DNA of 64,000 bases from a bacterium (GTDB lineage: Bacteria > SZUA-182 > DTGQ01), in NCBI GenBank assembly GCA_023512255.1, contig JAILZY010000005.1, forward strand, positions 1 to 64,000, written 5' to 3'. This document shows positions 1 through 64,000 of this stretch, in pieces. Every line of letters begins with the position of its first letter. Positions within the stretch are counted from its first letter, which is position 1. The notes beneath the pieces were generated by a model. The model was not told the origin of the DNA, made no database searches, and was given only the letters and a program-made list of their open reading frames with translations. Position numbers and translations under genes: made by a program.

Positions 1-160
1 ATACTATTGTCTTTTACCTCAATACCCTTACCCTGCGGCTTATCTCCTCCTCCTAATTTAAACATGGGGAACATCTGATCTACTGACAGCCTGATGGTAA
101 ACATCTTTATTTTATAGTATAATAACTTATATAAATTAAAGGTAATGGATTCCAGTAGAG

Positions 161-1069
161 ATGAACCAAAGATCATATATCGAGCTTTATAAAAGCGGCG
201 AGCTCTCAAAGCGCATCGAAATGGCTCGGGATATATTGACCGAATGCCACTTATGTCCCAGAAACTGCAAGGTAAACCGAATGCATGATGAGAGGGGAAT
301 GTGTCAGGTGGGAAGGCTTCCAGTGGTTTCAAGCTTTGGTCCCCATTTTGGAGAGGAAGCTCCACTGGTCGGCCAGTATGGCTCAGGAACTATCTTTTTT
401 ACCTCCTGTAATCTATCATGTATTTTCTGCCAGAACTGGGAGATCAGCCATCTTAGACAAGGAGAGGAGATCCCGATCGAGACGCTGGCCAAGATCATGA
501 TCCATCTGCAGAGCCTGGGGTGCCATAATATCAATTTTGTTACGCCAACTCATTTTGTTACTCAGATTCTCGAGGCTCTCCCCTTGGCCATTGACCTGGG
601 GCTTTCTGTCCCTCTGATTTACAATAGCGGAGGATACGATTCTGTTGACACCTTAAAACTCCTCGATGGGGTATTTGATATCTATATGCCAGATTTTAAA
701 TATTGGGATGAAGAGGTAGCCGAGCGGCTATCGAAGGCTAAAGAGTATCCGCAAGTAGCCAGAGCGGCCATCAAAGAGATGCACCGCCAGGTGGGCGATC
801 TGGTGATAGATGCCCAAGGTGTGGCTCAAAGAGGGCTTTTGGTTCGACACCTTGTACTGCCGCAAGGTCTTTCTGGCAGCCGTCAGATCATGCGTTTTCT
901 GGCTCAGGAGATCTCACCCAATACTTATGTGAATCTCATGGACCAATATCGCCCCTGCGGTGAAGCCTGGCAATATCCTCCCATCAGTCGCCGTCTGAGC
1001 CGAGCCGAATATCAACAAGCCTTGAGCGAGGCCAGGGCTGAAGGGATCCATAGATTAGATGGTCAATAA
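161..1069 (+). CDS. PflX-like radical SAM protein
   Basis: This 302-aa protein belongs to the radical SAM superfamily, in the group of pyruvate-formate-lyase-activase homologues known as PflX (COG1313). The radical SAM cluster cysteines are C83, C87 and C90 (CxxxCxxC, followed by QNW). A second cysteine group at C29, C32, C36 and C48 (CHLCPRNC...GMC) is typical of this family and could hold metal. It probably generates a 5'-deoxyadenosyl radical on a protein or small-molecule target, but the substrate is unknown. The ATG at 161 gives full family length. The ribosome-binding site is weak, and a TATAAT-like stretch lies about 40 bases upstream. No glycyl-radical enzyme partner is adjacent; the next gene is an Hsp20. 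Confidence 0.85.
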   Translation: MNQRSYIELYKSGELSKRIEMARDILTECHLCPRNCKVNRMHDERGMCQVGRLPVVSSFGPHFGEEAPLVGQYGSGTIFFTSCNLSCIFCQNWEISHLRQGEEIPIETLAKIMIHLQSLGCHNINFVTPTHFVTQILEALPLAIDLGLSVPLIYNSGGYDSVDTLKLLDGVFDIYMPDFKYWDEEVAERLSKAKEYPQVARAAIKEMHRQVGDLVIDAQGVAQRGLLVRHLVLPQGLSGSRQIMRFLAQEISPNTYVNLMDQYRPCGEAWQYPPISRRLSRAEYQQALSEARAEGIHRLDGQ

Positions 1070-1210
1070 TATAAAATCAAGAGGGGAGACAATAATAAAA
1101 TTAAAATAAAATCAATAAAAATAAATCAATAGAAAGCTAAAATCAAACTAAAAAGTAAGATAAGATAAAAAAGTAAAGATAACGTAAGATAAAGAAAGGA
1201 GCAAAGCTTT

Positions 1211-1459
1211 ATGGCTTATAAAGAACATGGAGAAGATTGGTTTGATTTTCGATTTGGACCTTTTCGAATGGGATTTGGGATTCCGACACCACCCTTTAAG
1301 ATGGGATACTCACGGACGAAAGATTCCCATATCCTTACTATTCACCTTGATCCTGAGCTCAAAAAGGAAGATCTTAAGGTCCGCCTGCTGAAAGGAGGAA
1401 TCCTGCAAATTGAATGGCCAAGAGAAACCTTGGAAGGAGAGGAAATCAAGGTCGAATAA
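1211..1459 (+). CDS. Minimal Hsp20/alpha-crystallin-like protein
   Basis: This is an 82-aa protein whose second half (roughly residues 33-80) resembles the beta-sandwich of the alpha-crystallin domain: 'HILTIHLDPELKKEDLKV' followed by 'GGILQIEW'. Typical Hsp20 chaperones are about 140-150 aa, so this one lacks most of the N-terminal arm and the C-terminal IxI tail. The N-terminus is rich in Phe, Gly and Pro. A clear AGGAG lies about ten bases before the ATG. The upstream gap is very A-rich. It may be a truncated or specialised small heat-shock protein; holdase function is inferred from family only. Confidence 0.7.
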   Translation: MAYKEHGEDWFDFRFGPFRMGFGIPTPPFKMGYSRTKDSHILTIHLDPELKKEDLKVRLLKGGILQIEWPRETLEGEEIKVE

Positions 1460-1788
1460 AAGGCAAGGGCTATAACTTTTTAGTGAAGTTAAAAGTTAAT
1501 CGTTAGTTAAACCTTATACCAGAGCGAATACTTGATTGCATTTTAAAATCAATCAGTTAAGTTTCACAAAATGTGTGAGTTAACATTCTGGAATATAAAG
1601 CTCTTCAGGTATTCGTTCTGGATTCAGGTTAATAGCATCCAGGCTATACAACCAACCATAAATGAGTTATAACCTTCTAGCCAGATAATTATTTCACCTG
1701 TCCAATACTACGTCATTATGTCAAGTTATAAACCTTTATGGTCGGGCACTTAATAGGCTGTGTTTAGGCTGTGGTCAACAAAAACGGC
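1460..1788. other. Intergenic gap with a RepE candidate
   Basis: This 329-base gap lies between two convergent genes. It contains an inverted-repeat element candidate (RepE copy 1, 1655-1742) and no ORF I would call a gene. No hairpin with a T-run was obvious for either flanking gene. Confidence 0.5.
1655..1742 (-). repeat. RepE inverted-repeat element, copy 1 (candidate)
   Basis: The left end ACCATAAATGAGTTATAAC and the right end (CAAGTTATAAACCTTTATGGT) are imperfect inverted repeats of each other. A second pair with the same ends lies at 4160-4270 in the opposite orientation. The interiors of the two copies are poorly conserved, so this could be a degenerate non-autonomous element or simply a related hairpin. 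Confidence 0.4.
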
Positions 1789-3423
1789 TTATTTCAACAT
1801 CTCTAGGATATGAGGAACAAGCTGTTTCTTTCTGGAGAGCATGCCCTTGGCATACAGCAGATTAGACTCAATCTTGTCGTAGCCGAGTTTTTCAACCAAA
1901 TACTCTTTACCAGCGTACAGGAGATAGCTTCCACCCTTGACCACATCGCTGATCATTAGAATCGAGAATAGATATCCGTGCTGAGCAGCCAGTGCTGTGA
2001 GCTTTTGAAGAAGCTCTTCTTTGAGATCAGTAACCAGAGAGCGGCCAACTATTTCCACTTGCCCAATCCCAAATGGACCAAGCTCTGAGTCATAGGCCTT
2101 AAAATCGTTATTGATGATTTCCTGAGCCGAAAGGGTACTGATTGACGATCCGGCAGCAAAGAGGTCATTTCCAAACCGCAAGATATCAAGGCCAGCTAAT
2201 TCTCCTAGCCAGGAGGCCATCTCCTGATCAGCGGCGGTGGTAGTTGGTGATTTGAAGAGCATGGTATCGGATAAAATCCCGGACAGCATCAATCCTGCCA
2301 TGTCCGGGGCTGGTTTTTTATGGGCGGAGTGGAAAAACTGGGCCACAATTGTGCAGGTACTTCCTACAGGTTCGTTGATAAAGCGAATTGGCCGAGTAGT
2401 ATGAAGATCTCCTAGCCGATGGTGATCGACGATTTCAACCAGCTCTGCCTCTTCAATGCCGTCAATGGCCTGGCTCTTCTCATTATGATCTACAAGAATC
2501 ACTTTTTTGCGGCAGCTCTTGAGCAGATCAGTTCGGGTAATAATCCCCTGGAGATTATGCTCATCATCCAAAACAACCAAACCCCGCTCTTCGGTCTGAA
2601 CGATTCGCTCTCTGATCTCAGAGAATTTCTCCTCAGGCTTGAGAGATCCCTTCAGCGGATCGGCCACTTCACCTGCCGGTGTGGACAGCCGGGCCAAAAA
2701 AGCGGTTGTGGCTGTATCGTAGGGAGAAAGCAGCACATAAACCCCTCTATCTTTAGCTAAGGAGAGAATATCGTCCCTGATGGCCGAGCCTCCACAGACG
2801 ACCAGAGCATAGACCTTAAGCTCAATAGCCAACTTTTGAATATTGATCCGGTCGCCGACTATAACTATCGGTAGCGCAGTTTCTGCTGACTCTAGGACAT
2901 AGCGGCTAAAGGCATCCTCTTCCATTGCTCCGACCAGGATTCGGGCGAGCACGATCTGTGTTGAACCCTCTCCAGCCAGCAATCTAGCCCTGATGCCGCT
3001 GACCAGAGAGCTTATGGATAAGGGAAGGGAATTAGGGAAATGCTCATGTTGCAGGATATGCCGAGCGATGCGGGGAAAAGTTAATGTCCCTTGAACCTTT
3101 TGCTTGTCAGCGGAAACTGGGATAAAATGGAGCTTATGTTCCTTGAACATCTCGATCGCCTTCTGCAGCGGCTCCTCAGGCTTGAGGCAGATCACCTCCC
3201 TGGTCATGATATCCTTGGCTCTGATCGAGAGGTCGCCAATGTAAACTGGCGGAGAGACACGAAACTTATCCAGAACAAATCGGGTCTGCGGATTGATATT
3301 ACCGCATCTTGCCGGAACAAAACCTTCTTTGCCTTCAACCTGCCTCTTGAAATATGCATAGGCCAGACAGGAGCAAATGGAATCTGTATCAGGATTTTTG
3401 TGGCCGATAATCAAGGTGGACAT
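1789..3423 (-). CDS. Putative Mn-dependent inorganic pyrophosphatase, CBS/DRTGG type
   Basis: This 544-aa DHH-superfamily phosphoesterase hydrolyses pyrophosphate by family inference. The N-terminal metal site is H8, D12, D14 (GHKNPDTDS), with VDHN near residue 313 and the DHH motif (VDHHRLGD) near 334, then a DHHA2-like C-terminal domain. Between them lies an insert of about 240 residues with CBS motifs and a central DRTGG-like segment, as in nucleotide-regulated class II pyrophosphatases; the core family is only about 310 aa. I start at MSTLIIGHKNPD because family members begin there; an in-frame ATG five codons upstream (3438) is possible and neither has a good Shine-Dalgarno. CBS binding would allow control by adenine nucleotides, which is inference. 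Confidence 0.85.
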   Translation of the reverse strand: MSTLIIGHKNPDTDSICSCLAYAYFKRQVEGKEGFVPARCGNINPQTRFVLDKFRVSPPVYIGDLSIRAKDIMTREVICLKPEEPLQKAIEMFKEHKLHFIPVSADKQKVQGTLTFPRIARHILQHEHFPNSLPLSISSLVSGIRARLLAGEGSTQIVLARILVGAMEEDAFSRYVLESAETALPIVIVGDRINIQKLAIELKVYALVVCGGSAIRDDILSLAKDRGVYVLLSPYDTATTAFLARLSTPAGEVADPLKGSLKPEEKFSEIRERIVQTEERGLVVLDDEHNLQGIITRTDLLKSCRKKVILVDHNEKSQAIDGIEEAELVEIVDHHRLGDLHTTRPIRFINEPVGSTCTIVAQFFHSAHKKPAPDMAGLMLSGILSDTMLFKSPTTTAADQEMASWLGELAGLDILRFGNDLFAAGSSISTLSAQEIINNDFKAYDSELGPFGIGQVEIVGRSLVTDLKEELLQKLTALAAQHGYLFSILMISDVVKGGSYLLYAGKEYLVEKLGYDKIESNLLYAKGMLSRKKQLVPHILEMLK

Positions 3424-3502
3424 ATCATCAAATCGCATATTTTCAGAAGATATATATATCGAATGTCATCTTTTCAGTTAAAAAATATTAATTGAAAAAA
3501 TA

Positions 3503-4066
3503 TTAATCAAAAGAATAGCGATACTTAGCTTTTCCTCTCCGGTAAAAGCTTCCGGTAATCAGGCCGATAATCCAGCCAATGGATAAAATACCTGCCCCAA
3601 CCCCCAGCCACAGAAGGTCATGGCGATCTTTTAGTCGTAAATTTTCTTCCTTGAGCCGGTTGAGCTCTACGGCACTATTTTCAAACATCTGGGCATATTT
3701 CTTCAATGACTTGTTTTCCTCGCTCAACTGAGCGATCAATTTAGACTGCTCTTGTGTCTTGGTGGCCAAGGCATTAACCTGATCGGTAAGAGGCTTGCCT
3801 TCGGTAAGAAGAGAGCTCATAATCCACCCCTCTTCATCCGCCGCGGTCCTAATGTGATACCACCCTCCCTCCTGCCCAAGGACAGTAACCGGATCACCAG
3901 TTTTGACCCGAGCGATGACTTTATATTCACTGCCTGGACCACTGTTAACCTTCACCCATGTTGTTTCCGTAACATACATAGTCTTAGCCGCTCCATCTGA
4001 CCTGATCAGAAAAACCATCGACAGGATCAGAATAAGGATCAAGACCAGAATCTGACCTTTAGGCAT
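3503..4066 (-). CDS. SH3 and anchor domain protein (TIGR04211-like)
   Basis: This 187-aa envelope protein has an N-terminal hydrophobic signal/anchor (about residues 5-22) and a bacterial SH3 domain (about 30-90; 'VNSGPGSEYKVIARVKTGDP', 'GWYHI', 'EGWI'). A predicted coiled coil follows (about 95-150, rich in E, L, K and Q), then a C-terminal transmembrane helix (about 155-175) with a basic tail. This order matches the TIGR04211 family. I chose the second in-frame ATG because AAGGAGGT sits seven bases before it; the longer ORF (from 4096) has no such site. It probably binds the cell wall from the membrane; its exact role is unknown. Confidence 0.8.
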   Translation of the reverse strand: MPKGQILVLILILILSMVFLIRSDGAAKTMYVTETTWVKVNSGPGSEYKVIARVKTGDPVTVLGQEGGWYHIRTAADEEGWIMSSLLTEGKPLTDQVNALATKTQEQSKLIAQLSEENKSLKKYAQMFENSAVELNRLKEENLRLKDRHDLLWLGVGAGILSIGWIIGLITGSFYRRGKAKYRYSFD

Positions 4067-4159
4067 CCCTACTACCTCCTTCTGAAAACTCGGCAAGGTT
4101 TAAAGGATATCTATAATGGCAAAAATCTCTTCTTTCGTCAAGGACGATTTTAACCAACA

Positions 4160-4270
4160 ACCATAAAGGTTTATAACTTGTTTATAACTTGCCATTAATC
4201 CATTAATGGCCCGGCAATTGACATGGGGGCGATATTAATCCAACCCACGAAGGCTGCAACTCATTATGGT
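4160..4270 (+). repeat. RepE inverted-repeat element, copy 2 (candidate)
   Basis: It starts ACCATAAAGGTTTATAACTTG and ends AACTCATTATGGTT, matching the ends of the element at 1655-1742 in inverted orientation. It lies between the SH3-anchor gene and the TPR gene. The interior is only weakly alike in the two copies. Confidence 0.4.
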
Positions 4271-4323
4271 TGATGGTTAGGTGGTTAGGATCTTTTTGAG
4301 AAGAAAAGCCTTAAGAGGCAAAC

Positions 4324-5379
4324 CTATTTCTGCTCTTTAATCCGTTCTAATTCTATTTTTGCATATTCGTATTCCGAGATAGTATTTATCTTTGTATCGA
4401 TAGCCTGCTGAAGATGCTGAGCAGCCTCTTTTTGTTTATTCTGGAATAAATAATACATTCCAAGGTAGTAGTGTAGTTGACAGGTAATGATAGGATTTTT
4501 GATAGACATAAGATCCTTTTCCGGATATGTTCCAAGAAGACATTCCATAATATGAGCAATATCCTGGTAAGATGAATCAGCCAGGCGCGGCTCTTTTCGG
4601 AAGGCAGAAAGACCATTTCGAAGGGCTTCTGCGGCCTCCAATTTTTTCTTTGATTTCTCAAGACAAACATAGAGAAATAGGTAAGTGTACAGATTGTTCT
4701 TATCCACGCTAATAGCCCGCTGAAACTGCTCAATAGCCTTATCCGCCTGCCCGTTGAGCTCATAGGCCTTGCCGATCTTCTGGTGAATCAAGGCGGTCTG
4801 TCTGCCTCTAGCTAAGGCTTCCAAATAGGCCTGAATGGCTTCGGGTAGCATCTTTTTATCCGCCAGATAACTGTCGCCCAGGTTCAGATAAGCATTAACA
4901 TCGTTAGGATCGAGAGCAATGACTGCTTTGAGCTCGGCAATTCCCTCATCATACTTTCTCTGCTGACGATAAGCCCACCAAAGATCAAAACGAGCAAGTT
5001 TCAACTTCGGATCTTTCTGGATAGCCTTTTTCAATTCCTGAATAGCAGCCTCGACCTCTTGCTGCTGGAGATAGCTCATCCCTAAGTTTACATGGGCCAT
5101 GACAAAATTAGGATCAAATTCCAGCGTCTTGCGATATTCCTGAATAGCTAAATCTACCCTCTGGGTCTGAGAGTATTGGACCCCTTTTTTAAAATGCTCT
5201 CTCGCCTGATCCAACCTGCTTGGGGAAGGATGAGCATTCTTTTGTTTCAAAAGCTTATTATCTAATCCGGGAGTGGTTATCTTAGCCAGGGCAGGCCCGC
5301 GGAGAAAGATAAACAGGAGAATAGAGCCAAGAGAAATCAGTATCTTTGTTATTAGCGGGATAACATCTGGTTTTTTCAT
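4324..5379 (-). CDS. Exported TPR repeat protein
   Basis: This 351-aa protein has an N-terminal signal peptide or anchor (LITKILISLGSILLFIFLRGPALA) followed by at least six tetratricopeptide repeats from about residue 58 (for example 'AIQEYRKTLEFDPNFVMAHV', 'NAYLNLGDSYLADKK'). TPRs form helical scaffolds for protein contacts, so it is probably a periplasmic or membrane-attached adaptor. GAGGA precedes the ATG at suitable spacing. It stands alone between two repeat-containing gaps. No partner can be named. Confidence 0.8.
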   Translation of the reverse strand: MKKPDVIPLITKILISLGSILLFIFLRGPALAKITTPGLDNKLLKQKNAHPSPSRLDQAREHFKKGVQYSQTQRVDLAIQEYRKTLEFDPNFVMAHVNLGMSYLQQQEVEAAIQELKKAIQKDPKLKLARFDLWWAYRQQRKYDEGIAELKAVIALDPNDVNAYLNLGDSYLADKKMLPEAIQAYLEALARGRQTALIHQKIGKAYELNGQADKAIEQFQRAISVDKNNLYTYLFLYVCLEKSKKKLEAAEALRNGLSAFRKEPRLADSSYQDIAHIMECLLGTYPEKDLMSIKNPIITCQLHYYLGMYYLFQNKQKEAAQHLQQAIDTKINTISEYEYAKIELERIKEQK

Positions 5380-5518
5380 GACTAGTCCTCAATTATCACC
5401 AAAAGCTTGCGTGGTGAGTATTTGTTGTTGATAATTATATTCCTAATTCATAATATCATATATAACATAATGGCAAAGTTTTACAAAAAAGTCAATGGAA
5501 TGATCCCAAAATTCTGAA

Positions 5519-5643
5519 AAGATCTTCCCCACATTCTCCTCCCTTGATGGAAAAGGCTAGGGGGAGGAGGAAGAAGCATAGCACCAGATCCTCATCAAGG
5601 GTGGGAAAGTATAGGGGCTTAAAAAAGTGTGGGCAACATCTGT
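5519..5643. repeat. Imperfect inverted-repeat region
   Basis: The outer arms AGATCTTCCCCACA and the reverse complement of TGTGGGCAACATCT match at most positions. The inner arms CCCTTGATG (5541-5549) and CATCAAGGG (5593-5601) match perfectly, with CTCCTCCC/GGGGGAGGAG between. The structure resembles a decayed non-autonomous element, but no second full copy was found in the window. Confidence 0.35.
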
Positions 5644-5782
5644 CTTTGAAATAATTCCTTGGGATTACTCCACAAGATATGATATCATGTAAACATCATT
5701 GAGTATTGCATTGTCGATAAGATTATCAGAATGGTGATCAAATTTCTTTGCTTTGCCTAGTTTCAAACTCCTGGACTATGAA

Positions 5783-5897
5783 TGGTTTTTTCGCTAAGTG
5801 CTTAACACAAGTATGCAGCGGATCAATTACCCAATCAATTTAGCGTGCGGACCTTGTGCCCGCACCCTTATTGCGCACTTTGTTAGCGATAGAACCA
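5783..5897 (+). mobile_element. RepA MITE-like element, copy 1
   Basis: This 115-bp element has terminal inverted repeats TGGTTTTTTCGCTAA and TTAGCGATAGAACCA. The interior shared with the other copies includes GCGGAT(C)AATTA, ACACAAG and the reverse-complement-like TTGCGCAC near the right end. It has no coding capacity. No target duplication is visible at this copy. It ends about 45 bases before moaC, so it is probably part of the moaC leader. Confidence 0.75.
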
Positions 5898-5942
5898 TTT
5901 GAGCTTAAGAATAAGAATAAAGAATAATTCGAGGTAATCCTT

Positions 5943-6482
5943 GTGAACAGTTCAGAACAACTTACCCACTTCAACGAGCATGGACAAGCCAAGATGGTTG
6001 ATGTTAGTTCCAAAGAGGCGACAGTCCGTGAGGCTGTAGCCCGGGGAATCGTATTTATGCAGCCCCAGACCCTTAGAGCTATTATGCAGGATGAGATAAA
6101 GAAAGGAAATGCCCTGCAGGTAGCTAAAATTGCTGGCATTATGGCTGCAAAGCGCACCTCATCCCTGATTCCCCTCTGTCATCCGATCCCTATCTCGGCC
6201 ATTGATCTTGATTTTTCAATTGATCAGGTCCAAAGCTCAATCAGCATCGAAGCCACAGTCAAAACCATCGGCCAAACTGGAGTTGAGATGGAAGCCCTGG
6301 TTGCCGTATCGGTCAGTGCTCTCACTTTGTACGATATGTGCAAGGCCATAGATAGAGCCATGAGAATTTCCGATATCATCCTGGTGAAAAAGAGCGGAGG
6401 CCGTAGCGGAACCTTTATCCGCGAGGAGCACAAAACAACTGCGGATGAGCCACCAGATACCCTGATGAAGGAAGGAGCATAA
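5943..6482 (+). CDS. moaC: Cyclic pyranopterin monophosphate synthase MoaC
   Basis: This 179-aa protein catalyses, by family, the second half of cPMP formation in molybdenum cofactor synthesis, acting after the radical SAM enzyme MoaA. Recognisable motifs are SLIPLCHPIPI near residue 74 and GVEMEALVAVSVSALTLYDM near 115, followed by KAIDRAM. Length is slightly above the usual 160 aa, with an extra C-terminal tail (HKTTADEPPDTLMKEGA). The start is GTG, with GAGGT nine bases upstream. tatD follows after 8 bases, so they are probably co-transcribed. No other Moco gene is in the window. Confidence 0.93.
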   Translation: MNSSEQLTHFNEHGQAKMVDVSSKEATVREAVARGIVFMQPQTLRAIMQDEIKKGNALQVAKIAGIMAAKRTSSLIPLCHPIPISAIDLDFSIDQVQSSISIEATVKTIGQTGVEMEALVAVSVSALTLYDMCKAIDRAMRISDIILVKKSGGRSGTFIREEHKTTADEPPDTLMKEGA

Positions 6483-6490
6483 AGAGAGCG

Positions 6491-7336
6491 ATGAGCGAGG
6501 CTGAAATTCCTTTAATTGACTCCCATGCTCATCTGGATATGAAACAGTTTGACCAGGACCGGGATGAGGTTATTCAGGCTGCTCGAAAAGCGGGAGTGAA
6601 AAAGATCCTGACCGTAGCTCTTGGTATTTCTTCTGCCCATAAGACGCTGGATATATGTCATCTATACCCTGATTTTTTACTAGCCTCTTTGGGTATTCAC
6701 CCCCATGATGCCCACCAGGTCTCAGAGGAAACTCTTGATCAGATGACCAAGCTTTTAACCTCACATCCCTTCTTTGTAGCCGTGGGCGAGGTGGGTCTTG
6801 ACTATTACCGAAACCTCTCTCCTCGAGAAGACCAACAGCGCATCTTCCGCCAGCAGATTCGTCTAGCCAGAGAGCTCAATCTTCCACTGCTGATCCACTG
6901 CCGGGATGCTCAGGCCGATATCCTCACCATTATGAAGGAGGAAGGCGTAGCTTGCCTCGGTGGGATAATGCATTGCTTTTCTGGTGATCGCACCTTTGCC
7001 CTTGATTGCTTAAAGCTCAATCTCTTTATCTCCTTTGCCGGTCCACTGACCTATCCGAAGGCCTTTAACCTCAAGGAGGTTTGCCAGCAGGTTCCCATTG
7101 ACCGGATTTTGACCGAAACGGATTCTCCTTACCTTGCCCCTGCCCCCCAGCGGGGAAAGAGAAACGAGCCTGCTTTTGTAGCTTCCGTAACTCGCACCAT
7201 TGCCGAGATAAAGAAGGCCCCCCTGCCAGAGGTAGCGGCTCAGATTGTGGCTAACTTTAGCCGACTATTTCCTAAAAAAGCTGTAGCGGGGCTAGGGTTA
7301 AATCAGAGCTGTAGTGGGGTTAATAAATCAGCCTAA
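6491..7336 (+). CDS. tatD: TatD family metal-dependent hydrolase
   Basis: This 281-aa TIM-barrel hydrolase carries all the metal-ligand motifs: DSHAHLD near residue 10, GEVGLDYY near 98, LLIHCRDA near 133, MHCFSGD near 160 and TETDSPYLAP near 212. TatD proteins are Mg2+-dependent 3'-5' DNA/RNA exonucleases. A short C-terminal tail after about residue 258 is not part of the family core. It is joined to moaC by an 8-base gap. Its stop overlaps the stop of the convergent large gene by 4 bases. Confidence 0.92.
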   Translation: MSEAEIPLIDSHAHLDMKQFDQDRDEVIQAARKAGVKKILTVALGISSAHKTLDICHLYPDFLLASLGIHPHDAHQVSEETLDQMTKLLTSHPFFVAVGEVGLDYYRNLSPREDQQRIFRQQIRLARELNLPLLIHCRDAQADILTIMKEEGVACLGGIMHCFSGDRTFALDCLKLNLFISFAGPLTYPKAFNLKEVCQQVPIDRILTETDSPYLAPAPQRGKRNEPAFVASVTRTIAEIKKAPLPEVAAQIVANFSRLFPKKAVAGLGLNQSCSGVNKSA

Positions 7337-8001
7337 AATTCTACCAGAAAGCCTAGAAAAATAAGCATCCCCTTGGGATCAAAATACCCTGTCCCTGGTG
7401 TGCTGACATCAAATTCCTGCTCGGCATAGTCTGCATTGAAAAGTTTCAGATAGCGGGCCTCAAGCACTAGATAGCTGTTATTGACCCCAAATTTTTGATC
7501 AAAGAACTCAGCATCATCGCTAGCCAAAGCATCCAGCAATAAACGAATTCCAGCGGCTGCATGGTAGCCCGGCTCTTTCAGATAAGTGGGCTTGATATCC
7601 CCCCGCCGGATGCGCCCTGTCTTCCCGTAGACAAAGTCAACTCCCCCTCCTAGATAAGGGACCAAAACCTGGCTTTGACTATAGCGCAGGGCATAGGTCA
7701 GGCTAAGTCCAAAGGGGACATAGTACACAGACCACTCCCTGACTACCTCATGAACATAATCGGCGCTGAATCCAAGCTCGATATTTTTTACTAGCTCCTG
7801 CCCAAGTTTCAGCCCCCCAAGGACAGAAAAGGTATGTCCAAAAGCGGTCTCCCACTTCTCGTATTCTGAGGGACGAAAAAAGCCGCCATGAAGCTCAAAC
7901 AAAGTTCCTGTCCTCACCGAGGCAGCCCTAGCTTCAGATGCTACTAGCAGCGTGACAGACAAAAAGATGCATATAGCAGCAGCTACTATCCTCCTACCCA
8001 T
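7333..8001 (-). CDS. Outer-membrane beta-barrel protein (probable independent start)
   Basis: Inside and in frame with the giant ORF, an ATG at 8001 is preceded by TAAGGAG at ideal spacing (six bases) and opens a complete signal peptide (MGRRIVAAAICIFLSVTLLV...ARA). The 222-aa product then alternates strands such as 'VLGGLKLGQELVKNIELGFS' and 'VPYLGGGVDFVYG' and ends in Phe (LGFLVEF), as outer-membrane barrels do. The segment just upstream is the transmembrane end of the propeller protein. I infer two genes whose separating stop is absent, or an internal translation start; a sequencing indel is also possible. Confidence 0.6.
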   Translation of the reverse strand: MGRRIVAAAICIFLSVTLLVASEARAASVRTGTLFELHGGFFRPSEYEKWETAFGHTFSVLGGLKLGQELVKNIELGFSADYVHEVVREWSVYYVPFGLSLTYALRYSQSQVLVPYLGGGVDFVYGKTGRIRRGDIKPTYLKEPGYHAAAGIRLLLDALASDDAEFFDQKFGVNNSYLVLEARYLKLFNADYAEQEFDVSTPGTGYFDPKGMLIFLGFLVEF

Positions 8002-11000
8002 AGACATCTCCTTACTAGATCTAGATATAGAAAGATCATAGAGAGAAAAAACTAGATACAGAAAAGCACATCCTGCGCTGATAAGCAAAAACATCCCCAC
8101 TAGCCAGAAAGCCTTGCTCCTCGCTAATGAATTTTTTGCCAGCGAATTTTGAGAATTGGCCAAGGCGCTGATAAAACAGCTACTGTCAGGGAAAGCAAAG
8201 CGGTTTTCAGGATTAAAATATGATGACGATTTTTTGGCATCACCGGGGCCGGTCCCATAGCGACTCAAGCCCTTTGAGGTGCCAACCCAGATATCCTGAC
8301 CATAGACGACAATGGCAGTAATACGATTATCAACCAGGCCATCAGCCGTGGTGTACAGAGTCCAAGTGTCCTTATCATAATCATATCGGCTAAGGCCTCC
8401 ATCGCTTCCATCCGCTTTAGTGCTCCCGCATCCAATCCACAGGGCGGAGTTAGCCTTATCTACAGCCAGAGCAGAGATAAGATTGCTCCCTAGGTTAACC
8501 TTCGGCTGCCCCAAGAAATAATGCTCAATAAATCGGTCGTTTTGAATATCAAACCGATAAAGCCCTCCCTTAGTTCCCTGTTTATCCTGTGAATCAGTAG
8601 ATATTCCACTGATCCAAAGGTATCCAGACTCATCAGCCTTAATTTTAGGGAGAAAATCGGTCTCCAAGATAGCGCCTTCACCTGCTGAGTTGGTAGAATA
8701 ATGGGTCCATTCTTTTTCCTCAACCTTGAATCGGGAAAGCCCCCTGTATTCTATGTTCCACTTTTCTCCATCTTTAATATAAGCAGCCGTGGACATCCAC
8801 ACATCCCCATCGCCGTCAACCTCAAGGGCAATTATCTGCTCACCCGGCATTCCTCCCCCGCTATGAGAAGAGGTGTTTTCTTTAGTATATGAGGTCCACT
8901 CATTCTTTGAGATCTCATACCGGATGAGAGCATACTGATTTGAAACCGAGTTAGCATCAGCCGCCCCATCCCCTGACTGGCCATATCCTTGCTGGCTGCC
9001 GGGTAGGATGGCAATCCACAGCCTGCGGTTCACCTTATCAAAGGCCAGGCCAGCGATGTAATTTTTATCCAAGGTCTTACCAGTGGTTGTCTGGTTGTAC
9101 TTTTTCCAGGAAGTGCCATCATACTTGCTCAGGCCCTGAGATGTGCCTACATACAGCTCATTGGATACCGTGTCCACCGCTAAGGCCGTAATATAAGAGC
9201 CAGCAAGATTAGGTTCCTTGGCCGGAGTGATGCTCTGCCAGTGATTCGGATCATCGAACCTGCTCAATCCGCCTGAAGTACCCACCCAGAGGGTTTCTCG
9301 ACAGAAGGCCAGGCAGGTAATATTATCTGAGATCAAACCGCCCGATGTATTGCTATTGGTGTAGGTTGTCCAGGAAGGGGGAGCAGGAGATTGACCTGAT
9401 CCTGCGCCTGAGATAGTAAACTGATGCTCTTGGGTCGGCTCTCCAATAGCTGCCCCACCATCCTGGTGAGTGAAGTAGAACCGGTATTTATATACCCCGG
9501 GGGTATTCCCCTTGAATTGATAACGATATTTTTTCCCATCAGCATAATTCTGGTCATTCGGATCGGCCTGGATCATGGTGTATTTTTCGCTACTCTGATA
9601 TTGCCCGTCATGGTCAAGATCGATCCAAAGCTGGGCGACTGAAGGCTCTGGTCCAGCGGTTTGCTCCGCACCCATAGGCTGATAGAGGTATAGGACCCGA
9701 AATTCAAATGACGTGCCCGCATCTCCTACAGTCGGGTTGACTCCCCCGCTTTGGTAATTAGCCTCTCCTGTCCAGAACAGCCAGGGGGAATTTATTCGAA
9801 CGCCCTTAGACTGGTTGGCACTTCCGGCTGCCGGGCGAGAGTCTTCATCCTCAAAATAAAACCGGTAGCTGATCAGGCCGCTCCCCTGATAGCTTGGCGG
9901 TAGGGTTAAAGGTATACTTCGGCTATAGATTTGGCCATCGGCTGTGTCTGAATCCGCGGTATCAGGATCTAGGGTGTACTTTTCCTCCGCACTGTATTGG
10001 CCATCGCCATTGAGATCAATCCACACCTGAGCCTTGGTCGGACTATGGCCATCCATATCCAGGTAATTGATTTTAAAGGTATAGGTTTTCCCATTGCCTC
10101 CAATGGTTGGACTAACTCCAGATGAGAAATCCTCATCTTCCACCCAACCTAAAAAGGACCGAACCTGCGTGCTGTAGATATCAAAGCCGTAAGGCCAGGA
10201 TAGGGCAAGGGTCGAAAGGCTTCGGTTATCCATCCAGACTATCTGGCTGAAGCTGCTGCTGCCTGAGATAGCGGGAGATTTTTGAAACCCCGGCATAGCG
10301 CAAATTTCAAATCCTGGGCTGGTGATTGCCCCCCCGATAAGCCCTCCATCTGCCGTGATCCGGGCTCCTCGGATATCGGTGTCATAGCCAGGCACGGCCT
10401 TTCCGGTGGCATCCTTGTAGATGGGCTGTGAGTCCCAGACTACCAGGTAGTTTCCATGAGCCTGATCCCAAAAAACCCGCGGGTTGGTCTGGTCCCCCTC
10501 AAGCGTACAGATAATGAATCGCGGTTTAACCACGCGGCCGTCCGGTCCGATGATCGCACCGTAAATATCCTTGCCAAACAAGCTGTTGACCGCAGTCATG
10601 CTCTGATGCTCCCAGACCACCAAAAAATTATTACCATCTGAGGCTATGGCCGGATGCTCCTGGCTGGTATTTGGGTCTGTGCAGACCGAATTGCCAAGGG
10701 CCTTATTATTATGATCTAAGGCAAACTGGCCGGCCATGACCTGGCCAGTATTAGGATCAACTGGATTGGCATAGAGATGAGAGTAGGTGTCTCCATCATT
10801 GGCTTCTGGCCGAAAATCCTGCCAGACAACTAGGTAGCGGCCTCCTCCCCAGGCTACGGCCGGATTGATCTGGTCTGTACGATAGTCTTGGTCATAGATG
10901 ATAAAATTGTCACTTGCCGCTGGATCTGGCCACACTTTGGCCGTAGAAGTTTCAGGGTCATATGAAATAAGCGCCGCATGGATGTTTTTCCCGCTGTTAT

Positions 11001-13563
11001 CCACGTCTTTGCTATCCTCCCAAACTACCAAAAACCTATTGCCTGAGCCGTCGGCAGCTACCGCCGGATTATTCTGATTGCCTGAGAAGCTATCGGTGGC
11101 ATAGGTGGCAATCGGCAGTTCAATCCTATTATCAGGGTCTGCGGGATCAATGATCTGGCCATAGATATCTGTGTTCAGATAACCGGGGCTGCTGCCCCCA
11201 GTCTCTACCCTGCCGTTTCGCAAATCCTCCCAAACTACCAAATAGACATCGCCCTGGCTGCCTGCTGCAAGGCGCGGCTTAAATTGAGCCTTGCTGTCAC
11301 TTCCGATTTTGATTTCCTCCAAAGCCTCCAGGGGAAGACCGCTCTCATCCAGCATTCGGCCATAGATCTTAGAGCCCTGATAAAGATGCGGCAGCTTTTT
11401 TTCATCCACTAGCTTAGCCTGGCGAAGGTCTTCCCAGACCACCAGGCTGCCGGTCGACAAAGAGGCCACATCGGGAAGTATCTGAGGAGCAGGCCCTGAG
11501 TGAATACAGGTTTCAGCGGTGTTGGTGATGGTCAGACAGCGAATACCTTTTGGCTCGCCCTGAGCCACATTAGCCCCATCATCAAAGAAGAAACAGTAGG
11601 GAATAAGCCCTGCTCGCCCAAGCCGGATAGTTTTGGTAAGCCGAAAAGTTACTCCTTGGGCATAATTTACGCTACCAATTGTCTCCAGGGAGAATTTTTC
11701 ACTCTCATCGAAGATGTTGTTACCATTTAAGTCAATCCATACCTGGTGAGTTTTGGGTACACTCCCATCTGCATCTTGATAGCGAACCTGAAAGGTGAAA
11801 TTTCCCCCATCCTGGCCGCTATCTGGATCAACCCCATCCTCAGTATAGCCCGCCGTTCCTAACCAGGAGAGTGAGGGCACAGAACCGGAAGGCCTTATGG
11901 TGAAGGTATGCTCTTTGGCTGGCTCTCCTTCAGCTACATTGTGCTCATCACGAAAGTAGAATTTATAGCTTATCGTTTGCTCTTCATTCTGATTCCCATC
12001 ATACAAAATAGTAATCTTTTTCTGATAAATGCCGCTGCCAGAGGCTGAAAGATCAAAAATTTCATTTTGTTCATAAAACTGGTTATGATTGATGTCAATA
12101 AGTACCTTATGGGTAATCGGCTGATCACTGCCTCCCTCGGCCTTGAGGTATTTCACCTTGAAGGTAAATTCCTGACCACCCTCCCCTATATCTGGGCTGA
12201 CTCCACTATTCCCCTCAACCCACTCCAGAGTAGGAGAGGCCGGCAGGGCATAGATCAGCCCAGAAATATCCTTACCTTGCCCCTGCTCGCTATCCACCAT
12301 CCAGGTGATCAGAGCCTTATCAGCATCATCCGAGGCGACCGTAGGAAAGGAGGCTACCTTCGTCGAATCGCTGAGGGTAAAAGGCGTTATGTCTAATAAC
12401 TCACCCTCAAGGGAAATCCTTATCCCATACACCAGGCTCTTATAATCCCAGACTATAAGGTAGTTATTCTGAATACAGGCCACAGATGGCTGAGCTGCCG
12501 GAATTCTTCCCTCATAAGGGGTGAGCCTAAAAATCGGGATATCTGTTCCCCACAGAGAATTGGGCAGCAGTTGCCCACCAGTGGAAACACGGGCTCCAAA
12601 CAGGAAATTACCATAGTAGTTTCCCAAATTGTCCTTCTCATCCTTCCACCTTCCATCCTGCCAGACAAGAAAAAAACCTTGCGGCCCGACAGCTACACTG
12701 AGGGATTTTTGATCCTTTTCCGCCTGACAGACAGGGAAGCTCTCTCCGACGGATGCCGTATCATCAGCATTCTGCTTGATCAAGGCAGCGTAGATATCCT
12801 TGCCTGAGGCCGGATTGCGCTCATCAACCCAGGCTACCAACCACCCCTTTTCTTCCTCCCCTTCTTCAGTAGCTGCCCGATGGTAGCCAGCAACCACCGG
12901 ATCAGTCTGAGCTGAAGCGCTGGTGCAGATGGCGAAGGCATTGGGATCAAGGATTGTGCCATTTGGATCAAGCCGCAGGCCGTAGATATCAGCACCGGCA
13001 ATGCCCGCTGAGTTTGGCCAGTCATACCAAACGATTAAGAACTGCTCACCGTTCCAGGCTACCTTGGGAAGCGACGGATGATCTTTAACCTTTCGGATAG
13101 CCGAGATCGGTTTTTTGACCATCTTCCCGCTCCCGTCAAATGAAATGAGAGAGGCGCAGATTTTCGTTGAGGAAGCATCAGTTTCATCCTGCTCATACCA
13201 GCTTACCAGGTATTTATTTTTTTGGAGATTACAAGCCACCGAGGGAGAGTAGACGCCCCTGTTTTTAAGCTCGCTGATGATATAAGGATGGAGCGAGTCT
13301 GCCCCTGCCTTGATCTCCCCGCTGGCAGTAACCCGCAGGCCGGCAATATAGCGATTCGGATCCCCTTCCAGGCCGCTTTGCCAAACAGTCAGATATTCGC
13401 CCTGATCGGAATTCCAAGCCGAGGTAGGATAAATCTGGGAGCCGCTCTGGGTACAGATGCTAAGATAATTCGCGGCTTCAAGCCCTGGATGAGGAACGAA
13501 AAACAGTAGAAAGACAAAAATGACTAGTGGAAAAAGACCGATACTTCTTTGCCTACTTATCAT
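7333..13563 (-). CDS. Giant exported propeller protein, continuous with a C-terminal barrel
   Basis: This 2076-aa ORF starts at the second ATG, which has GAGGG upstream and begins a signal peptide (MISRQRSIGLFPLVIFVFLL). About fourteen repeats of the form [YF]LVVW[EQD]D suggest beta-propeller blades. Four copies of a domain of roughly 110 residues begin near 444, 566, 1138 and 1259. Each carries a Trp-Gly/Glu start, a 'WIDLNGDGQY..EKY' calcium-loop-like segment and a YRFYF strand. Reg_prop-like repeats (LWVGTSQGLSRYD) follow at about 1391-1778. Next come a CFI-box-like CFISALANS, a transmembrane helix, and then a second signal peptide and outer-membrane barrel. The last 222 residues are probably a separate gene (see 7333-8001). 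The function is unknown; it is surely surface or secreted. Confidence 0.8.
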   Translation of the reverse strand: MISRQRSIGLFPLVIFVFLLFFVPHPGLEAANYLSICTQSGSQIYPTSAWNSDQGEYLTVWQSGLEGDPNRYIAGLRVTASGEIKAGADSLHPYIISELKNRGVYSPSVACNLQKNKYLVSWYEQDETDASSTKICASLISFDGSGKMVKKPISAIRKVKDHPSLPKVAWNGEQFLIVWYDWPNSAGIAGADIYGLRLDPNGTILDPNAFAICTSASAQTDPVVAGYHRAATEEGEEEKGWLVAWVDERNPASGKDIYAALIKQNADDTASVGESFPVCQAEKDQKSLSVAVGPQGFFLVWQDGRWKDEKDNLGNYYGNFLFGARVSTGGQLLPNSLWGTDIPIFRLTPYEGRIPAAQPSVACIQNNYLIVWDYKSLVYGIRISLEGELLDITPFTLSDSTKVASFPTVASDDADKALITWMVDSEQGQGKDISGLIYALPASPTLEWVEGNSGVSPDIGEGGQEFTFKVKYLKAEGGSDQPITHKVLIDINHNQFYEQNEIFDLSASGSGIYQKKITILYDGNQNEEQTISYKFYFRDEHNVAEGEPAKEHTFTIRPSGSVPSLSWLGTAGYTEDGVDPDSGQDGGNFTFQVRYQDADGSVPKTHQVWIDLNGNNIFDESEKFSLETIGSVNYAQGVTFRLTKTIRLGRAGLIPYCFFFDDGANVAQGEPKGIRCLTITNTAETCIHSGPAPQILPDVASLSTGSLVVWEDLRQAKLVDEKKLPHLYQGSKIYGRMLDESGLPLEALEEIKIGSDSKAQFKPRLAAGSQGDVYLVVWEDLRNGRVETGGSSPGYLNTDIYGQIIDPADPDNRIELPIATYATDSFSGNQNNPAVAADGSGNRFLVVWEDSKDVDNSGKNIHAALISYDPETSTAKVWPDPAASDNFIIYDQDYRTDQINPAVAWGGGRYLVVWQDFRPEANDGDTYSHLYANPVDPNTGQVMAGQFALDHNNKALGNSVCTDPNTSQEHPAIASDGNNFLVVWEHQSMTAVNSLFGKDIYGAIIGPDGRVVKPRFIICTLEGDQTNPRVFWDQAHGNYLVVWDSQPIYKDATGKAVPGYDTDIRGARITADGGLIGGAITSPGFEICAMPGFQKSPAISGSSSFSQIVWMDNRSLSTLALSWPYGFDIYSTQVRSFLGWVEDEDFSSGVSPTIGGNGKTYTFKINYLDMDGHSPTKAQVWIDLNGDGQYSAEEKYTLDPDTADSDTADGQIYSRSIPLTLPPSYQGSGLISYRFYFEDEDSRPAAGSANQSKGVRINSPWLFWTGEANYQSGGVNPTVGDAGTSFEFRVLYLYQPMGAEQTAGPEPSVAQLWIDLDHDGQYQSSEKYTMIQADPNDQNYADGKKYRYQFKGNTPGVYKYRFYFTHQDGGAAIGEPTQEHQFTISGAGSGQSPAPPSWTTYTNSNTSGGLISDNITCLAFCRETLWVGTSGGLSRFDDPNHWQSITPAKEPNLAGSYITALAVDTVSNELYVGTSQGLSKYDGTSWKKYNQTTTGKTLDKNYIAGLAFDKVNRRLWIAILPGSQQGYGQSGDGAADANSVSNQYALIRYEISKNEWTSYTKENTSSHSGGGMPGEQIIALEVDGDGDVWMSTAAYIKDGEKWNIEYRGLSRFKVEEKEWTHYSTNSAGEGAILETDFLPKIKADESGYLWISGISTDSQDKQGTKGGLYRFDIQNDRFIEHYFLGQPKVNLGSNLISALAVDKANSALWIGCGSTKADGSDGGLSRYDYDKDTWTLYTTADGLVDNRITAIVVYGQDIWVGTSKGLSRYGTGPGDAKKSSSYFNPENRFAFPDSSCFISALANSQNSLAKNSLARSKAFWLVGMFLLISAGCAFLYLVFSLYDLSISRSSKEMSMGRRIVAAAICIFLSVTLLVASEARAASVRTGTLFELHGGFFRPSEYEKWETAFGHTFSVLGGLKLGQELVKNIELGFSADYVHEVVREWSVYYVPFGLSLTYALRYSQSQVLVPYLGGGVDFVYGKTGRIRRGDIKPTYLKEPGYHAAAGIRLLLDALASDDAEFFDQKFGVNNSYLVLEARYLKLFNADYAEQEFDVSTPGTGYFDPKGMLIFLGFLVEF

Positions 13564-13600
13564 ACGATTAGCCCTCTCGTTGGTATCCAAATGAAAGATT

Positions 13601-13659
13601 AACAACAAAAACGAGGCTAAGCCCTGCCTTATAAAAAGGGCAAGAGGCTTAAACCTCGT
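13601..13659 (-). terminator. Rho-independent terminator
   Basis: Read on the minus strand, a long stem (CGAGGTTTAAGCC... paired with GGCTTAGCCTCG, plus GCCC/GGGC) is followed by TTTTTGTTGTT. It lies between the 667-aa gene and the giant gene, so the two are probably separate transcripts or attenuated. The other strand also ends in a T-run. Confidence 0.7.
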
Positions 13660-13741
13660 TTTTTAATGCATTTTATAGACAGCAGGTATAGGTGTAAAGA
13701 GCCAAAGGTGTCAAACAGTAGGCTGCCTGCCGCTTTTTCCC

Positions 13742-15745
13742 CTATGCTAGATAAACTCTTAAGTGCTGGATAAACTCCCAAAGCCGCCTAAGCCAGGATG
13801 ATGCCGACGACTGATGCCTCATTACCGAATTAATAAAACATCCGCTGCCGCTCAAGGTAACATCATTTTCATTTCCGGTAAAGGATGGGCCGCTTCGCTG
13901 GTTCTCTTGAACGGAAAATTTTATTTTAATCTCATCCTCTTCGGCAGAAAGAGGATTGCCTGCCAGATCCGTTGCCTTTGAAGTATCCAGGATAATGGTA
14001 TATTCACCGGCGGATAAATGATTATTAGGAATAAATTCCAAGGTAGTGGAATTATCACTCCATTTAAATTCTCCTTGAATTTTTGTATTATTCGAATCAG
14101 TGGTTGCCTTGACCGCATCCATTAAATTAAAGGCGGGCTCGACCGTATCAACCTTCATCGACTCGCTGAAGATAATTTTAATTCTCTCCGTCGGATCTAT
14201 CTTACCGCCATTAGCAGGGAAGCTATTCACAATAAAGGGGCTGACCTCATCCCTTTTCATCAGCCCTTGGTCGGTGCCAAGCCAAAGGTCTCCGGTTGGA
14301 GTTACAAGCAGGGCAGTAATCTTTTCGTCCGACAATTTGCTGACCTCTTCTTTGGCAAAATTTGTCCACTTTTGGCCATCAAATTTGGCTAACCCAGCCG
14401 AGGTCCCTACCCATACCTTACCACGGACAGGGTCAACAGCCAGCGACCCGACCTCGTTTGAGGGCAAGCCCTGATCGGTGTTAGCCATTGTATAGCGGGT
14501 CCACTCTCCGGGTGTTCCTTTAGAGGGGTCTAGCTTGAGGAGGCCAATTGTTGTCCCGATCCACAAATTTCCAGCAGAATCAGCACTTATACCCCAAGTG
14601 GTGTATGGGGGGAAAGAGTTATCGTAATAATACTCCCAACTATCTTTTCCTTTAGGGAGTTTATAGACCCCTAACATTGCCGACCCAACCCAGACATTGT
14701 CCTGATTGTCGACCAAAAGAGCATCGGAAAGCATAGCATAAGGATCAATAGCCTCAGACGGATAGCTAATCACCTGGCCATTTTGATTATAGCTCACCAC
14801 ACGGCCTTCACTGGTGATCATCCAGGCAGTAGCTGAGGAATCAAAGGCTATTTTCAAGATGGCCTCATCCTGGGTAAGACCAAGATTTTTGGCCGACACT
14901 TTCTGCCAGATTCCCTTATCCCATCGGGCCAGACGAGGAGCATTGGGATCGCTCTGCTCTCCGCCGGTATCAAGGCTAACCCACAGGCTGCCCTGCCTGT
15001 CAGCAGCAAGACACAAAAAGCCATTGATCGGCGAATAATTAAAAGAGGAGATTTTATCCTCAAAGCTTTGGCCGTTTAAGCGATAGAGGCCATATGGATC
15101 ATAAGTAGCCACCCAAAGATGTGCCTGACCATCAATGGCTAAAGAGGTAACCTTGCCACTCAGACCCTGCTTTTGGTCGTAGACCTCGCTCCACTTATCA
15201 GGCAGTGGCGTAGGGGAGGGTGGTGGAGGCGAGATGATAGACTCTCCCACAGTGGTAAGCATAAGTTTCCAATCGTCATCTTCTCCCTCTTCGCCAACGC
15301 CGTCATGATCCCCGTCCAGGGGGGCTGCTTGGGCAGATTTTGCCGTTGATTTAATCTTTATCCAGTAAGTTGTTCCAGGCTCCAGCAGGTTTGGGTAAGG
15401 AGTAAAGGTCAAGGTGGCACCCTCTATATACAACAAACCCTTATACTTGAGATTATTTAAGACCTCGTCGGTGCCTTCCTGGTAGAAATGGAAAGCCTCA
15501 TAAACACTGTCAAAATCCATAGGCTGAGTGAATATGATGGTGATCTCCTGTGATAGTGGTACATTGGTGGCTTGCATCGAAAAAGGATTATCGGGTGAAG
15601 GATCGGAGTAAAGCACCTGAGGGTATATTATTGCCTCCTCCTCCTGCGCAAAGATTTTTGATCCACCAAGATGAATGAGAAACACAACCGCCAAACAGAT
15701 TAGGAAGAAGATAATATTAATATTAAATAGAGATTTGCCCTTCAT
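13742..15745 (-). CDS. Exported Reg_prop/Ig-like protein with CFI-box-like end
   Basis: This 667-aa protein has a signal peptide (FFLICLAVVFLIHLGGSKIFA). A Big_5-type Ig-like domain (about 38-140, 'SQEITIIFTQPMDFDSV') comes first. Two-component-regulator propeller repeats follow (about 170-510; 'LWVATYDPYGLYRL', 'VWVGTSAGLAKFDGQKW'), then a second Big_5 domain (about 515-620, 'ERIKIIFSESMKVDTV'). It ends with GSGCFINSVMRHQ and an amphipathic tail, resembling the CFI-box C-terminal sorting region but short and without a clear transmembrane helix. GGAG precedes the ATG. It shares propeller repeats with its larger neighbour, so both probably act at the cell surface; ligands are unknown. Confidence 0.8.
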   Translation of the reverse strand: MKGKSLFNINIIFFLICLAVVFLIHLGGSKIFAQEEEAIIYPQVLYSDPSPDNPFSMQATNVPLSQEITIIFTQPMDFDSVYEAFHFYQEGTDEVLNNLKYKGLLYIEGATLTFTPYPNLLEPGTTYWIKIKSTAKSAQAAPLDGDHDGVGEEGEDDDWKLMLTTVGESIISPPPPSPTPLPDKWSEVYDQKQGLSGKVTSLAIDGQAHLWVATYDPYGLYRLNGQSFEDKISSFNYSPINGFLCLAADRQGSLWVSLDTGGEQSDPNAPRLARWDKGIWQKVSAKNLGLTQDEAILKIAFDSSATAWMITSEGRVVSYNQNGQVISYPSEAIDPYAMLSDALLVDNQDNVWVGSAMLGVYKLPKGKDSWEYYYDNSFPPYTTWGISADSAGNLWIGTTIGLLKLDPSKGTPGEWTRYTMANTDQGLPSNEVGSLAVDPVRGKVWVGTSAGLAKFDGQKWTNFAKEEVSKLSDEKITALLVTPTGDLWLGTDQGLMKRDEVSPFIVNSFPANGGKIDPTERIKIIFSESMKVDTVEPAFNLMDAVKATTDSNNTKIQGEFKWSDNSTTLEFIPNNHLSAGEYTIILDTSKATDLAGNPLSAEEDEIKIKFSVQENQRSGPSFTGNENDVTLSGSGCFINSVMRHQSSASSWLRRLWEFIQHLRVYLA

Positions 15746-16312
15746 TGCTCTCTCCTCGTTGTTTGTTTTTATCTGCCGCCTTGTGCCTGGTGGGGCGGTG
15801 TAGTACGCTATTGTTTGAGCTTTCTCTCCTGATTAAGAAGCAGGAGGGGTAATATACGCCACTCTAAAATAACCACATCTAATAATATAATACCTTTGCA
15901 TTGATAATGCCAGAGAAAATAACTCACTCAAAGCGGGGAATTTACTGAGTGCTGGTTAAGGCAGGGAACAATCTTATAACATAAAGATGATAAATAATTG
16001 CACACCAACCTCTTATCTTGACAGTCTGATACACTCCCCTGGCCATGCTCATTTTTTATACTATTTTTATACTACATATCACTACCTGACACTTTTATCG
16101 TCATTTCCGCGAAAGTGGTAATCTATGTATGGTTGCCGCAGCCTTCTGGATTCCCGCCTAGGCGGGAATGGCATGAAATGCCTGCACTTTAGAAGGCACA
16201 TACAAAACCGGAAGATAAAATGTGTCCGTGGTAGTAAGTACTACATTTTTATACTGGAATTTTATACTGAAAATAAGGATATACTTTCGCCCTTTGCGTT
16301 TTTCTTTTCCCA
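15746..16312. other. Intergenic gap with RepB copy 1
   Basis: This 567-base gap lies upstream of the 667-aa gene and downstream of yraN. Its only clear content is RepB copy 1 (16081-16235). A short ORF across it (16125-16316) is inside the repeat and is not believed. Confidence 0.5.
16081..16235 (+). mobile_element. RepB MITE-like element, copy 1
   Basis: This 155-bp element begins ACTACCTGACACTTTTATCG and ends with the near inverse (GATAAAATGTGTCCGTGGTAGT). A close copy lies inverted at 30805-30957. It includes a perfect palindrome ATTCCCGCCTAGGCGGGAAT and short inverted GTCATTTCCGCG and AAATGCCTGCACTT segments conserved in both. It has no coding capacity and no clear target duplication. 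Confidence 0.7.
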
Positions 16313-16681
16313 CTAAGCTGAGAAAGCATCCACAATGTGCTCAATTTTCTCAGGCTTATTATTCTTCATCAGAATGGAGATGACATCGAAGCGACAGCTT
16401 CTGTCTTCCATCCCTTCCTTCTGGAGGTAGTGCATAGCCAGTTGGATTAGCCTCTGCTGCTTAGCGTAATTAACAGCTTCTTCTGGCAAACCGTAATTTT
16501 CGCTGCTCCTGGTTTTGACCTCGATAAAGATAATCACATCGGCCTGCTCGGCAATAATATCAATTTCTCCAAGAGAGCAGCGAAAATTTAACTCACGGAT
16601 GGATATCCGCTTCGATTTCAAAAACTGCGCCGCTATCTGCTCACCCTTTTTCCCTAATTGAACACGATGAGTAATCGCCAT
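16313..16681 (-). CDS. yraN: YraN family endonuclease-like protein
   Basis: This 122-aa protein matches the UPF0102/YraN family, which has a restriction-endonuclease-like fold: GKKGEQIAAQFLKSKR, then 'NFRCSLGEIDIIAEQADVIIFIEVKTR' with the D...ExK signature. I start at MAITHRVQLG, the usual family start. A longer in-frame reading from 16822 would run antisense-like through rplS and carry a non-family extension. It is the last gene of the ffh-rpsP operon, 31 bases after rplS. The function is not established in the family. Confidence 0.88.
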   Translation of the reverse strand: MAITHRVQLGKKGEQIAAQFLKSKRISIRELNFRCSLGEIDIIAEQADVIIFIEVKTRSSENYGLPEEAVNYAKQQRLIQLAMHYLQKEGMEDRSCRFDVISILMKNNKPEKIEHIVDAFSA

Positions 16682-16712
16682 CCAACAGTTGCCTACCGCT
16701 CGGCTCCAGTGC

Positions 16713-17063
16713 TTAGCGGGCGGTTTCTTCCTTGATCCTGGCTTTCTTGCCCACTCGCTGCCGCATGTAATACAATTTGGCCCTGCGGACCTTTCCCCTG
16801 CGAATAACCTCGATCTTGTCAATGATTGGTGAATGGAGAGGTAGGGTTCTCTCTACGCCCACTCCGTAGGAGATCTTTCTCACAGTAAAGGTGGAGCGGA
16901 TATTCCCTCGACGGAGACGAATGACCACTCCTTCAAAGACTTGAATTCTCTCCCGATCACCTTCAATCAGTTTCAGATGCACCCTGAGCGTATCACCTGG
17001 CCCAAAATCAGGCAGATCTTTTTTGAGCTGCTCCTGCTCCAATGTGTTCAAAATGTTATTCAT
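16713..17063 (-). CDS. rplS: Ribosomal protein L19
   Basis: This 116-aa protein matches bacterial L19 throughout: '[20 protein letters not shown]', '[20 protein letters not shown]', '[13 protein letters not shown]' and '[19 protein letters not shown]'. It binds 23S rRNA at the 30S-50S interface. Its position after trmD and a SPOUT methyltransferase follows the standard ribosome-maturation operon order. Confidence 0.97.
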
Positions 17064-17088
17064 TTCGTCTCTACCTCATATCTTCTGT

Positions 17089-17667
17089 CTATCTGTTTTC
17101 ATTAATTAATCTATCCAGAATTATAGCTACTGCCGCTCTGACGGACAGATGATTATATCTACCCTGCCCATAGATTGGCTCAATGGTGAAATCCATCGTT
17201 TCCATCAGACCTTGCTCTATCCCCCAGCCAGTTCCAAAAATGATAAAATATAACTGCCGATCCCGACGCATTCTCTCACGCAACTCCTCGTAGGAGACCG
17301 TATTCCTCTGTCTGCGGGCACAGGTTACAATCGTAACCGGCTCTCTCCCATATTTTTTCTTCAGACCCTCAAGGCATTCTCCGAGGCTACTTACGACCAC
17401 AACATTCTCTAGAGCATCCCGCCGCGTTGGATTATATTGTGCTCCATAACCTGTCTGCCAGTGTTGTATCAGCCGCTCAACCAATTGTCTGTGAGCCTGA
17501 ATCGGAGTTATGATATAGAAGCCTTCCACCCCGAATGTTCTGGCTGTTCTTGAAATATCATGAAGGCTGGAAGTAGTTATCGAGGTGGTAACGACCTCCT
17601 TGTTTTTATTATAAACAGGGTAATGAAGTAGTCCGATAGAGATCACCGATCGTTCCACAACCTTCAA
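17089..17667 (-). CDS. SPOUT-fold RNA methyltransferase (PF09936 type)
   Basis: This 192-aa protein resembles the family annotated as SAM-dependent RNA methyltransferase (Methyltrn_RNA_4). Characteristic stretches are 'GLLHYPVYNKNKEVVTTSIT' near the start, 'DISRTARTFGVEGFYIITP', 'FGTGWGIEQGLME' (SAM-binding knot loop) and 'NHLSVRAAVAIILDRL' near the end. The family commonly sits between trmD and rplS in Desulfobacterota-like genomes, as here. The RNA target is not known to me. It starts 75 bases after trmD. Confidence 0.85.
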   Translation of the reverse strand: MKVVERSVISIGLLHYPVYNKNKEVVTTSITTSSLHDISRTARTFGVEGFYIITPIQAHRQLVERLIQHWQTGYGAQYNPTRRDALENVVVVSSLGECLEGLKKKYGREPVTIVTCARRQRNTVSYEELRERMRRDRQLYFIIFGTGWGIEQGLMETMDFTIEPIYGQGRYNHLSVRAAVAIILDRLINENR

Positions 17668-17742
17668 AAGTCCCTCTCTTGCCTATAATCCAATAATTTA
17701 TACGGTCTGACAATTATTCCACATTCTTTCTGCTCCCCCTCT

Positions 17743-18462
17743 TCAAGGGTCCTTCAGCAATTCAATATCTTCAGCGCTCAAGATCGCCTTTTTGAAAAGA
17801 TCTGGTCTCCTTTGACTTGTGCGCAACAAAGATTGTTTGCGCCTCCACTTGCGGATTCTTTCATGATGTCCGGAGAGCAAAACCTCGGGAACTTCCCGGC
17901 CTTCAAAGCTCCTTGGCCGTGTATACTGAGGATAGTCGAGGAGATAGTCCGAGAAGGATTCAACCTCCAATGATTCCTCAGAGCCTAACACCCCAGGAAT
18001 CAGTCTGACTACAGCATCCACTACCACCATAGCCGGCAGCTCTCCGCCGCTCAGAACATAATCTCCGATTGAAATTTCCCTATCGATCAGCGTATCCCTA
18101 ACTCTCTGATCAATTCCCTCATAGTGGCCACAGACAAGAATAAGATGACTTTCTTGAGCTAACTCCTTAGCCATCTGATGGCAAAAAAGATCCCCCTCTG
18201 GCGATAGATAAATCTTCTTAGCCTCTAAGCCTTCCTGACTTACTGCCCTAATGGCTCGACAAAGAGGTTCGGCCTTGAACACCATGCCCGGCCCGCCTCC
18301 ATAGGGAGCGTCGTCGATCTTGCGATGCTTATCTGAGGTAAAATCCCGCAAGTTGTGTATCCGTATTCTTACCAGCCCCTTCTCCTGAGCTCTCTTGAGA
18401 ATACTCTGCTGGATAATCCCAGAAAACATCTCCGGGAATATGGTAATAATATCAAAGAGCAT
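17743..18462 (-). CDS. trmD: tRNA (guanine-N1-)-methyltransferase TrmD
   Basis: This 239-aa enzyme methylates G37 in tRNAs reading CNN codons, preventing frameshifts. The trefoil-knot SAM site is visible: '[13 protein letters not shown]' near residue 110, '[18 protein letters not shown]' near 130, and 'LDYPQYTRP' near 175. It starts [13 protein letters not shown] like other TrmD proteins. It overlaps the end of rimM by 11 bases, indicating translational coupling. Confidence 0.96.
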
Positions 18463-18982
18463 CAGAGAGATTCAATAATCCTTTCAACAGATGGATGGTA
18501 ATTCTTCTTGTTTCTAGGTTTATCTCCCGAACTACCTCTTTAATGGCTGGGATAAGATACTCCTTGTGATCATCCCTAACTACATACACATCGTTACTCC
18601 CTGTGGGGAAGATATCCTCAACAACCCCTAAATGCAGCCCCTCCTCAGTGTAGACATCCATACCTATGAGCTGGAAGCAGTAATACTCATCCTCACCCAG
18701 GGGATATAGCTCATCTTCAGGAACACAAAGCATACCCCCTTTTAGCTTTTCGGCATCACTCATGGTATGGCATTCTTGTGATTTCATAATTACATAACCC
18801 TTATGAAATCGAACCCTTTCAATCGAAAGGCTTCTTTGCCCTGAGGGAGTTACTAAAAAGACCTCTTTCAGAGACCGAAATCTTTCGGGGAAATCAGTCA
18901 GGAGATAAACTTTCACCTCTCCCCTATGGCCATGAGTGCCAATGATTTTGCCAATCTGAACGAGGCCCTTAATGTCCTTCAA
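18452..18982 (-). CDS. rimM: Ribosome maturation factor RimM
   Basis: This 176-aa factor is needed for 30S 3' domain assembly with S19. Its N-terminal RimM barrel ('[21 protein letters not shown]') and C-terminal PRC barrel ('[20 protein letters not shown]', '[20 protein letters not shown]') are complete. The start is unusual. The first in-frame canonical codon is TTG at 18982, but the strong GGGAGG upstream is spaced best for an ATC two codons earlier. It lies between khpA and trmD. Confidence 0.93.
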
Positions 18983-19001
18983 GTAGATGCCAAACCTCCC
19001 G

Positions 19002-19029
19002 CTTGGATGTTATTCCTTGGATGTTATTC
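19002..19029 (-). repeat. 14-bp perfect tandem duplication over the khpA stop
   Basis: CTTGGATGTTATTC occurs twice in direct succession (19002-19015 and 19016-19029). On the minus strand the first copy carries the khpA stop codon TAA. It looks like a recent replication-slippage duplication. Confidence 0.8.
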
Positions 19030-19260
19030 AAGGATTTCCAATACCGCCCGTTTGCCGATTTTCGTGGCCGCGGCGCTCAAAACCGTCCGCATTGCCCGCG
19101 CCGTCTGCCCCTGTTTGCCGATTACCTTACCCAAATCAGTCTTAGCCACTCGCAGCTCCAGCACGGTGGTTCGTTCACCGTCAACTTCAGTCACACTAAC
19201 TTCCTCAGGATAATCAACCAGTGCTCTAGCGATATCTTCAATTAATTCCTTCATACCCAT
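19024..19260 (-). CDS. khpA: KH domain RNA-binding protein KhpA
   Basis: This 78-aa protein is a single KH domain of the KhpA (YlqC) type, with the [15 protein letters not shown] GxxG loop near residues 43-57 and the start '[19 protein letters not shown]'. KhpA binds RNA and acts with KhpB in cell-envelope growth control in other bacteria. GGAGGT lies nine bases before the ATG. It lies between rpsP and rimM, its usual place. Confidence 0.93.
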
Positions 19261-19319
19261 TTTTTCCCTACCTCCGTAAAATTAATAACTACCTATTTGA
19301 ATTGGAGATTACAATACAA

Positions 19320-19562
19320 CTAGATTACTCCTTGTCTGCTAAATATCTGCTTTACGGTGTCAGATGGTTTTGCGCCTTTCTGCATCCAAGAGATGGCTTT
19401 CTCTGTATTGATTCTGATTTCAGCTGGGTCTTTCAGCGGATCATAGTTTCCAATAAGATCCAGATATTCGCCATCGCGTGACTTTCTGGAATCTATAACC
19501 ACGATTCGATAAAATGGCCGCTTTTTCGCTCCCAGTCTCGTTAATCGTATCCGTAGCGCCAA
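19320..19562 (-). CDS. rpsP: Ribosomal protein S16
   Basis: This 80-aa protein matches S16: 'ALRIRLTRLGAKKRPFYRIVV', 'SRKSRDGEYLDLIGNYDP', 'INTEKAISWMQKGAKPSDTV'. I choose a TTG start: it gives the canonical M-A-L-R-I-R-L start and has GAGGAGG eight bases upstream. A GTG three codons earlier overlaps that site. The ribosome-binding site is formed by the last Arg codons of ffh. Confidence 0.95.
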   Translation of the reverse strand: MALRIRLTRLGAKKRPFYRIVVIDSRKSRDGEYLDLIGNYDPLKDPAEIRINTEKAISWMQKGAKPSDTVKQIFSRQGVI

Positions 19563-19567
19563 AAAAT

Positions 19568-20911
19568 TCACCTCCTCTTCTTTCTGAATGGATTTCCGCC
19601 AAAACCAGGAATCATACCCATTTTTTTCATTTGCCGAAGTGCTCTCTGCATCTGGGTAAATTGTGAAAGTACCTGGTTGACATCTTGAACTGTTGTCCCA
19701 CTCCCCTTGGCAATCCGTTTTCTCCTGCTGCCATTGATAATTTCCGCATTATTTCGCTCTTGCACTGTCATGGAGTTGATAATCGCTTCAATCTGGATCA
19801 GCTTTTTTTCATCCGCCTTAAGGTCTGTGTTTTTGAGAATTTTTTTCCCCCCTGGGATCATGCCGATGATCTGCTCCAGAGGGCCTAACTTTCTAATCTG
19901 CCTGAGCTGATCGCGAAAATCCTCTAGGGTGAATGCATCCCGAGCGATCTTTTTCCGAAGGTCCCTGGCTTTTTCTTCAGAATAGGCAGCCTGCGCTTTT
20001 TCAATCAGGGAAAGAACATCTCCCATGCCCAGGATCCGAGAGGCCATCCGGTCTGGGTAAAACGGTTCAAGGGCATCGATCTTTTCTCCAGTCCCTACAT
20101 ATCGAATCGGTTTCCCAGTAACAGCCCGAATCGAGAGGGCGGCTCCACCTCGCGCATCTCCATCAATTTTGGTCAGGATAACACTGCCAATCCCAACCTC
20201 CTGGTCGAAGGCTTTGGCAATATTTACCGCATCCTGGCCAGTCATGGCATCAGCCACCAAAATTACTTCCTGAGGGTTGACCACCCTCTTAATCTCCCGC
20301 AGCTCCTGCATCAGCTCCTCATCAATATGAAGCCTGCCCGCAGTATCCATAATCATATAGGTGTATCCACCGGAGCGAGCAAACTGATGAGCATCCTGAC
20401 ATATTTTTACTGCATTTTTGGCCTCTTTGTCAGTATAGACCGCAATTCCTAATTGCTGGCCGAGGATGGTTAACTGATCAATAGCCGCAGGTCGGTAAGG
20501 GTCAGCGGCCACAAGAAGCACCTTTCGCCTTTGCTTTTGAAAAAGATTGGCTAACTTGGCTGCCGTGGTCGTCTTTCCCGACCCCTGGAGACCTATTAGC
20601 ATAATGCTGGTTGGAGGATGAGGAGAAGGAGCTAGCTCTTTATACTCCCCGCCCATCAGGGCCACCATTTCCTCATGAACAATCTTGACCACCTGCTGGC
20701 CGGGGGAGAGGCTCTTCAGAACCTGATCGCCAATAGCCTTTTCCTTTACTTTCTCAATAAACTCCTTAACCGTCTTATAATTGACATCAGCTTCCAGCAA
20801 GGCAAGCCTTACTTCACGCAAGCCCTCCTGAATATTGCTTTCAGTCAACTTTCCATAGCCACGTAGCTTCTTGAAAACCGTCTGAAGTCGGTCTGATAAG
20901 TTATCAAACAC
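19568..20911 (-). CDS. ffh: Signal recognition particle protein Ffh
   Basis: This 447-aa GTPase binds signal sequences and 4.5S RNA to direct membrane proteins to FtsY. The N domain, G domain (GLQGSGKTTTAAKLA near residue 105; DTAGRLHIDEELM near 190; TKIDGDARGG near 250) and Met-rich M domain ('MTVQERNN', 'MQRALRQMKKMGMIPGFGG') are all complete. The start is GTG with GAGG upstream. It is the first gene of the operon leading to yraN. The 4.5S RNA gene was not found nearby. Confidence 0.97.
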   Translation of the reverse strand: MFDNLSDRLQTVFKKLRGYGKLTESNIQEGLREVRLALLEADVNYKTVKEFIEKVKEKAIGDQVLKSLSPGQQVVKIVHEEMVALMGGEYKELAPSPHPPTSIMLIGLQGSGKTTTAAKLANLFQKQRRKVLLVAADPYRPAAIDQLTILGQQLGIAVYTDKEAKNAVKICQDAHQFARSGGYTYMIMDTAGRLHIDEELMQELREIKRVVNPQEVILVADAMTGQDAVNIAKAFDQEVGIGSVILTKIDGDARGGAALSIRAVTGKPIRYVGTGEKIDALEPFYPDRMASRILGMGDVLSLIEKAQAAYSEEKARDLRKKIARDAFTLEDFRDQLRQIRKLGPLEQIIGMIPGGKKILKNTDLKADEKKLIQIEAIINSMTVQERNNAEIINGSRRKRIAKGSGTTVQDVNQVLSQFTQMQRALRQMKKMGMIPGFGGNPFRKKRR

Positions 20912-20962
20912 TGAATATCCTCATTAAGATTCAGCCTACATTTTTGTATATTTTATACAATT

Positions 20963-20991
20963 AGTTTATATGGCAGACAGTATAAAGTCAA
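20963..20991 (-). promoter_or_regulatory. Sigma-70-type promoter for the ffh operon
   Basis: On the minus strand, TTGACT (20991-20986) and TAAACT (20968-20963) are separated by exactly 17 bases. They lie about 50 bases before the GTG of ffh. No better pair is seen in the 130-base gap. Confidence 0.65.
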
Positions 20992-21043
20992 GTACCAAAG
21001 GTATAATTTACTAGGGAAAAGATCTTGCGGGGGGCTAATTTGT

Positions 21044-21757
21044 CTATTCCTTTTTCTCGTCATCCTTAATCGGCTCGCTCGACTGATTAATGTCGAGCAT
21101 CTGGATACCGGAAATGTACTCCATGCTGACTACCTTGGTTGCCCTGGATAATTTGTCAATCACCCCTTTGATGCGGTCAACCTCACCTAGGATGGCGTCA
21201 AGCTTGGCGTTCATCTTTGCGGGGTCTATTTGTTTAGTCAGCATCATTTTGATGACTTCAGCATTGGCGGATATGGCGCATAGCGGGTTATTAATCTCAT
21301 GGTTTACACTGACTGCCACCTGAGCCAAGGTAGCCAGTTTTTCTGTCTGAATCAGCCGATAGTGCAAATTGCGCAGTTTGAGCAGCGACTTTATCCTGGC
21401 TAGAACTTCCTCCCGACAAAATGGTTTCACAATGTAGTCATCCGCCCCTAATTCCAAACCCATGATTTTTTCCTCAGTGCTGGATTTACAAGTAACAATA
21501 ATAACAGGAATATAGCGCGTATTCTCTGAGGCTTTCAGCATCCTGCAGACGTCATAACCATTAACCTTAGGCAAGGTAAGGTCCAAAAGCACCAGGTGAG
21601 GCTTCTCCTCCTCAACCATGCGTAAGGCTTCATCTCCACTCTCAGCCGCAACTACCCGATATCCTTTGTCCTTGAGCATACGAAGCAGCAGGTTTAGAAT
21701 ATCTTCATTATCCTCTACCACCAGGATCTTTTCGTTTTTCGCCTGGTCCTGATCCAT
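21044..21757 (-). CDS. Response-regulator receiver with HisKA domain, no ATPase
   Basis: This 237-aa protein has a complete receiver domain (about 9-125; phospho-acceptor D59 in LVLLDLTLP, K111 in VKPF). A histidine-kinase dimerisation helix pair follows, with the phospho-acceptor H153 in SVNHEINNPL. The protein stops after about 80 more residues with no N, G1 or G2 boxes, so it cannot bind ATP as a kinase. It may be a phosphotransfer adaptor phosphorylated by another kinase. I start at the second ATG, which has AAGGAT seven bases upstream; an ATG at 21790 is in frame. It has no adjacent partner gene. Confidence 0.8.
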   Translation of the reverse strand: MDQDQAKNEKILVVEDNEDILNLLLRMLKDKGYRVVAAESGDEALRMVEEEKPHLVLLDLTLPKVNGYDVCRMLKASENTRYIPVIIVTCKSSTEEKIMGLELGADDYIVKPFCREEVLARIKSLLKLRNLHYRLIQTEKLATLAQVAVSVNHEINNPLCAISANAEVIKMMLTKQIDPAKMNAKLDAILGEVDRIKGVIDKLSRATKVVSMEYISGIQMLDINQSSEPIKDDEKKE

Positions 21758-22050
21758 GTAAACATCCTTAATATAATTACCAATTGCCATGCACTCACCA
21801 ATTTTTCTATTTGACTTAATTCTCCCCCCATTGAGACAAAACTCCCCCCTTTCTCATAAAAGTTTAATTATAGATAAGTTTCTATATCTGTCAAGATAAA
21901 AATGCACCCAAAAGATGCTTTGGCCGCAAAATTCGGCTTCTACCGCCAATAGCGGGTTCATCTCCCCTCGATTGGAAGACAGATTAGCTGTCCCCCTGGG
22001 GGGAGGGGTGAATTTAGGGATGAAAAATTTACTAATTCATGTTAAAATAA

Positions 22051-22070
22051 TGCCAATATAAAAATTGGCA
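22051..22070 (+). promoter_or_regulatory. Palindromic operator candidate for znuABC
   Basis: TGCCAAT and ATTGGCA form a perfect 7-bp inverted repeat with a 6-base spacer. Eight bases further downstream is a perfect TATAAT (22079-22084). The palindrome would cover the -35 to spacer zone, as a repressor site often does. The pattern is not a Zur box that I recognise, so the regulator is unknown. Confidence 0.45.
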
Positions 22071-22093
22071 GATTAAGCTATAATGGCACTAAT

Positions 22094-22195
22094 TGGTTCT
22101 TTTGCTAAGTGCGAGAGCAGATCCAATTACCCAATCAATTGTAGAGGCGGACCTTGTGTCTGCCCAGCTTGCGCACTTTGTTAGCGAGAGGACCA
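22094..22195 (+). mobile_element. RepA MITE-like element, copy 2
   Basis: This 102-bp element runs from TGGTTCTTTTGCTAA to TTAGCGAGAGGACCA. It is flanked by the direct repeat CTAAT (22089-22093 and 22196-22200), a 5-bp target duplication. It separates the TATAAT box from znuA, so a transcript from that promoter would carry it in the leader. Confidence 0.8.
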
Positions 22196-22244
22196 CTAAT
22201 CCTATGATGGCACTAATAAGAATAGAGTTTTGGGGGAATAATTA

Positions 22245-23405
22245 ATGATCCTAATCACTGCGGCTTCTTGGGAGAGGGGCAATGTTATTATAAAGGTAAT
22301 CCTCGCTTCCACTCTAATAGATCTGATGGCTTTATTCTTCTTAATCTTAGGTTGGCTAATACCGCCGGCAGCCTGCCAGGCGGCTGAATCCAAACCAAAG
22401 TTATCCGCAGTGGCCAGTATCTTCCCGCTTCAGGAGATGGCCAAGGCAGTGGGCGGTGAGCGGGTCAGGGTCGATCTCCTTCTCCCCCCAGGCGCCGAGC
22501 CCCATACCTGGGAGCCAAAACCAAGCGATATCATCGCCCTGACCAAGGCCGACATCTTCATCTATCTTGGGGCTGGGATGGAGCCTTGGGTTGTCGATCT
22601 GCTAAAAGGCATCGCTCGCTCTAATCTTCGGGTAATTAAGGCCAGCGAAGGGTTGCCAAAGCTTGAGCCGGATACAAGCAGTCTAAAGAGCCACAAGGCA
22701 GGGGAGGCTGAGGAAGCCAGCGCTCAGCCTACTCATGATACTCATGAAGCTCATGATAATCATGAAGAGAATGGCCACCATCGCTCTGCCAAACAGGGGA
22801 ATCAACAGCACTCTCCTAAGGCGCCAGGATCGCCTAATGCTCATGAGGGGGCTCATCAGCACTCTTCCGACCATCAACTTGATCCCCATCTTTGGCTCGA
22901 TTTTTCCTATGCTCAGATTATGGTTTCAAATTTGGCCAAAGCCTTTTCAGAGCTTGATCCGGCAGGTGCGAAGTTTTACTCTCAAAATGCCTTAAATTAC
23001 CAGAAGAAATTAGCCGAGCTCGATCAAAAGTATCAGCAGGGGCTGAAAAATTGCCGACACCGAAAAATCTTCTTTGGCGGGCACGCGGCTTTTTCCTATC
23101 TGGCCAGGCGCTATCAGCTTGAGCAGATACCGCTCTATGGGATCAGCCCTGATGCCGAGCCAAGCCCAAAGAGGCTGGCTGAGATCACAGAGCTGGCTCG
23201 GAGAGAGCAGGTTACAACTATCTTTTTTGAGGAATTGATCAGCGATCGTCTAGCCCGCATTTTGGCTCAGGAGGTAGGTGCTAGCACTCTGGTGCTGAAT
23301 CCCGGAGCCAACCTAACCAGCGAACAGTTGAAAGCTGGGGTCAGCTTTCTCTCGCTTATGGAAAAAAATTTAGACACCCTGCGGAAAGGTCTGCTCTGTG
23401 AGTGA
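22245..23405 (+). CDS. znuA: Zinc ABC transporter substrate-binding protein
   Basis: This 386-aa periplasmic binding protein of the cluster A-I metal family has a signal peptide (to about residue 46) and first ligand H87 (PHTWEPKPSD). It also has a His/Asp-rich loop at about 150-215, a second ligand in DPHLWLD near 213, GGHAAFSYLARR near 285 and an EPSPKRLAEI segment. The His-rich loop is the hallmark of zinc rather than manganese binders. GGGGGA lies seven bases before the ATG. It overlaps znuC by 8 bases. Zinc specificity is inferred from the loop. Confidence 0.92.
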   Translation: MILITAASWERGNVIIKVILASTLIDLMALFFLILGWLIPPAACQAAESKPKLSAVASIFPLQEMAKAVGGERVRVDLLLPPGAEPHTWEPKPSDIIALTKADIFIYLGAGMEPWVVDLLKGIARSNLRVIKASEGLPKLEPDTSSLKSHKAGEAEEASAQPTHDTHEAHDNHEENGHHRSAKQGNQQHSPKAPGSPNAHEGAHQHSSDHQLDPHLWLDFSYAQIMVSNLAKAFSELDPAGAKFYSQNALNYQKKLAELDQKYQQGLKNCRHRKIFFGGHAAFSYLARRYQLEQIPLYGISPDAEPSPKRLAEITELARREQVTTIFFEELISDRLARILAQEVGASTLVLNPGANLTSEQLKAGVSFLSLMEKNLDTLRKGLLCE

Positions 23406-24159
23406 TCATCATCCCTATCCTTTGGTGTATGTGCAAGGGGTGAATTTTGCCTACGGGACAACGCTCGTTCTGTCTGAAATCTCTCTTGAAATCAGCAAGG
23501 GAGACTTTCTGGCTATTATTGGCCCCAATGGCTCAGGGAAGACCACTCTGATCAAGATCATTCTCGGCATCCTGCGGCCAGACAGTGGTCAGATAAAGCT
23601 GTTTGGACAGGATTTGGGCAGCTTTTCCAAGTGGGAAAAGCTTGGCTATGTACCCCAGAGCGCTAGTCAGATCGACTCCTTGTTTCCGGTTTCAGCCCGT
23701 GAGGTGGTAGCTATGGGCCTGCTTTCAGGCAAAAAATTCCCCCGGCTGATCACCCGAGCTGATGAGAAGGCCATTGATGAAGCCTTGGAGCTGGTGGACA
23801 TGGGGAAATTCAAAACCAGAAGGATCGGAGAGCTCTCTGGTGGGCAGCAGCAGCGGATCTTTATCGCCAGGGCCATCGTCAATAAGCCTGACATTCTCTT
23901 TCTCGATGAGCCCACTACAGGTGTAGATGCAGCTACCCAAACCCGCTTCTATGATCTACTCGGGTCGCTGAATCAGGTACAGAAAATCACCATTGTCCTG
24001 ATCACCCATGACATTGGGGTAGTCAGCAAATATGTTAACAAGGTGGCCTGCCTTAACCAGAAGCTGATTTTTCATGGGAATCATGAGGAATTCTGCCGAT
24101 CTTCGGTGGTAGAGGACTTCTTGCGCGGGGAGCAGCACCTTCTCTGCCACCGTCATTAA
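23398..24159 (+). CDS. znuC: Zinc ABC transporter ATP-binding protein
   Basis: This 253-aa ABC ATPase powers zinc uptake. Walker A is GPNGSGKTT near residue 43, the signature LSGGQQQR near 143, Walker B ILFLDEPTT near 163 and the switch His in LITHDIG near 200. The start is GTG, overlapping the znuA end. The order A-C-B with tight spacing marks one operon. Confidence 0.93.
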   Translation: MSDHHPYPLVYVQGVNFAYGTTLVLSEISLEISKGDFLAIIGPNGSGKTTLIKIILGILRPDSGQIKLFGQDLGSFSKWEKLGYVPQSASQIDSLFPVSAREVVAMGLLSGKKFPRLITRADEKAIDEALELVDMGKFKTRRIGELSGGQQQRIFIARAIVNKPDILFLDEPTTGVDAATQTRFYDLLGSLNQVQKITIVLITHDIGVVSKYVNKVACLNQKLIFHGNHEEFCRSSVVEDFLRGEQHLLCHRH

Positions 24160-24235
24160 AAAATATTATTATTAAAAATATTATTGTTAATAAAATTAAC
24201 ATTAAAATGTTAGAGATCAAGGGGAGAAATTTTTA

Positions 24236-25090
24236 TTGTCAATCCTATCTTATGGTTTTATGCAGCGGGCACTGCTAGCGGGGATACTCATAGCTTCGGT
24301 TTGTGCCACGCTAGGAGTCTTTCTTATCCTAAGACGTGAGGCCATGATCGGGCATGGGCTCGCTCATCTGACCTTCGCCGGAGTAGCCCTAGGGCTGCTT
24401 GTTCACCTCTGGCCTATGGGCACAGCCCTTCTGGTAGCAGCTCTTTCCGCTCTTGGCATCGTCAAGCTTAGAGAAAAAGCAGGCATCTACGAGGATACGG
24501 CTATCGGCATCCTGAGCAGCATCGGTATGGCCGCAGGAGTAATTCTAGTGAGCCTGGCCGGAAGCTTTAACGTGAGCCTGATGAGCTATCTTTTCGGGAA
24601 CATTCTGGCTATTGCTCCCTCTGAGCTTTGGAGTTCGCTAGCCCTGGCCAGCACCGTATTTGTGGTCATTATCCTTTTCTATCAGGAATTGCTGTTCACT
24701 ACTTTTGATTCCGAATCCGCTAAGGTCAGCGGGATAAGGGTCAAGCGGCTTGAGGCCATGCTGGCGGCTCTGACTGCCGCAGCCGTAGTGCTGGGGATGA
24801 AAGTGGTGGGGCTTCTTCTTGTAGCTGCCTTGCTGGTAATCCCCTCAGCCGCAGGGCTTCAAATGGCGGGGAATTTTTTCCAGGCTATCGTGCTGGCCAT
24901 TATTATAGCTGTGGTTTCAGTACTTTTGGGCCTGTTTACCTCTTTTTATTGGAACCTGCCAGCCTCAGGATCAATTATCCTCTTTGCCTCCCTTTGCTTT
25001 CTCGGCTCTCTGGCTCTGCGAAGGCTTAGAGCTGGCCTCATCCGGCTCTGCTCCGGCCCTGATAATAGCTATAAAATAAATGAGGAGTAA
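24236..25090 (+). CDS. znuB: Zinc ABC transporter permease
   Basis: This 284-aa ABC-3 family membrane permease has about eight hydrophobic segments, with the family stretch 'VFLILRREAMIGHGLAHLTF' near residue 27 and 'GMKVVGLLLVAALLVIPSAA' near 180. The TTG start at 24236 has GGGGAG upstream; the ATG at residue 9 is an alternative. The 76-base gap after znuC is AT-rich. The end overlaps the CvpA-like gene by 11 bases. Confidence 0.92.
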   Translation: MSILSYGFMQRALLAGILIASVCATLGVFLILRREAMIGHGLAHLTFAGVALGLLVHLWPMGTALLVAALSALGIVKLREKAGIYEDTAIGILSSIGMAAGVILVSLAGSFNVSLMSYLFGNILAIAPSELWSSLALASTVFVVIILFYQELLFTTFDSESAKVSGIRVKRLEAMLAALTAAAVVLGMKVVGLLLVAALLVIPSAAGLQMAGNFFQAIVLAIIIAVVSVLLGLFTSFYWNLPASGSIILFASLCFLGSLALRRLRAGLIRLCSGPDNSYKINEE

Positions 25091-25880
25091 ACACCTTGGC
25101 ATGAAGATAATCGAAAATCTATTTGTGGGGAGAAATATTCTTGATCTGGTTATCGCCGCTGCGCTTATCTTCAGTCTCATTCGAAGTTTTCTAAAGGGAG
25201 TAGTAAGAGAAATTTTCTCTCTCCTTGCCCTGGGGCTGGGAATTATTTCTGCCCGGCAAATGTTTCCTCAGGTGGCAAAAATTTTAGAAGGCGATGCTTG
25301 TGCTGATAGCCCATGGATAACCAGGGGAGTAGCCTTTGTTCTTGTTTTTCTTGCCGTCTATATAATCATCAGTATACTTGGCTTTATGGTGCGCACCATG
25401 ATCAGGAGCGTTGAGCTCAGCTGGCTGGATCATCTGGGAGGCGCCATCCTTGGCCTGCTCAAGGGAGGCTTTCTGCTCTGCCTACTGATTGCCGTCCTGG
25501 TTATGATTCTTCCCCCTGACAGCCAAATAATAAAAACTTCGCAACTTGCTCACTTTTTCTTTCAAGAGGCAGCCTTCCTGATGAAGTTTGCCCCGGAGGA
25601 GATCAATCTAAAATTCCGGGAAAAAATTGAACGCTTCCAAAACCCTGAGGCCCCCTTGAATAAGAAAAAAACTCATCGTACTCCCTCCCTGAAGTCGAAA
25701 AAGAGAAAGCCTGCTGCTCCAGCCTCATTCCTCCTCTTTTCCGAATCCGCCAAAGAGTGGCGGCTGCTTTCGGGATTTTCGGATGCGGGCTATAGTAGAC
25801 CATTTAGTGCGGATAATCGGAGGAAGCCCCTTGTGGGCAGTGAGACAGTTGCGGGCGAAGCTTTTGGTTTTTGGATCTGA
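25080..25880 (+). CDS. CvpA family membrane protein with odd C-terminus
   Basis: The first 180 residues or so match the CvpA/colicin V production family: four hydrophobic helices beginning 'LDLVIAAALIFSLIRSFLKG' and 'GVVREIFSLLALGLG'. The CvpA role is unclear; it has been linked to envelope and biofilm traits. The total of 266 aa exceeds the usual 160-200. The basic tail after residue 200 is encoded opposite the end of rnhB (156 bases shared), so an original stop was probably lost. The start could be the ATG at 25101 instead; neither has a well-spaced ribosome site. Confidence 0.75.
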   Translation: MRSKHLGMKIIENLFVGRNILDLVIAAALIFSLIRSFLKGVVREIFSLLALGLGIISARQMFPQVAKILEGDACADSPWITRGVAFVLVFLAVYIIISILGFMVRTMIRSVELSWLDHLGGAILGLLKGGFLLCLLIAVLVMILPPDSQIIKTSQLAHFFFQEAAFLMKFAPEEINLKFREKIERFQNPEAPLNKKKTHRTPSLKSKKRKPAAPASFLLFSESAKEWRLLSGFSDAGYSRPFSADNRRKPLVGSETVAGEAFGFWI

Positions 25881-26390
25881 AGGGTAGCCTGAGCCAAAAT
25901 CTCCATAGAGCTTGTGCAGCTTTTTAATTTCAGCATCCCGCACTACCTTGGCCACAATGGAGGCCGCAGCTACGACCGCATAGTTTTGATCAGCCCGGTT
26001 TTCTCCAAAAATTTTGAGGTCCTCCCGGCCAACCAGCCAGCGGATAGCTTGGCAATATTTTTGAATTCCCGGGCCTCTAGCCGGCACATCGAGGTAGACC
26101 CAGTCAGGATCAAGTCGGCTGATCAGCTCGGCTGACTTTTTCTTGCTAAGCACATTCAGGTTTTCCCGGTCGATCTCCTGAGGTAAAACCAGGGCCATTT
26201 GCACGGAATGAGCTATCTGAGCGATTTGCTCACCCAAGCGCTCTCTTTTTGAGGGAGTAAGCCGCTTGGAATCTCTCACTCCAATCTGCCAAAGCTCACC
26301 CTCTCTCTCCTGCTCGATAGCTACGGCGCACAGCACCATCGGCCCGATCAGGCATCCCCGGCCAGCCTCATCAATACCAGCTATGAGCAT
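25725..26390 (-). CDS. rnhB: Ribonuclease HII, archaeal type
   Basis: This 221-aa enzyme cuts RNA in RNA-DNA hybrids. The start GIDEAGRG (D7, E8), 'IGPMVLCAVAIEQERE', 'DSKRLTPSKRE' and 'AAASIVAKVVRDAEI' show an RNase HII. 'YGDFGSGYPSDPKT' followed by 'PPIIRTKWST' is the archaeal (Methanocaldococcus-like) form, rather than the bacterial HKGYxT..H form. I start at MLIAGIDEAGRG, with GGGGA upstream; a TTG at 26414 is a weaker option. Acquisition from an archaeal lineage is an inference from the motif type. Confidence 0.9.
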   Translation of the reverse strand: MLIAGIDEAGRGCLIGPMVLCAVAIEQEREGELWQIGVRDSKRLTPSKRERLGEQIAQIAHSVQMALVLPQEIDRENLNVLSKKKSAELISRLDPDWVYLDVPARGPGIQKYCQAIRWLVGREDLKIFGENRADQNYAVVAAASIVAKVVRDAEIKKLHKLYGDFGSGYPSDPKTKSFARNCLTAHKGLPPIIRTKWSTIARIRKSRKQPPLFGGFGKEEE

Positions 26391-27284
26391 AGAGTCCCCT
26401 ATCCTTATCCACAAAAGTCCACAAAGGCTTTGTTGCCGCTCGGGTTTCAGGATTACAACCAGACATTGTTACTTGTAATATTAGCCTCCTTGTAACTTGC
26501 CCCTCTATATCAATAAATTCAATACGATCAATCAATTCAATACGCCCCTCCCATTTAATGGCCATCTGGTAGTAAAAGCATAGCTTATTTCTTCTATCTA
26601 ATCAAGTGAGTCTAAAAAGCTCTAAGAGTAAAGAAAGGTTTAAATTCTAAATAGCGTTTTCCCCGATAAAGGCAAACAAGAAAAGTTATTTATTTGGTTT
26701 CTATTTTTGAGGCTTTATTTTTTTGTTGACTTTATTATTTATTAGCACTAAACTTATATCCTTAATATATATTGTCGATTTTAGCTTGATAATATTAACT
26801 TTCTTTCTTTGAGATATTAATTCCTAATGGATTTTTATATAATAATAAGGGAGGTTATAATGCCCTCGTTTGTTGACAGGATTAATATTTTGGATACTTA
26901 TTATCGGCGTTCTCAAAACTTGTCGATTATGCTATCTAACTGTCACTGCAACCCCAAATATGATGATGCCTATCGATAAGAAAGAAAAATTCCCCCTCAA
27001 AGCAAGTAAGCAAGCCGCTAATTTTTTTGGGCATTTGCTTACAATAGCAATCCCTTAAAAGAGTAAAAAAAGTAGCCGCAAGGGCCCAAAACTCAAGCCC
27101 CAATCCCACTCAGAGGAAGTAAGCTATTTCTTTGGAGAAATACGGGAAAATTTAATCAATAACCGAACTAAGTCTAATATAAGTTTAATATAAGGGAAAA
27201 TATCAATCTATGCACAAACCTAACAGAAACAGTATCGAGGCCGGTTTTTCACAATCGCTTTGCAAAAGTCAAGGAGGAATATTC
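26391..27284. other. Long intergenic region upstream of the ComEA-like gene
   Basis: This AT-rich stretch of nearly 900 bases holds one small ORF with a good ribosome site (26860-26979) and otherwise nothing I can name. Two similar segments, CCCTCAAAGCAAGTAAGC near 26993 and CCCACTCAGAGGAAGTAAGC near 27105, hint at a decayed duplication. Confidence 0.4.
26860..26979 (+). CDS. Possible 39-aa small protein
   Basis: An ATG preceded by AAGGGAGG at good spacing opens a 39-codon frame, MPSFVDRINILDTYYRRSQN and onward, ending in CHCNPKYDDAYR. The Cys-His-Cys is followed by a polar tail. An overlapping frame (26870-27058) continues the region and might indicate a frameshifted longer gene. I recognise no family. 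The ribosome site is the main support. Confidence 0.35.
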   Translation: MPSFVDRINILDTYYRRSQNLSIMLSNCHCNPKYDDAYR

Positions 27285-27839
27285 ATGAAAAAGTCAAAAA
27301 CTCTCTTATCCGCAGTCGGTTTTATCTCTATCTTGTATATTATTGTTGCTCTCGTCATTATAGTCCCTTCAGCCACATGGGCTAATCCTGAGGAACAAGG
27401 GGCAACCCCGGCAGCCGAGGAGCAGGCAACACCTCCGGCTGAGCAGCCAGCAGCGCCAGCCGCCGCGCAGCCTGCGGCTTCTGAGGAAAAGATCAATATC
27501 AACACCGCTGGTGAGCAAGAGCTACTGAAGCTCAAAAGAATTACCCCCGATCTAGCCAAGAGAATTATTGCCTACAGAGAGAAAAAAGGCCCCTTCAAGA
27601 AAGTTGAAGACATCCTCAAGGTAAAAGGACTTGGAAATAAGTTCTGGAAAGCGAATAAGAATCGGATGACTGTTGGAGAAGGAACTATAGAGGAAAAGAA
27701 ACCTGAAGAAAAGAAGAAAGAGCCAGCAGCTCAACCATCTGAGCAGCCAAAGTCTGAATCTCAGGAACCAGCTACTCCACCAGCAAGTCAAGAGACTACT
27801 CCATCGGCAGAAGGAGAGGCTGCTCCACAGGGAGAGTAG
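27285..27839 (+). CDS. Exported ComEA-like helix-hairpin-helix protein
   Basis: This 184-aa protein has a signal peptide (MKKSKTLLSAVGFISILYII...WA) and a Pro/Ala/Glu-rich linker. A ComEA-type helix-hairpin-helix domain follows (about residues 66-125: 'INTAGEQELLKLKRITPDLA', then 'KVKGLGNKFW'), and a long Glu/Pro/Ala-rich tail ends the protein. ComEA proteins bind DNA in the periplasm during uptake, but many HhH proteins of this form have no proven role. I start at 27285 because AAGGAGG lies eight bases before it; the frame is open back to 27210. Terminal low-complexity regions on both sides of the fold are unusual. Confidence 0.82.
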   Translation: MKKSKTLLSAVGFISILYIIVALVIIVPSATWANPEEQGATPAAEEQATPPAEQPAAPAAAQPAASEEKININTAGEQELLKLKRITPDLAKRIIAYREKKGPFKKVEDILKVKGLGNKFWKANKNRMTVGEGTIEEKKPEEKKKEPAAQPSEQPKSESQEPATPPASQETTPSAEGEAAPQGE

Positions 27840-28038
27840 CCTGCCCACCCAGCATAGGCAAAGTAAGGGTAGGAACCTGAAGGAAAGTGCGCCTCAAGAT
27901 CTAATTGAGGCAGTGATTCTAAGAAAAATTTCAATGCGAGGAGAAAAACCGGCCCTAACGCGTACCTGGCGCGGTAAATTCTCTATCCAGATTCTTGATT
28001 TTTTTCTGGCCGAGGACTTACCGCACCGGGTAGCTTAG

Positions 28039-28145
28039 TGGTTTTCTCGCTAAGTGCAAGAGCATATCTAATTACACAATCAATTAATTGCATGGGCGAA
28101 CACAAGGGGGCTGCCCAAATTGTGCATTTGTTAGCGAAAAGACCG
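28039..28145 (+). mobile_element. RepA MITE-like element, copy 3
   Basis: This 107-bp element runs from TGGTTTTCTCGCTAA to TTAGCGAAAAGACCG. CTTAG flanks it on both sides (28034-28038 and 28146-28150), giving a 5-bp target duplication. It has the same orientation as copies 1 and 2. Confidence 0.82.
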
Positions 28146-28150
28146 CTTAG

Positions 28151-28272
28151 TGGTTTTCTCGCTAATAAACTGCGCAAGCCGCGGGCGGCGGGCACAAGGT
28201 CTGCCCCTACTACAATTGAATAGCGTAATTTATCCGCTGCCCACTTGTGTTACGCACTTAGCGAAGGGACCA
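28151..28272 (-). mobile_element. RepA MITE-like element, copy 4
   Basis: This 122-bp element runs from TGGTTTTCTCGCTAA to TTAGCGAAGGGACCA, in the reverse orientation to copy 3. CTTAG occurs on both sides (28146-28150 and 28273-28277), so copies 3 and 4 share the middle CTTAG. Its interior (GCGGGCACAAGGTCTGCC, GCCCACTTGTGTTACGCAC) is the reverse complement of copy 1's. It ends about 50 bases before the U32 gene. Confidence 0.82.
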
Positions 28273-28321
28273 CTTAGTTTTTCCTTTACCTCATCATCGG
28301 ATCTCGATATTATAGTAGTTG

Positions 28322-30760
28322 ATGATTACCAATAAAGCGGATATTCTCGCCCCTGGGGGAGATGAAGAGGCAGTGAGGGCTGCTATTTTAGCTGGGGCCG
28401 ATGCGGTCTATCTTGGGCTTTCGAAGTTTAATGCCCGGATGAAAGCAGCTAATATTTCGGAAGAGTCTTTACCCAGCCTGGTGCATCTGGCACACTCCCG
28501 GGGAGTGAAGATCTACGTTACCCTCAATACCCTTATTACCACTGGCGAGGTTAAAGAATTTCTAGCCTTAGTCAGGGTTTGCCAAAAAGCTGGGGTAGAT
28601 GCGCTGATTATTCAAGACCTTGGAGCGCTGTATCTTCTCCAAAAACTCTACCCTGAGCTTCGGACCCATGCCTCAACTCAAACGACCAGCCACAATAGCG
28701 GACAAATAGAATTTCTTAAACGATTAGGGGTTCGGCAGGTCAATCTTTGCCGGGAGATGTCCCTGTCTGAAATCAGGGAGCTGACCGAAGTTGCCGATCG
28801 GATGGGAATCAAAACCGAGGTCTTTGTTCACGGAGCCTACTGCATCTCATTCTCCGGCCAGTGTCTGATGAGTTCTTTCATTGGCGGCCAGTCTGCCAAC
28901 CGTGGGTTGTGCGCTCAGCCCTGTCGCCGGCTCTATTATCTGCGGCCGGGGAAGAGGGATGGAGCCTATCGCCTCAGTCTCAAGGACAACAGTGCTTTCA
29001 AAAAAGCCGCTTCTCTCCTTGAAGCCGGGGTCAAGAGTTTCAAAATTGAAGGTCGTCTCAAAAACTTTTTCTATGTCTACCAAACTGTCCGCGCCTGGCG
29101 AGAGCAGATGGATAGAATCTTGGCCGGCTTGGCTCCAAATGAGGATGATCCAAGGCTGCATGAGGTCTTCAACCGAGGATTTAGCGCGGGATATCTTGAG
29201 AGCAGAATTGGCCGAAAGATGTTTGTTACCTCCCCCTTGGATCAATCCTTGCCCTTAGTCGGGGAGGTCAAAGGGTATCTGGCTGATCGGAGACTCCTTG
29301 AGCTGACAGAATCGGCTGAGCTGCCAAGGGGGGCCAGGATCAATATTTATAGCCCGGATAATCGGTTTATCTGCACAGCCGTGGTTGAAAATAAGCAGAC
29401 AGCGAATGCCTTCAAGATCCTTCCTGAGCATCGGATGCGGGACAAAATAGTGAAGGGGCATCTGGTCTGCCTCCTGAGGGATAGTGAAAAAATAGCCAAT
29501 CTTCAGGCAGAGTTGAGACAAATGAAGGAGTGTGAGCGGCTTCCCTTGTGGGTTAAGCTTGAAGGAAGAGAGGGGCAGCGCTTGAGGGCCAGCTTCAGCA
29601 GCGGGCAAAAGATTGTCTTGGCTGAAAGCTCCATCCTCCTTCAAAAAGCAGCCAAAAATCCCTTGACTCAAGAGGCCGCTTTTTCGGCTTTCAGCAGGCT
29701 AGGAGGCACAGCCTTTGAGTTGAAGGGTGTAGATTGCTCATCTTTGGCCGATAGCCTCTTTCTGCCAGTCAGTGAGCTGAACGCCTTGCGGCGAAAGGCA
29801 ATCAGTCAATTGGAGAAAGAGCTTTGGCCAGATTCAGGGGAAAAACTTCCGCCTCCACTACCTCCCGGCGGGGCAGAGTCAGTGAAAACCAGGCTAGTGA
29901 TCCTGGTTTCAGAACCTGATGAGGCGGCCATCTTTTCATCTCTTCTGACTTCTCCTGTGCTACTGGAAATAAATAGCGCTGAGGATTTTCAGAAGGCGGC
30001 TCCCTATCTTGCCAACCATCAGAATATTCTTCCCTTTTTCTCGGCTATCCTTTTTGAAAGGGAGTTTCAAAGACTGGCCAAGATACTCGATGCAGCCATC
30101 TGCTCCAAGGTCGTGGTCAACAATAGTGGCCTTGGCCTTTTGGCTACCGAAAAAGGAATCAGATGGGTTGCTGGCCCCGCTCTTAACTGCACCAACCCCT
30201 ATACGGCCAGGGCACTGCGGGAGAAGGGTGGAGCTGAAGGCGTCTTTCTTTCCCCTGAATTGAACCTCGAGCAGCTCAAAGAAGCTAGCAGAGTCGGCTT
30301 TGATCTTGAAACCTGGCTCACCATCCTAGGCCCTATCCTACTTATGACCACCAGGCAATGCCTGCTTAGGGACACAGCAGCCTGTGGTAAGGAAGTGTGC
30401 GATGAGCACTGCCTCGGCTCCTGTCATCAATATGCAGTCTGGTATGATGAGCGGAATATGCCCTTTTATGTCTACAAACGGCCAGGAACCTATACCCAGA
30501 TTTTCAATAACGCTATTTTGCTCGCTCCTGAGGCTATTTTGCACCAATTGAGAGGCCGAATATCCTATTTTGTTCTCGATATGCGAAATTTCCCATTCTA
30601 CCATCTGAGCAGAGAGGAAAAGAGGATGATCCTGGATTATCTGACTGCTATTTTGGACAAAGGGACTAGTAAGAATAGCCAGGGGCAGGATCAGCACTGG
30701 CAAGCAGTGAAAAGGATTTTATCCCCAACGACAAGCGGACACCTCAAAAGGGGGCTTTGA
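28322..30760 (+). CDS. U32 family peptidase-like protein (RlhA/YhbU-like)
   Basis: This 812-aa protein belongs to the U32 family. Its N-terminal TIM-barrel-like part contains 'ILAPGGDEEAVRAAILAGAD' at the start, 'HGAYCISFSGQCLMSS' near residue 172 and 'NRGLCAQPCRR' near 195. A DUF3656-like middle region and a C-terminal Cys cluster ('CLLRDTAACGKEVCDEHC') follow. Members such as E. coli RlhA are involved in 23S rRNA C2501 hydroxylation and probably carry an iron-sulfur cluster; peptidase activity is doubtful. A TTG one codon upstream is possible; no Shine-Dalgarno is seen. It stands alone, preceded by RepA copies. Confidence 0.88.
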   Translation: MITNKADILAPGGDEEAVRAAILAGADAVYLGLSKFNARMKAANISEESLPSLVHLAHSRGVKIYVTLNTLITTGEVKEFLALVRVCQKAGVDALIIQDLGALYLLQKLYPELRTHASTQTTSHNSGQIEFLKRLGVRQVNLCREMSLSEIRELTEVADRMGIKTEVFVHGAYCISFSGQCLMSSFIGGQSANRGLCAQPCRRLYYLRPGKRDGAYRLSLKDNSAFKKAASLLEAGVKSFKIEGRLKNFFYVYQTVRAWREQMDRILAGLAPNEDDPRLHEVFNRGFSAGYLESRIGRKMFVTSPLDQSLPLVGEVKGYLADRRLLELTESAELPRGARINIYSPDNRFICTAVVENKQTANAFKILPEHRMRDKIVKGHLVCLLRDSEKIANLQAELRQMKECERLPLWVKLEGREGQRLRASFSSGQKIVLAESSILLQKAAKNPLTQEAAFSAFSRLGGTAFELKGVDCSSLADSLFLPVSELNALRRKAISQLEKELWPDSGEKLPPPLPPGGAESVKTRLVILVSEPDEAAIFSSLLTSPVLLEINSAEDFQKAAPYLANHQNILPFFSAILFEREFQRLAKILDAAICSKVVVNNSGLGLLATEKGIRWVAGPALNCTNPYTARALREKGGAEGVFLSPELNLEQLKEASRVGFDLETWLTILGPILLMTTRQCLLRDTAACGKEVCDEHCLGSCHQYAVWYDERNMPFYVYKRPGTYTQIFNNAILLAPEAILHQLRGRISYFVLDMRNFPFYHLSREEKRMILDYLTAILDKGTSKNSQGQDQHWQAVKRILSPTTSGHLKRGL

Positions 30761-30804
30761 TTCCCTTGCTAAGCCTTTTATCACAAGGCCTTTGTGGTTT
30801 TCTT

Positions 30805-30957
30805 ACTAGCAGACACATTTTATCTTTCGATTTTGTATATGCCCTCTTAAGTGCAGGCATTTAATGTCATTCCCCACATAGGCGGAAATCCAGAGGGTTG
30901 CTGCAACCATACCTGGATTACCACCTTCGCGGAAATGACGATAAATGTGTCGGTAGT
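30805..30957 (-). mobile_element. RepB MITE-like element, copy 2
   Basis: This 153-bp element is the reverse complement of the element at 16081-16235, with roughly 85% identity by eye. It contains the conserved AAGTGCAGGCATTTAATG and CGCGGAAATGACGATAAAT segments. The ends ACTAGCAGACACATTTTATC and GATAAATGTGTCGGTAGT are inverted repeats. Confidence 0.7.
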
Positions 30958-30977
30958 GAAATAATAGTTTATAATAT

Positions 30978-31221
30978 CTATGCTTTTGCACTTTTTTCCG
31001 AACCTTTGATTTTACTGGATTTGCTCTTATATATCAGACACCATAAACCTTTATCAGAACAACCATAAACCCTCGAAACAACCATAAACCCTCAAAGGGG
31101 CTTAGCTCTTATTAGGGTTATGGCTCTCAATGGTAGCTAATAAATAAGAGCGACTGGATTTGCTATTATGAGGTAATTTTTAAAGATTTCAAGGCGTTAA
31201 GAAATTTCTGCAAAAGTGTAG
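30978..31221 (+). mobile_element. RepD element, copy 1, interrupted by RepC
   Basis: The element starts CTATGCTTTTGCACTTTTT and ends CTGCAAAAGTGTAG, an inverted-repeat pair. Removing RepC copy 1 and one ACTGGATT leaves a sequence of about 105 bases. This aligns along its whole length with RepD copy 2, including TTGATTTTACTGGATTTG against TTGATTTTAGTGGGTTTG. Confidence 0.75.
31022..31152 (+). mobile_element. RepC MITE-like element, copy 1, with 8-bp target duplication
   Basis: This 131-bp element has ends TGCTCTTATATAT and ATAAATAAGAGCG (inverted repeats). ACTGGATT flanks it on both sides (31014-31021 and 31153-31160). The interior carries three ACCATAAAC units. Its inverted copy at 55650-55769 has two such units, which accounts for most of the length difference. 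Confidence 0.85.
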
Positions 31222-31242
31222 TAATATAATAATCATATAATA

Positions 31243-31347
31243 CTATACTTTTGCACTTTTTCTCTTACCCCTTGATTTTAGTGGGTTTGGTATGAAAGAT
31301 AATTTTCAAGAAGTTCAAGGCATGGGGAGAGTTCTGCAAAAGTGTAG
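31243..31347 (+). mobile_element. RepD element, copy 2
   Basis: This 105-bp element runs from CTATACTTTTGCACTTTTT to TTCTGCAAAAGTGTAG. It is intact and in the same orientation as copy 1, 21 bases downstream. It gives the uninterrupted reference for RepD. Confidence 0.72.
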
Positions 31348-31419
31348 ATAATATAATCATGTCGAGTAATATAATCATATCCAGAGCTTATTGTAAGGTC
31401 AAGCTTACTGCATCCTGCC

Positions 31420-33837
31420 CTAATCCTCATTTTTCTCGGCATAATCGCACTCCTTATTGGGGCAGATTAATTTGTTCCGGTTTTTAACCAGAAATGGATA
31501 CCCGCACTTTGGACATTTTTCGGCTATCGGCTTATGCCAGGTCGAAAAGTTGCAGGTAGGGTAGCGGCTACAGCTATAGAAGAGCTTTCCTCGTTTAGTT
31601 CTTTTCTCGGTCAGGTATCCACCGCAGCCTGGCTCAGGGCACAAGACGCCGATGCTAATCGGTTTGATGAATTTGCATTTCGGATATTCAACGCAGGATA
31701 AAAACCGGCCATAGGGACCGACCTTAATTTGCATGGCCGAGCCACATTTTTCGCATTTTTCGTCTTGGGCGAGTTCGGCTTCTTTCTGATCTGAGGTTTT
31801 TACCGAGACAGTGTTTTTACACTTAGGATAGGCTGAGCAGGCTAGAAAATCACCATAGCGGCTATGTTTCAAAACCATAGGGCTGCCGCACTTATCACAG
31901 AGCTGCTTCTGATGTTCATTTTCTCTGATCAAGATTTCATCATTTTCACCCCTGGTAAACTCCTTGGCATTTTTACACTGCGGATAGCCAGTGCAGGAGA
32001 GAAATTCGCCATTTCGTCCCCACTTGATAGCCATTGGTTTTCCGCACTTTTCGCAAAGTTTGTCGGTCAGGATTCCCTCTCGCTTTACATCCCGCATACT
32101 GGTTTCCGCTTTTTGGACATCTTGGGTGAATGAATCGTAGAAGAAGCGCAGATCCTTGACCCAATCGCGCTTGCCTTCTTCGATCTCATCAAGTCGGCTC
32201 TCCATCTGAGCGGTGAATTCCACATCCAGGATTTTCGGGAAATTATCAACCAAAAGGTCATTGACCAGCATACCTAATTCCGTAGGGACAAACCTTCCCC
32301 GACTGTCTCTGTTCACATATTCCCGATTGACAATGGTGCTTAAGATAGTGGCATAGGTACTTGGCCGGCCAATTCCCTTCTCTTCCAGTTCCTTAACCAA
32401 GGTGGCATCGGAAAATCGGGACGGAGGCTGGGTAAAGTGCTGTTTCGGCTCTAATTTGCTCAGTGAAACTATCTCTCCCTCTGACAAAGAAGGGAGCTCC
32501 TTTTGTCTGTCTGGTGAAGCAGGGTCAATTTCCTCCTGGGTCTGGGAAGAGCTCTCCTCATCCTGCCCCTCCTGATAGAGCTGCATGAATCCCTTAAAGA
32601 GGATAATTGATCCGGTGGCCCGGAAAAGATAGCGTCCAGCCTCTAAGTCGATAGTAGTCATATCCATCAGAGCATCTTCCATCTGACAGGCTACAAAGCG
32701 GTTCCAAATGAGCTGATATAGGAGGAATTCCTCTGGCTTCAGATAGGGTTTTATTTTTTCCGGCTCCCGAAAGGTAGAGGTAGGACGTATGGCCTCATGG
32801 GCATCCTGGGCATTATTTTTATTCTTATAAACCCTAGGCCGGGATGGGAGGTACTCCTTGCCAAAGCGGGATGCAATATAAGATCGCACCTCTTGAAGAG
32901 ATTCCTCAGCAATGCGGGTTGAGTCCGTCCGCATATAGGTAATTAGACCAGTGCTTCCCTCCTCTCCAAGCTCAATTCCCTCATAGAGCCTTTGAGCAAC
33001 TGACATAGTCTTTTTAGCTGAAAAATGAAGCTTGCGGAAAGCCTCCTGCTGCAATTTGCTGGTAGTAAAAGGAGCAACTGGTTGTTTCTTTTTCTTTTTC
33101 CGCTCAACCTTTATGACCTGAAAATTTTGAGCCTGAAGCTCCTCTACTATTTTCTGAGCCTGAGCCTCAGTCTCAATTTCGGCCTTCTGGCCGTCGATTT
33201 TCAATAACCTGGCACTAAAGGGTGGGGGGAGACTTCCCTCTAGATAGGCGGTGATTGTCCAATATTCCTTGGAGATGAAATTTTTGATTTCACGCTCCCG
33301 CTCGCAAATTAGCCTTACCGCTACCGACTGCACCCTTCCCGCGCTCAATCCCCACCGTACTTTGCGCCATAGGATAGGGCTGATCTTATATCCTACCAGC
33401 CGATCCAGAATCCGCCTGGCCTGCTGGGCGTTTACCTTGTCCTCATTGATACTGCCAGGGCTGGCTAAGGCCTGAAGAACCGCTTTTTTGGTGATTTCAT
33501 TAAACAGGACCCGATAAATCTGAAAATTCCCGTTCTCTTCCTTCAAGACATTGGCGATATGCCAGCTAATCGCCTCCCCTTCCCGATCAGGGTCTGGCGC
33601 CAGATAAACGACCTTCACCTTTTGGGCGGCTTTTTTAATCTCTGCCAGAATCTTCTCTTTGCCTTCGATGGTGATATACTCAGGGGTAAATTCATGGTTA
33701 ATATCCACCCCTAGGCGATTGGAAGGCAGGTCCTTGACATGCCCCACTGAGGCTTTAACTAAGTACTGTGGTCCTAAAAATTTGGTAATGGTTTTTACCT
33801 TGGTGGGAGACTCTACAATGATAAGAGCATCAGCCAT
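31420..33837 (-). CDS. topA: DNA topoisomerase I
   Basis: This 805-aa type IA topoisomerase relaxes negative supercoils. A Toprim domain opens the protein ('ALIIVESPTKVKTITKFLG', 'APDPDREGEAISWHI'), the active-site Tyr lies near residue 300 (GLITYMRTDSTR) and 'GIGRPSTYATI' near 490. The C-terminus holds five four-cysteine zinc ribbons (CEKCGKPM, CDKCGSPM, CEKCGSAM, CPEPGCGG, CPKCGYPF). I start at MADALIIVESP, five codons after another ATG (33852), because family members start there and GGGAGAAG precedes it. dprA is 18 bases upstream. Confidence 0.96.
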   Translation of the reverse strand: MADALIIVESPTKVKTITKFLGPQYLVKASVGHVKDLPSNRLGVDINHEFTPEYITIEGKEKILAEIKKAAQKVKVVYLAPDPDREGEAISWHIANVLKEENGNFQIYRVLFNEITKKAVLQALASPGSINEDKVNAQQARRILDRLVGYKISPILWRKVRWGLSAGRVQSVAVRLICEREREIKNFISKEYWTITAYLEGSLPPPFSARLLKIDGQKAEIETEAQAQKIVEELQAQNFQVIKVERKKKKKQPVAPFTTSKLQQEAFRKLHFSAKKTMSVAQRLYEGIELGEEGSTGLITYMRTDSTRIAEESLQEVRSYIASRFGKEYLPSRPRVYKNKNNAQDAHEAIRPTSTFREPEKIKPYLKPEEFLLYQLIWNRFVACQMEDALMDMTTIDLEAGRYLFRATGSIILFKGFMQLYQEGQDEESSSQTQEEIDPASPDRQKELPSLSEGEIVSLSKLEPKQHFTQPPSRFSDATLVKELEEKGIGRPSTYATILSTIVNREYVNRDSRGRFVPTELGMLVNDLLVDNFPKILDVEFTAQMESRLDEIEEGKRDWVKDLRFFYDSFTQDVQKAETSMRDVKREGILTDKLCEKCGKPMAIKWGRNGEFLSCTGYPQCKNAKEFTRGENDEILIRENEHQKQLCDKCGSPMVLKHSRYGDFLACSAYPKCKNTVSVKTSDQKEAELAQDEKCEKCGSAMQIKVGPYGRFLSCVEYPKCKFIKPISIGVLCPEPGCGGYLTEKRTKRGKLFYSCSRYPTCNFSTWHKPIAEKCPKCGYPFLVKNRNKLICPNKECDYAEKNED

Positions 33838-33855
33838 TTTTTCTTCTCCCATATC

Positions 33856-34953
33856 TTATATCCTTATAAACAGCTTTCCCGGAAGCTGTTTTATAATCCC
33901 TTTCATTTCTAATGTCAATAAAATAGTATGAATATCCTGTGGGCAAAGCCCGCTCTTTAGGATTATAACATCAATAGGTACAGGATCATAGGAGAGAAGA
34001 GCATAAATTTTGCCCTCTTCCCGCGTCAGTTTTATGTTAGAAGAGGGAGACTGACTGCCGGCTGTCCCGCTAGAGTGCTCGCCGGCGCTGATCCCAAGCT
34101 CCTCTAAGATATCTTCGACTCCCTCGACCAGTCGCGCCCCTTGTTTAATAAGCTGATTGGTGCCGCGGCTTGTGGGAGAGTAGATATTGCCAGGGATGGC
34201 CAAAACCTCTCTCCCCTGCTCTAGAGCACAATTAGCCGTAATTAGTGCCCCACTTTTTTCTCCAGCTTCAATGATAAGCACACCGGCAGAGATTCCACTA
34301 ATAATACGATTTCGGATCGGAAAGTTCATCTTGTGGGGCTCGGTACCGAAAGGAAACTCGGACAGCACAGCCCCCTGGTTAGCAATCTGTTCCATCAGGT
34401 TTTTATTCTCTGGCGGGTAAGCTACATCAAGGCCGCATCCCAGAACGGCTATGGTCTCCCCTGCGCTGGCTAGGGCGCTGCGGTGGGCAATGGTGTCAAT
34501 GCCGCGGGCTAGCCCGCTGACGATTAGAAATCCACAGGCCACAAGATCTCGCGAGATTCGTTCCGTAACCAGTTGTCCATAGTGGGTAGCTCTTCGGGAG
34601 CCGACAATAGCCAGGCTCCTGCTCATATCCTGGGGGAGACTCCCTTTGACATACAAGGCCAGTGGAGGATCATAAATCTCTCGTAAAAGTTGGGGAAATG
34701 CAGTATCCAGAAGGGTAATAATGGCTGCTTTGGCAAGGTGCGCTTTTTTCTCTTCTTGCCGCACAATCGCCTCAGCATCGGCAAATTGCAGATTTTGAAT
34801 AAAAAGCGGACGACATTCAGACCATGAGGCAGCCTTGGCTTTGGCCCGAAAAATTTCCTCTGCTGAGCCAAGTTCATTGATTAGCCGTAATTTTTGCCCA
34901 GCCCCCATGCCGGAAACCGCATTGAGTGCGATCCAAAATTCTCTCTCCTCCAC
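33856..34953 (-). CDS. dprA: DNA processing protein DprA
   Basis: This 365-aa protein loads RecA on incoming single-stranded DNA during transformation. The Rossmann-like core shows LAIVGSRRATHYGQ near residue 113, VSGLARGIDTIAHR near 142, AVLGCGLDVAYPPEN near 168 and 'AGEKSGALITA' near 233. A DprA winged-helix end follows (about 305-365). GTG start with GGAG upstream. It is the partner of topA in the usual dprA-topA order. With the ComEA-like gene, it is the second competence-linked gene in the window. Confidence 0.95.
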   Translation of the reverse strand: MEEREFWIALNAVSGMGAGQKLRLINELGSAEEIFRAKAKAASWSECRPLFIQNLQFADAEAIVRQEEKKAHLAKAAIITLLDTAFPQLLREIYDPPLALYVKGSLPQDMSRSLAIVGSRRATHYGQLVTERISRDLVACGFLIVSGLARGIDTIAHRSALASAGETIAVLGCGLDVAYPPENKNLMEQIANQGAVLSEFPFGTEPHKMNFPIRNRIISGISAGVLIIEAGEKSGALITANCALEQGREVLAIPGNIYSPTSRGTNQLIKQGARLVEGVEDILEELGISAGEHSSGTAGSQSPSSNIKLTREEGKIYALLSYDPVPIDVIILKSGLCPQDIHTILLTLEMKGIIKQLPGKLFIRI

Positions 34954-34977
34954 CAGGATTTCTCCGCACCTTAAAAG

Positions 34978-35652
34978 CTAGGGAAGAACCCGAATGGATT
35001 TGATAACTACCGGTACAGCAGGCAGATCACTATGGAATTCTTTGGTGGTTGGAACATTTCCAATCTTGACCACCACATCCATCCCCTCGATCACCTTTCC
35101 GAATACACAATACCCATACCCCTGCTCTGAGTCGTCCTTATGGTCGAGGAATTTATTATCTTTTAAGTTAATAAAAAATTGCGAGGTGGCACTGTCAACC
35201 ACCGACGTTCTGGCCATAGCCACAGTTCCGGCTGTATTGCTGAGCTTATTGGTAGCTTCATTTTTGATTGGAGGATGGGTTGGCTTCTGGACCATGTCCG
35301 CAGTAAATCCTCCTCCCTGAATGACGAAGTTTGGCACCACCCGGTGAAATATCGTTCCGTCATAAAATTTTTCCTCTACATAGCTTAAGAAATTCTTTAC
35401 CGTGATCGGCGCCTCTTTGGCAAAAAGTTCAATTTTTATCTTTCCCAACGAAGTGTCTATCACTACTAGCGGATTTTTGATCCTTTGAGCTTCCTGCTGC
35501 GGCTTGACTTCTCCTTTTGTGGCCACTGCGGCCTGATTATCCTGGGATTTTACCTCCGGCAGCCTCTGTTGTGCCTGAGTGGAACCGATAACCATTCCTA
35601 GTGAAAAAAGAAAACACACACCCCAAATGCCCAAAAGACGCCTCACGATCAT
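34978..35652 (-). CDS. Exported cyclophilin-type peptidyl-prolyl isomerase
   Basis: This protein of about 224 aa has a signal peptide (MIVRRLLGIWGVCFLFSLGM...TQA) and a Gln/Lys-rich linker. The cyclophilin domain starts near residue 63: 'IELFAKEAPITVKNFLSYV', 'FYDGTIFHRVVPNFVIQGG', 'GTVAMART', 'SQFFINLKDN' and 'VFGKVIEGMDVV'. It would speed proline isomerisation of exported proteins. GGAGG lies 11 bases before this ATG and 8 before an adjacent GTG, so either may be used. It precedes dprA by 24 bases. Confidence 0.9.
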   Translation of the reverse strand: MIVRRLLGIWGVCFLFSLGMVIGSTQAQQRLPEVKSQDNQAAVATKGEVKPQQEAQRIKNPLVVIDTSLGKIKIELFAKEAPITVKNFLSYVEEKFYDGTIFHRVVPNFVIQGGGFTADMVQKPTHPPIKNEATNKLSNTAGTVAMARTSVVDSATSQFFINLKDNKFLDHKDDSEQGYGYCVFGKVIEGMDVVVKIGNVPTTKEFHSDLPAVPVVIKSIRVLP

Positions 35653-35863
35653 CACTGTACACACCTCCGCTTGATTGAAAGAGTAAGTTGGTTGATTAGA
35701 GTATAAGGGTTAAAGATTTTGATTGACCATAGAGCCTCCAATCGAAAACTCTAAAGTAGAAAACATTGGAAAACATTATATAGAATAGTTAAAAATATTG
35801 TCAAGGGAAAGCCTTTTTCGAAAAGATGTGTTACAACCACAAGAGGCTAGTAAAATAATGAAG

Positions 35864-35893
35864 TTGACAGGCCTTATGATTTTTCACTATAGT
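35864..35893 (+). promoter_or_regulatory. Promoter candidate for the sigma-CHAT operon
   Basis: TTGACA (35864-35869) and TATAGT (35888-35893) are spaced 18 bases apart. The transcript would have a leader of about 240 bases before the sigma-factor gene and include the small ORF at 36058. A consensus housekeeping promoter suggests that autoregulation is not the only input. Confidence 0.55.
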
Positions 35894-36057
35894 ATGGTTA
35901 GGTATTCAGAGATCTTGAAGTTTGAGGATATCTTTTTGAATATATCTTAAAATTTGACTACAGGCTGTTATGTTCCGAGTAGACAGAGAAAGAGCGAAAG
36001 TTAATAAAAAGTTAAATATTTTATAATATATTTATTGATATAATTTAGGAGGCACAA

Positions 36058-36144
36058 GTGAACAACGTCGGCTATCTGCAGAGTCTTTTGGCCACTAAGG
36101 AATTGTTTTCTACAAAACGGATACACTGGATAATAGGGCTATAG
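36058..36144 (+). CDS. 28-aa leader peptide ORF before the sigma factor
   Basis: GTG at 36058 follows TTTAGGAGG with five bases spacing, the best ribosome site in this region. The frame encodes about 28 residues (start VNNVGYLQSLLATKELF) and its stop TAG is three bases before the sigma-factor ATG. The sigma gene itself has only a weak ribosome site. It could couple translation of the two. No family similarity is expected at this length. Confidence 0.45.
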   Translation: MNNVGYLQSLLATKELFSTKRIHWIIGL

Positions 36145-36147
36145 CTT

Positions 36148-36771
36148 ATGAACACTCTGGCGCAACAAGATGGAGAGATTACCAGTTTTCTGGAGGCCTG
36201 CATAAATCGGGATGAGCATGCTTGGGATGAATTTATTGCTAAGTACAGCAAGCTGATATACAATTATATTATCAAAACTCTCAAGAGATATAATTTTCAA
36301 TTTCAATCGGATGAGCTGGAAGAAATCTACAACCGGATTTTTGCCGCTCTTTTAGAGAATGATTGTCGTCGACTGCAAAATTTTCGGGGGACAACCGAAA
36401 AGTCATTTACCGCTTATTTGCGTGAGATTTGTTTTCACAACACGGTTGATTTTCTTAGAGAGAGGAGATTTTTTCTGGATATTGAGGAGGTCCCAGAAAG
36501 CTCCTCAACGGAGTCAGGGTATGATAATCTTGAATTGAAGCAACTTCAGAATATTATTGGGGAATTGAAAAAAGAGCTGAATCCTCGGCACAAACTTTTC
36601 TTCAAACTGATCTTCGAGGAAGAACTCCCCTCTGATGAGGTGGGAAGGATTATGAACCTGAAGCTGAACGCCATTCACCAGTTGAAGTTCCGGCTGATTA
36701 ATAAGCTTATTCAGATTGCTAAGGAGAAAAATTTATATCGCGATTTAGAAACGTTCATAAGAGATCTTTAG
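36148..36771 (+). CDS. ECF-like sigma-70 family factor
   Basis: This 207-aa protein has a sigma-2-type region (about 25-110: 'WDEFIAKYSKLIYNYI', 'LQNFRGTTEKSFTAYLREI', 'DFLRERRF'). After a linker, a sigma-4-like helix-turn-helix follows (about 145-195: 'LNPRHKLFFKLIFEEELPSD', 'LKLNAIHQLKFRL'). It would direct RNA polymerase to a dedicated gene set. It is followed after 60 bases by a zinc-finger protein and then by a CHAT protein, a pairing typical of sigma/anti-sigma modules. The target promoters are unknown. Confidence 0.8.
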   Translation: MNTLAQQDGEITSFLEACINRDEHAWDEFIAKYSKLIYNYIIKTLKRYNFQFQSDELEEIYNRIFAALLENDCRRLQNFRGTTEKSFTAYLREICFHNTVDFLRERRFFLDIEEVPESSSTESGYDNLELKQLQNIIGELKKELNPRHKLFFKLIFEEELPSDEVGRIMNLKLNAIHQLKFRLINKLIQIAKEKNLYRDLETFIRDL

Positions 36772-36831
36772 GTTGTTCGTCTATCTTGGTGATGTTAAAC
36801 TTAAAAGAGTCCACCTGATAAGGAGTTAATC

Positions 36832-37542
36832 ATGGAAAGAGATATTGAAAAATTTGCTGAGGTACTGCACTGTATCTCTCCTCGAAGGAGGGGAATCGCA
36901 CCCCGCTGTACTCCTGATTGCTTGACTGAAGAAAGGTTAGAAGCGTATTACCAGGGGACCTTACCCAAACCTGAAGGAACGAAGATTGAAAACCATCTCC
37001 TTACCTGTCGATATTGCTATGACAGGCTAATCATTTTAGATCAATTTATGACCGGAGAACAAGTTAATGTACCGCACAGTCTCATGGTCAAAGCCAAAGA
37101 GGCTGTTTTCAAAAATTCCAATCGAGTTCTGGAAATCGTTTTGAGTATTACCCAAAAAGCAATCAGGATTATTAAAAATACCGGAGAGTTACTGACTCCA
37201 GCCCCCATTTTACAGCCTGCCCGAGGACGAGAGGATAAGATCAATCAGGGCCAATTGTCCGATTTGATTATGATCTCCAAGGAATTCAACGATCTGAAAA
37301 TTGATGTTCAGATCGAGTGCATTAATGATTCTTATAAGGTCATACTTAATGCCTCAGATCCAATCAATCAAACACCCCTGACCGGCGCTCGGCTAGCCCT
37401 TTTTTCGGGTGGAAGAGAGATCAGCTCCGTCGAGGACAGTGAAGCTCTGTTTTACCTGAAGCTGAGAAAATACCTCATCAAGGTCCTCTTTGAAGACCGG
37501 GAGCTAGGCCAGATTAGGTTGGATTTGCGAAAAGAATCCTGA
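36832..37542 (+). CDS. Zinc-finger (zf-HC2-like) putative anti-sigma factor
   Basis: This 236-aa protein has an N-terminal zinc-binding anti-sigma motif: H55, C59 and C62 (HLLTCRYC), preceded by C30 and the helix 'LTEERLEAYYQGTLPKPEG'. No transmembrane helix is evident, so it would be a cytoplasmic sensor type. The C-terminal half (about 140-236) is beta-rich ('IDVQIECINDSYKVILNAS', 'TGARLALFSGGREISSVEDS') and may be a ligand or protein-binding domain. Position directly after a sigma gene supports an anti-sigma role. AAGGAG precedes the ATG. Confidence 0.75.
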   Translation: MERDIEKFAEVLHCISPRRRGIAPRCTPDCLTEERLEAYYQGTLPKPEGTKIENHLLTCRYCYDRLIILDQFMTGEQVNVPHSLMVKAKEAVFKNSNRVLEIVLSITQKAIRIIKNTGELLTPAPILQPARGREDKINQGQLSDLIMISKEFNDLKIDVQIECINDSYKVILNASDPINQTPLTGARLALFSGGREISSVEDSEALFYLKLRKYLIKVLFEDRELGQIRLDLRKES

Positions 37543-37627
37543 TGAATCTGATGAGTAATCCTGATAAATAGAGAATTCTTAGCCGAGGGAAAGAGTTCAC
37601 AACTTTTTGTAGTCTGGGAAACAAGCA

Positions 37628-39886
37628 ATGAAAGAGGCGCTCTTTTTAGAAATATCTCGAAAAGCCGACAATCTGGAAATTAGTCTTAGTGAAGGCGAGC
37701 AGACGGTAACTCATTATGAAGAATGCCGCCTACCAAGTTCTGATCTGGAGCGCAGATGCAGAGAGCTTCTCCATCTTTTGAATGCCGTCTCCCGTCACGG
37801 GAAAATTCCAGTTAAGATCTTCCACGAGCTTCAGCAGATGGGGCAGGTGCTCTACAATGAAATTTTCCCACTCAGTATCAAAAAAGAGCTTGCCGAGACC
37901 TCGGTCGAAGATATTATTCTGAAAATTGATAACCGCCTGGTGCAAGTTCCCTGGGAATTGATCTACACGGGGCGAGAGTTTTTTTGTGAGCGATTCAATA
38001 TTGGTCGTATCGTTAAGACCCAACAGGTTATTGCCTCGGGCGGGATCAAGAAAGAGCTTCATCCTCCTTTGAACATGCTTATCATTACCGACCCAAAGGG
38101 TGATCTGCAGTCGGCCTATGAGGAGGGAAGCCTTATTCGGGAGAGCCTGAAGCAGAAAGCGATCAATATTACCCTGGTCAGCTCTGAGGTAAGCGTTGAT
38201 TATCTGAAAAAAAAGTTGCTTCAGTTTGATCTCATTCACTACGCAGGCCATGCAGATTATAATCTGGATGATCCCTCGACTAGCGGATGGATCCTTGAGG
38301 ATGGGAAATTTACTGCCCTAGACATCCATAAACTTTCCGGCACTAGTCCTATGCCTGCCTTAGTATTCTCAAATGCCTGTCAGTCGGCTACCACTGAAGA
38401 ATGGCAAAAGGGAACTACGGATGGCGAAAAAATCTACGGTTTAGCCAATGCCTTTCTACTGGCTGGAGTGCAGCATTATATCGGCACTTTCTGGAAGGTG
38501 CTGGATACGCCGAGCACAAGCTTTGCCATTGAGTTTTATCGTCAACTCCTAAGCGGCCACAGTATCGGCCAGGCCATGAGATCGGCCCGTATGTCCCTCA
38601 AAGAGCGCTATGGTCGGGAAAATATCCTATGGGCAAGCTATCTGCTCTACGGAGATCCGACGGCTAGATATTTTGAATTATCCAAGAAAGATGATATGTC
38701 GCGTCGGGATTTTCAAGCTACCTCTTGGGCGGCCTCCCTTTCTCCTCAGCTTACCTCTGCCTCTTGTGGCCCTTCTTCCTCCTGGAATCCGGCCACAGAA
38801 TGGCTGATCCAGGAAAAGAGCCGAGGAGGGGGCCTATTATGGAAAACACGCTCTCCCTCAGAGCTTATGGAGCGCAGTTGGCAGGCGGAAAAAGAGTGTC
38901 AGCAAAGCAGCGAGGCGGCAAAGGAGAGCAAGCCTGAACAGCGTGGTCGATCTCGCCTATGGTACAGTGCGGCTACTGTGGGAATGCTAGCAGCCGTCGG
39001 CCTTCTTTTTTCCCTTTTTCATGGAGAAAAGGATAGGTCTTCGCTCATCTCGGCTATCCTAAGCGGCAGATGGACTACGGTCAAGGCTGTCGATCAGCAA
39101 CAGCCTTATAATTTGGCCGAAATCTTTAAAGATGAAAATTCGTTGATGAACTTTTTTCAAGGGCTGGTCAGGCAATATCAATGGGCGGCAGAGAGAGCAA
39201 AAGGGCCGCTAGATGAGTGGAGTTCACGCCCCTTGACGCTTTTTTTCTATACTCCGCAAGGAAATACTGAAGGACGGATCCAGGTTCTGACTACCAAGAT
39301 TATGGCTCGGTTAAATAAAGATGAGCGTCTTAAAGTTATAGAGCGTGCAGAATTTGAAAGCCTCATTCAGGAGTTAGCCATATCTTCTTCCCCTTTGGCG
39401 AATAAAAATTTTGCCCTGAGGACTAATGAAATGGTATCGGGGCGTCTGTTGAATATTTGTAGTATTTATCAAGATGGATCAAAGTTACAGCTTATCATGC
39501 GTCTGGTTGAAAGTGAAACCACAATTGTGAAAGCTGCCCTATATGAAGAGTGGGAAAACGAAAGCTCGACTGAGGTGATAGCTGATCGCCTGGTTCAAAA
39601 ACTTCTTCAGGTCATTGATGAGAAATTCCCATTGAGAGGGAAAATTAGTTATGTAGTAAATAGTAATAATGTTAAGCTCAATATCGGGGCCAGGCAGGGT
39701 TTGAAATCAGGAACAAAACTCAATGTCTTTAAAGATCAACGCATAACTCAAGATGGAGAAATCGTTAGTGAAGAGAGTGTTAAAGTTGGGGAACTTGAGG
39801 TTTCCAAGGTAACAGAAGATTGCGGCTACGCGAAAGTCCTGAGTAAATCCGAAGACCTGGCAGTCGGTATGAAAGTTATTCCTTAA
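37628..39886 (+). CDS. CHAT-domain (caspase-like) membrane protein
   Basis: This 752-aa protein has a CHAT protease domain (about 90-350) with the predicted catalytic dyad H208 (IHYAGHAD) and C251 (FSNACQSA), plus 'LAGVQHYIGTFWKV' and 'YLLYGDP'. A Ser/Pro-rich linker and one transmembrane helix (about 446-465, 'YSAATVGMLAAVGLLFSLF') follow. The distal part (about 500-650) resembles the CsgG/FlgO-type fold ('MARLNKDERLKVIERAEFES'), and a small C-terminal FlgT-like beta domain ends the protein. The protease would be cytoplasmic and the rest periplasmic. Its place after sigma and anti-sigma suggests regulated proteolysis; the substrate is unknown. Confidence 0.82.
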   Translation: MKEALFLEISRKADNLEISLSEGEQTVTHYEECRLPSSDLERRCRELLHLLNAVSRHGKIPVKIFHELQQMGQVLYNEIFPLSIKKELAETSVEDIILKIDNRLVQVPWELIYTGREFFCERFNIGRIVKTQQVIASGGIKKELHPPLNMLIITDPKGDLQSAYEEGSLIRESLKQKAINITLVSSEVSVDYLKKKLLQFDLIHYAGHADYNLDDPSTSGWILEDGKFTALDIHKLSGTSPMPALVFSNACQSATTEEWQKGTTDGEKIYGLANAFLLAGVQHYIGTFWKVLDTPSTSFAIEFYRQLLSGHSIGQAMRSARMSLKERYGRENILWASYLLYGDPTARYFELSKKDDMSRRDFQATSWAASLSPQLTSASCGPSSSWNPATEWLIQEKSRGGGLLWKTRSPSELMERSWQAEKECQQSSEAAKESKPEQRGRSRLWYSAATVGMLAAVGLLFSLFHGEKDRSSLISAILSGRWTTVKAVDQQQPYNLAEIFKDENSLMNFFQGLVRQYQWAAERAKGPLDEWSSRPLTLFFYTPQGNTEGRIQVLTTKIMARLNKDERLKVIERAEFESLIQELAISSSPLANKNFALRTNEMVSGRLLNICSIYQDGSKLQLIMRLVESETTIVKAALYEEWENESSTEVIADRLVQKLLQVIDEKFPLRGKISYVVNSNNVKLNIGARQGLKSGTKLNVFKDQRITQDGEIVSEESVKVGELEVSKVTEDCGYAKVLSKSEDLAVGMKVIP

Positions 39887-39919
39887 AAAACAACCTCAAG
39901 GTCGAAATACACAAAAGCA

Positions 39920-41998
39920 ATGAACAGCCAAGGTAGGTTTACACCGTTGTTTAAAATAATACTCGGGACAATAGCGCTCATTTTGTTAGCCCTCCAGTTT
40001 GGATGTGCAGTCAAGGCTGGTCCGATTTACCACAAGGGAGGAAGGGAATATGGGCGGATTAAGGGTATCTGGGGAAGTACCTTCTGGAATTACTATGAGC
40101 GGGGGCTCTCCTATGCTGAAGGAGAATTCTGGACCGAAGCCATCCATGACTTTCAGCAGGCCATCCGGTTAAAAAATCAAGACCAACGCCGGGTGCGCAC
40201 CTATGGTCTCCATATCCTCGACGACTACTTCCCCCATCGGGAGATGGGCATTGTCTACTACGCAATGGGTGATTATCAAAAGGCTATTCAAGAGCTCTCC
40301 CTCTCTCTGAAATACTATCCTTCCGCCAAAGCCAAATATTATTTGAACCGATCCCGCCAGGCTTACTTGCAGCAGAGAGGGCAGGATAAGGCTTGCCCGC
40401 AAATCTTATTTACCTCCCATCGGGATCAGCAACTGGTGAGTGGATTTGAGGCCCTGATTGAAGGCCGGGCAAGTGATGATTGTTTTGTTGAAAAAATTAT
40501 GATTAACGGCACCCCCTATCTGTGTGAACTTGCCCAGCCAGAGATTCCCTTTTCGGCCACCGTTGATCTTGAGCCCGGAGTAAACGAGATTAAGGTCGTG
40601 GCTAAAGATCTTCTTGGCAAGGAAACCGTAGCCAGCCTTCATCTGATCGCTGATCGACAAGCTCCACTGCTCTATGTTGAGGATCTGCGGATCATGCCGG
40701 CGGCTGGAAATGAGGGTCGCTATCCTGGTGGGGAAATTCAAATTGAAGGGCGGATTAAAGATTTAGCCGGAGTCCGAAGTTTTCAGATTGACCAAAAAGA
40801 GGTCCCACTCCATGGAGCGGAGGGAAGGTTCCTCTTCCGCTCTCCCCTGATTGAATCAAGATCCTTTCTCCCCTTTACGGCCGAGGATCGTTTGGGGAAT
40901 CGGGTAGAGGGGCAAATCGGGATCGAGACAGATCAGCAAAAGGAGTATACTTTTTTGCCGCGGCTAGTCAGGGTAGCCTCTTTGCGCTTGGCTGGAGTTG
41001 GCAGCTTCAGACAGCAAGGGGAAAGTAGAGATCTTCAGCCACCCACTATACGCATAGATTCGCCCAAAGGGGATCTTGTTGTAGATTGGGAATCTGTGTT
41101 CGTATGCGGTGAGGTTCAGGATACCGGAGGTATTCGAGATATCTTGATTAATCATGAATCTGTCATGGCTGGAGAGGGAAAGAGGATTTATTTTAACCAT
41201 ATTTTTAAATTGCCACCAGGGAAGACTACCATCACCATTCAAGCCATAGATCGAGCTGGCAATGAAAAGACAAAATCGATCACTATTGAGCGCAAAATCA
41301 ATCCGGTCCGCCAGATTGGCGCCAGAATGAGTCTGGCCATTATCCCATTTACCCAATACGGGAAAAATGAGCCGGGAGGGTGGAATTTGGTGACTGATTT
41401 TCTGATCAAAGCCTTTGCGGATCAAGAGCGATTCTTTGTGGTTGATCGGCAAAGGATTGATCAGGTTTTGCGACGACTGAAGAAGGATGATCCTGAAAAT
41501 CCTGAGATTTCGCCTCGGGAGTTTGGAACGATGGTTTGTGCCGAAACAATTCTGGCCGGGCATGTCTACGAAAGCAAGGGATTCGTTGAGATCGCTGCCC
41601 GGCTGATCGATACTGAAACCTCGGTCATTCTGGACTGTCAAGATGTCTATGGGCCCGAAGACTCAGAGAGTCTCAAAACCCTTCTTGAGGGATTGGCTCT
41701 AAAATTCAAGCACAGCTTTCCGCTGGTTGAAGGAATGATTGTGGAAAAAGAGGGGCAGAGCATTTTTGTCAATCTTGGCAAGGAGAAAAATATTAAGGAA
41801 TTTACCAAATTCATCGTTTTTCGAGATGGCAGGCCGCTAATCGACCCACTTACCAAAAAGGTGTTGGAATACCGGCCTGATATCCTAGGAGAGGCTAAGA
41901 TCGTCAAGGTTTTTGAGCAAACTTCACAAGCTGATCTAAGGATTAAGGATCAACAAAAAGATACTGTCCGGGTTAAGGATCGGGTTATTACCAAGTGA
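39920..41998 (+). CDS. TPR/CsgG-FlgO-like lipoprotein
   Basis: This 692-aa protein has a signal peptide ending in a lipobox-like FGC (C29) and two or three TPRs (about 55-140). Three Ig-like segments with 'PEIPFSATVDLEPGVNEIKV' type strands follow (about 160-460). A C-terminal CsgG/FlgO-like domain begins near residue 473 ('SLAIIPFTQYGKNEPGGWNL', 'VVDRQRIDQVLRR', 'AETILAGHV'). The last part resembles the tail of the preceding CHAT protein ('VFRDGRPLIDPLTKKVLE'). It is probably anchored in the outer membrane and could be the partner of the CHAT protein's periplasmic portion. It starts 33 bases after it. Confidence 0.78.
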   Translation: MNSQGRFTPLFKIILGTIALILLALQFGCAVKAGPIYHKGGREYGRIKGIWGSTFWNYYERGLSYAEGEFWTEAIHDFQQAIRLKNQDQRRVRTYGLHILDDYFPHREMGIVYYAMGDYQKAIQELSLSLKYYPSAKAKYYLNRSRQAYLQQRGQDKACPQILFTSHRDQQLVSGFEALIEGRASDDCFVEKIMINGTPYLCELAQPEIPFSATVDLEPGVNEIKVVAKDLLGKETVASLHLIADRQAPLLYVEDLRIMPAAGNEGRYPGGEIQIEGRIKDLAGVRSFQIDQKEVPLHGAEGRFLFRSPLIESRSFLPFTAEDRLGNRVEGQIGIETDQQKEYTFLPRLVRVASLRLAGVGSFRQQGESRDLQPPTIRIDSPKGDLVVDWESVFVCGEVQDTGGIRDILINHESVMAGEGKRIYFNHIFKLPPGKTTITIQAIDRAGNEKTKSITIERKINPVRQIGARMSLAIIPFTQYGKNEPGGWNLVTDFLIKAFADQERFFVVDRQRIDQVLRRLKKDDPENPEISPREFGTMVCAETILAGHVYESKGFVEIAARLIDTETSVILDCQDVYGPEDSESLKTLLEGLALKFKHSFPLVEGMIVEKEGQSIFVNLGKEKNIKEFTKFIVFRDGRPLIDPLTKKVLEYRPDILGEAKIVKVFEQTSQADLRIKDQQKDTVRVKDRVITK

Positions 41999-42016
41999 GG
42001 TGTGCGGGAGAGAAAG

Positions 42017-43375
42017 ATGGAAAGGGCAAGAGCAGTAGAGATGAGAGCGACGAAAAAAAGATGTTTTATCCCTTGGGGCCTGGCCTGGATAGTGGCAGGA
42101 ATATGGTTATTATCTTCTTGGTGTGGCTATGCGCAAGAGCCAATACCCACCTCACCCCCAGTGCCTGTAGGTTCGGGAGCTAGGGCTATGGGCATGGGGG
42201 GAGCCTTTATTGCTGTGGCCGATGATGCCACCGCAGCCTCTTGGAATCCGGGCGGACTTGGCCAGCTGCAGCAGCCAGAGATGTCGGTTGTGGGAAGTTA
42301 TTTTTTACGGCAAGAAGACTATAGCGGTAATAATGTGGAAAATATGGGTAGCTCTCGAAACTCTTCTTCGGACCTAAACTACTTCAGCCTGGCCTTGGCT
42401 GGAAACATCTGGCAGAGAAATTTATTTTGTTCTCTCAATTACCAGAAATTATTCGACTTTAGCCGAAGCGTCCAATGCGGTAGCCGTACACCTGATAAAG
42501 AAGGTGGTACAATTAATGCCATAAAAAACGATTTTAAGCAGCAAGGCTCTCTTTATGCTTACTCTCCAGCTATAGCTGTGGAATGGATCCCGGGCAGTCT
42601 ATATGTTGGTTTGGCTTACAATCTCTGGTCAGATAATTATACTCACCAAAGCCGGTGGGAGAGCTTTAACCATGGGTCCACTAGTGGTCAAACTTTTAGT
42701 AGCTGGGACACTAAAGAAGTCTATAAGGATTTTCATGGAGAAAACTGGACTTTCGGCTTATTGTGGAAGCTAAACCCGCAGCTCCAGTTAGGTGGGGTAT
42801 ACAAAACTCCATTTAAGGCCAGGGTAAGATACGAGAGATTTGATGAGTTCCCCGGTGGAGCATGTACTGAGAAGAAAATATTACACATCAATTTCCCTGT
42901 TGCCTATGGGGTTGGGCTTTCATACAAATTGGGGAATTCCTGGACCTTAGCTGGAGATGTTACCTATACCAGATGGCAGGATTATCAGATTTCAGATTCA
43001 GGTACAGTAAGAGGGCCTTTTGTCAAAAAGTCCGGCCAATTACCGGAGAAGGATCCTACCTATACAGCTCGCCTGGGAGTAGAATATGCTTATATCTTGG
43101 ATGAGAAAGACCTGCTCGTTCTTCCTGTTCGGCTTGGGGTATTTTATGATCCTGAACCCTCGGTCAAAGCTCCTCAGGATTTTTATGGGCTAAGCTGTGG
43201 CTTTGGAATAGCCGATAAACGATTTTCATTAGATTTTGCTTATCAATTTAGAACTGGAACACCGGTTAATTCAATCGAGCTTGGCCTCGATCCGGCTCAG
43301 GTGATCAATAAGGGGGATGAGGGAAAAATCCGGCAACATTTTTTCTTAACCTCTCTTATTTTTTATCGCTTTTAA
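42017..43375 (+). CDS. PorV/OmpP1-like outer-membrane barrel
   Basis: This 452-aa protein has a signal peptide and then 'GSGARAMGMGGAFIAVADDA' and 'SWNPGGLGQLQQPEMSVVGS', the hallmark start of PorV/UPF0164/FadL-like barrels. Many amphipathic strands follow, and it ends in Phe (LTSLIFYRF). These proteins form outer-membrane channels or shuttles. I start at the ATG 42017 (GGGAGAG upstream); a GTG at 42002 and an ATG at 42041 are also in frame. It follows the lipoprotein gene by 18 bases and closes the operon. Confidence 0.83.
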   Translation: MERARAVEMRATKKRCFIPWGLAWIVAGIWLLSSWCGYAQEPIPTSPPVPVGSGARAMGMGGAFIAVADDATAASWNPGGLGQLQQPEMSVVGSYFLRQEDYSGNNVENMGSSRNSSSDLNYFSLALAGNIWQRNLFCSLNYQKLFDFSRSVQCGSRTPDKEGGTINAIKNDFKQQGSLYAYSPAIAVEWIPGSLYVGLAYNLWSDNYTHQSRWESFNHGSTSGQTFSSWDTKEVYKDFHGENWTFGLLWKLNPQLQLGGVYKTPFKARVRYERFDEFPGGACTEKKILHINFPVAYGVGLSYKLGNSWTLAGDVTYTRWQDYQISDSGTVRGPFVKKSGQLPEKDPTYTARLGVEYAYILDEKDLLVLPVRLGVFYDPEPSVKAPQDFYGLSCGFGIADKRFSLDFAYQFRTGTPVNSIELGLDPAQVINKGDEGKIRQHFFLTSLIFYRF

Positions 43376-43661
43376 TGAAAGATTTCTCTGGAGAAACTAT
43401 TTTGATCTAAGAAAAAAAATGCACATATGAATTTTATTTCAGAGTAGGGCCTATCTATGCAAAGTTAAGTGAGGCAATAAAAAATTCTTACTTTTAAATT
43501 ACAAGGGGTTAAGAAGATAACAATTCTTTTCATATGCCTGTGATGGCAGGCACTGATGTTGCAAGTCGAAGTTTGAGCTTGGAGCTTGATCTTGTGTTTT
43601 ATCCAGAAGCGAGATAAGGCAAGGTGCAGCTTTAAGTTGTTGGTTAGGAAGGTATGAGACG

Positions 43662-46349
43662 ATGAAGGCAGCGGTTCAGAGAGGATGGGTATATATAATT
43701 ATCTTATCGATTATCTTAACTGGCTTGCATAAGATCGCCTATGCTCAAATGATGGTTAAGGATGCGGCAGGGGCAAGTGCTTCATTAGCTGCTATGGCCA
43801 ATATTATAACTAATATGGCATCTTCTCAATCCTTGCTGGGATTAGGGGGGATAGATTCATCATCTGTGCTGGCGGCAGACCCTTCCTTGTTAATAGGTGG
43901 TGGTCTTTCTTTGGCTATGGGGCTAAACCCTGCTTTGGCTTCCTTTGCTTCGCCCTCGGCTATTAGCAATGATCCTCTGATGGCGGCCTCAGCTGCCTTG
44001 TTATCTCAATCTATAGTTGCCCAGTCTATGGTGGGCCTATCTATGGCGGGAAGTGGAATAGGAGGCGCCGCGCCTATAGCAGCAGGTCTGGGCGGAAGCT
44101 CTCTAGCGGGAGATGCAAATCTTTTGATGAACCCGTTTAGCTTAGGTGCAGGGCTTTTCCCTGGTTTAGGAGGGGCATTAAGTAATATCTCCTTTTCTAT
44201 GCTACCCAGTTTATCGCTTCTTTCAAGTCAAGGCAAAGGGATAAGCCCTTTATCTGCTCTCGCTTCTACTCTGATGACTATTCCATCTCTTAATCCATTT
44301 GTCCGGCCACCATCTCTACTCCCCTCATGGCAGCAAATGGGTGGATATCAATATGGGAATTCCCTTTTGGGTATGCCGCCTATGGGAAGCCCACAAATGA
44401 TAGGTGCTCTCCCAGGCGGGGGATATGGCTACAGTGGATATTCGCCTTTTGTCTCTCCATATATTTTACCGGGGGGGAATATCTCTTCGATTACACAAAC
44501 TAGATTAGGAGCCTCTTCTGGAGGAAGTGTCTTCCCTTCTCAGGGGCTGTCTAGTCCCGGTGGGTTGATTACTGGTACTGGCGGAACGATCGGGATCACT
44601 GGTACTGGGCTCCCAGTTACTGACCTCTATGGTAGCATGATATCATCTCCGGTAAACCTAGCTTACTTATATACTATTAGCCTGGCCAATGAATATAATA
44701 AAATATCGATCCGAGGGGTAACCATTTTTGGCACAGTTAGGGACCAGGAAGGGGAGGGGATAGGAGGGGTTACTATTAACATTTATTATAAAGGCCAGCA
44801 GCAGGTAGGACATTCCTTGATAAGTAGAGATTCTGATGGATACTATGGCCAGAGTGCGGTTTTTCTGGGGGATGAGTGTTCAGTAAAGATTTTTTATGAG
44901 GATAAATCCACTAGCTATAAGATGCTTCCTTTTGTGGGACCTACAAGGTGTGACTTTCTCCTGGGCCCAGGTATGGTCTTCGATGAAATTACAGGCATTC
45001 CCTTGAAGGGGCTAAATGTTGTAGCCATATACCAGGCCAACCCTAATTTAGAAGCCCAAACAACCACTGATGCCGAGGGGAAATATCAGCTTTTTCTTCT
45101 GCCGGGAGACTATAATATAACAATATATGACAATCAGGGTAGTACTCTTATTCCGCCTAGGGTGGTAAAAGTTCCTTCAACAGAAAGCAAAGAGCTAAAA
45201 TTTGCCTTAAAGCTGCCGCAATTTTCCGGCAAGGTGGTTGATATCATCGATCATCATCCTATTAAGAATGCCCAAATTAAGGTTATTCCGATAGCGAATA
45301 AAGAGGTTGTGCTTCCTATGGGTGATACAATCAATACTGGAAATATGGGTGAGTTCATGATACTTCTTCCGACAGGAAATTATCAACTTGAGATTACCAG
45401 TAATGGATATCAGAAGAAGATTATTCCTAATGTTAACATCTCTGGGACGATCAAGGATTATCTCATCGAGTTAACAGAGGTGGAGGTGAGTCAAAGGCCG
45501 AAAAACACTCCACCAATTATAACCTCACCCAAGGATGGCCAGGAGATAACGGTCAAAACAGGCGATGAGCTTTGCTTTTTTGTGAAAGCGCAGGATAATG
45601 AAAACTCCTATCTATACTATACGATCTTAGGGCCAAAGGGTTGGCCAAAACTTGACAAGGTGGGTGGGGAATCAGGAAAAGAGTATCGGTATTCTACCAC
45701 CTTGGCTGATCTTGGCGAATATACCTTCGAGATTACGGTTTCTGATTTAGGTTTATCCACTACGGCTCGTATTAAGGTAGTGGTCCAGTATCCTATCCAG
45801 CTTACATTGGTCAAAGGGATGAATTTGATCAGCTATCCCCAAGGGCCGAAAGATGCTGTTAATTTCGCCTTTGATTTGCTCTCCTTTTTGGGAGATGCCA
45901 ATTGCATATCCAGCATCGGCAAATACGATTCAGAGCAGGGGGTCTACAGCAAGGCCGTGATTACCAAAGACAGGAAAAAGAGTGGGGATAACTTTTCCAT
46001 CAGCAGTCAGGAAGGGTATGCTGTTTATGCCAAACAGCCGACTACCATTAACCTGAATATCCGACAAGGCAATATTACCTCCTGCACACTCAATCTCAAG
46101 GAGGGGATCAATTTGGTTGGTATACCCGCAGTTTTAGGGGATCAGTATTCCTCTCATGATCTTTTGCTTGATCTTGGTCAGGATACGGCGATTAGTATCT
46201 GGCGCTATAATAAGTTAAGGGGAGAATATGAGTTCACTTACTGGCTTGGAAATCATCCGGCGGGAGTGAATTTTCCTATTCGGATAGGAGAGGGATATTT
46301 TATCCATACAAGAGCTGAAAAGCAGATTTCTCTGCCGATGCTGCACTAG
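43662..46349 (+). CDS. Large exported protein with carboxypeptidase-regulatory-like domains
   Basis: This 895-aa protein has a signal peptide (VYIIILSIILTGLHKIAYA) and then about 300 residues of low-complexity sequence rich in Gly, Ser, Ala, Leu and Met. Three CarboxypepD_reg-like beta domains follow (about 348-430, 435-510, 515-595; 'TVRDQEGEGIGGVTINIYYK', 'TTDAEGKYQLFLLPGDYNI'). A cadherin-like or Ig domain (about 612-700, 'NTPPIITSPKDGQEITV') and a C-terminal beta region complete it. It is surface-exposed by inference. The preceding gap of 286 bases holds a small hairpin (TGCCTG/CAGGCA near 43535). No family function can be assigned. Confidence 0.75.
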   Translation: MKAAVQRGWVYIIILSIILTGLHKIAYAQMMVKDAAGASASLAAMANIITNMASSQSLLGLGGIDSSSVLAADPSLLIGGGLSLAMGLNPALASFASPSAISNDPLMAASAALLSQSIVAQSMVGLSMAGSGIGGAAPIAAGLGGSSLAGDANLLMNPFSLGAGLFPGLGGALSNISFSMLPSLSLLSSQGKGISPLSALASTLMTIPSLNPFVRPPSLLPSWQQMGGYQYGNSLLGMPPMGSPQMIGALPGGGYGYSGYSPFVSPYILPGGNISSITQTRLGASSGGSVFPSQGLSSPGGLITGTGGTIGITGTGLPVTDLYGSMISSPVNLAYLYTISLANEYNKISIRGVTIFGTVRDQEGEGIGGVTINIYYKGQQQVGHSLISRDSDGYYGQSAVFLGDECSVKIFYEDKSTSYKMLPFVGPTRCDFLLGPGMVFDEITGIPLKGLNVVAIYQANPNLEAQTTTDAEGKYQLFLLPGDYNITIYDNQGSTLIPPRVVKVPSTESKELKFALKLPQFSGKVVDIIDHHPIKNAQIKVIPIANKEVVLPMGDTINTGNMGEFMILLPTGNYQLEITSNGYQKKIIPNVNISGTIKDYLIELTEVEVSQRPKNTPPIITSPKDGQEITVKTGDELCFFVKAQDNENSYLYYTILGPKGWPKLDKVGGESGKEYRYSTTLADLGEYTFEITVSDLGLSTTARIKVVVQYPIQLTLVKGMNLISYPQGPKDAVNFAFDLLSFLGDANCISSIGKYDSEQGVYSKAVITKDRKKSGDNFSISSQEGYAVYAKQPTTINLNIRQGNITSCTLNLKEGINLVGIPAVLGDQYSSHDLLLDLGQDTAISIWRYNKLRGEYEFTYWLGNHPAGVNFPIRIGEGYFIHTRAEKQISLPMLH

Positions 46350-46467
46350 TCCGAGAAGGTGCGCCTAATCTGTCTGTCTGGATTTAAGCGCCCAAGTCTT
46401 TTTGCCTTCCTTTTTGTTCTTTCCGTGATCAGATATTTCTGGTTATTAAAAGTTTTAGGAAAGGGGT

Positions 46468-46508
46468 TTTAGGGGAAAACCCTTTTTCAAAAAGGGTTTT
46501 CCCCTAAA
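46468..46508. repeat. Perfect 20-bp palindrome with 1-base loop
   Basis: Arms 46468-46487 and 46489-46508 are exact reverse complements around a single C. The core is GGGGAAAACCCTTTTT. It could act as a bidirectional terminator or as an element end. It overlaps the first unit of the tandem repeat below. Confidence 0.85.
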
Positions 46509-46578
46509 CTTACAGGGTTTTTCCTCAAACTTATAGGGTCTTCCCCTTAAACTTACAGGCTTTTCCCCTCAACTTACT
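46494..46578 (+). repeat. Four tandem 21-22-bp repeats
   Basis: The unit GGGTTTTCCCCTAAACTTACA recurs four times with few changes (starts 46494, 46515, 46536, 46558). It fills the gap before the radical SAM gene. Confidence 0.85.
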
Positions 46579-46618
46579 TCCCATATCAGGGGTAGTAGTG
46601 TATAATACCTTTAACTAA

Positions 46619-48268
46619 TTGAAAGAAAGGATGGTTTTAGCTGACTTGGTTTCCTGGCGGCAGATAGAGCAAGCCAAGGTCCTGATTTCTCAGGAGCGGG
46701 GCACTTTTATCAAAGATCCTGGCGGTAGGGTTAGCGTGGCTTTAGTCTATCCTAATCGCTACCATATCGGCATGTCTAATCTTGGATTTCAAACTATCTA
46801 CGCCCTGCTCAATAGCCGGGAGGATGTGGTTTGTGAGCGGGTATTTATACCGGACAGGCCGCTGCTTCCTCAGGAGAGCATAATTTCTCTTGAGACGCAG
46901 CGCATGCTTCATGAATTTGACCTCATCGCTTTTTCGGTCTCTTATGAAAATGATTATCTGAATATTCTAAAAGTGCTAGATTTGGCCTCGGTTCCCCTAG
47001 AGGCGAGAGAGCGAACAGATAACGATCCTCTGGTAGTGATTGGGGGAGCCTGTGCTGGGTTTAATGCCGAGCCCTTGGCTAACTTTGCCGATCTTTTCGT
47101 AGTCGGCGAAGGAGAGCGAGTTGTCCATGAGCTTATCGACCATTATATAGCCTGGAGGAGGAGCGGGAGCGGCAGGGAGGAGCTGCTTAAGGTTTTAGCC
47201 GGGCGGGAAGGTTTTTATGTTCCCCGGTTTTACCAAATCGTCTATCATGATAATGGTACCATAGCCGGGATTGAGGCTGCCGAGGGCGTTTTACCCCGGG
47301 TTAGTCAGGCTTTGATTCCTGACCTTGATGCTTATGAAACTACAACCTGCATTGTAACCCAAAATACTGAATTTGGCGATATGTTTTTGATAGAAATCAG
47401 CCGGGGGTGTCGCCGAAGCTGCGCCTTTTGTCTGATGACCAATCTCTATAAACCTTATCGGACAAGAAGCCCACAAGCACTTTTGCCCTCAATTCGCCGC
47501 GGGCTTTCTTTTCGTCAGCGTATCGGCCTGATCAGCGCCTCGGCTACAGATCATCCCCAGATTCTGGAAATTTGCTCTCAGATTCTGGCTGAGGGGGGAA
47601 AGGTTTCGGTCAGCTCCTTGCGGGCAGAGTCGATTACTCCCCAGTTTCTTGACTGTCTGGCCGCCAGTGGACATAAAACCATTACCCTTGCTCCTGAGGC
47701 TGGAAGCGAAAGGCTTCGCCGGTATCTTGGTAAGGCTATGTCGGATGAGCTCATCTTTGACCGACTCCGACAGATCACTGCTCATGGGATTCCAAACCTT
47801 AAGCTCTATTTCATGATTGGGCTGCCTTCAGAGACTGAAGCTGATGTAGAAGCCATCGTATCGTTGGTCAAAAAAATAAGGCACACAGCTCTTCAGGCCA
47901 CAAGAGATAAACTCTCGCTCGGCAGGATTACGGTCAACCTAAGCTGCTTTGTGCCAAAGCCGCTCAGCCGGTTTGAACGCTGTCCTATGGAGCAGGTAGA
48001 GGTTTTGCAATCTAAGCTAAAATTTCTGGCTGGTCGGCTGAATAAGGTGGACAATGTCCAAGTTCTGACCGATGTTCCCAAGTGGGCCTTTATCCAGGCG
48101 CTTTTGGCCCGTGGGGATCGCCGGGTGGGAGAGATTCTAAAGCAGGCTCATATCCAAGGAGGAAACTGGAGGCGAGCCTTCCAGTGCGTTAACCTGAATC
48201 CGCATTTTTATGCTACTAGGCCACGGGGTGAGCAGGAAATTCTCCCTTGGGATGTGATCCGAAGATAA
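46619..48268 (+). CDS. B12-binding radical SAM protein (TIGR03960-like)
   Basis: This 549-aa protein has an N-terminal cobalamin-binding-like region ('VSVALVYPNRYHIGMSNLGF' near residue 40) and 'VVIGGACAGFNAEPLANFAD' near 140. The radical SAM cluster cysteines are C264, C268 and C271 (GCRRSCAFC). 'SVSSLRAESITPQF' and 'APEAGSERLRRYLGK' are further radical SAM features. It corresponds to the first module of the TIGR03960 proteins, without the TIGR03936 domain fused in many relatives. Substrate unknown. TTG at 46619 or ATG at 46631 could start it; ribosome sites are weak for both. Confidence 0.85.
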   Translation: MKERMVLADLVSWRQIEQAKVLISQERGTFIKDPGGRVSVALVYPNRYHIGMSNLGFQTIYALLNSREDVVCERVFIPDRPLLPQESIISLETQRMLHEFDLIAFSVSYENDYLNILKVLDLASVPLEARERTDNDPLVVIGGACAGFNAEPLANFADLFVVGEGERVVHELIDHYIAWRRSGSGREELLKVLAGREGFYVPRFYQIVYHDNGTIAGIEAAEGVLPRVSQALIPDLDAYETTTCIVTQNTEFGDMFLIEISRGCRRSCAFCLMTNLYKPYRTRSPQALLPSIRRGLSFRQRIGLISASATDHPQILEICSQILAEGGKVSVSSLRAESITPQFLDCLAASGHKTITLAPEAGSERLRRYLGKAMSDELIFDRLRQITAHGIPNLKLYFMIGLPSETEADVEAIVSLVKKIRHTALQATRDKLSLGRITVNLSCFVPKPLSRFERCPMEQVEVLQSKLKFLAGRLNKVDNVQVLTDVPKWAFIQALLARGDRRVGEILKQAHIQGGNWRRAFQCVNLNPHFYATRPRGEQEILPWDVIRR

Positions 48269-48336
48269 GCCAAGATCTAGGTGCCATTTGACAGGATAAG
48301 GGCTGCACAAGACAGCAGCGAGCCTTTTTGCGAAGA

Positions 48337-49749
48337 TCAGTGATTGACCTTATCAGTCGCGTATTCAGCCAGCATGTCCAGATCGGTACAAAATTCCTTT
48401 GCTACCTCAAGAGAGATGATCCCACGATTGTACAGTTTGCGGACCGAATCTTGCATAGTGTGCATTTTATATCTGCCTCCTGTCTCGATGATCGAGCGAA
48501 GCTGAACCGTGTTATTTTCCCTGATAATACTCCTGGCTGCTTCAGTAACAATTAGGGCTTCGGTGGCTACTACCCGATCTTCCCCACTCTTTCGGGGCAA
48601 AAGAGCCTGAGCGACGATTCCCAGCAGGCAGTTTGACAATTGCATGGAAATTTGGTTTCGCTGATGGGATGGAAACATACCTATCAGCCGGTCCAGGACC
48701 TGAACGCAGTCCGGGGCATGCATGGAGGTCAAGACCAAGTGTCCGGTTTCGGCCGCGGTAATGGCCACGCTGGCTGATTCTGCATCCTGAAGCTCTCCGA
48801 TCAAAATGACATCCGGGTCCTGACGCAGGGCATAGCGAAGAGCCGTAGAAAAGGAAATGGTGTCAGTGCCAATCTCCCGCTGTTTAACAATTGACTTGAT
48901 ATTCGTATGGAGGCATTCAATTGGATTTTCCAAACAAATGATCACGGCCTCACGCTCTCGGTTGATCTTGTCCACCATAGCGGCCAGGGTAGTGGTTTTG
49001 CCTGAGCCAGTCGGACCAGCAATGATCACAATGCCTTTTCGCTTCTCAGCCAGGTCCGCCACTACACTTGGCAGGCCGAGCTCGGCTATAGACCTAATAT
49101 CGGGTCTGATAGTTCGAAAGACCGCCTCTACATTTCCCCGCTGCAAGTGGACATTGACCCTAAAACGGATATGAGGATTGGGGGAAAAAGCAAAATCGAG
49201 TTCCTTCCACTTTTCAAAGCGCCGGATCTGCTCCTCAGTGAGAATGCTATAAATCAGTGTCTGTAACTCTTCGCTACCAAGCTCCTCCATATCGAGAGGC
49301 TGAAGTCGGCCAAAGACGCGCAAAATGGGGGGACGACCATAGGTCAGGTGCAGATCAGAAGCCTTGTTTTCATGGGCCAGATGCAGCAAGTGCAAGATAT
49401 CCATCATCTCAATCCGCTTTTTGATTTCTTCCTGATCAACCCCTTCTAGTTTTTGAAAGGCAACACCAACCTGGTATCTGGTGTTGAAATCAAGCTCTTC
49501 AAGGTGAACTACCCTCCCAATAGCCATGATTTCTTTGCCAAGGCCAGGGAGAGTAAAAAGGAGCTTTATCTCTGATCCGATTGGAAGAACCTCATCCGCC
49601 TCCAGTAGCAGACCGAAGGCGTTAATGTTTCTGATAAAGGATTTTCGATATTCTAAGGGCATACTACTGTCAATTAGACGATGATAGCGGACAAAGATTT
49701 TGGAGCGAATGCGGGTAGAACGTCTATTCTCCGGCCCTTCCCATAACAT
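48337..49749 (-). CDS. PilZ-PilT fusion ATPase
   Basis: This 470-aa protein has an N-terminal PilZ domain (about 6-105), with RRSTRIR as the RxxxR-type c-di-GMP motif and 'IRNINAFGLLLE' in place of (D/N)xSxxG. A PilT-type secretion/retraction ATPase follows (about 112-470). Walker A GPTGSGKTTT spans 245-254. 'CLENPIECLHTNIKSIVKQR', 'LRYALRQDPDVILIGELQD' and 'AAETGHLVLTSMHAPDCVQV' cover the Asp and His boxes. PilT powers type IV pilus retraction. A fused PilZ would let c-di-GMP act directly on it. No other pilus gene is nearby; the gene ends the ubi operon's strand. Confidence 0.88.
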   Translation of the reverse strand: MLWEGPENRRSTRIRSKIFVRYHRLIDSSMPLEYRKSFIRNINAFGLLLEADEVLPIGSEIKLLFTLPGLGKEIMAIGRVVHLEELDFNTRYQVGVAFQKLEGVDQEEIKKRIEMMDILHLLHLAHENKASDLHLTYGRPPILRVFGRLQPLDMEELGSEELQTLIYSILTEEQIRRFEKWKELDFAFSPNPHIRFRVNVHLQRGNVEAVFRTIRPDIRSIAELGLPSVVADLAEKRKGIVIIAGPTGSGKTTTLAAMVDKINREREAVIICLENPIECLHTNIKSIVKQREIGTDTISFSTALRYALRQDPDVILIGELQDAESASVAITAAETGHLVLTSMHAPDCVQVLDRLIGMFPSHQRNQISMQLSNCLLGIVAQALLPRKSGEDRVVATEALIVTEAARSIIRENNTVQLRSIIETGGRYKMHTMQDSVRKLYNRGIISLEVAKEFCTDLDMLAEYATDKVNH

Positions 49750-49853
49750 GGCATCTCCTTATTAGGCTATGGATGTGTTCAGAAGCTCTCTCTCCTATCT
49801 CTTCGGAAGGGAAGCATATACAATTCGGAAACGGGGAGGGAAGATGGGGCTCG

Positions 49854-50717
49854 CTACCCGATCAGGAGATCAATAATGGCCGCAGTGCACAAAACGATAC
49901 TAATTATGCCGTTAAAAACAAAAAAGGAGAGATTGACCCTAGATAGATCATCAGGCCGCACGATCCAATGTTGATAGAAGAGAAAAAAGACGGTTACCAG
50001 ATAGCCAATCAGATACACCAGCCCTAGTCCAGCCATAGGGAAGAGCAAAAAGAAGAAAACAGCCGCTCCGATATGCAGGAGTGCAGAAATCCACAATCCG
50101 GTGCGAATGCCGAATCGGCAGGGGATGGAGTAAAGGTTTGCCTGTTGGTCAAAGTCATGATCCAGACAGGCGTAGATGATATCAAATCCACTTACCCAAA
50201 GCAGCACTCCAAGCCCAAGCACTACCGGCAGCCAGTCGAATCGACCACTTATGGCTATCCATCCTCCCAGAGGAGACAATCCAAGGCAAAATCCCAGAAT
50301 CAGGTGAGCAAAGGAGGTAAATCTTTTAGTGTATGAATAGAGAAGTAAAATGGCCAGCACCCAAGGGGACAGAAGTAGGCATAACCTGTTTAGGCTATAG
50401 GCAGCATAGAAGAAGAGAAGACAAGAGATCAGAAGGAAGACTATGACTTCACTGCGCTTTATTTTCCCAGCCGGTATGGCTCGATCTTGAGTGCGGGGAT
50501 TTCGGGCATCAAAAGGAGCATCCACCAGCCGGTTAAAACTCATGGCTGCACTGCGCGCCCCCACCATAGCTACCAGAATCCACAGCAGCCGCAGGGGATC
50601 TGGCCAGCCGCGGGCAGCCAGAAAGGCCGCCAACAAAGCAAAAGGGAGGGCAAAGATGGTGTGCTCGAATTTGATCATCTCAAGAATGATCTTTATCCGC
50701 TCAACCACCTTGGCCAT
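49854..50717 (-). CDS. ubiA: UbiA-like polyprenyltransferase
   Basis: This 287-aa membrane enzyme joins a prenyl chain to an aromatic acid. First Asp motif: 'NRLVDAPFDARNPRTQDRAI' near residue 60; second: 'GFDIIYACLDHDFDQQANLY' near 175. About eight hydrophobic helices are visible. The ATG at 50717 has AGGAGGG six bases upstream. It overlaps ubiX by 17 bases. With UbiX, UbiE and UbiD homologues and no other ubiquinone genes, it fits the late menaquinone steps of the futalosine route (MqnP-like), but 4-hydroxybenzoate as acceptor cannot be excluded. Confidence 0.9.
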   Translation of the reverse strand: MAKVVERIKIILEMIKFEHTIFALPFALLAAFLAARGWPDPLRLLWILVAMVGARSAAMSFNRLVDAPFDARNPRTQDRAIPAGKIKRSEVIVFLLISCLLFFYAAYSLNRLCLLLSPWVLAILLLYSYTKRFTSFAHLILGFCLGLSPLGGWIAISGRFDWLPVVLGLGVLLWVSGFDIIYACLDHDFDQQANLYSIPCRFGIRTGLWISALLHIGAAVFFFLLFPMAGLGLVYLIGYLVTVFFLFYQHWIVRPDDLSRVNLSFFVFNGIISIVLCTAAIIDLLIG

Positions 50718-51330
50718 ACTCAACCCTCCTTTTGCGGGCGTAAGCCTGGACTGCAGGCGATGCCTGGCCGATATGCTCTAGAACCCGACGGATAAAATCC
50801 TCAACCAGATCCTCAAGATTTTTCGGATGATGATAAAAGGCGGGCATGGCCGGGAAAATGACCGCTCCTGACTGGGAGAGCCTCAGCATGTTCTCAAGAT
50901 GGATACTGCTCAAAGGGCTCTCTCGCGGCACCAAAATGAGTTTTCGCTGCTCCTTGAGGCAGACTGAAGCGGCTCGGTGGATGAGATTGATCGAAAGCCC
51001 CTGAGCTACGGCTGCCAGACTATTCATGGAGCAGGGGATAATGACCATACCCTGGGTATGGAACGAGCCGCTGGCTAGCGGTGATGAAAAATCCTGAACA
51101 TCATGGCAGATTGCCGAAAGCCGCTGGAAATATTCCAGGCCAAGGCCAAGCTCCTCCCTGATTACCAAAGCTGCCTGCCGGGAAATGATCAGATGAAGCT
51201 CAATGCCGGTTTCAAGCAGATGAGCGAGAAGCCTTTGGGCATATAGCATGCCACTGGCCCCCGTCATGGCCAAAATAAAGCGCTCAGGCGCACTGACAGC
51301 AGGCGGTGATGACTTTTGGTCAGCGAGCAC
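50701..51330 (-). CDS. ubiX: UbiX-like flavin prenyltransferase
   Basis: This 209-aa protein makes prenylated FMN, the cofactor that UbiD needs. Recognisable motifs are FILAMTGASGMLYAQRLL near the start, 'GMVIIPCSMNSLAAVAQGLS' near 95 and 'LILVPRESPLSSIHLENML' near 132. The GTG at 51330 has GGGAG nine bases upstream. A TTG at 51360 would add ten residues. It overlaps the ubiE end by 11 bases. Confidence 0.92.
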   Translation of the reverse strand: MLADQKSSPPAVSAPERFILAMTGASGMLYAQRLLAHLLETGIELHLIISRQAALVIREELGLGLEYFQRLSAICHDVQDFSSPLASGSFHTQGMVIIPCSMNSLAAVAQGLSINLIHRAASVCLKEQRKLILVPRESPLSSIHLENMLRLSQSGAVIFPAMPAFYHHPKNLEDLVEDFIRRVLEHIGQASPAVQAYARKRRVEYGQGG

Positions 51331-52039
51331 GGTCTTTTTCTCCCACGTGCAAAGCGACAATGCCAGCAGTCAGAAGAGAGAAGGCGACCTTTCGATAGCC
51401 GATCTGCTCCATGATCTGCTGAAGTTGATCTGGGGTGTAGAATTTTCGCACCGAATCTGGCAAGTAGCGATAGGCATTGATATTTCCTGAAATCAGACCA
51501 CCAATGAGCGGCAAAATGTACAGGGAGTAAAAATAATAGATAGCCCGGAAAAATCTTGATCTTGGCTGAGAGAATTCCAAAACAGCCAGCCTGCCAGATG
51601 GCTTTAGCACCCGCTTGATTTCCCGCAACCCTTGGTGGCGGTCGATCAGATTGCGAAGGCCAAACCCCATGACCGCAGCCTCAGCCACATTGTCTCTCAG
51701 CGGCAGGTGCTCAATATCGGCACAGATCAGGCGGATTCGATCTCGATCCCCTTCGGGGATTTTCTTTTTCCCTTCATTGAGCATCCGGGAACTGAAATCC
51801 AGAGCAAATATCTTGGTCTTTGGTCCGCTCTGCTTCAGTATCTGGATGGATAGATCAAGTGTGCCACTACAAAGATCAAGAATGAGCGCATTGGGCTGCT
51901 GCTGCCATATTGGTCTTATAAGATCAACAGTTTTTTTCCTCCAATACTTGTCGAGGTTAAAGCTCAAGAGGGAATTTAAAAAATCATAAGTAGGAGAAAT
52001 CGTCTGAAACATGCTTTGCACTTGACTCTTGCTGGCCAT
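51320..52039 (-). CDS. ubiE: UbiE/MenG quinone methyltransferase
   Basis: This 239-aa SAM-dependent C-methyltransferase has 'VQSMFQTISPTYDFLNSLLS' near the start, SAM motif 'ILDLCSGTLDLSIQI' near 51, 'DIEHLPLRDNVAEAAVMGFG' near 110 and 'GRLAVLEFSQPR' near 148. It methylates demethylmenaquinone or the ubiquinone ring. GAGGG lies 12 bases before the ATG. Confidence 0.92.
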   Translation of the reverse strand: MASKSQVQSMFQTISPTYDFLNSLLSFNLDKYWRKKTVDLIRPIWQQQPNALILDLCSGTLDLSIQILKQSGPKTKIFALDFSSRMLNEGKKKIPEGDRDRIRLICADIEHLPLRDNVAEAAVMGFGLRNLIDRHQGLREIKRVLKPSGRLAVLEFSQPRSRFFRAIYYFYSLYILPLIGGLISGNINAYRYLPDSVRKFYTPDQLQQIMEQIGYRKVAFSLLTAGIVALHVGEKDRAR

Positions 52040-52061
52040 GGATTTGTTTTTCCCTCACAAA

Positions 52062-53510
52062 TTAATCAATTCCTAACCTTGGCCACAGTTGGTTCACCTT
52101 CTCCACCACCTGAGGATCCATTTTGATCAGATCAGGCCAGGTGCGGGGATATCCCTCTTGCGGCATTTTGCGGGTAGCATCAATACCCATTTTGGAGCCA
52201 ATATGAGGATTTGTGGCCGCATGATCCAAGGCATCTGTCGGGCCTTCAAAAAAAATCACATCTCGCCTAGGGTCAATATCGTTTCCTAGCCTCCAGAGCA
52301 CCTCGGACAGATTATGTACATCCACATCGCTTTCAAAGACAATAATGATCTTGGTGAACATCATCTGGCCCATTCCCCAAAGAGCGGACATCACTTTTTT
52401 GGCCTGCCCAGGATAGGTTTTGCGGATGGAAACCAGGGCCATATTGTGAAACACTCCCTCAATCGGCAGGTTAAGCTCTACTATCTCGGGCAACTGAGCT
52501 TGAATCAAGGGCAAAAAGATCCTCTCGGTGGCCTTAGCTAGATAGCAGTCCTCCATAGGAGGTTTGCCGACAATAGTGGCTGGATAGATCGGATCTTTCT
52601 GATGGGTAATGCAGGTTATATGAAAAACCGGATATGGGTCTGCCGGGGAGTAGTAGCCGGTATGATCGCCGAACGGCCCCTCAATGCGCCGCTCTCCTGG
52701 CTCCACGTACCCTTCAAGGACGAATTGGGAATTAGCAGGAATCTCCTGATCAATAGTTAGGCATTTGGCCATCTCAATCGGTGCATTCTGTAGGAAAGCA
52801 GCAAACTGAATTTCATCAATATCAGGAGGAAGGGGAGCTGTGGCCGCGTAGGTAACTGCTGGATCAGGACCGATAGCTACTGCCACTTCAAGTCGCTGCC
52901 CTAGCTGCTCCGCCTGGCGATAGTGCTCTGCTCCACCCTTATGGGTGTGCCAATGCATCCCAGTGGTACGCTCATCGTAGACATGCATCCGGTACATACC
53001 CACATTGCGTTTGCCGCTCAGCGGATGTCGGGTAAAAACCGTGGGCAGGGTGATAAATCTGCCTCCATCAGCAGGCCAACACAGCAAAATTGGCAACCGA
53101 GCCAGCGACACCTCATCCTGCCGGTAGATTACCTGCTGACAAGGAGGATTTTTGACTACTTTAGGGGCGATCGCAAGAAAACGCTTCAGCCTGGGCAAAA
53201 GTCTCAATCTGTCTAGCCAGCCTGCTGGCACCTGAACATCCAATACTCCCTTGAACACCTGCCCAAGCTCTTCCTCCCCCCGAAGGCCAATAGCTCGCGC
53301 TACCCGGCTCATAGAGCCAAAGGCATTCATGAGTACCGGCACCGTGTGCCCCTTGACCCGCTCAAAGAGCAGGGCAGGGCCGAATCGCTTGGACACTCGG
53401 TCAGTGATTTCGGTAATCTCAAGCTCTGCGCTAACCTCTTCCTTAATACGGACAAGCTCACCCCTTTGCTCAAGGTCCGCCATAAACTCTTTCAAATTGC
53501 TAAAGGCCAC
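52062..53510 (-). CDS. ubiD: UbiD family decarboxylase
   Basis: This 482-aa prenyl-FMN-dependent decarboxylase shows 'LLFERVKGHTVPVLMNAFGS' near residue 49, 'YRMHVYDERTTGMHWHTHKG' near 172, 'EGPFGDHTGYYSPADPYPVF' near 278 and 'IDATRKMPQEGYPR' near the C-terminus. It removes the carboxylate from the prenylated aromatic. GTG start with GGGAGGG in the stop region of the preceding HD gene. It is 22 bases before ubiE. Confidence 0.94.
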   Translation of the reverse strand: MAFSNLKEFMADLEQRGELVRIKEEVSAELEITEITDRVSKRFGPALLFERVKGHTVPVLMNAFGSMSRVARAIGLRGEEELGQVFKGVLDVQVPAGWLDRLRLLPRLKRFLAIAPKVVKNPPCQQVIYRQDEVSLARLPILLCWPADGGRFITLPTVFTRHPLSGKRNVGMYRMHVYDERTTGMHWHTHKGGAEHYRQAEQLGQRLEVAVAIGPDPAVTYAATAPLPPDIDEIQFAAFLQNAPIEMAKCLTIDQEIPANSQFVLEGYVEPGERRIEGPFGDHTGYYSPADPYPVFHITCITHQKDPIYPATIVGKPPMEDCYLAKATERIFLPLIQAQLPEIVELNLPIEGVFHNMALVSIRKTYPGQAKKVMSALWGMGQMMFTKIIIVFESDVDVHNLSEVLWRLGNDIDPRRDVIFFEGPTDALDHAATNPHIGSKMGIDATRKMPQEGYPRTWPDLIKMDPQVVEKVNQLWPRLGID

Positions 53511-53514
53511 AGGG

Positions 53515-54102
53515 CTATTTCCCTCCCTTGACCCACCAGGGATCTTCCTTGTCCTGAAACCACCAAGCGTTGGAATCAGTGGTTACGATCTCTTTGGCCA
53601 TCTCCTTTGCCTCCTCAGTGTAGAGGCGCTTGAAAACCGCCCGAATCCAATCCTCGGCATACTTATTTCCAAGGTCTCCTGATTCTTTCAACTGAAGCAG
53701 AAAATCTAACTGATCCGCATCTGAGGCTAGCTTTGCCTCCAGGGTAGCCTGCCCATTGAATTCGCGAATCAGATCAGCCACCTCCTTGCCAAAGGGAAGA
53801 AAATCGGTTAGGTCGCGAATGGCTTTTTCCTCATCAACAGATACATACTTTTTGTTGACATAATTATGATCTCCGGTTCTGGCTTCAGGAAGATCGTGGA
53901 AAAGACACAGCTTGACTAGACGCGACTCATCCACTGCCTGCCTAGATAGCTTTGCCAATACATACCCTATGCAGGCTACTCTAAAGGTATGCTCGGCTAC
54001 GGATTCTTTCCCCGATCCTAAAAACTGATACCCCGTTCTGGGGGTTTTCTTAAGCATTCCCGCTTCGAACAGGAAATTGACAATTGCTTCCATATCGCTC
54101 AC
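53515..54102 (-). CDS. HD-domain phosphohydrolase (YfbR/HDDC2-like)
   Basis: This 195-aa HD_3 protein has the metal set H38 (SVAEHTFRV), HD in 'LCLFHDLPEARTGD' near 68 and D in 'ASDADQLDFLLQ' near 128. Relatives are 5'-deoxynucleotidases of nucleotide metabolism. It starts with GTG (GGAGG ten bases upstream) and precedes ubiD by 4 bases, an unexpected operon partner. The substrate is inferred from the family only. Confidence 0.85.
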   Translation of the reverse strand: MSDMEAIVNFLFEAGMLKKTPRTGYQFLGSGKESVAEHTFRVACIGYVLAKLSRQAVDESRLVKLCLFHDLPEARTGDHNYVNKKYVSVDEEKAIRDLTDFLPFGKEVADLIREFNGQATLEAKLASDADQLDFLLQLKESGDLGNKYAEDWIRAVFKRLYTEEAKEMAKEIVTTDSNAWWFQDKEDPWWVKGGK

Positions 54103-54421
54103 AACACCAATGCCTCCGATAAACTATCTGGATCCTACACTCTCCTAATATGGGAAAAATCATTTTTTTCAAGCCATATCATACTAAAAACATGGCCTGT
54201 CTGACAAACATTTTCTCATTTAATCCTGCACTTTTCCACCTTACGGGTTTTTCCCCGTGTCTGGGCAGCTCTTGAACCGATACGGTTATCGAAGGCAGTG
54301 AGAATAATCTCGCTCTTTATAACCGCATCGCTTTATGAACACAGGGTTGTTATGGGGATGCAAGGCGCTATCGACTTTTCATCATCTCATTCCATTTTCT
54401 GAATAAGGGAGACTGTGACTT
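54103..54421. other. Intergenic gap
   Basis: This divergent gap has small hairpins (ACGGG/CCCGT near 54244-54257; CGATA/TATCG-type pair near 54279) but no repeat-family member or clear promoter. Confidence 0.4.
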
Positions 54422-54691
54422 ATGAACCACCTGAGAGCCAGAATTCAGAGCGCGCTTGACCTTTTCCTCTCCGGCTGTCAAATCTGGGCAGAAATTCTCA
54501 ATCGTCAGGATTTTCTCGATGAACTGGAAAGCATTAAGGCGGAGTTTCAAAGAATCAGCTGCCTGCCTCATGATGAAGATACCGTAAGTATTATTGAAAA
54601 CATGACTAGCCGTATTTTGTCAGATCTTGACCTGGCGATGAAAGATATGGGGCTTGGCGGACTAGAAATTGGAGAGAATGTACGGCACTGA
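54422..54691 (+). CDS. Hypothetical 89-aa protein
   Basis: This small all-helical protein ('ARIQSALDLFLSGCQIWAEI', 'DFLDELESIKAEFQRIS', 'IENMTSRILSDLDLAMKDMG') has AGGGAGA about nine bases before the ATG. There is no signal peptide or membrane segment. No family is recognised. It lies alone, divergent from the HD gene, and is followed by RepA copy 5. Codon content looks coding-like, and the ribosome site supports it. Confidence 0.6.
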   Translation: MNHLRARIQSALDLFLSGCQIWAEILNRQDFLDELESIKAEFQRISCLPHDEDTVSIIENMTSRILSDLDLAMKDMGLGGLEIGENVRH

Positions 54692-54711
54692 AAAATGCTC
54701 TCAAAACCAAG

Positions 54712-54825
54712 CGATCTTTTCGCTAATAAAGTGCACAAGCTGCGGCGGCACAAGGTCCGCGAGCTACAATCGATAGCCTAATTTATCCGCTGCCCACTTG
54801 TGTTACGCACTTAGCGAAAGAACTC
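54712..54825 (-). mobile_element. RepA MITE-like element, copy 5
   Basis: This 114-bp element runs from CGATCTTTTCGCTAATAAAG to TTAGCGAAAGAACTC. The interior (CACAAGGTCCGC, TAATTTATCCGCTGCCCACT) closely matches copy 4. Terminal bases have diverged and no target duplication is seen. Its orientation is that of copy 4. Confidence 0.75.
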
Positions 54826-54893
54826 TAAAAGCCGCTATTACTATTATTACTATTTAAGTTATCCATCCAAATTATCTATCACAAAGTTATCCA

Positions 54894-55586
54894 TCACATC
54901 CCCATAATTGGAACAATGACAATGGGAATAAAGTTAGTGAGAAAATGAAGCACAATGACCATCGTTAAACTTCCTTTCCACAAAAACAGCAGAGAAAATA
55001 CCAAACCGATATAGCCAACGGCCAGCATCCCGGCTGTCCCCTCATAGGCATGGCCAAAGGTAAAGAGAAGAACGGAGAAAATAACACTGATCCAGGTATT
55101 ACCCGTGATCTCTTTAAGTCGCGTCAGTAGATAGCCGCGAAAGATAATTTCTTCGGCAAAAGCCACAACTAGTACCAAAATTCCCCCCAGGATGATTTCC
55201 CAGACCCCTTTAGGGTTTAACGATACAGGCACTTCCTCGATATGGCTTAGCCCCAGCCAGGTAAAAAAATCGAGCACCAGCCCTACGGAAAAATAAAAGA
55301 GCGGGAAAATAGCCACTCCCCAAAAAAGATGTTTCCCAAGCTCCTGGCTGGTCCAACCGATTCGGCAAAAGGGCTCTTTACGCAATCTGAGCAGCCCAAA
55401 GATCAAAGCTGACAGACCAAGGTTTCGAAAGATGGTAACCAGGGCGGTAATGAGAAAGGGACAGTATCCTTCCGGGCAAAAGAACTCTGCCGGAAAGGCC
55501 AGGGAAGCAAGGAAGATGGTCAGAAACAGCATCAATTCATGAAACTTGCCCCTGCTGTTAGGATCGTTTTTAAATTCTTCGTCCAC
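54894..55586 (-). CDS. CPBP family intramembrane protease
   Basis: This 230-aa protein is of the Rce1/Abi (CPBP) type, with motif 1 EEIIFRG (FAEEIIFRGYLLTRL) near residue 144, motif 2 FGHAYEG near 177 and a final His in 'VLHFLTN' near 218. Six to seven hydrophobic segments are visible. Such proteins cleave prenylated or other membrane proteins; bacterial targets are often unknown. GTG start, weak ribosome site. It is preceded by RepC copy 2. Confidence 0.85.
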   Translation of the reverse strand: MDEEFKNDPNSRGKFHELMLFLTIFLASLAFPAEFFCPEGYCPFLITALVTIFRNLGLSALIFGLLRLRKEPFCRIGWTSQELGKHLFWGVAIFPLFYFSVGLVLDFFTWLGLSHIEEVPVSLNPKGVWEIILGGILVLVVAFAEEIIFRGYLLTRLKEITGNTWISVIFSVLLFTFGHAYEGTAGMLAVGYIGLVFSLLFLWKGSLTMVIVLHFLTNFIPIVIVPIMGM

Positions 55587-55931
55587 TCGAAAAATCTCTT
55601 TTCTAAACCGCTAGATCTGGCTTATAATATTTATGGTAATAAATATTTTCGCTCTTATTTATTAGCTACCATTGAGAGACATAACCCTAATAAGAGCTAA
55701 GCCCATTCGAGGGTTTATGGTTGTTCTGATATTACCTTAAGGGTTTATGGTGTCTGATATATAAGAGCGAATATTTTATAATCAGTAATGAGTAATATAC
55801 CCCTTTCTTCACTACCGATTATACAATAAGTCGGAGAAAGGAGAAAAGAGTTTCTCTGGTTAACAGGGCGAAAAAAGGTTATGTTTAAATAAATAGCTAT
55901 GTTTCAATAAATATTTTAAGGAGAAGCCAAG
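55587..55931. other. Divergent gap with RepC copy 2
   Basis: This gap between two membrane-protease genes contains RepC copy 2 and an AT-rich leader of about 150 bases before the M50 gene. No small ORF is supported. Confidence 0.5.
55650..55769 (-). mobile_element. RepC MITE-like element, copy 2, with 8-bp target duplication
   Basis: This 120-bp element has ends CGCTCTTATTTATTAGC and GATATATAAGAGCG. AATATTTT flanks it on both sides (55642-55649 and 55770-55777). It is the reverse complement of copy 1 (31022-31152), with two rather than three ACCATAAAC-type units. Confidence 0.85.
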
Positions 55932-57008
55932 GTGAAATGGTCAATCCAGGTTGGCAAATTTTTCGGCATCCCATTGAAAATCCATATTACTTTCTGGCTC
56001 CTGCTGCTGTTTGTGGCTATGTCTGCGGGCAAGCGGGGAGGAGGAGTGCAGGGAGGGATGCAAGGGGTTTTGCTGGTGCTTCTGCTCTTTGCCTGCGTGG
56101 TCCTTCATGAGCTGGGGCATAGTGTTGTTGCTCAGCGTCTTGGGATCAGGGTGCGGGACATTATCCTTTTGCCTATCGGTGGTATATCTCAAATGGAGAG
56201 AATCCCGGATGAGCCAAAGAGCGAGCTATTTATTTCCGGCATCGGGCCGATTATCAGTCTGACTCTGGCCTTGGTTTTTTACTCTCTGGCCAGGCTCTTT
56301 GGGCTAAACACTGCCCTTCCGCAAGCCTCTCTGCTCGATGGACATGTTCTGGTAAGTCTTTTCTGGATTAACCTAATCTTGGGGATTTTCAACCTCTTGC
56401 CTGCCTTTCCTATGGATGGGGGGAGGGTGTTGCGGGCTCTTTTAGCCATGCGGATTGAATATCTTCAGGCTACGCATATTGCAGTCAGTGTAGGCCAGAT
56501 GTTTGCTATCTTTTTCTTTTTCTATGGATTATTCTATAATTTCTGGCTGGCCATGATCGGTATTTTTATCTACATGGGGGCAGAGGGCGAGGAGCATGAG
56601 ACAATTCTGCGAAGATCACTGAGAAGGATACCGGTTGGCCAGGCTATCATTACCAGCTTTAGTCGGCTGTCGCCGGATGATAGCCTTAGGGAAGCTATGA
56701 ACATTGCCTGTCATAGCCTCCAGATGGATTTCCCGGTCATGCGGGATGGTGAGCTCATTGGCCTTTTATCCAGAGATCGTTTTGTAAAAGCCATGAGGGA
56801 TCATTCACCGGACACTCGAATCAGCGAGATCATGAGCACGGATTTTCCCACTATCTCAGATACCGAACCCCTCGAAGAGGCCTACTCCCGGCTCACCGAG
56901 GCCAGGGGAAGCTTTGTTCCAGTCATGCATGGCCGCACCCTCCTAGGATTCATCAATCTTGAGCAGATCGGCAAATACCATATGCTCTGCGGGCTGGGCA
57001 AAAGATAA
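55932..57008 (+). CDS. M50 site-2 protease with CBS pair
   Basis: This 358-aa membrane metalloprotease has HExxH at residues 59-63 (VVLHELGHSVVAQRLG) and the third ligand Asp in 'NLLPAFPMDGGRVLRALLA' near 160. The membrane core is followed by two CBS domains (about 225-345; 'SPDDSLREAMNIA', 'PTISDTEPLEEAY'). This matches the Rip3-like S2P group, which cleaves membrane-bound regulators; CBS domains may sense nucleotides. GTG start with AAGGAG eight bases upstream. Confidence 0.92.
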   Translation: MKWSIQVGKFFGIPLKIHITFWLLLLFVAMSAGKRGGGVQGGMQGVLLVLLLFACVVLHELGHSVVAQRLGIRVRDIILLPIGGISQMERIPDEPKSELFISGIGPIISLTLALVFYSLARLFGLNTALPQASLLDGHVLVSLFWINLILGIFNLLPAFPMDGGRVLRALLAMRIEYLQATHIAVSVGQMFAIFFFFYGLFYNFWLAMIGIFIYMGAEGEEHETILRRSLRRIPVGQAIITSFSRLSPDDSLREAMNIACHSLQMDFPVMRDGELIGLLSRDRFVKAMRDHSPDTRISEIMSTDFPTISDTEPLEEAYSRLTEARGSFVPVMHGRTLLGFINLEQIGKYHMLCGLGKR

Positions 57009-57009
57009 A

Positions 57010-59823
57010 TTATTTTACCCCTGCTGCCTCGTGCTGCTCTTCTATCAGCTCGATCCTCTCCTGAAGGGATCTGGCTTGCTGGTTATCTGGCTGAAGGCGA
57101 AGGCTCTCTTGAAGCTCGACGTAGGCAGCTTGGTATTTCCCCTGACGGAAATAGGCTGCTCCCAGATAGTAGTGGAGAAGAGGATTTTGTGGATCGATCT
57201 CTTTTGCCTGCTGCCAAGCGAAAATTGCCTTGTTATCATCACCCGCCTGAGAGAAGGTGAGGCCGACATTGATCAGGTGCACTGACAGGTCAATCCCTTT
57301 TCCTTGAAGAGCTATCTTCCACTCAGCCAGTGCCTTGTCAATCAGATTTTTTTCAAAATAGGCATTCCCCAAATTAAGATGTGCTCCTGCCAAATCTGGT
57401 TTGAGAGAAAGTGCCTTTTCCCAGGATCGAATAGCCTGATCAGTCTGGCCAAGCCCCTGCTGAGCTTTTCCCAGCGAATAATAGGCCAGAGGATCATCCG
57501 GGTGTCGGCTCAGCACCTCCTGAAATGAAGACAGGGCTAAAGAAAACTCTCCCTTCTCAAGATAAAGGAGCCCAAGCTGATGGTAGCCTTCGGTGCAGTT
57601 CTGATTAAGATCAATGGCTCGGCGATACTCTCGCTCAGCCAAGGTGTAGTCCTTGAGGCCAAAATAAGCCATTCCCAGATTCAAGATAGCCTTCTGATAA
57701 TTAGGCCGAAGGGAAAGTGCCTTGCCAAGTTCCGCGATAGCCTCAGAAAAGCGGCCTTGGCTCAAGTAGATACTCCCTAGATTGTTGTGGGCCTCTGGGC
57801 TATTGGGATCAAGGGAAATAGCCCGCTGGCAGTATTGTATGGCTAGCTCTGGTTTCCCCTGTTGGCCATAGATCAGCCCTAGGTTATGGTATGCGGAAAC
57901 ATTCTGGGGATCGATTTTGAGAGCTGTTTCAAAATGAGAAGCGGCTTTGTCTAAATTCGCCTGACTGAAGAAAAGGTTGCCCGCCTGATTATGGGCCTGG
58001 GCATAGTTTGGATCAACCTGTAGAGCCTTTTCTATGGCCGCCATAGCCTCATTGCTTCTTCCCAGCTTGTCGCAGGCAAGACTAAGGTTGTGGTAGATTT
58101 CAGGATATTGAGCCCAAGCCAGCGCACGCTTGAATTCATCCAAGGCTAGCTCAAAATTGCCCTTATGATAGTATATCAGGCCAAGCTGGTTATGGGCGTC
58201 GATATCGTCAGGATTTAGACTGAGGGCTGTTTTGAAAGAAGCTTCTGCTTGGTCAAAAAGTCTTTTCTCCTGATATACCCGACCAAGATTAACATGGGCT
58301 GCTGTGTTTTCGGGGTTAGCCTGGATGATTTTTTGAAAGCAGAGCATGGCCTGATCATAGAGATGAGCATAAAGATATGATATCCCTTGGTCAAGATAGT
58401 CTATCAGGTAGATCATATCCTTGGGATCCTGCCCTTGAGTCTTTCTGCCTGCTACTGGCCTGGTCCACACATAGCCTAAGCTTTTTAGCCGAGCCCGAAT
58501 CTCTGCGCTCATCTCCACCTGCCGGGCTGTCTCAGGAGGAGCAGCCGGCGAGGAGGATTTTTTCAGCCGCTCAAGATTTCTCTTCCAGTGGGCAGAAAGC
58601 TTGCTGTCCTGGGCAGCCAGGTTTTTCATTTCTCTGCTGTCTTCGCTCAGGTGATAGAGCTCAGGGCGAGGTGCCTGAATGTACTTCCAAGCCGGGGTTC
58701 GTATTCCCTCAAGTCTGCTCCAGCCAAAGTTAAGCTCAGGACTGAGGCTCTCACAGAGGAGTTGTTGGTGTATCTCCTTGGTTTGACCACGGATCAGGGG
58801 AAGCAGGCTCTGTCCTGCAAGCCCAGGGATAGGGCTAAAACCATAGAGATCAAGAACAGTGGGCAGGATGTCCATGTTGCTCACCATTGCCCCACAGGAT
58901 TTCCCCCTGGGCAGAAGATCAGCAGGGGCTTTGATAATTAAGGGAACCCTGATTGTTGGCTCATAAATGAAAATAGCATGGGTGGCTTCGCCATGCTCTC
59001 CGAGGCTTTCTCCGTGATCTGCGGTTAGGATGATGATTGTCCGCTCGGAAAGCCCCATCTTTTCCATCCCGCTGATCAAATCACCAAGGCATTTATCGGT
59101 ATAGGCGATTTCCCCATCATAAGGACATTTAGGATAGGCTTGCGCAAAAGGAGCGGGCGGAGAGTAGATGGCATGGGGATCAAAGTAGTGGAGCCAGAGG
59201 AAAAATTTCCCACCTCTATGCTCCCGAAGCCAGGTAAGCCCAAGGTGGGTGATTTCTTCGGCTTTCCGCTCATTATATAAAATTTCCGTTGGTTTTCCCC
59301 GAGCCGGAAGCCGATCTTCATAGAAGTCAAATCCCTGATCCAGCCCAAAGATAGAGTCAAGGACAAAGGCTCCGACACAGGCGGCGGTCTGAAAGCCGTG
59401 TTCCTTCATGATTTCAGCCAGAGTGCGAACCTCTTGTCCGAGAATGAAGTTTCCATTATTGCGAACCCCATGTTGAATAGGGTAGAGGCCAGTCATGATT
59501 GAGGCATGAGCGGGCAGGGTGATCGGGACAGGGGTAATGGCCTGAGTAAACATGATCCCCTGAGCAGCCAGGGTATCTATGGTGGGGGTTTTAATCTGCT
59601 GATAACCATAACAGCCAAGATGATCGGCCCTCAAGGTATCAATGGTGATGAGGAGAAGATTATAGTTGCCTCCTCCTGACCCTGTCTTCATAGCATTGAG
59701 CTGGGCATTGAGCCGGCTTGCTTGAGAAAGGAAAAAAGCTGCGCACACCAGGGTAGCTATGCTAACCAGAAAGTAAGATTTGCTGCCGCGACGACTAATT
59801 TTGACCATACTAATTCTGACCAT
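57010..59823 (-). CDS. Alkaline-phosphatase-superfamily hydrolase with TPR array
   Basis: This 937-aa protein has an N-terminal membrane anchor (about 17-35). A sulfatase-like domain follows (about 54-400; metal site 'LLLITIDTLRADHLGCYGY' with D62, 'ILTADHGESLGEHG' near 245). About thirteen TPRs run from near 455 to 925. At the nucleophile position it reads ITLPAHASIMTG (T102) rather than C/S-x-P-x-R, so it is probably not a formylglycine sulfatase but may be a phosphatase, phosphodiesterase or transferase. A 15-base near-duplication at the start encodes MVRIS-MVKIS; either ATG may be used. It lies next to the exported-paralogue array. Confidence 0.85.
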   Translation of the reverse strand: MVRISMVKISRRGSKSYFLVSIATLVCAAFFLSQASRLNAQLNAMKTGSGGGNYNLLLITIDTLRADHLGCYGYQQIKTPTIDTLAAQGIMFTQAITPVPITLPAHASIMTGLYPIQHGVRNNGNFILGQEVRTLAEIMKEHGFQTAACVGAFVLDSIFGLDQGFDFYEDRLPARGKPTEILYNERKAEEITHLGLTWLREHRGGKFFLWLHYFDPHAIYSPPAPFAQAYPKCPYDGEIAYTDKCLGDLISGMEKMGLSERTIIILTADHGESLGEHGEATHAIFIYEPTIRVPLIIKAPADLLPRGKSCGAMVSNMDILPTVLDLYGFSPIPGLAGQSLLPLIRGQTKEIHQQLLCESLSPELNFGWSRLEGIRTPAWKYIQAPRPELYHLSEDSREMKNLAAQDSKLSAHWKRNLERLKKSSSPAAPPETARQVEMSAEIRARLKSLGYVWTRPVAGRKTQGQDPKDMIYLIDYLDQGISYLYAHLYDQAMLCFQKIIQANPENTAAHVNLGRVYQEKRLFDQAEASFKTALSLNPDDIDAHNQLGLIYYHKGNFELALDEFKRALAWAQYPEIYHNLSLACDKLGRSNEAMAAIEKALQVDPNYAQAHNQAGNLFFSQANLDKAASHFETALKIDPQNVSAYHNLGLIYGQQGKPELAIQYCQRAISLDPNSPEAHNNLGSIYLSQGRFSEAIAELGKALSLRPNYQKAILNLGMAYFGLKDYTLAEREYRRAIDLNQNCTEGYHQLGLLYLEKGEFSLALSSFQEVLSRHPDDPLAYYSLGKAQQGLGQTDQAIRSWEKALSLKPDLAGAHLNLGNAYFEKNLIDKALAEWKIALQGKGIDLSVHLINVGLTFSQAGDDNKAIFAWQQAKEIDPQNPLLHYYLGAAYFRQGKYQAAYVELQESLRLQPDNQQARSLQERIELIEEQHEAAGVK

Positions 59824-59879
59824 ATTATGGTTACTCTTTTTTATTTATGTATGGTTACTCTTCTTTCTTTTTTTGAGCT

Positions 59880-60440
59880 TTAATTTTCTGGTGAGAGAAA
59901 ATTTTCCCAAATGAAATAGATGATTGACTCCTGTGGAGATACCCCAATATTGCGGGCATAGTTATAGAGATTAGCTCCAATGTAGTCGGCTGTCTGATCA
60001 TACAGGTATAGAAAAGGAGTCTGACTGGCCAGCTCATAAAAGTGAAGGGCATAGTTGAGATAGTCATACAGAGCGCAAATCTCCATGAGGGAATGATAGA
60101 TATTGTAGGGATTCGTAGAAGAATAATACGGGAGGGTGGAGAAAAATGGGGATCCGTAGTAGCTACCATACAGAGGATCAATTCCTCCGACCAAGGGTCT
60201 ATAAGCGCCATAGGCCGCCAGAGCGCTCCAGCCGGCAGCAGGCAGGTAACTTCTATATATACCTGCATATATACCGAGGGGAAATAGCCCCTGGGCCGAA
60301 GCTTGAGCAATGAAACCGAATAAGAATAAACCGATTAAACCAATTATGATTCCGCTGGACACTAAGCTGATATGTAATTTGGCCATAGGGTGAACACCTG
60401 TCAGATGTACTTGAAATTTCAGTAAAGATTTTAGGGTCAT
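59880..60440 (-). CDS. Exported protein, possible distant member of the array
   Basis: This 186-aa protein has an extended N-terminus with a signal peptide ('LVSSGIIIGLIGLFLFGFIA', then AQASAQ) and a Tyr/Ser/Gly-rich middle. Its end 'ANLYNYARNIGVSPQESIIY' resembles the C-terminal 'ANLSYLLAYGNALGVSPSSL' of the neighbouring paralogues. AGGAGAC lies about nine bases before the ATG. It lacks their PPYN-LWPLWSP motif. I therefore list it as a possible diverged member. Confidence 0.7.
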   Translation of the reverse strand: MTLKSLLKFQVHLTGVHPMAKLHISLVSSGIIIGLIGLFLFGFIAQASAQGLFPLGIYAGIYRSYLPAAGWSALAAYGAYRPLVGGIDPLYGSYYGSPFFSTLPYYSSTNPYNIYHSLMEICALYDYLNYALHFYELASQTPFLYLYDQTADYIGANLYNYARNIGVSPQESIIYFIWENFLSPEN

Positions 60441-60631
60441 GATATTGTCTCCTTATTAAAACAATAGGGGGGGCAGGCAAGTTGAGATCGCAATCTCACT
60501 GTTTCTGCCCCCATTGCTTTCTCAAAACTTACCCTGATGCCCCCCTCTGTTTCCTAATCTCAACATGCCTCAGGATAGATTATGTCTGTATGCTCTTTTT
60601 CCTCATCATTCTCGATTATTTGGTTGCGCTA

Positions 60632-61219
60632 CTAGATTGGCGGCAGCCCAAACACCTGCGCCGCAGTCAGAAGCGATGATGGGCTTACTCCTAGGGCATT
60701 CCCATAGGCCAAAAGATACGACAAATTGGCCAGATCGAACAGATAGATGGCTTGGGTGATCGGCAGTGTGGCTGGAGTCGGATCAATCAGAGAGTAGCCA
60801 GCCAATAAGCTGATCGGAATAGGAGCTCCAGTGGTCGGATCAAGATATTTAGCTGGAGGCCAGGGATTTATGCCATACAGAACATCAAAGAAGACCAGGC
60901 CGGTTGGAGTGTTGTAAAGGAGCCAGGGTGGCTGCTCACCCATAGGCCAACCACTAACTGGACCTTTCAGTGTCCACCAGGTTGGGTCAAGAACCAAGGC
61001 TGGCTGCACTGGCAGGATAGTGTTTCGGGTCACTGAAGTAACAAGTGGCGTAGGACTACCCGCGGCATTTGGTGGCGAGAGCACCGGAGACCAAAGCGGC
61101 CAGAGGATATTGTAGGGTGGCAGAGCTGCCCAATTTTGTGCCTTGGCTACCGAAACCCTTACAGCCACAATAGCCAGGACAAATAATAAAATCACTAAGT
61201 ATCTTTTTTCCCTAAACAT
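60632..61219 (-). CDS. Array paralogue 1, subtype II exported protein
   Basis: This 195-aa protein has a signal peptide ending near AKAQ, then WAALPPYNILWPLWSP, 'TRNTILPVQPALVLDPTWW', 'YNTPTGLVFFDVLYGINPWP' and 'YLDPTTGAPIPI'. The subtype II end is 'FDLANLSYLLAYGNALGVSP', closing with VFGLPPI. AAGGAGG lies seven bases before the ATG. It follows the subtype I gene after 41 bases. I recognise no domain; no cysteine or enzyme motif is seen. It is secreted or periplasmic by its signal peptide. Confidence 0.88.
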   Translation of the reverse strand: MFREKRYLVILLFVLAIVAVRVSVAKAQNWAALPPYNILWPLWSPVLSPPNAAGSPTPLVTSVTRNTILPVQPALVLDPTWWTLKGPVSGWPMGEQPPWLLYNTPTGLVFFDVLYGINPWPPAKYLDPTTGAPIPISLLAGYSLIDPTPATLPITQAIYLFDLANLSYLLAYGNALGVSPSSLLTAAQVFGLPPI

Positions 61220-61260
61220 GGCTATTCCTCCTTAAATAACCCATGAGCGGGCAAGTGTCA

Positions 61261-61815
61261 TCATATCGGCGGCAGACCCCAGATTTGAGCAGGTGTCAGC
61301 AGACTGAGGAATGCTGGTCCGGTAATCCCATAAGTCAGGGCATAGGTTGCATTGGCCAGTGGAATATAGTATTCCAAATGAGCCAATGAGGTTGGCAGCA
61401 AAAGAGACCAGGTGAGGGGTAGGGTAATCGGAACCGGAGCGCCAGTAACCGGATCTTGCATATACTTGGGCGGCCAAGTATTTAGACCGTAGATCTGATC
61501 AAAATAGAGCAGCCCGCCTCCAAGAGTGGCTGGCGCATTATAGAGAGCCCAAGGCAGGGGTTGAGCAGGGTCCCAGGCTAGGCCTGGTTGCACCGGAAGG
61601 ATAGTGTTTTTGGTAACATCGGTTACCAGGGGGACCCCTCCTGGTGACAGGGCAGGTGACCAAAGAGGCCAAAGAACATTATAAGTGGGCATAAGCTGCC
61701 AGTTTGCTGCCTCAACTGATGAGATAACCATCAAACTCAGGCAGCTTACGATCAGCAGAGTGAATGCAAGGGTAGTAAAGAGAGAGAGTCGTCTGGATTT
61801 TCTTCCATGAAACAT
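61261..61815 (-). CDS. Array paralogue 2, subtype I exported protein
   Basis: This 184-aa protein has a signal peptide, then WQLMPTYNVLWPLWSP, 'ALSPGGVPLVTDVTKNTILP', 'YNAPATLGGGLLYFDQIYGL' and 'MQDPVTGAPVPITLPLTWSL'. The subtype I end is 'PLANATYALTYGITGPAFLS' closing with IWGLPPI. It carries GGG in the middle where subtype II has TGVV/TGLV. AAGGAG lies about eight bases before the ATG. It is 41 bases upstream of its subtype II neighbour, and a 201-base gap precedes it. Confidence 0.88.
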   Translation of the reverse strand: MFHGRKSRRLSLFTTLAFTLLIVSCLSLMVISSVEAANWQLMPTYNVLWPLWSPALSPGGVPLVTDVTKNTILPVQPGLAWDPAQPLPWALYNAPATLGGGLLYFDQIYGLNTWPPKYMQDPVTGAPVPITLPLTWSLLLPTSLAHLEYYIPLANATYALTYGITGPAFLSLLTPAQIWGLPPI

Positions 61816-61979
61816 CGGTTAATCTCCTTCTTTAAACCTTATGAAATCCACATTTTTGAGTTCTGCAAGAGAATTGTTCACGGCCCATTTCCTAAAAGCC
61901 ATGATCATATCTCCTGGAGTTTCTAACAATAATATTTATACTTGCCAAATATATTTGCCTAAAAACCTTAAGCTAATAT

Positions 61980-61998
61980 GGGGGAAGACTTTTCCCCC
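61980..61998 (-). terminator. Weak hairpin after array paralogue 3
   Basis: GGGGGAA (61980-61986) pairs with TTCCCCC (61992-61998) 19 bases beyond the paralogue 3 stop on its strand. No T-run follows, so its termination role is uncertain. Another GGGGG/CCCCC hairpin lies within the last codons of that gene. Confidence 0.35.
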
Positions 61999-62016
61999 GC
62001 CCCCTTCCCCCCTGGC

Positions 62017-62583
62017 CTAGATTGGGGGAAGCCCCCAGATGTCGGCGTAGGTCAGGAGTAAAGCTGGGTTTACCCCAAGTGCAAAGCCATAGCCAAGCAG
62101 ATAAGTCAGGTTGGCTGTCTCGATAAGAGACAGAGCAGTCTCTTTCAGCAGCGGCAGCGACAGAAAGGTATAGTCAGGCGGCAGGGTAAGGGGAACTGGC
62201 GCTCCAGTAACCGGATCGAGAAGTTTGGCCGGCGGCCAGGGATTGAGACCATAGACGATATCATAAAAGACCACACCAGTTGGAGTATTGTAAAACAGCC
62301 ACGGAAAAGCAGTCCCCATTGAGCCAATGTAGGTAGGAGTGGGATTCAGGGCCAGAACAGGCTGTACCGGCAGGATGGTATTTCGAGACAGCTCTGGAAT
62401 TATCGGAGTCGGCAGGCCAGTAGTTGGGCTTTTTGGCGACAGCACAGGAGACCACAGCGGCCAAAGGACATTGTAGGGTGGCATAGCTACCCAGTTTTGA
62501 GCTCGGGCCGCTGGATTGGCCAGCCCACCGGCGATGATCAGAAAAAATACCAGGGCCACAATATATCTTGCTTTCTTATGCAT
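62017..62583 (-). CDS. Array paralogue 3, subtype II exported protein
   Basis: This 188-aa protein has a signal peptide (to about AARAQ), then WVAMPPYNVLWPLWSP, 'PELSRNTILPVQPVLALNP', 'YNTPTGVVFYDIVYGLNPWP' and 'LLDPVTGAPVPLTLPPDYTF'. It ends 'ANLTYLLGYGFALGVNPALL', closing with IWGLPPI. I start at the ATG with AAGGAGA seven bases upstream; a TTG two codons earlier opens the longer frame. It is 62 bases after the subtype I gene on its strand. Confidence 0.88.
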   Translation of the reverse strand: MHKKARYIVALVFFLIIAGGLANPAARAQNWVAMPPYNVLWPLWSPVLSPKSPTTGLPTPIIPELSRNTILPVQPVLALNPTPTYIGSMGTAFPWLFYNTPTGVVFYDIVYGLNPWPPAKLLDPVTGAPVPLTLPPDYTFLSLPLLKETALSLIETANLTYLLGYGFALGVNPALLLTYADIWGLPPI

Positions 62584-62645
62584 ACCCAATTCTCCTTAAA
62601 ATATCTATCATCATCTATCATCATCTCTCAGCAGCGCCTCTATAT

Positions 62646-63179
62646 CTATATCAGTGGCGCTACTCCCCAGATATCAGCGCTGGTCAGCAGGCTAGCTATC
62701 GGCACTCCATACTGATAGGAGTAGATGGCATTGGCTAGAGGGATAAAGTACTCAAACCCTTTCAAGGGTGTCGGCAGAAGCACTGACCAGCCAGCAGGCA
62801 GGGTAATTGGCTTTGGCGCTCCAGTAACCGGATCGACCATGTAGCTTGGTGGCCAGGGATTTAAGCCATAGTAAAGATCAAAGAAGAGCAAGCCACCGCC
62901 AAATGCGGTCGGAGTATTATATAGAGCCCACGGTTTTCCAGTTCCGGCTGGCTGTAGGGGATCCCAAGCTAGGGCCGGTTGCACAGGAAGGACTGTATTT
63001 TTGGTAAGGCTAGTTACCAGGGGAGTCCCTCCTGGTGACAGGGCCGGAGACCAAAGAGGCCACAGGACATTATACGGTGGCAGAGCCGCCCACTGGGCCT
63101 GAACTACAGCCGGAAGAGCAAGGCTGACAGCAATTATCATAACTAAGGCCAAGATTAAAGACTTCTTTCCTTTTAACAT
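62646..63179 (-). CDS. Array paralogue 4, subtype I exported protein
   Basis: This 177-aa protein has a signal peptide (MLKGKKSLILALVMIIAVSL...VVQA) and then QWAALPPYNVLWPLWSP, 'ALSPGGTPLVTSLTKNTVLP', 'YNTPTAFGGGLLFFDLYYGL' and 'MVDPVTGAPKPITLPAGWSV'. It ends 'PLANAIYSYQYGVPIASLLT' and IWGVAPLI. GAGGTGA lies six bases before this ATG; an upstream in-frame start at 63212 would add eleven residues before the signal. Identity with paralogue 2 extends to the DNA level. Confidence 0.88.
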   Translation of the reverse strand: MLKGKKSLILALVMIIAVSLALPAVVQAQWAALPPYNVLWPLWSPALSPGGTPLVTSLTKNTVLPVQPALAWDPLQPAGTGKPWALYNTPTAFGGGLLFFDLYYGLNPWPPSYMVDPVTGAPKPITLPAGWSVLLPTPLKGFEYFIPLANAIYSYQYGVPIASLLTSADIWGVAPLI

Positions 63180-63246
63180 AGGTCTCACCTCATCAATTCT
63201 TGGTAGCTTCATTTTTGAGAAGCTATGTAATTTATGGGTTGAGCGA

Positions 63247-63272
63247 GGCTGGAGAAAAAATCTCTTCCAGCC
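63247..63272 (-). terminator. Hairpin after array paralogue 5
   Basis: GGCTGGA (63247-63253) pairs with TCCAGCC (63266-63272), with partly pairing bases in the loop. On the transcribed strand the loop is T-rich but no T-run follows the stem. It lies in the 158-base gap between paralogues 5 and 4. Confidence 0.4.
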
Positions 63273-63337
63273 CTTGTCAAATTACTCCGTCAAATTACTT
63301 CTTCACACGTGTAGGGTTGATACTCTTATCCTAAAGA

Positions 63338-63898
63338 TTAAATATAGGGTATTCCCCAAAGTTGCGCCGGTGTTAGCAGGGTTAAGAATTCCGCTGGGGT
63401 CAAACCGTATAGAAAAGCATAGGTCAAATTAGCCGTATCAATCGTCGTCGCAAAGTGGGTCAGCTTGGTAGGCAGCAGGGTTGAGTAGCCGATTGGCAGA
63501 GTAATTGGCAGTGGAGCACCGGTCGCTGGATCGACTAAATATGGCGGTGGCCAGGGTTTGAAACCATAAATGTCTTCAAAGAAGGTTATCCCACCGCCGA
63601 AAGCAGGAGGGACATTATAGGCAAGCCATACTGGCCCCTTAGCATTCAGAACCGGATCCCAGATTATGGCTGGCTGTACAGGAAGAATGGTATTCTTGCT
63701 GAACTCAGTAATTATCGGTGTAGGCAGACCGGTGGTCGGGTTAACAGGAGAAAGGGGGGGAGACCAAAGCGGCCAAAGGATATTGTACGGAGGAAGTGCT
63801 GCCCACTGTGCTTGAGTCAAACCAGCAAAAAGTAGACTTCCAACAATGGCAAGCACAAACATATAAGCAAATAATAATTGTCTTTTTACTCTCATCAT
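63338..63898 (-). CDS. Array paralogue 5, hybrid subtype exported protein
   Basis: This 186-aa protein has a signal peptide (to about GLTQA) and then QWAALPPYNILWPLWSP, 'TTGLPTPIITEFSKNTILPV' (a subtype II trait), 'YNVPPAFGGGITFFEDIYGF' (a subtype I trait) and 'LVDPATGAPLPITLPIGYST'. It ends 'DTANLTYAFLYGLTPAEFLT', closing with LWGIPYI. GAGGG precedes two adjacent ATG codons; either may be used. The array may continue beyond the window. Confidence 0.87.
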   Translation of the reverse strand: MMRVKRQLLFAYMFVLAIVGSLLFAGLTQAQWAALPPYNILWPLWSPPLSPVNPTTGLPTPIITEFSKNTILPVQPAIIWDPVLNAKGPVWLAYNVPPAFGGGITFFEDIYGFKPWPPPYLVDPATGAPLPITLPIGYSTLLPTKLTHFATTIDTANLTYAFLYGLTPAEFLTLLTPAQLWGIPYI

Positions 63899-64000
63899 TC
63901 ATACCCTCGATTTAACCAATGAGAAGTTGCTATTCTAATGACAAGTTAGGTATAATTAAAATGTTAGTAGCCTATAAGGAGATGTTATCTTATGATATGA

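Follow-up and report, generated by a model that had tools for sequence, protein, structure and literature searches.

A clade-restricted family of exported proteins and a co-expanded TPR-linked sulfatase-fold enzyme point to an undescribed cell-surface system in one order of uncultured bacteria

Introduction

In the PEP-CTERM/exosortase system, dispersed and otherwise unrelated exported proteins carry a common C-terminal feature and are served by dedicated partners, including the TPR protein PrsT. Other described systems combine individual elements of the locus examined here. O-GlcNAc transferase (OGT) joins a TPR superhelix to a catalytic domain and modifies proteins, type I sulfatases and phosphotransferases of the alkaline phosphatase superfamily combine a Sulfatase Pfam domain and conserved metal-ligand motifs, and the matrix, sheath and coat proteins of bacteria offer a structural comparison.

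Here we describe a family of exported proteins, termed family A, encoded within a window of 64,000 nucleotides (the whole stretch of DNA analyzed), together with the TPR-bearing enzyme and other exported proteins found in its company. As in PEP-CTERM/exosortase systems, dispersed unrelated exported proteins share a C-terminal feature and have a candidate partner enzyme; however, the C-termini are hydrophobic, often with a terminal Ile, and lack both the PEP motif and the trailing basic cluster (the latter also absent when family A was checked for PEP-CTERM character), the linked enzyme is a sulfatase-fold protein rather than an exosortase, and similarity of its TPRs to PrsT was sub-threshold only. 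These TPRs do match OGT repeats, OGT being among their closest solved TPR relatives, and they are likewise joined to a catalytic domain, although unlike OGT the window enzyme is predicted from hydropathy to be exported and its catalytic domain is of the alkaline phosphatase superfamily. The enzyme shares the Sulfatase domain and metal-ligand motifs of type I sulfatases and phosphotransferases but differs from type I sulfatases in having Thr (T-L/F-P-x-H) in place of the formylglycine motif C/S-x-P-x-R, in its TPR extension and in being co-expanded with uncharged exported proteins. A low charge, companions rich in Pro, Gly, Tyr and Thr, numerous copies and the lack of an enzyme signature recall bacterial matrix, sheath and coat proteins, whilst the compact predicted Trp-rich fold of family A, which matches none in the libraries searched, sets it apart from them.

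Results

Five paralogous open reading frames lying head-to-tail on the minus strand had been recognized in the first-pass annotation, and all five were confirmed, with ~49-58% pairwise identity. Their order along transcription is a, b, c, d, e, followed by the gene of a further exported protein (family B) and then by the sulfatase-fold/TPR gene, with gaps of ~40-200 bp and Shine-Dalgarno sites ahead of several genes. Member a (63338-63898, minus strand) encodes a 186 aa protein, exported as judged by hydropathy, the mature part of which was used for modelling; its orthologue in the sister species (L125:10105-10668) is 83% identical with a dN/dS of 0.12. Member b (62646-63212, minus strand) possibly starts at 63179, giving 177 aa, and corresponds to L125:9413-9964 (dN/dS 0.08). 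For member c (62017-62583, minus strand) the likely start is the ATG at 62583 following AAGGAG, the listed ORF of 62017-62589 beginning at TTG 62589, and the orthologue is L125:8828-9397 (dN/dS 0.08). Members d (61261-61815) and e (60632-61219), both open ORFs on the minus strand, have orthologues at L125:8138-8806 (dN/dS 0.11) and L125:7518-8105 (dN/dS 0.09), respectively. Gene calls followed a simple longest-ORF rule. Doubt as to whether these ORFs are translated is answered by the Shine-Dalgarno sites and the dN/dS values of 0.08-0.12 against one-to-one orthologues, which show that the genes are real and constrained. The motifs listed at first pass are present in all five proteins with small departures, namely PTYN in d and RNT in c and e. 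No RNA element was found, and promoter and terminator scans gave hits not above the number expected from shuffled sequences.

A hydrophobic N-terminal stretch consistent with the previously proposed export signal was found in all five array proteins and in 94 of 94 family A copies with an anchored core motif, signal peptides being judged by hydropathy only. The mature part contains 17.3% Pro, 15.8% Leu, 9.3% Thr, 6.0% Tyr and 4.6% Trp, with K, R and E each below 1%, D at 3.1% and Cys at 0.1%, such that K+R+D+E amount to ~5%. Mature array proteins are free of Cys, as was first described, and Cys is present in 10 of 94 mature family A proteins. The array proteins do not resemble bacterial lipoproteins, the cut falling near the junction of AxA and Q(N)W where Cys is absent. 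Across paralogues the aromatic core is near-invariant and the tails are variable, copies differing mainly by a Pro/Thr/Ala-rich insert of 0 to ~140 residues located between the core and a C-terminal segment, the latter often resembling SLLTPAxxxG. Ile is the C-terminal residue of 42 of 98 family A proteins.

At first pass no named family was known to carry the shared motif, and both profile and sequence searches with family A (PPYNTLWPLW) bore this out. Neither single proteins nor a set of 43 members gave a meaningful match to Pfam, there were zero matches above cut-off in NCBIfam, PHROGs and PDB sequences, and a literature search for the motif found nothing. Judged by these sequence comparisons, family A is a previously unnamed family of exported proteins. 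Structure prediction with AlphaFold2 and 43 sequences produced a confident model of the mature domain (pLDDT 93.7, pTM 0.88) consisting of one compact domain with six short strands followed by C-terminal helices. A Foldseek search of this model against the PDB and viral models returned nothing at E <= 0.001, and the predicted fold appears new relative to these libraries. Catalytic residues were not evident in this single-domain model, in agreement with the initial observation that the array proteins lack an enzyme signature.

The gene at 59880-60440 (minus strand), initially taken as a probable sixth paralogue, was instead found to represent a separate and unrelated exported family (family B; export judged by hydropathy) with a Gly/Tyr-rich N-terminal part and a helical C-terminal part. 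Forced alignment to family A gave only 19% identity, profile-profile comparison gave a probability of 1.4% involving the signal peptide only, and family B has its own orthologue flanking the array in the sister species (L125:6777-7301). This orthologue is syntenic and 68-72% identical, with a dN/dS of 0.21 (G000 versus G001, see below). A single-sequence model of family B was helical but poor (pLDDT 63.6) and was therefore left out of the fold search.

The host genome (G000, 3.83 Mb in 172 contigs) contains 20 family A copies, five in the array and 15 on other contigs beyond the window seen at first pass. Further exported genes lie past the window edge. There are 33 copies in the sister species of the same genus (G001), 14 and 21-22 in two members of the same family (G002 and G003, respectively) and 13-14 in a member of another family of the order (G004), these genomes being fragmented MAGs in which several copies lie at contig ends. 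No copies were found in four genomes from other orders of the phylum, and within a sample of 386 genomes family A was present in only five, all of one order, and absent from 377 others. A motif-based scan of 84,980 species identified only three MAGs, Zod_Metabat.896, CSMAG_2299 and CSMAG_150, which are not additional to G002-G004. The Zodletone MAG brought the phylum CSSED10-310 into consideration, but the five members published for that phylum (PMC8248873) do not include Zod_Metabat.896. The restriction to one clade with multi-copy arrays that had been anticipated for a novel family is supported by these searches, in which each genome of the order had 13-33 copies and all other genomes had none. 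An origin from viruses, phages or plasmids was rejected, there being zero matches in viral contigs, phages and plasmids.

A tree built from 94 mature cores paired every array gene with a single G001 gene, in conserved order. Relatives of b, c and d are collinear on one G004 contig with a relative of a on another contig, and neither G002 nor G003 yielded a member of the array clade. Separate lineage-specific tandem sets comprise five genes in G003 and three in G004. Family A orthologues are 75-90% identical, and comparison of G000 with G001 gave dN/dS values of 0.08-0.12 in the array and 0.09-0.26 among dispersed copies. Codon adaptation of the array genes is ordinary (28th-68th percentile), so that their products need not be abundant. 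On the basis of the orthology, the dN/dS values and the ordinary codon usage, the array is old and kept rather than a recent amplification. The earlier proposal, in which selection for dose or variety was deduced from expansion at a single locus, is not supported, as 15 of 20 copies are dispersed, every array gene has its orthologue in the array of the sister species and some also in another family, and codon usage does not hint at high expression. Spread via flanking repeats was also rejected, the intergenic palindromes occurring genome-wide and not specifically at family A copies.

Family A loci also carry small exported proteins that are almost uncharged, unrelated in sequence and without matches to Pfam or NCBIfam models. 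Families E and F are present in four genomes of the order, absent from the rest of the phylum and often adjoin family A, with A-F-E runs in G002 and G003 (two genera); family E terminates in ...TSTLLLLGI. One sister-species locus (L199) comprises approximately nine uncharged exported genes around a single TPR-sulfatase gene and has relatives in G000 (L189) and G004 (L224). Outside family A, a C-terminal Ile was observed in 26 of 53 uncharged exported proteins, as defined by a crude composition filter and signal test, whereas the remaining exported proteins had one in 5 of 194 cases and cytosolic proteins in 17 of 263. Counted by sequence family the figures are 12 of 23 versus 4 of 99, or ~8 of 19 versus 4 of 99 when family E fragments are merged (p 3.5e-5), for a pattern that was noticed in the data first and counted afterwards. 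Most dispersed family A copies are solitary and without a recurrent neighbour, no neighbour family being found at more than four of the 108 neighbours scanned, and the genes that adjoin them are of varied metabolic function (hydrogenase, cytochromes, PQQ-type propellers, phosphate uptake). Multiheme cytochromes made up 5 of 134 neighbours versus 0 of 45, a link that was discarded as too weak.

Directly downstream of family B, and probably in the same operon, lies the gene encoding the sulfatase-fold/TPR enzyme (57010-59823, minus strand; export judged by hydropathy), with a sulfatase domain (PF00884, E 1.9e-45) and ~13 TPR repeats. Conserved D-T-x-R-A-D-H and D-H-G-E metal-binding motifs place it in the alkaline phosphatase superfamily. 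The formylglycine-type motif is absent from this protein, and, as read from the alignment, Thr at the nucleophile position of T-L/F-P-x-H is invariant in six of six aligned proteins. From what is known of the superfamily, such a Thr suggests phosphotransfer or other ester chemistry rather than a formylglycine sulfatase. A counterpart occupies the same position in the sister species (dN/dS 0.11, G000 versus G001), and the enzyme adjoins array genes in another family. Copy numbers in the five genomes of the order are 12, 12, 13, 8 and 8, compared with 0-1 in other orders. Seeds for families E and F and for the enzyme alignment were taken from the vicinity of family A genes; with seeds excluded from the enzyme linkage test, the distance to an A, E or F gene was 600 bp or less for five enzyme copies, where 0.63 were expected. 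Linked pairs were on the same strand in 11 of 11 cases, and only ~11 of 53 enzyme copies lie near A, E or F. Outside family A loci, uncharged exported proteins are encoded by 12 of 72 genes that lie no more than 800 bp from an enzyme copy, compared with 0 of 38 at positions 1-57000 of the window, used as control, with a p-value of 0.0075, the linkage p-values being optimistic because several linkages are orthologous and hence not independent. A literature search for a TPR-sulfatase association found nothing.

Discussion

The genomic company of family A and its co-expanded enzyme point to an undescribed cell-surface system. The structural or binding role outside the cytoplasm that was first proposed for the array is still the best reading and is favoured by this company, although it falls short of proof. 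The analysis establishes the family with its export signals, its restriction to the order, the constraint on it, the old orthology of the array, the common composition and C-termini, and the co-expansion and linkage of the enzyme; we infer where the system would be located, how it would assemble and what the enzyme and the C-terminus would contribute. Our preferred reading, offered tentatively, is that family A proteins are building blocks from which the order makes a cell-surface or extracellular protein structure of its own, the TPR enzyme being their dedicated modification partner. They would be exported, compactly folded and almost uncharged units of a coat, sheath or matrix, made alongside unrelated exported proteins of like composition (families B, D, E, F and more). 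Enzymes or receptors would account less well than building blocks for the low charge, the C-termini held in common, the large number of conserved copies, the lack of a catalytic signature and the low-complexity companions. Protein-modifying enzymes that bear TPRs, O-GlcNAc transferase among them, offer an analogy by which the TPR enzyme is a natural candidate partner, which would probably recognize the uncharged exported proteins outside the cytoplasm and then modify or attach them. Recognition would perhaps be via the shared hydrophobic C-terminus often ending in Ile, or alternatively at the Pro/Thr/Ala-rich insert that lies close to it. Two observations sit less easily with this reading, namely that codon usage is ordinary and that many copies are solitary.

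A more specific reading, which we consider unlikely as it stands, is of a new export-and-assembly system in which hydrophobic Ile-ending tails, common to unrelated and almost uncharged exported proteins, would be recognized by the TPR part of the enzyme and the new Trp/Pro-rich fold of family A would be the main folded unit. Here the sulfatase-fold transferase would modify or attach the tailed proteins to form an extracellular structure.

The compact and confident fold, which could equally bind ligands, draws attention to another reading to which we give limited credence, that family A proteins are exported and have diversified to bind glycans, peptides or hydrophobic compounds, with one substrate per paralogue and aromatics lining the site. 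Consistent with this are the many old paralogues with one-to-one orthologues dispersed beside different metabolic genes, and the richness of the predicted fold in conserved Trp, Tyr and Pro. However, a near-invariant aromatic core with variable tails is the opposite of what divergent specificity predicts, solved binding folds do not match the family A model, and the low charge and C-terminal signature recur in unrelated low-complexity proteins, in which a pocket is unlikely. The constant core with variable inserts might instead suggest tail-diversified surface identity or contact-dependent factors for kin recognition, adhesion or antagonism, but this is improbable given that orthologues are conserved with low dN/dS rather than fast evolving and that an immunity gene pattern was not seen beside the copies. 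Slightly less probable again is a role as accessory or assembly factors, one for each neighbouring exported machine: some orthologous pairs do keep their neighbours, for example PQQ-type propeller proteins (L114, L136), but neighbour families are common to at most 4 of 108 neighbours and most copies stand alone. That family A genes are selfish or neutral and without function for the cell, as their many dispersed copies and the lineage-specific tandem duplications in two genomes might imply, is very improbable in view of strong purifying selection (dN/dS 0.08-0.26 across copies), old orthology and flanking repeats that are not tied to the copies.

In one order of uncultured bacteria from sediments and cold seeps, dozens of conserved genes encode exported proteins that match no library searched, and the confident predicted fold of family A has no counterpart among the solved structures. 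Such organisms can be abundant, since record titles give CSMAG_150 a coverage of >1,000-fold in its sample. Should the C-terminal tail prove to be paired with the TPR enzyme for sorting or modification, the two would represent a new kind of surface-protein assembly.

Gene neighbourhoods of the exported uncharged proteins

At locus L199 of the sister species (positions 2864-11531), approximately nine genes for exported uncharged proteins, belonging to at least four unrelated families, were found around a single sulfatase/TPR gene. C-terminal ends of the proteins encoded at loci of this type read ...ANPLLFAYLSSLFI, ...DEGVFSLVLL, ...LSVLLPFI and ...TLVFLILYLSLEE. The arrangement is kept across the order, being present at L199, at L189 in the host genome (contig C131) and at L224 in a genome from another family (G004, contig C101). 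Exported Gly/Tyr/Ser repeat proteins (GGSSLYGG, YGSS) were observed at L204:1264-2115, L211:8298-9410, L226:3130-3618 and L161:2762-3817; some adjoin TPR-sulfatase genes, and the set as a whole resembles low-complexity structural proteins.

Among 108 neighbours of dispersed family A copies in the host and sister genomes, four matched dockerin type I and four PQQ-type propellers. For one family A copy, L014 at the end of host contig C18 (31091-31561), there is no usable start, and a TAG directly precedes the signal sequence; this copy may represent a pseudogene or an assembly edge. Just outside the window, an exported protein with an RCTxI...EFL motif is encoded at L006:2434-2865 (contig C62 64434-64865). 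This protein evolves fast (dN/dS 0.28, 40% identity between sister species) and its relatives adjoin other family A copies (L007:8355-8867 and L116:3615-4232). Further along the same contig lie adjacent genes for two large, mutually related Hsp70-like proteins (L006:13362-16370 and L006:17610-19472).

Intergenic palindromic repeats

An intergenic palindromic repeat family with a unit of approximately 130 bp (pattern TTCGCTAAGTGCGTAACACAAG...GCGCACTTTGTTAGCGA) occurs once every few kb of genome. Copies in the window include those at 5780-5890, 22080-22190 and 54710-54810, with further copies at L118:9500-9610 and L111:2390-2510, and the repeats resemble a non-autonomous miniature element.
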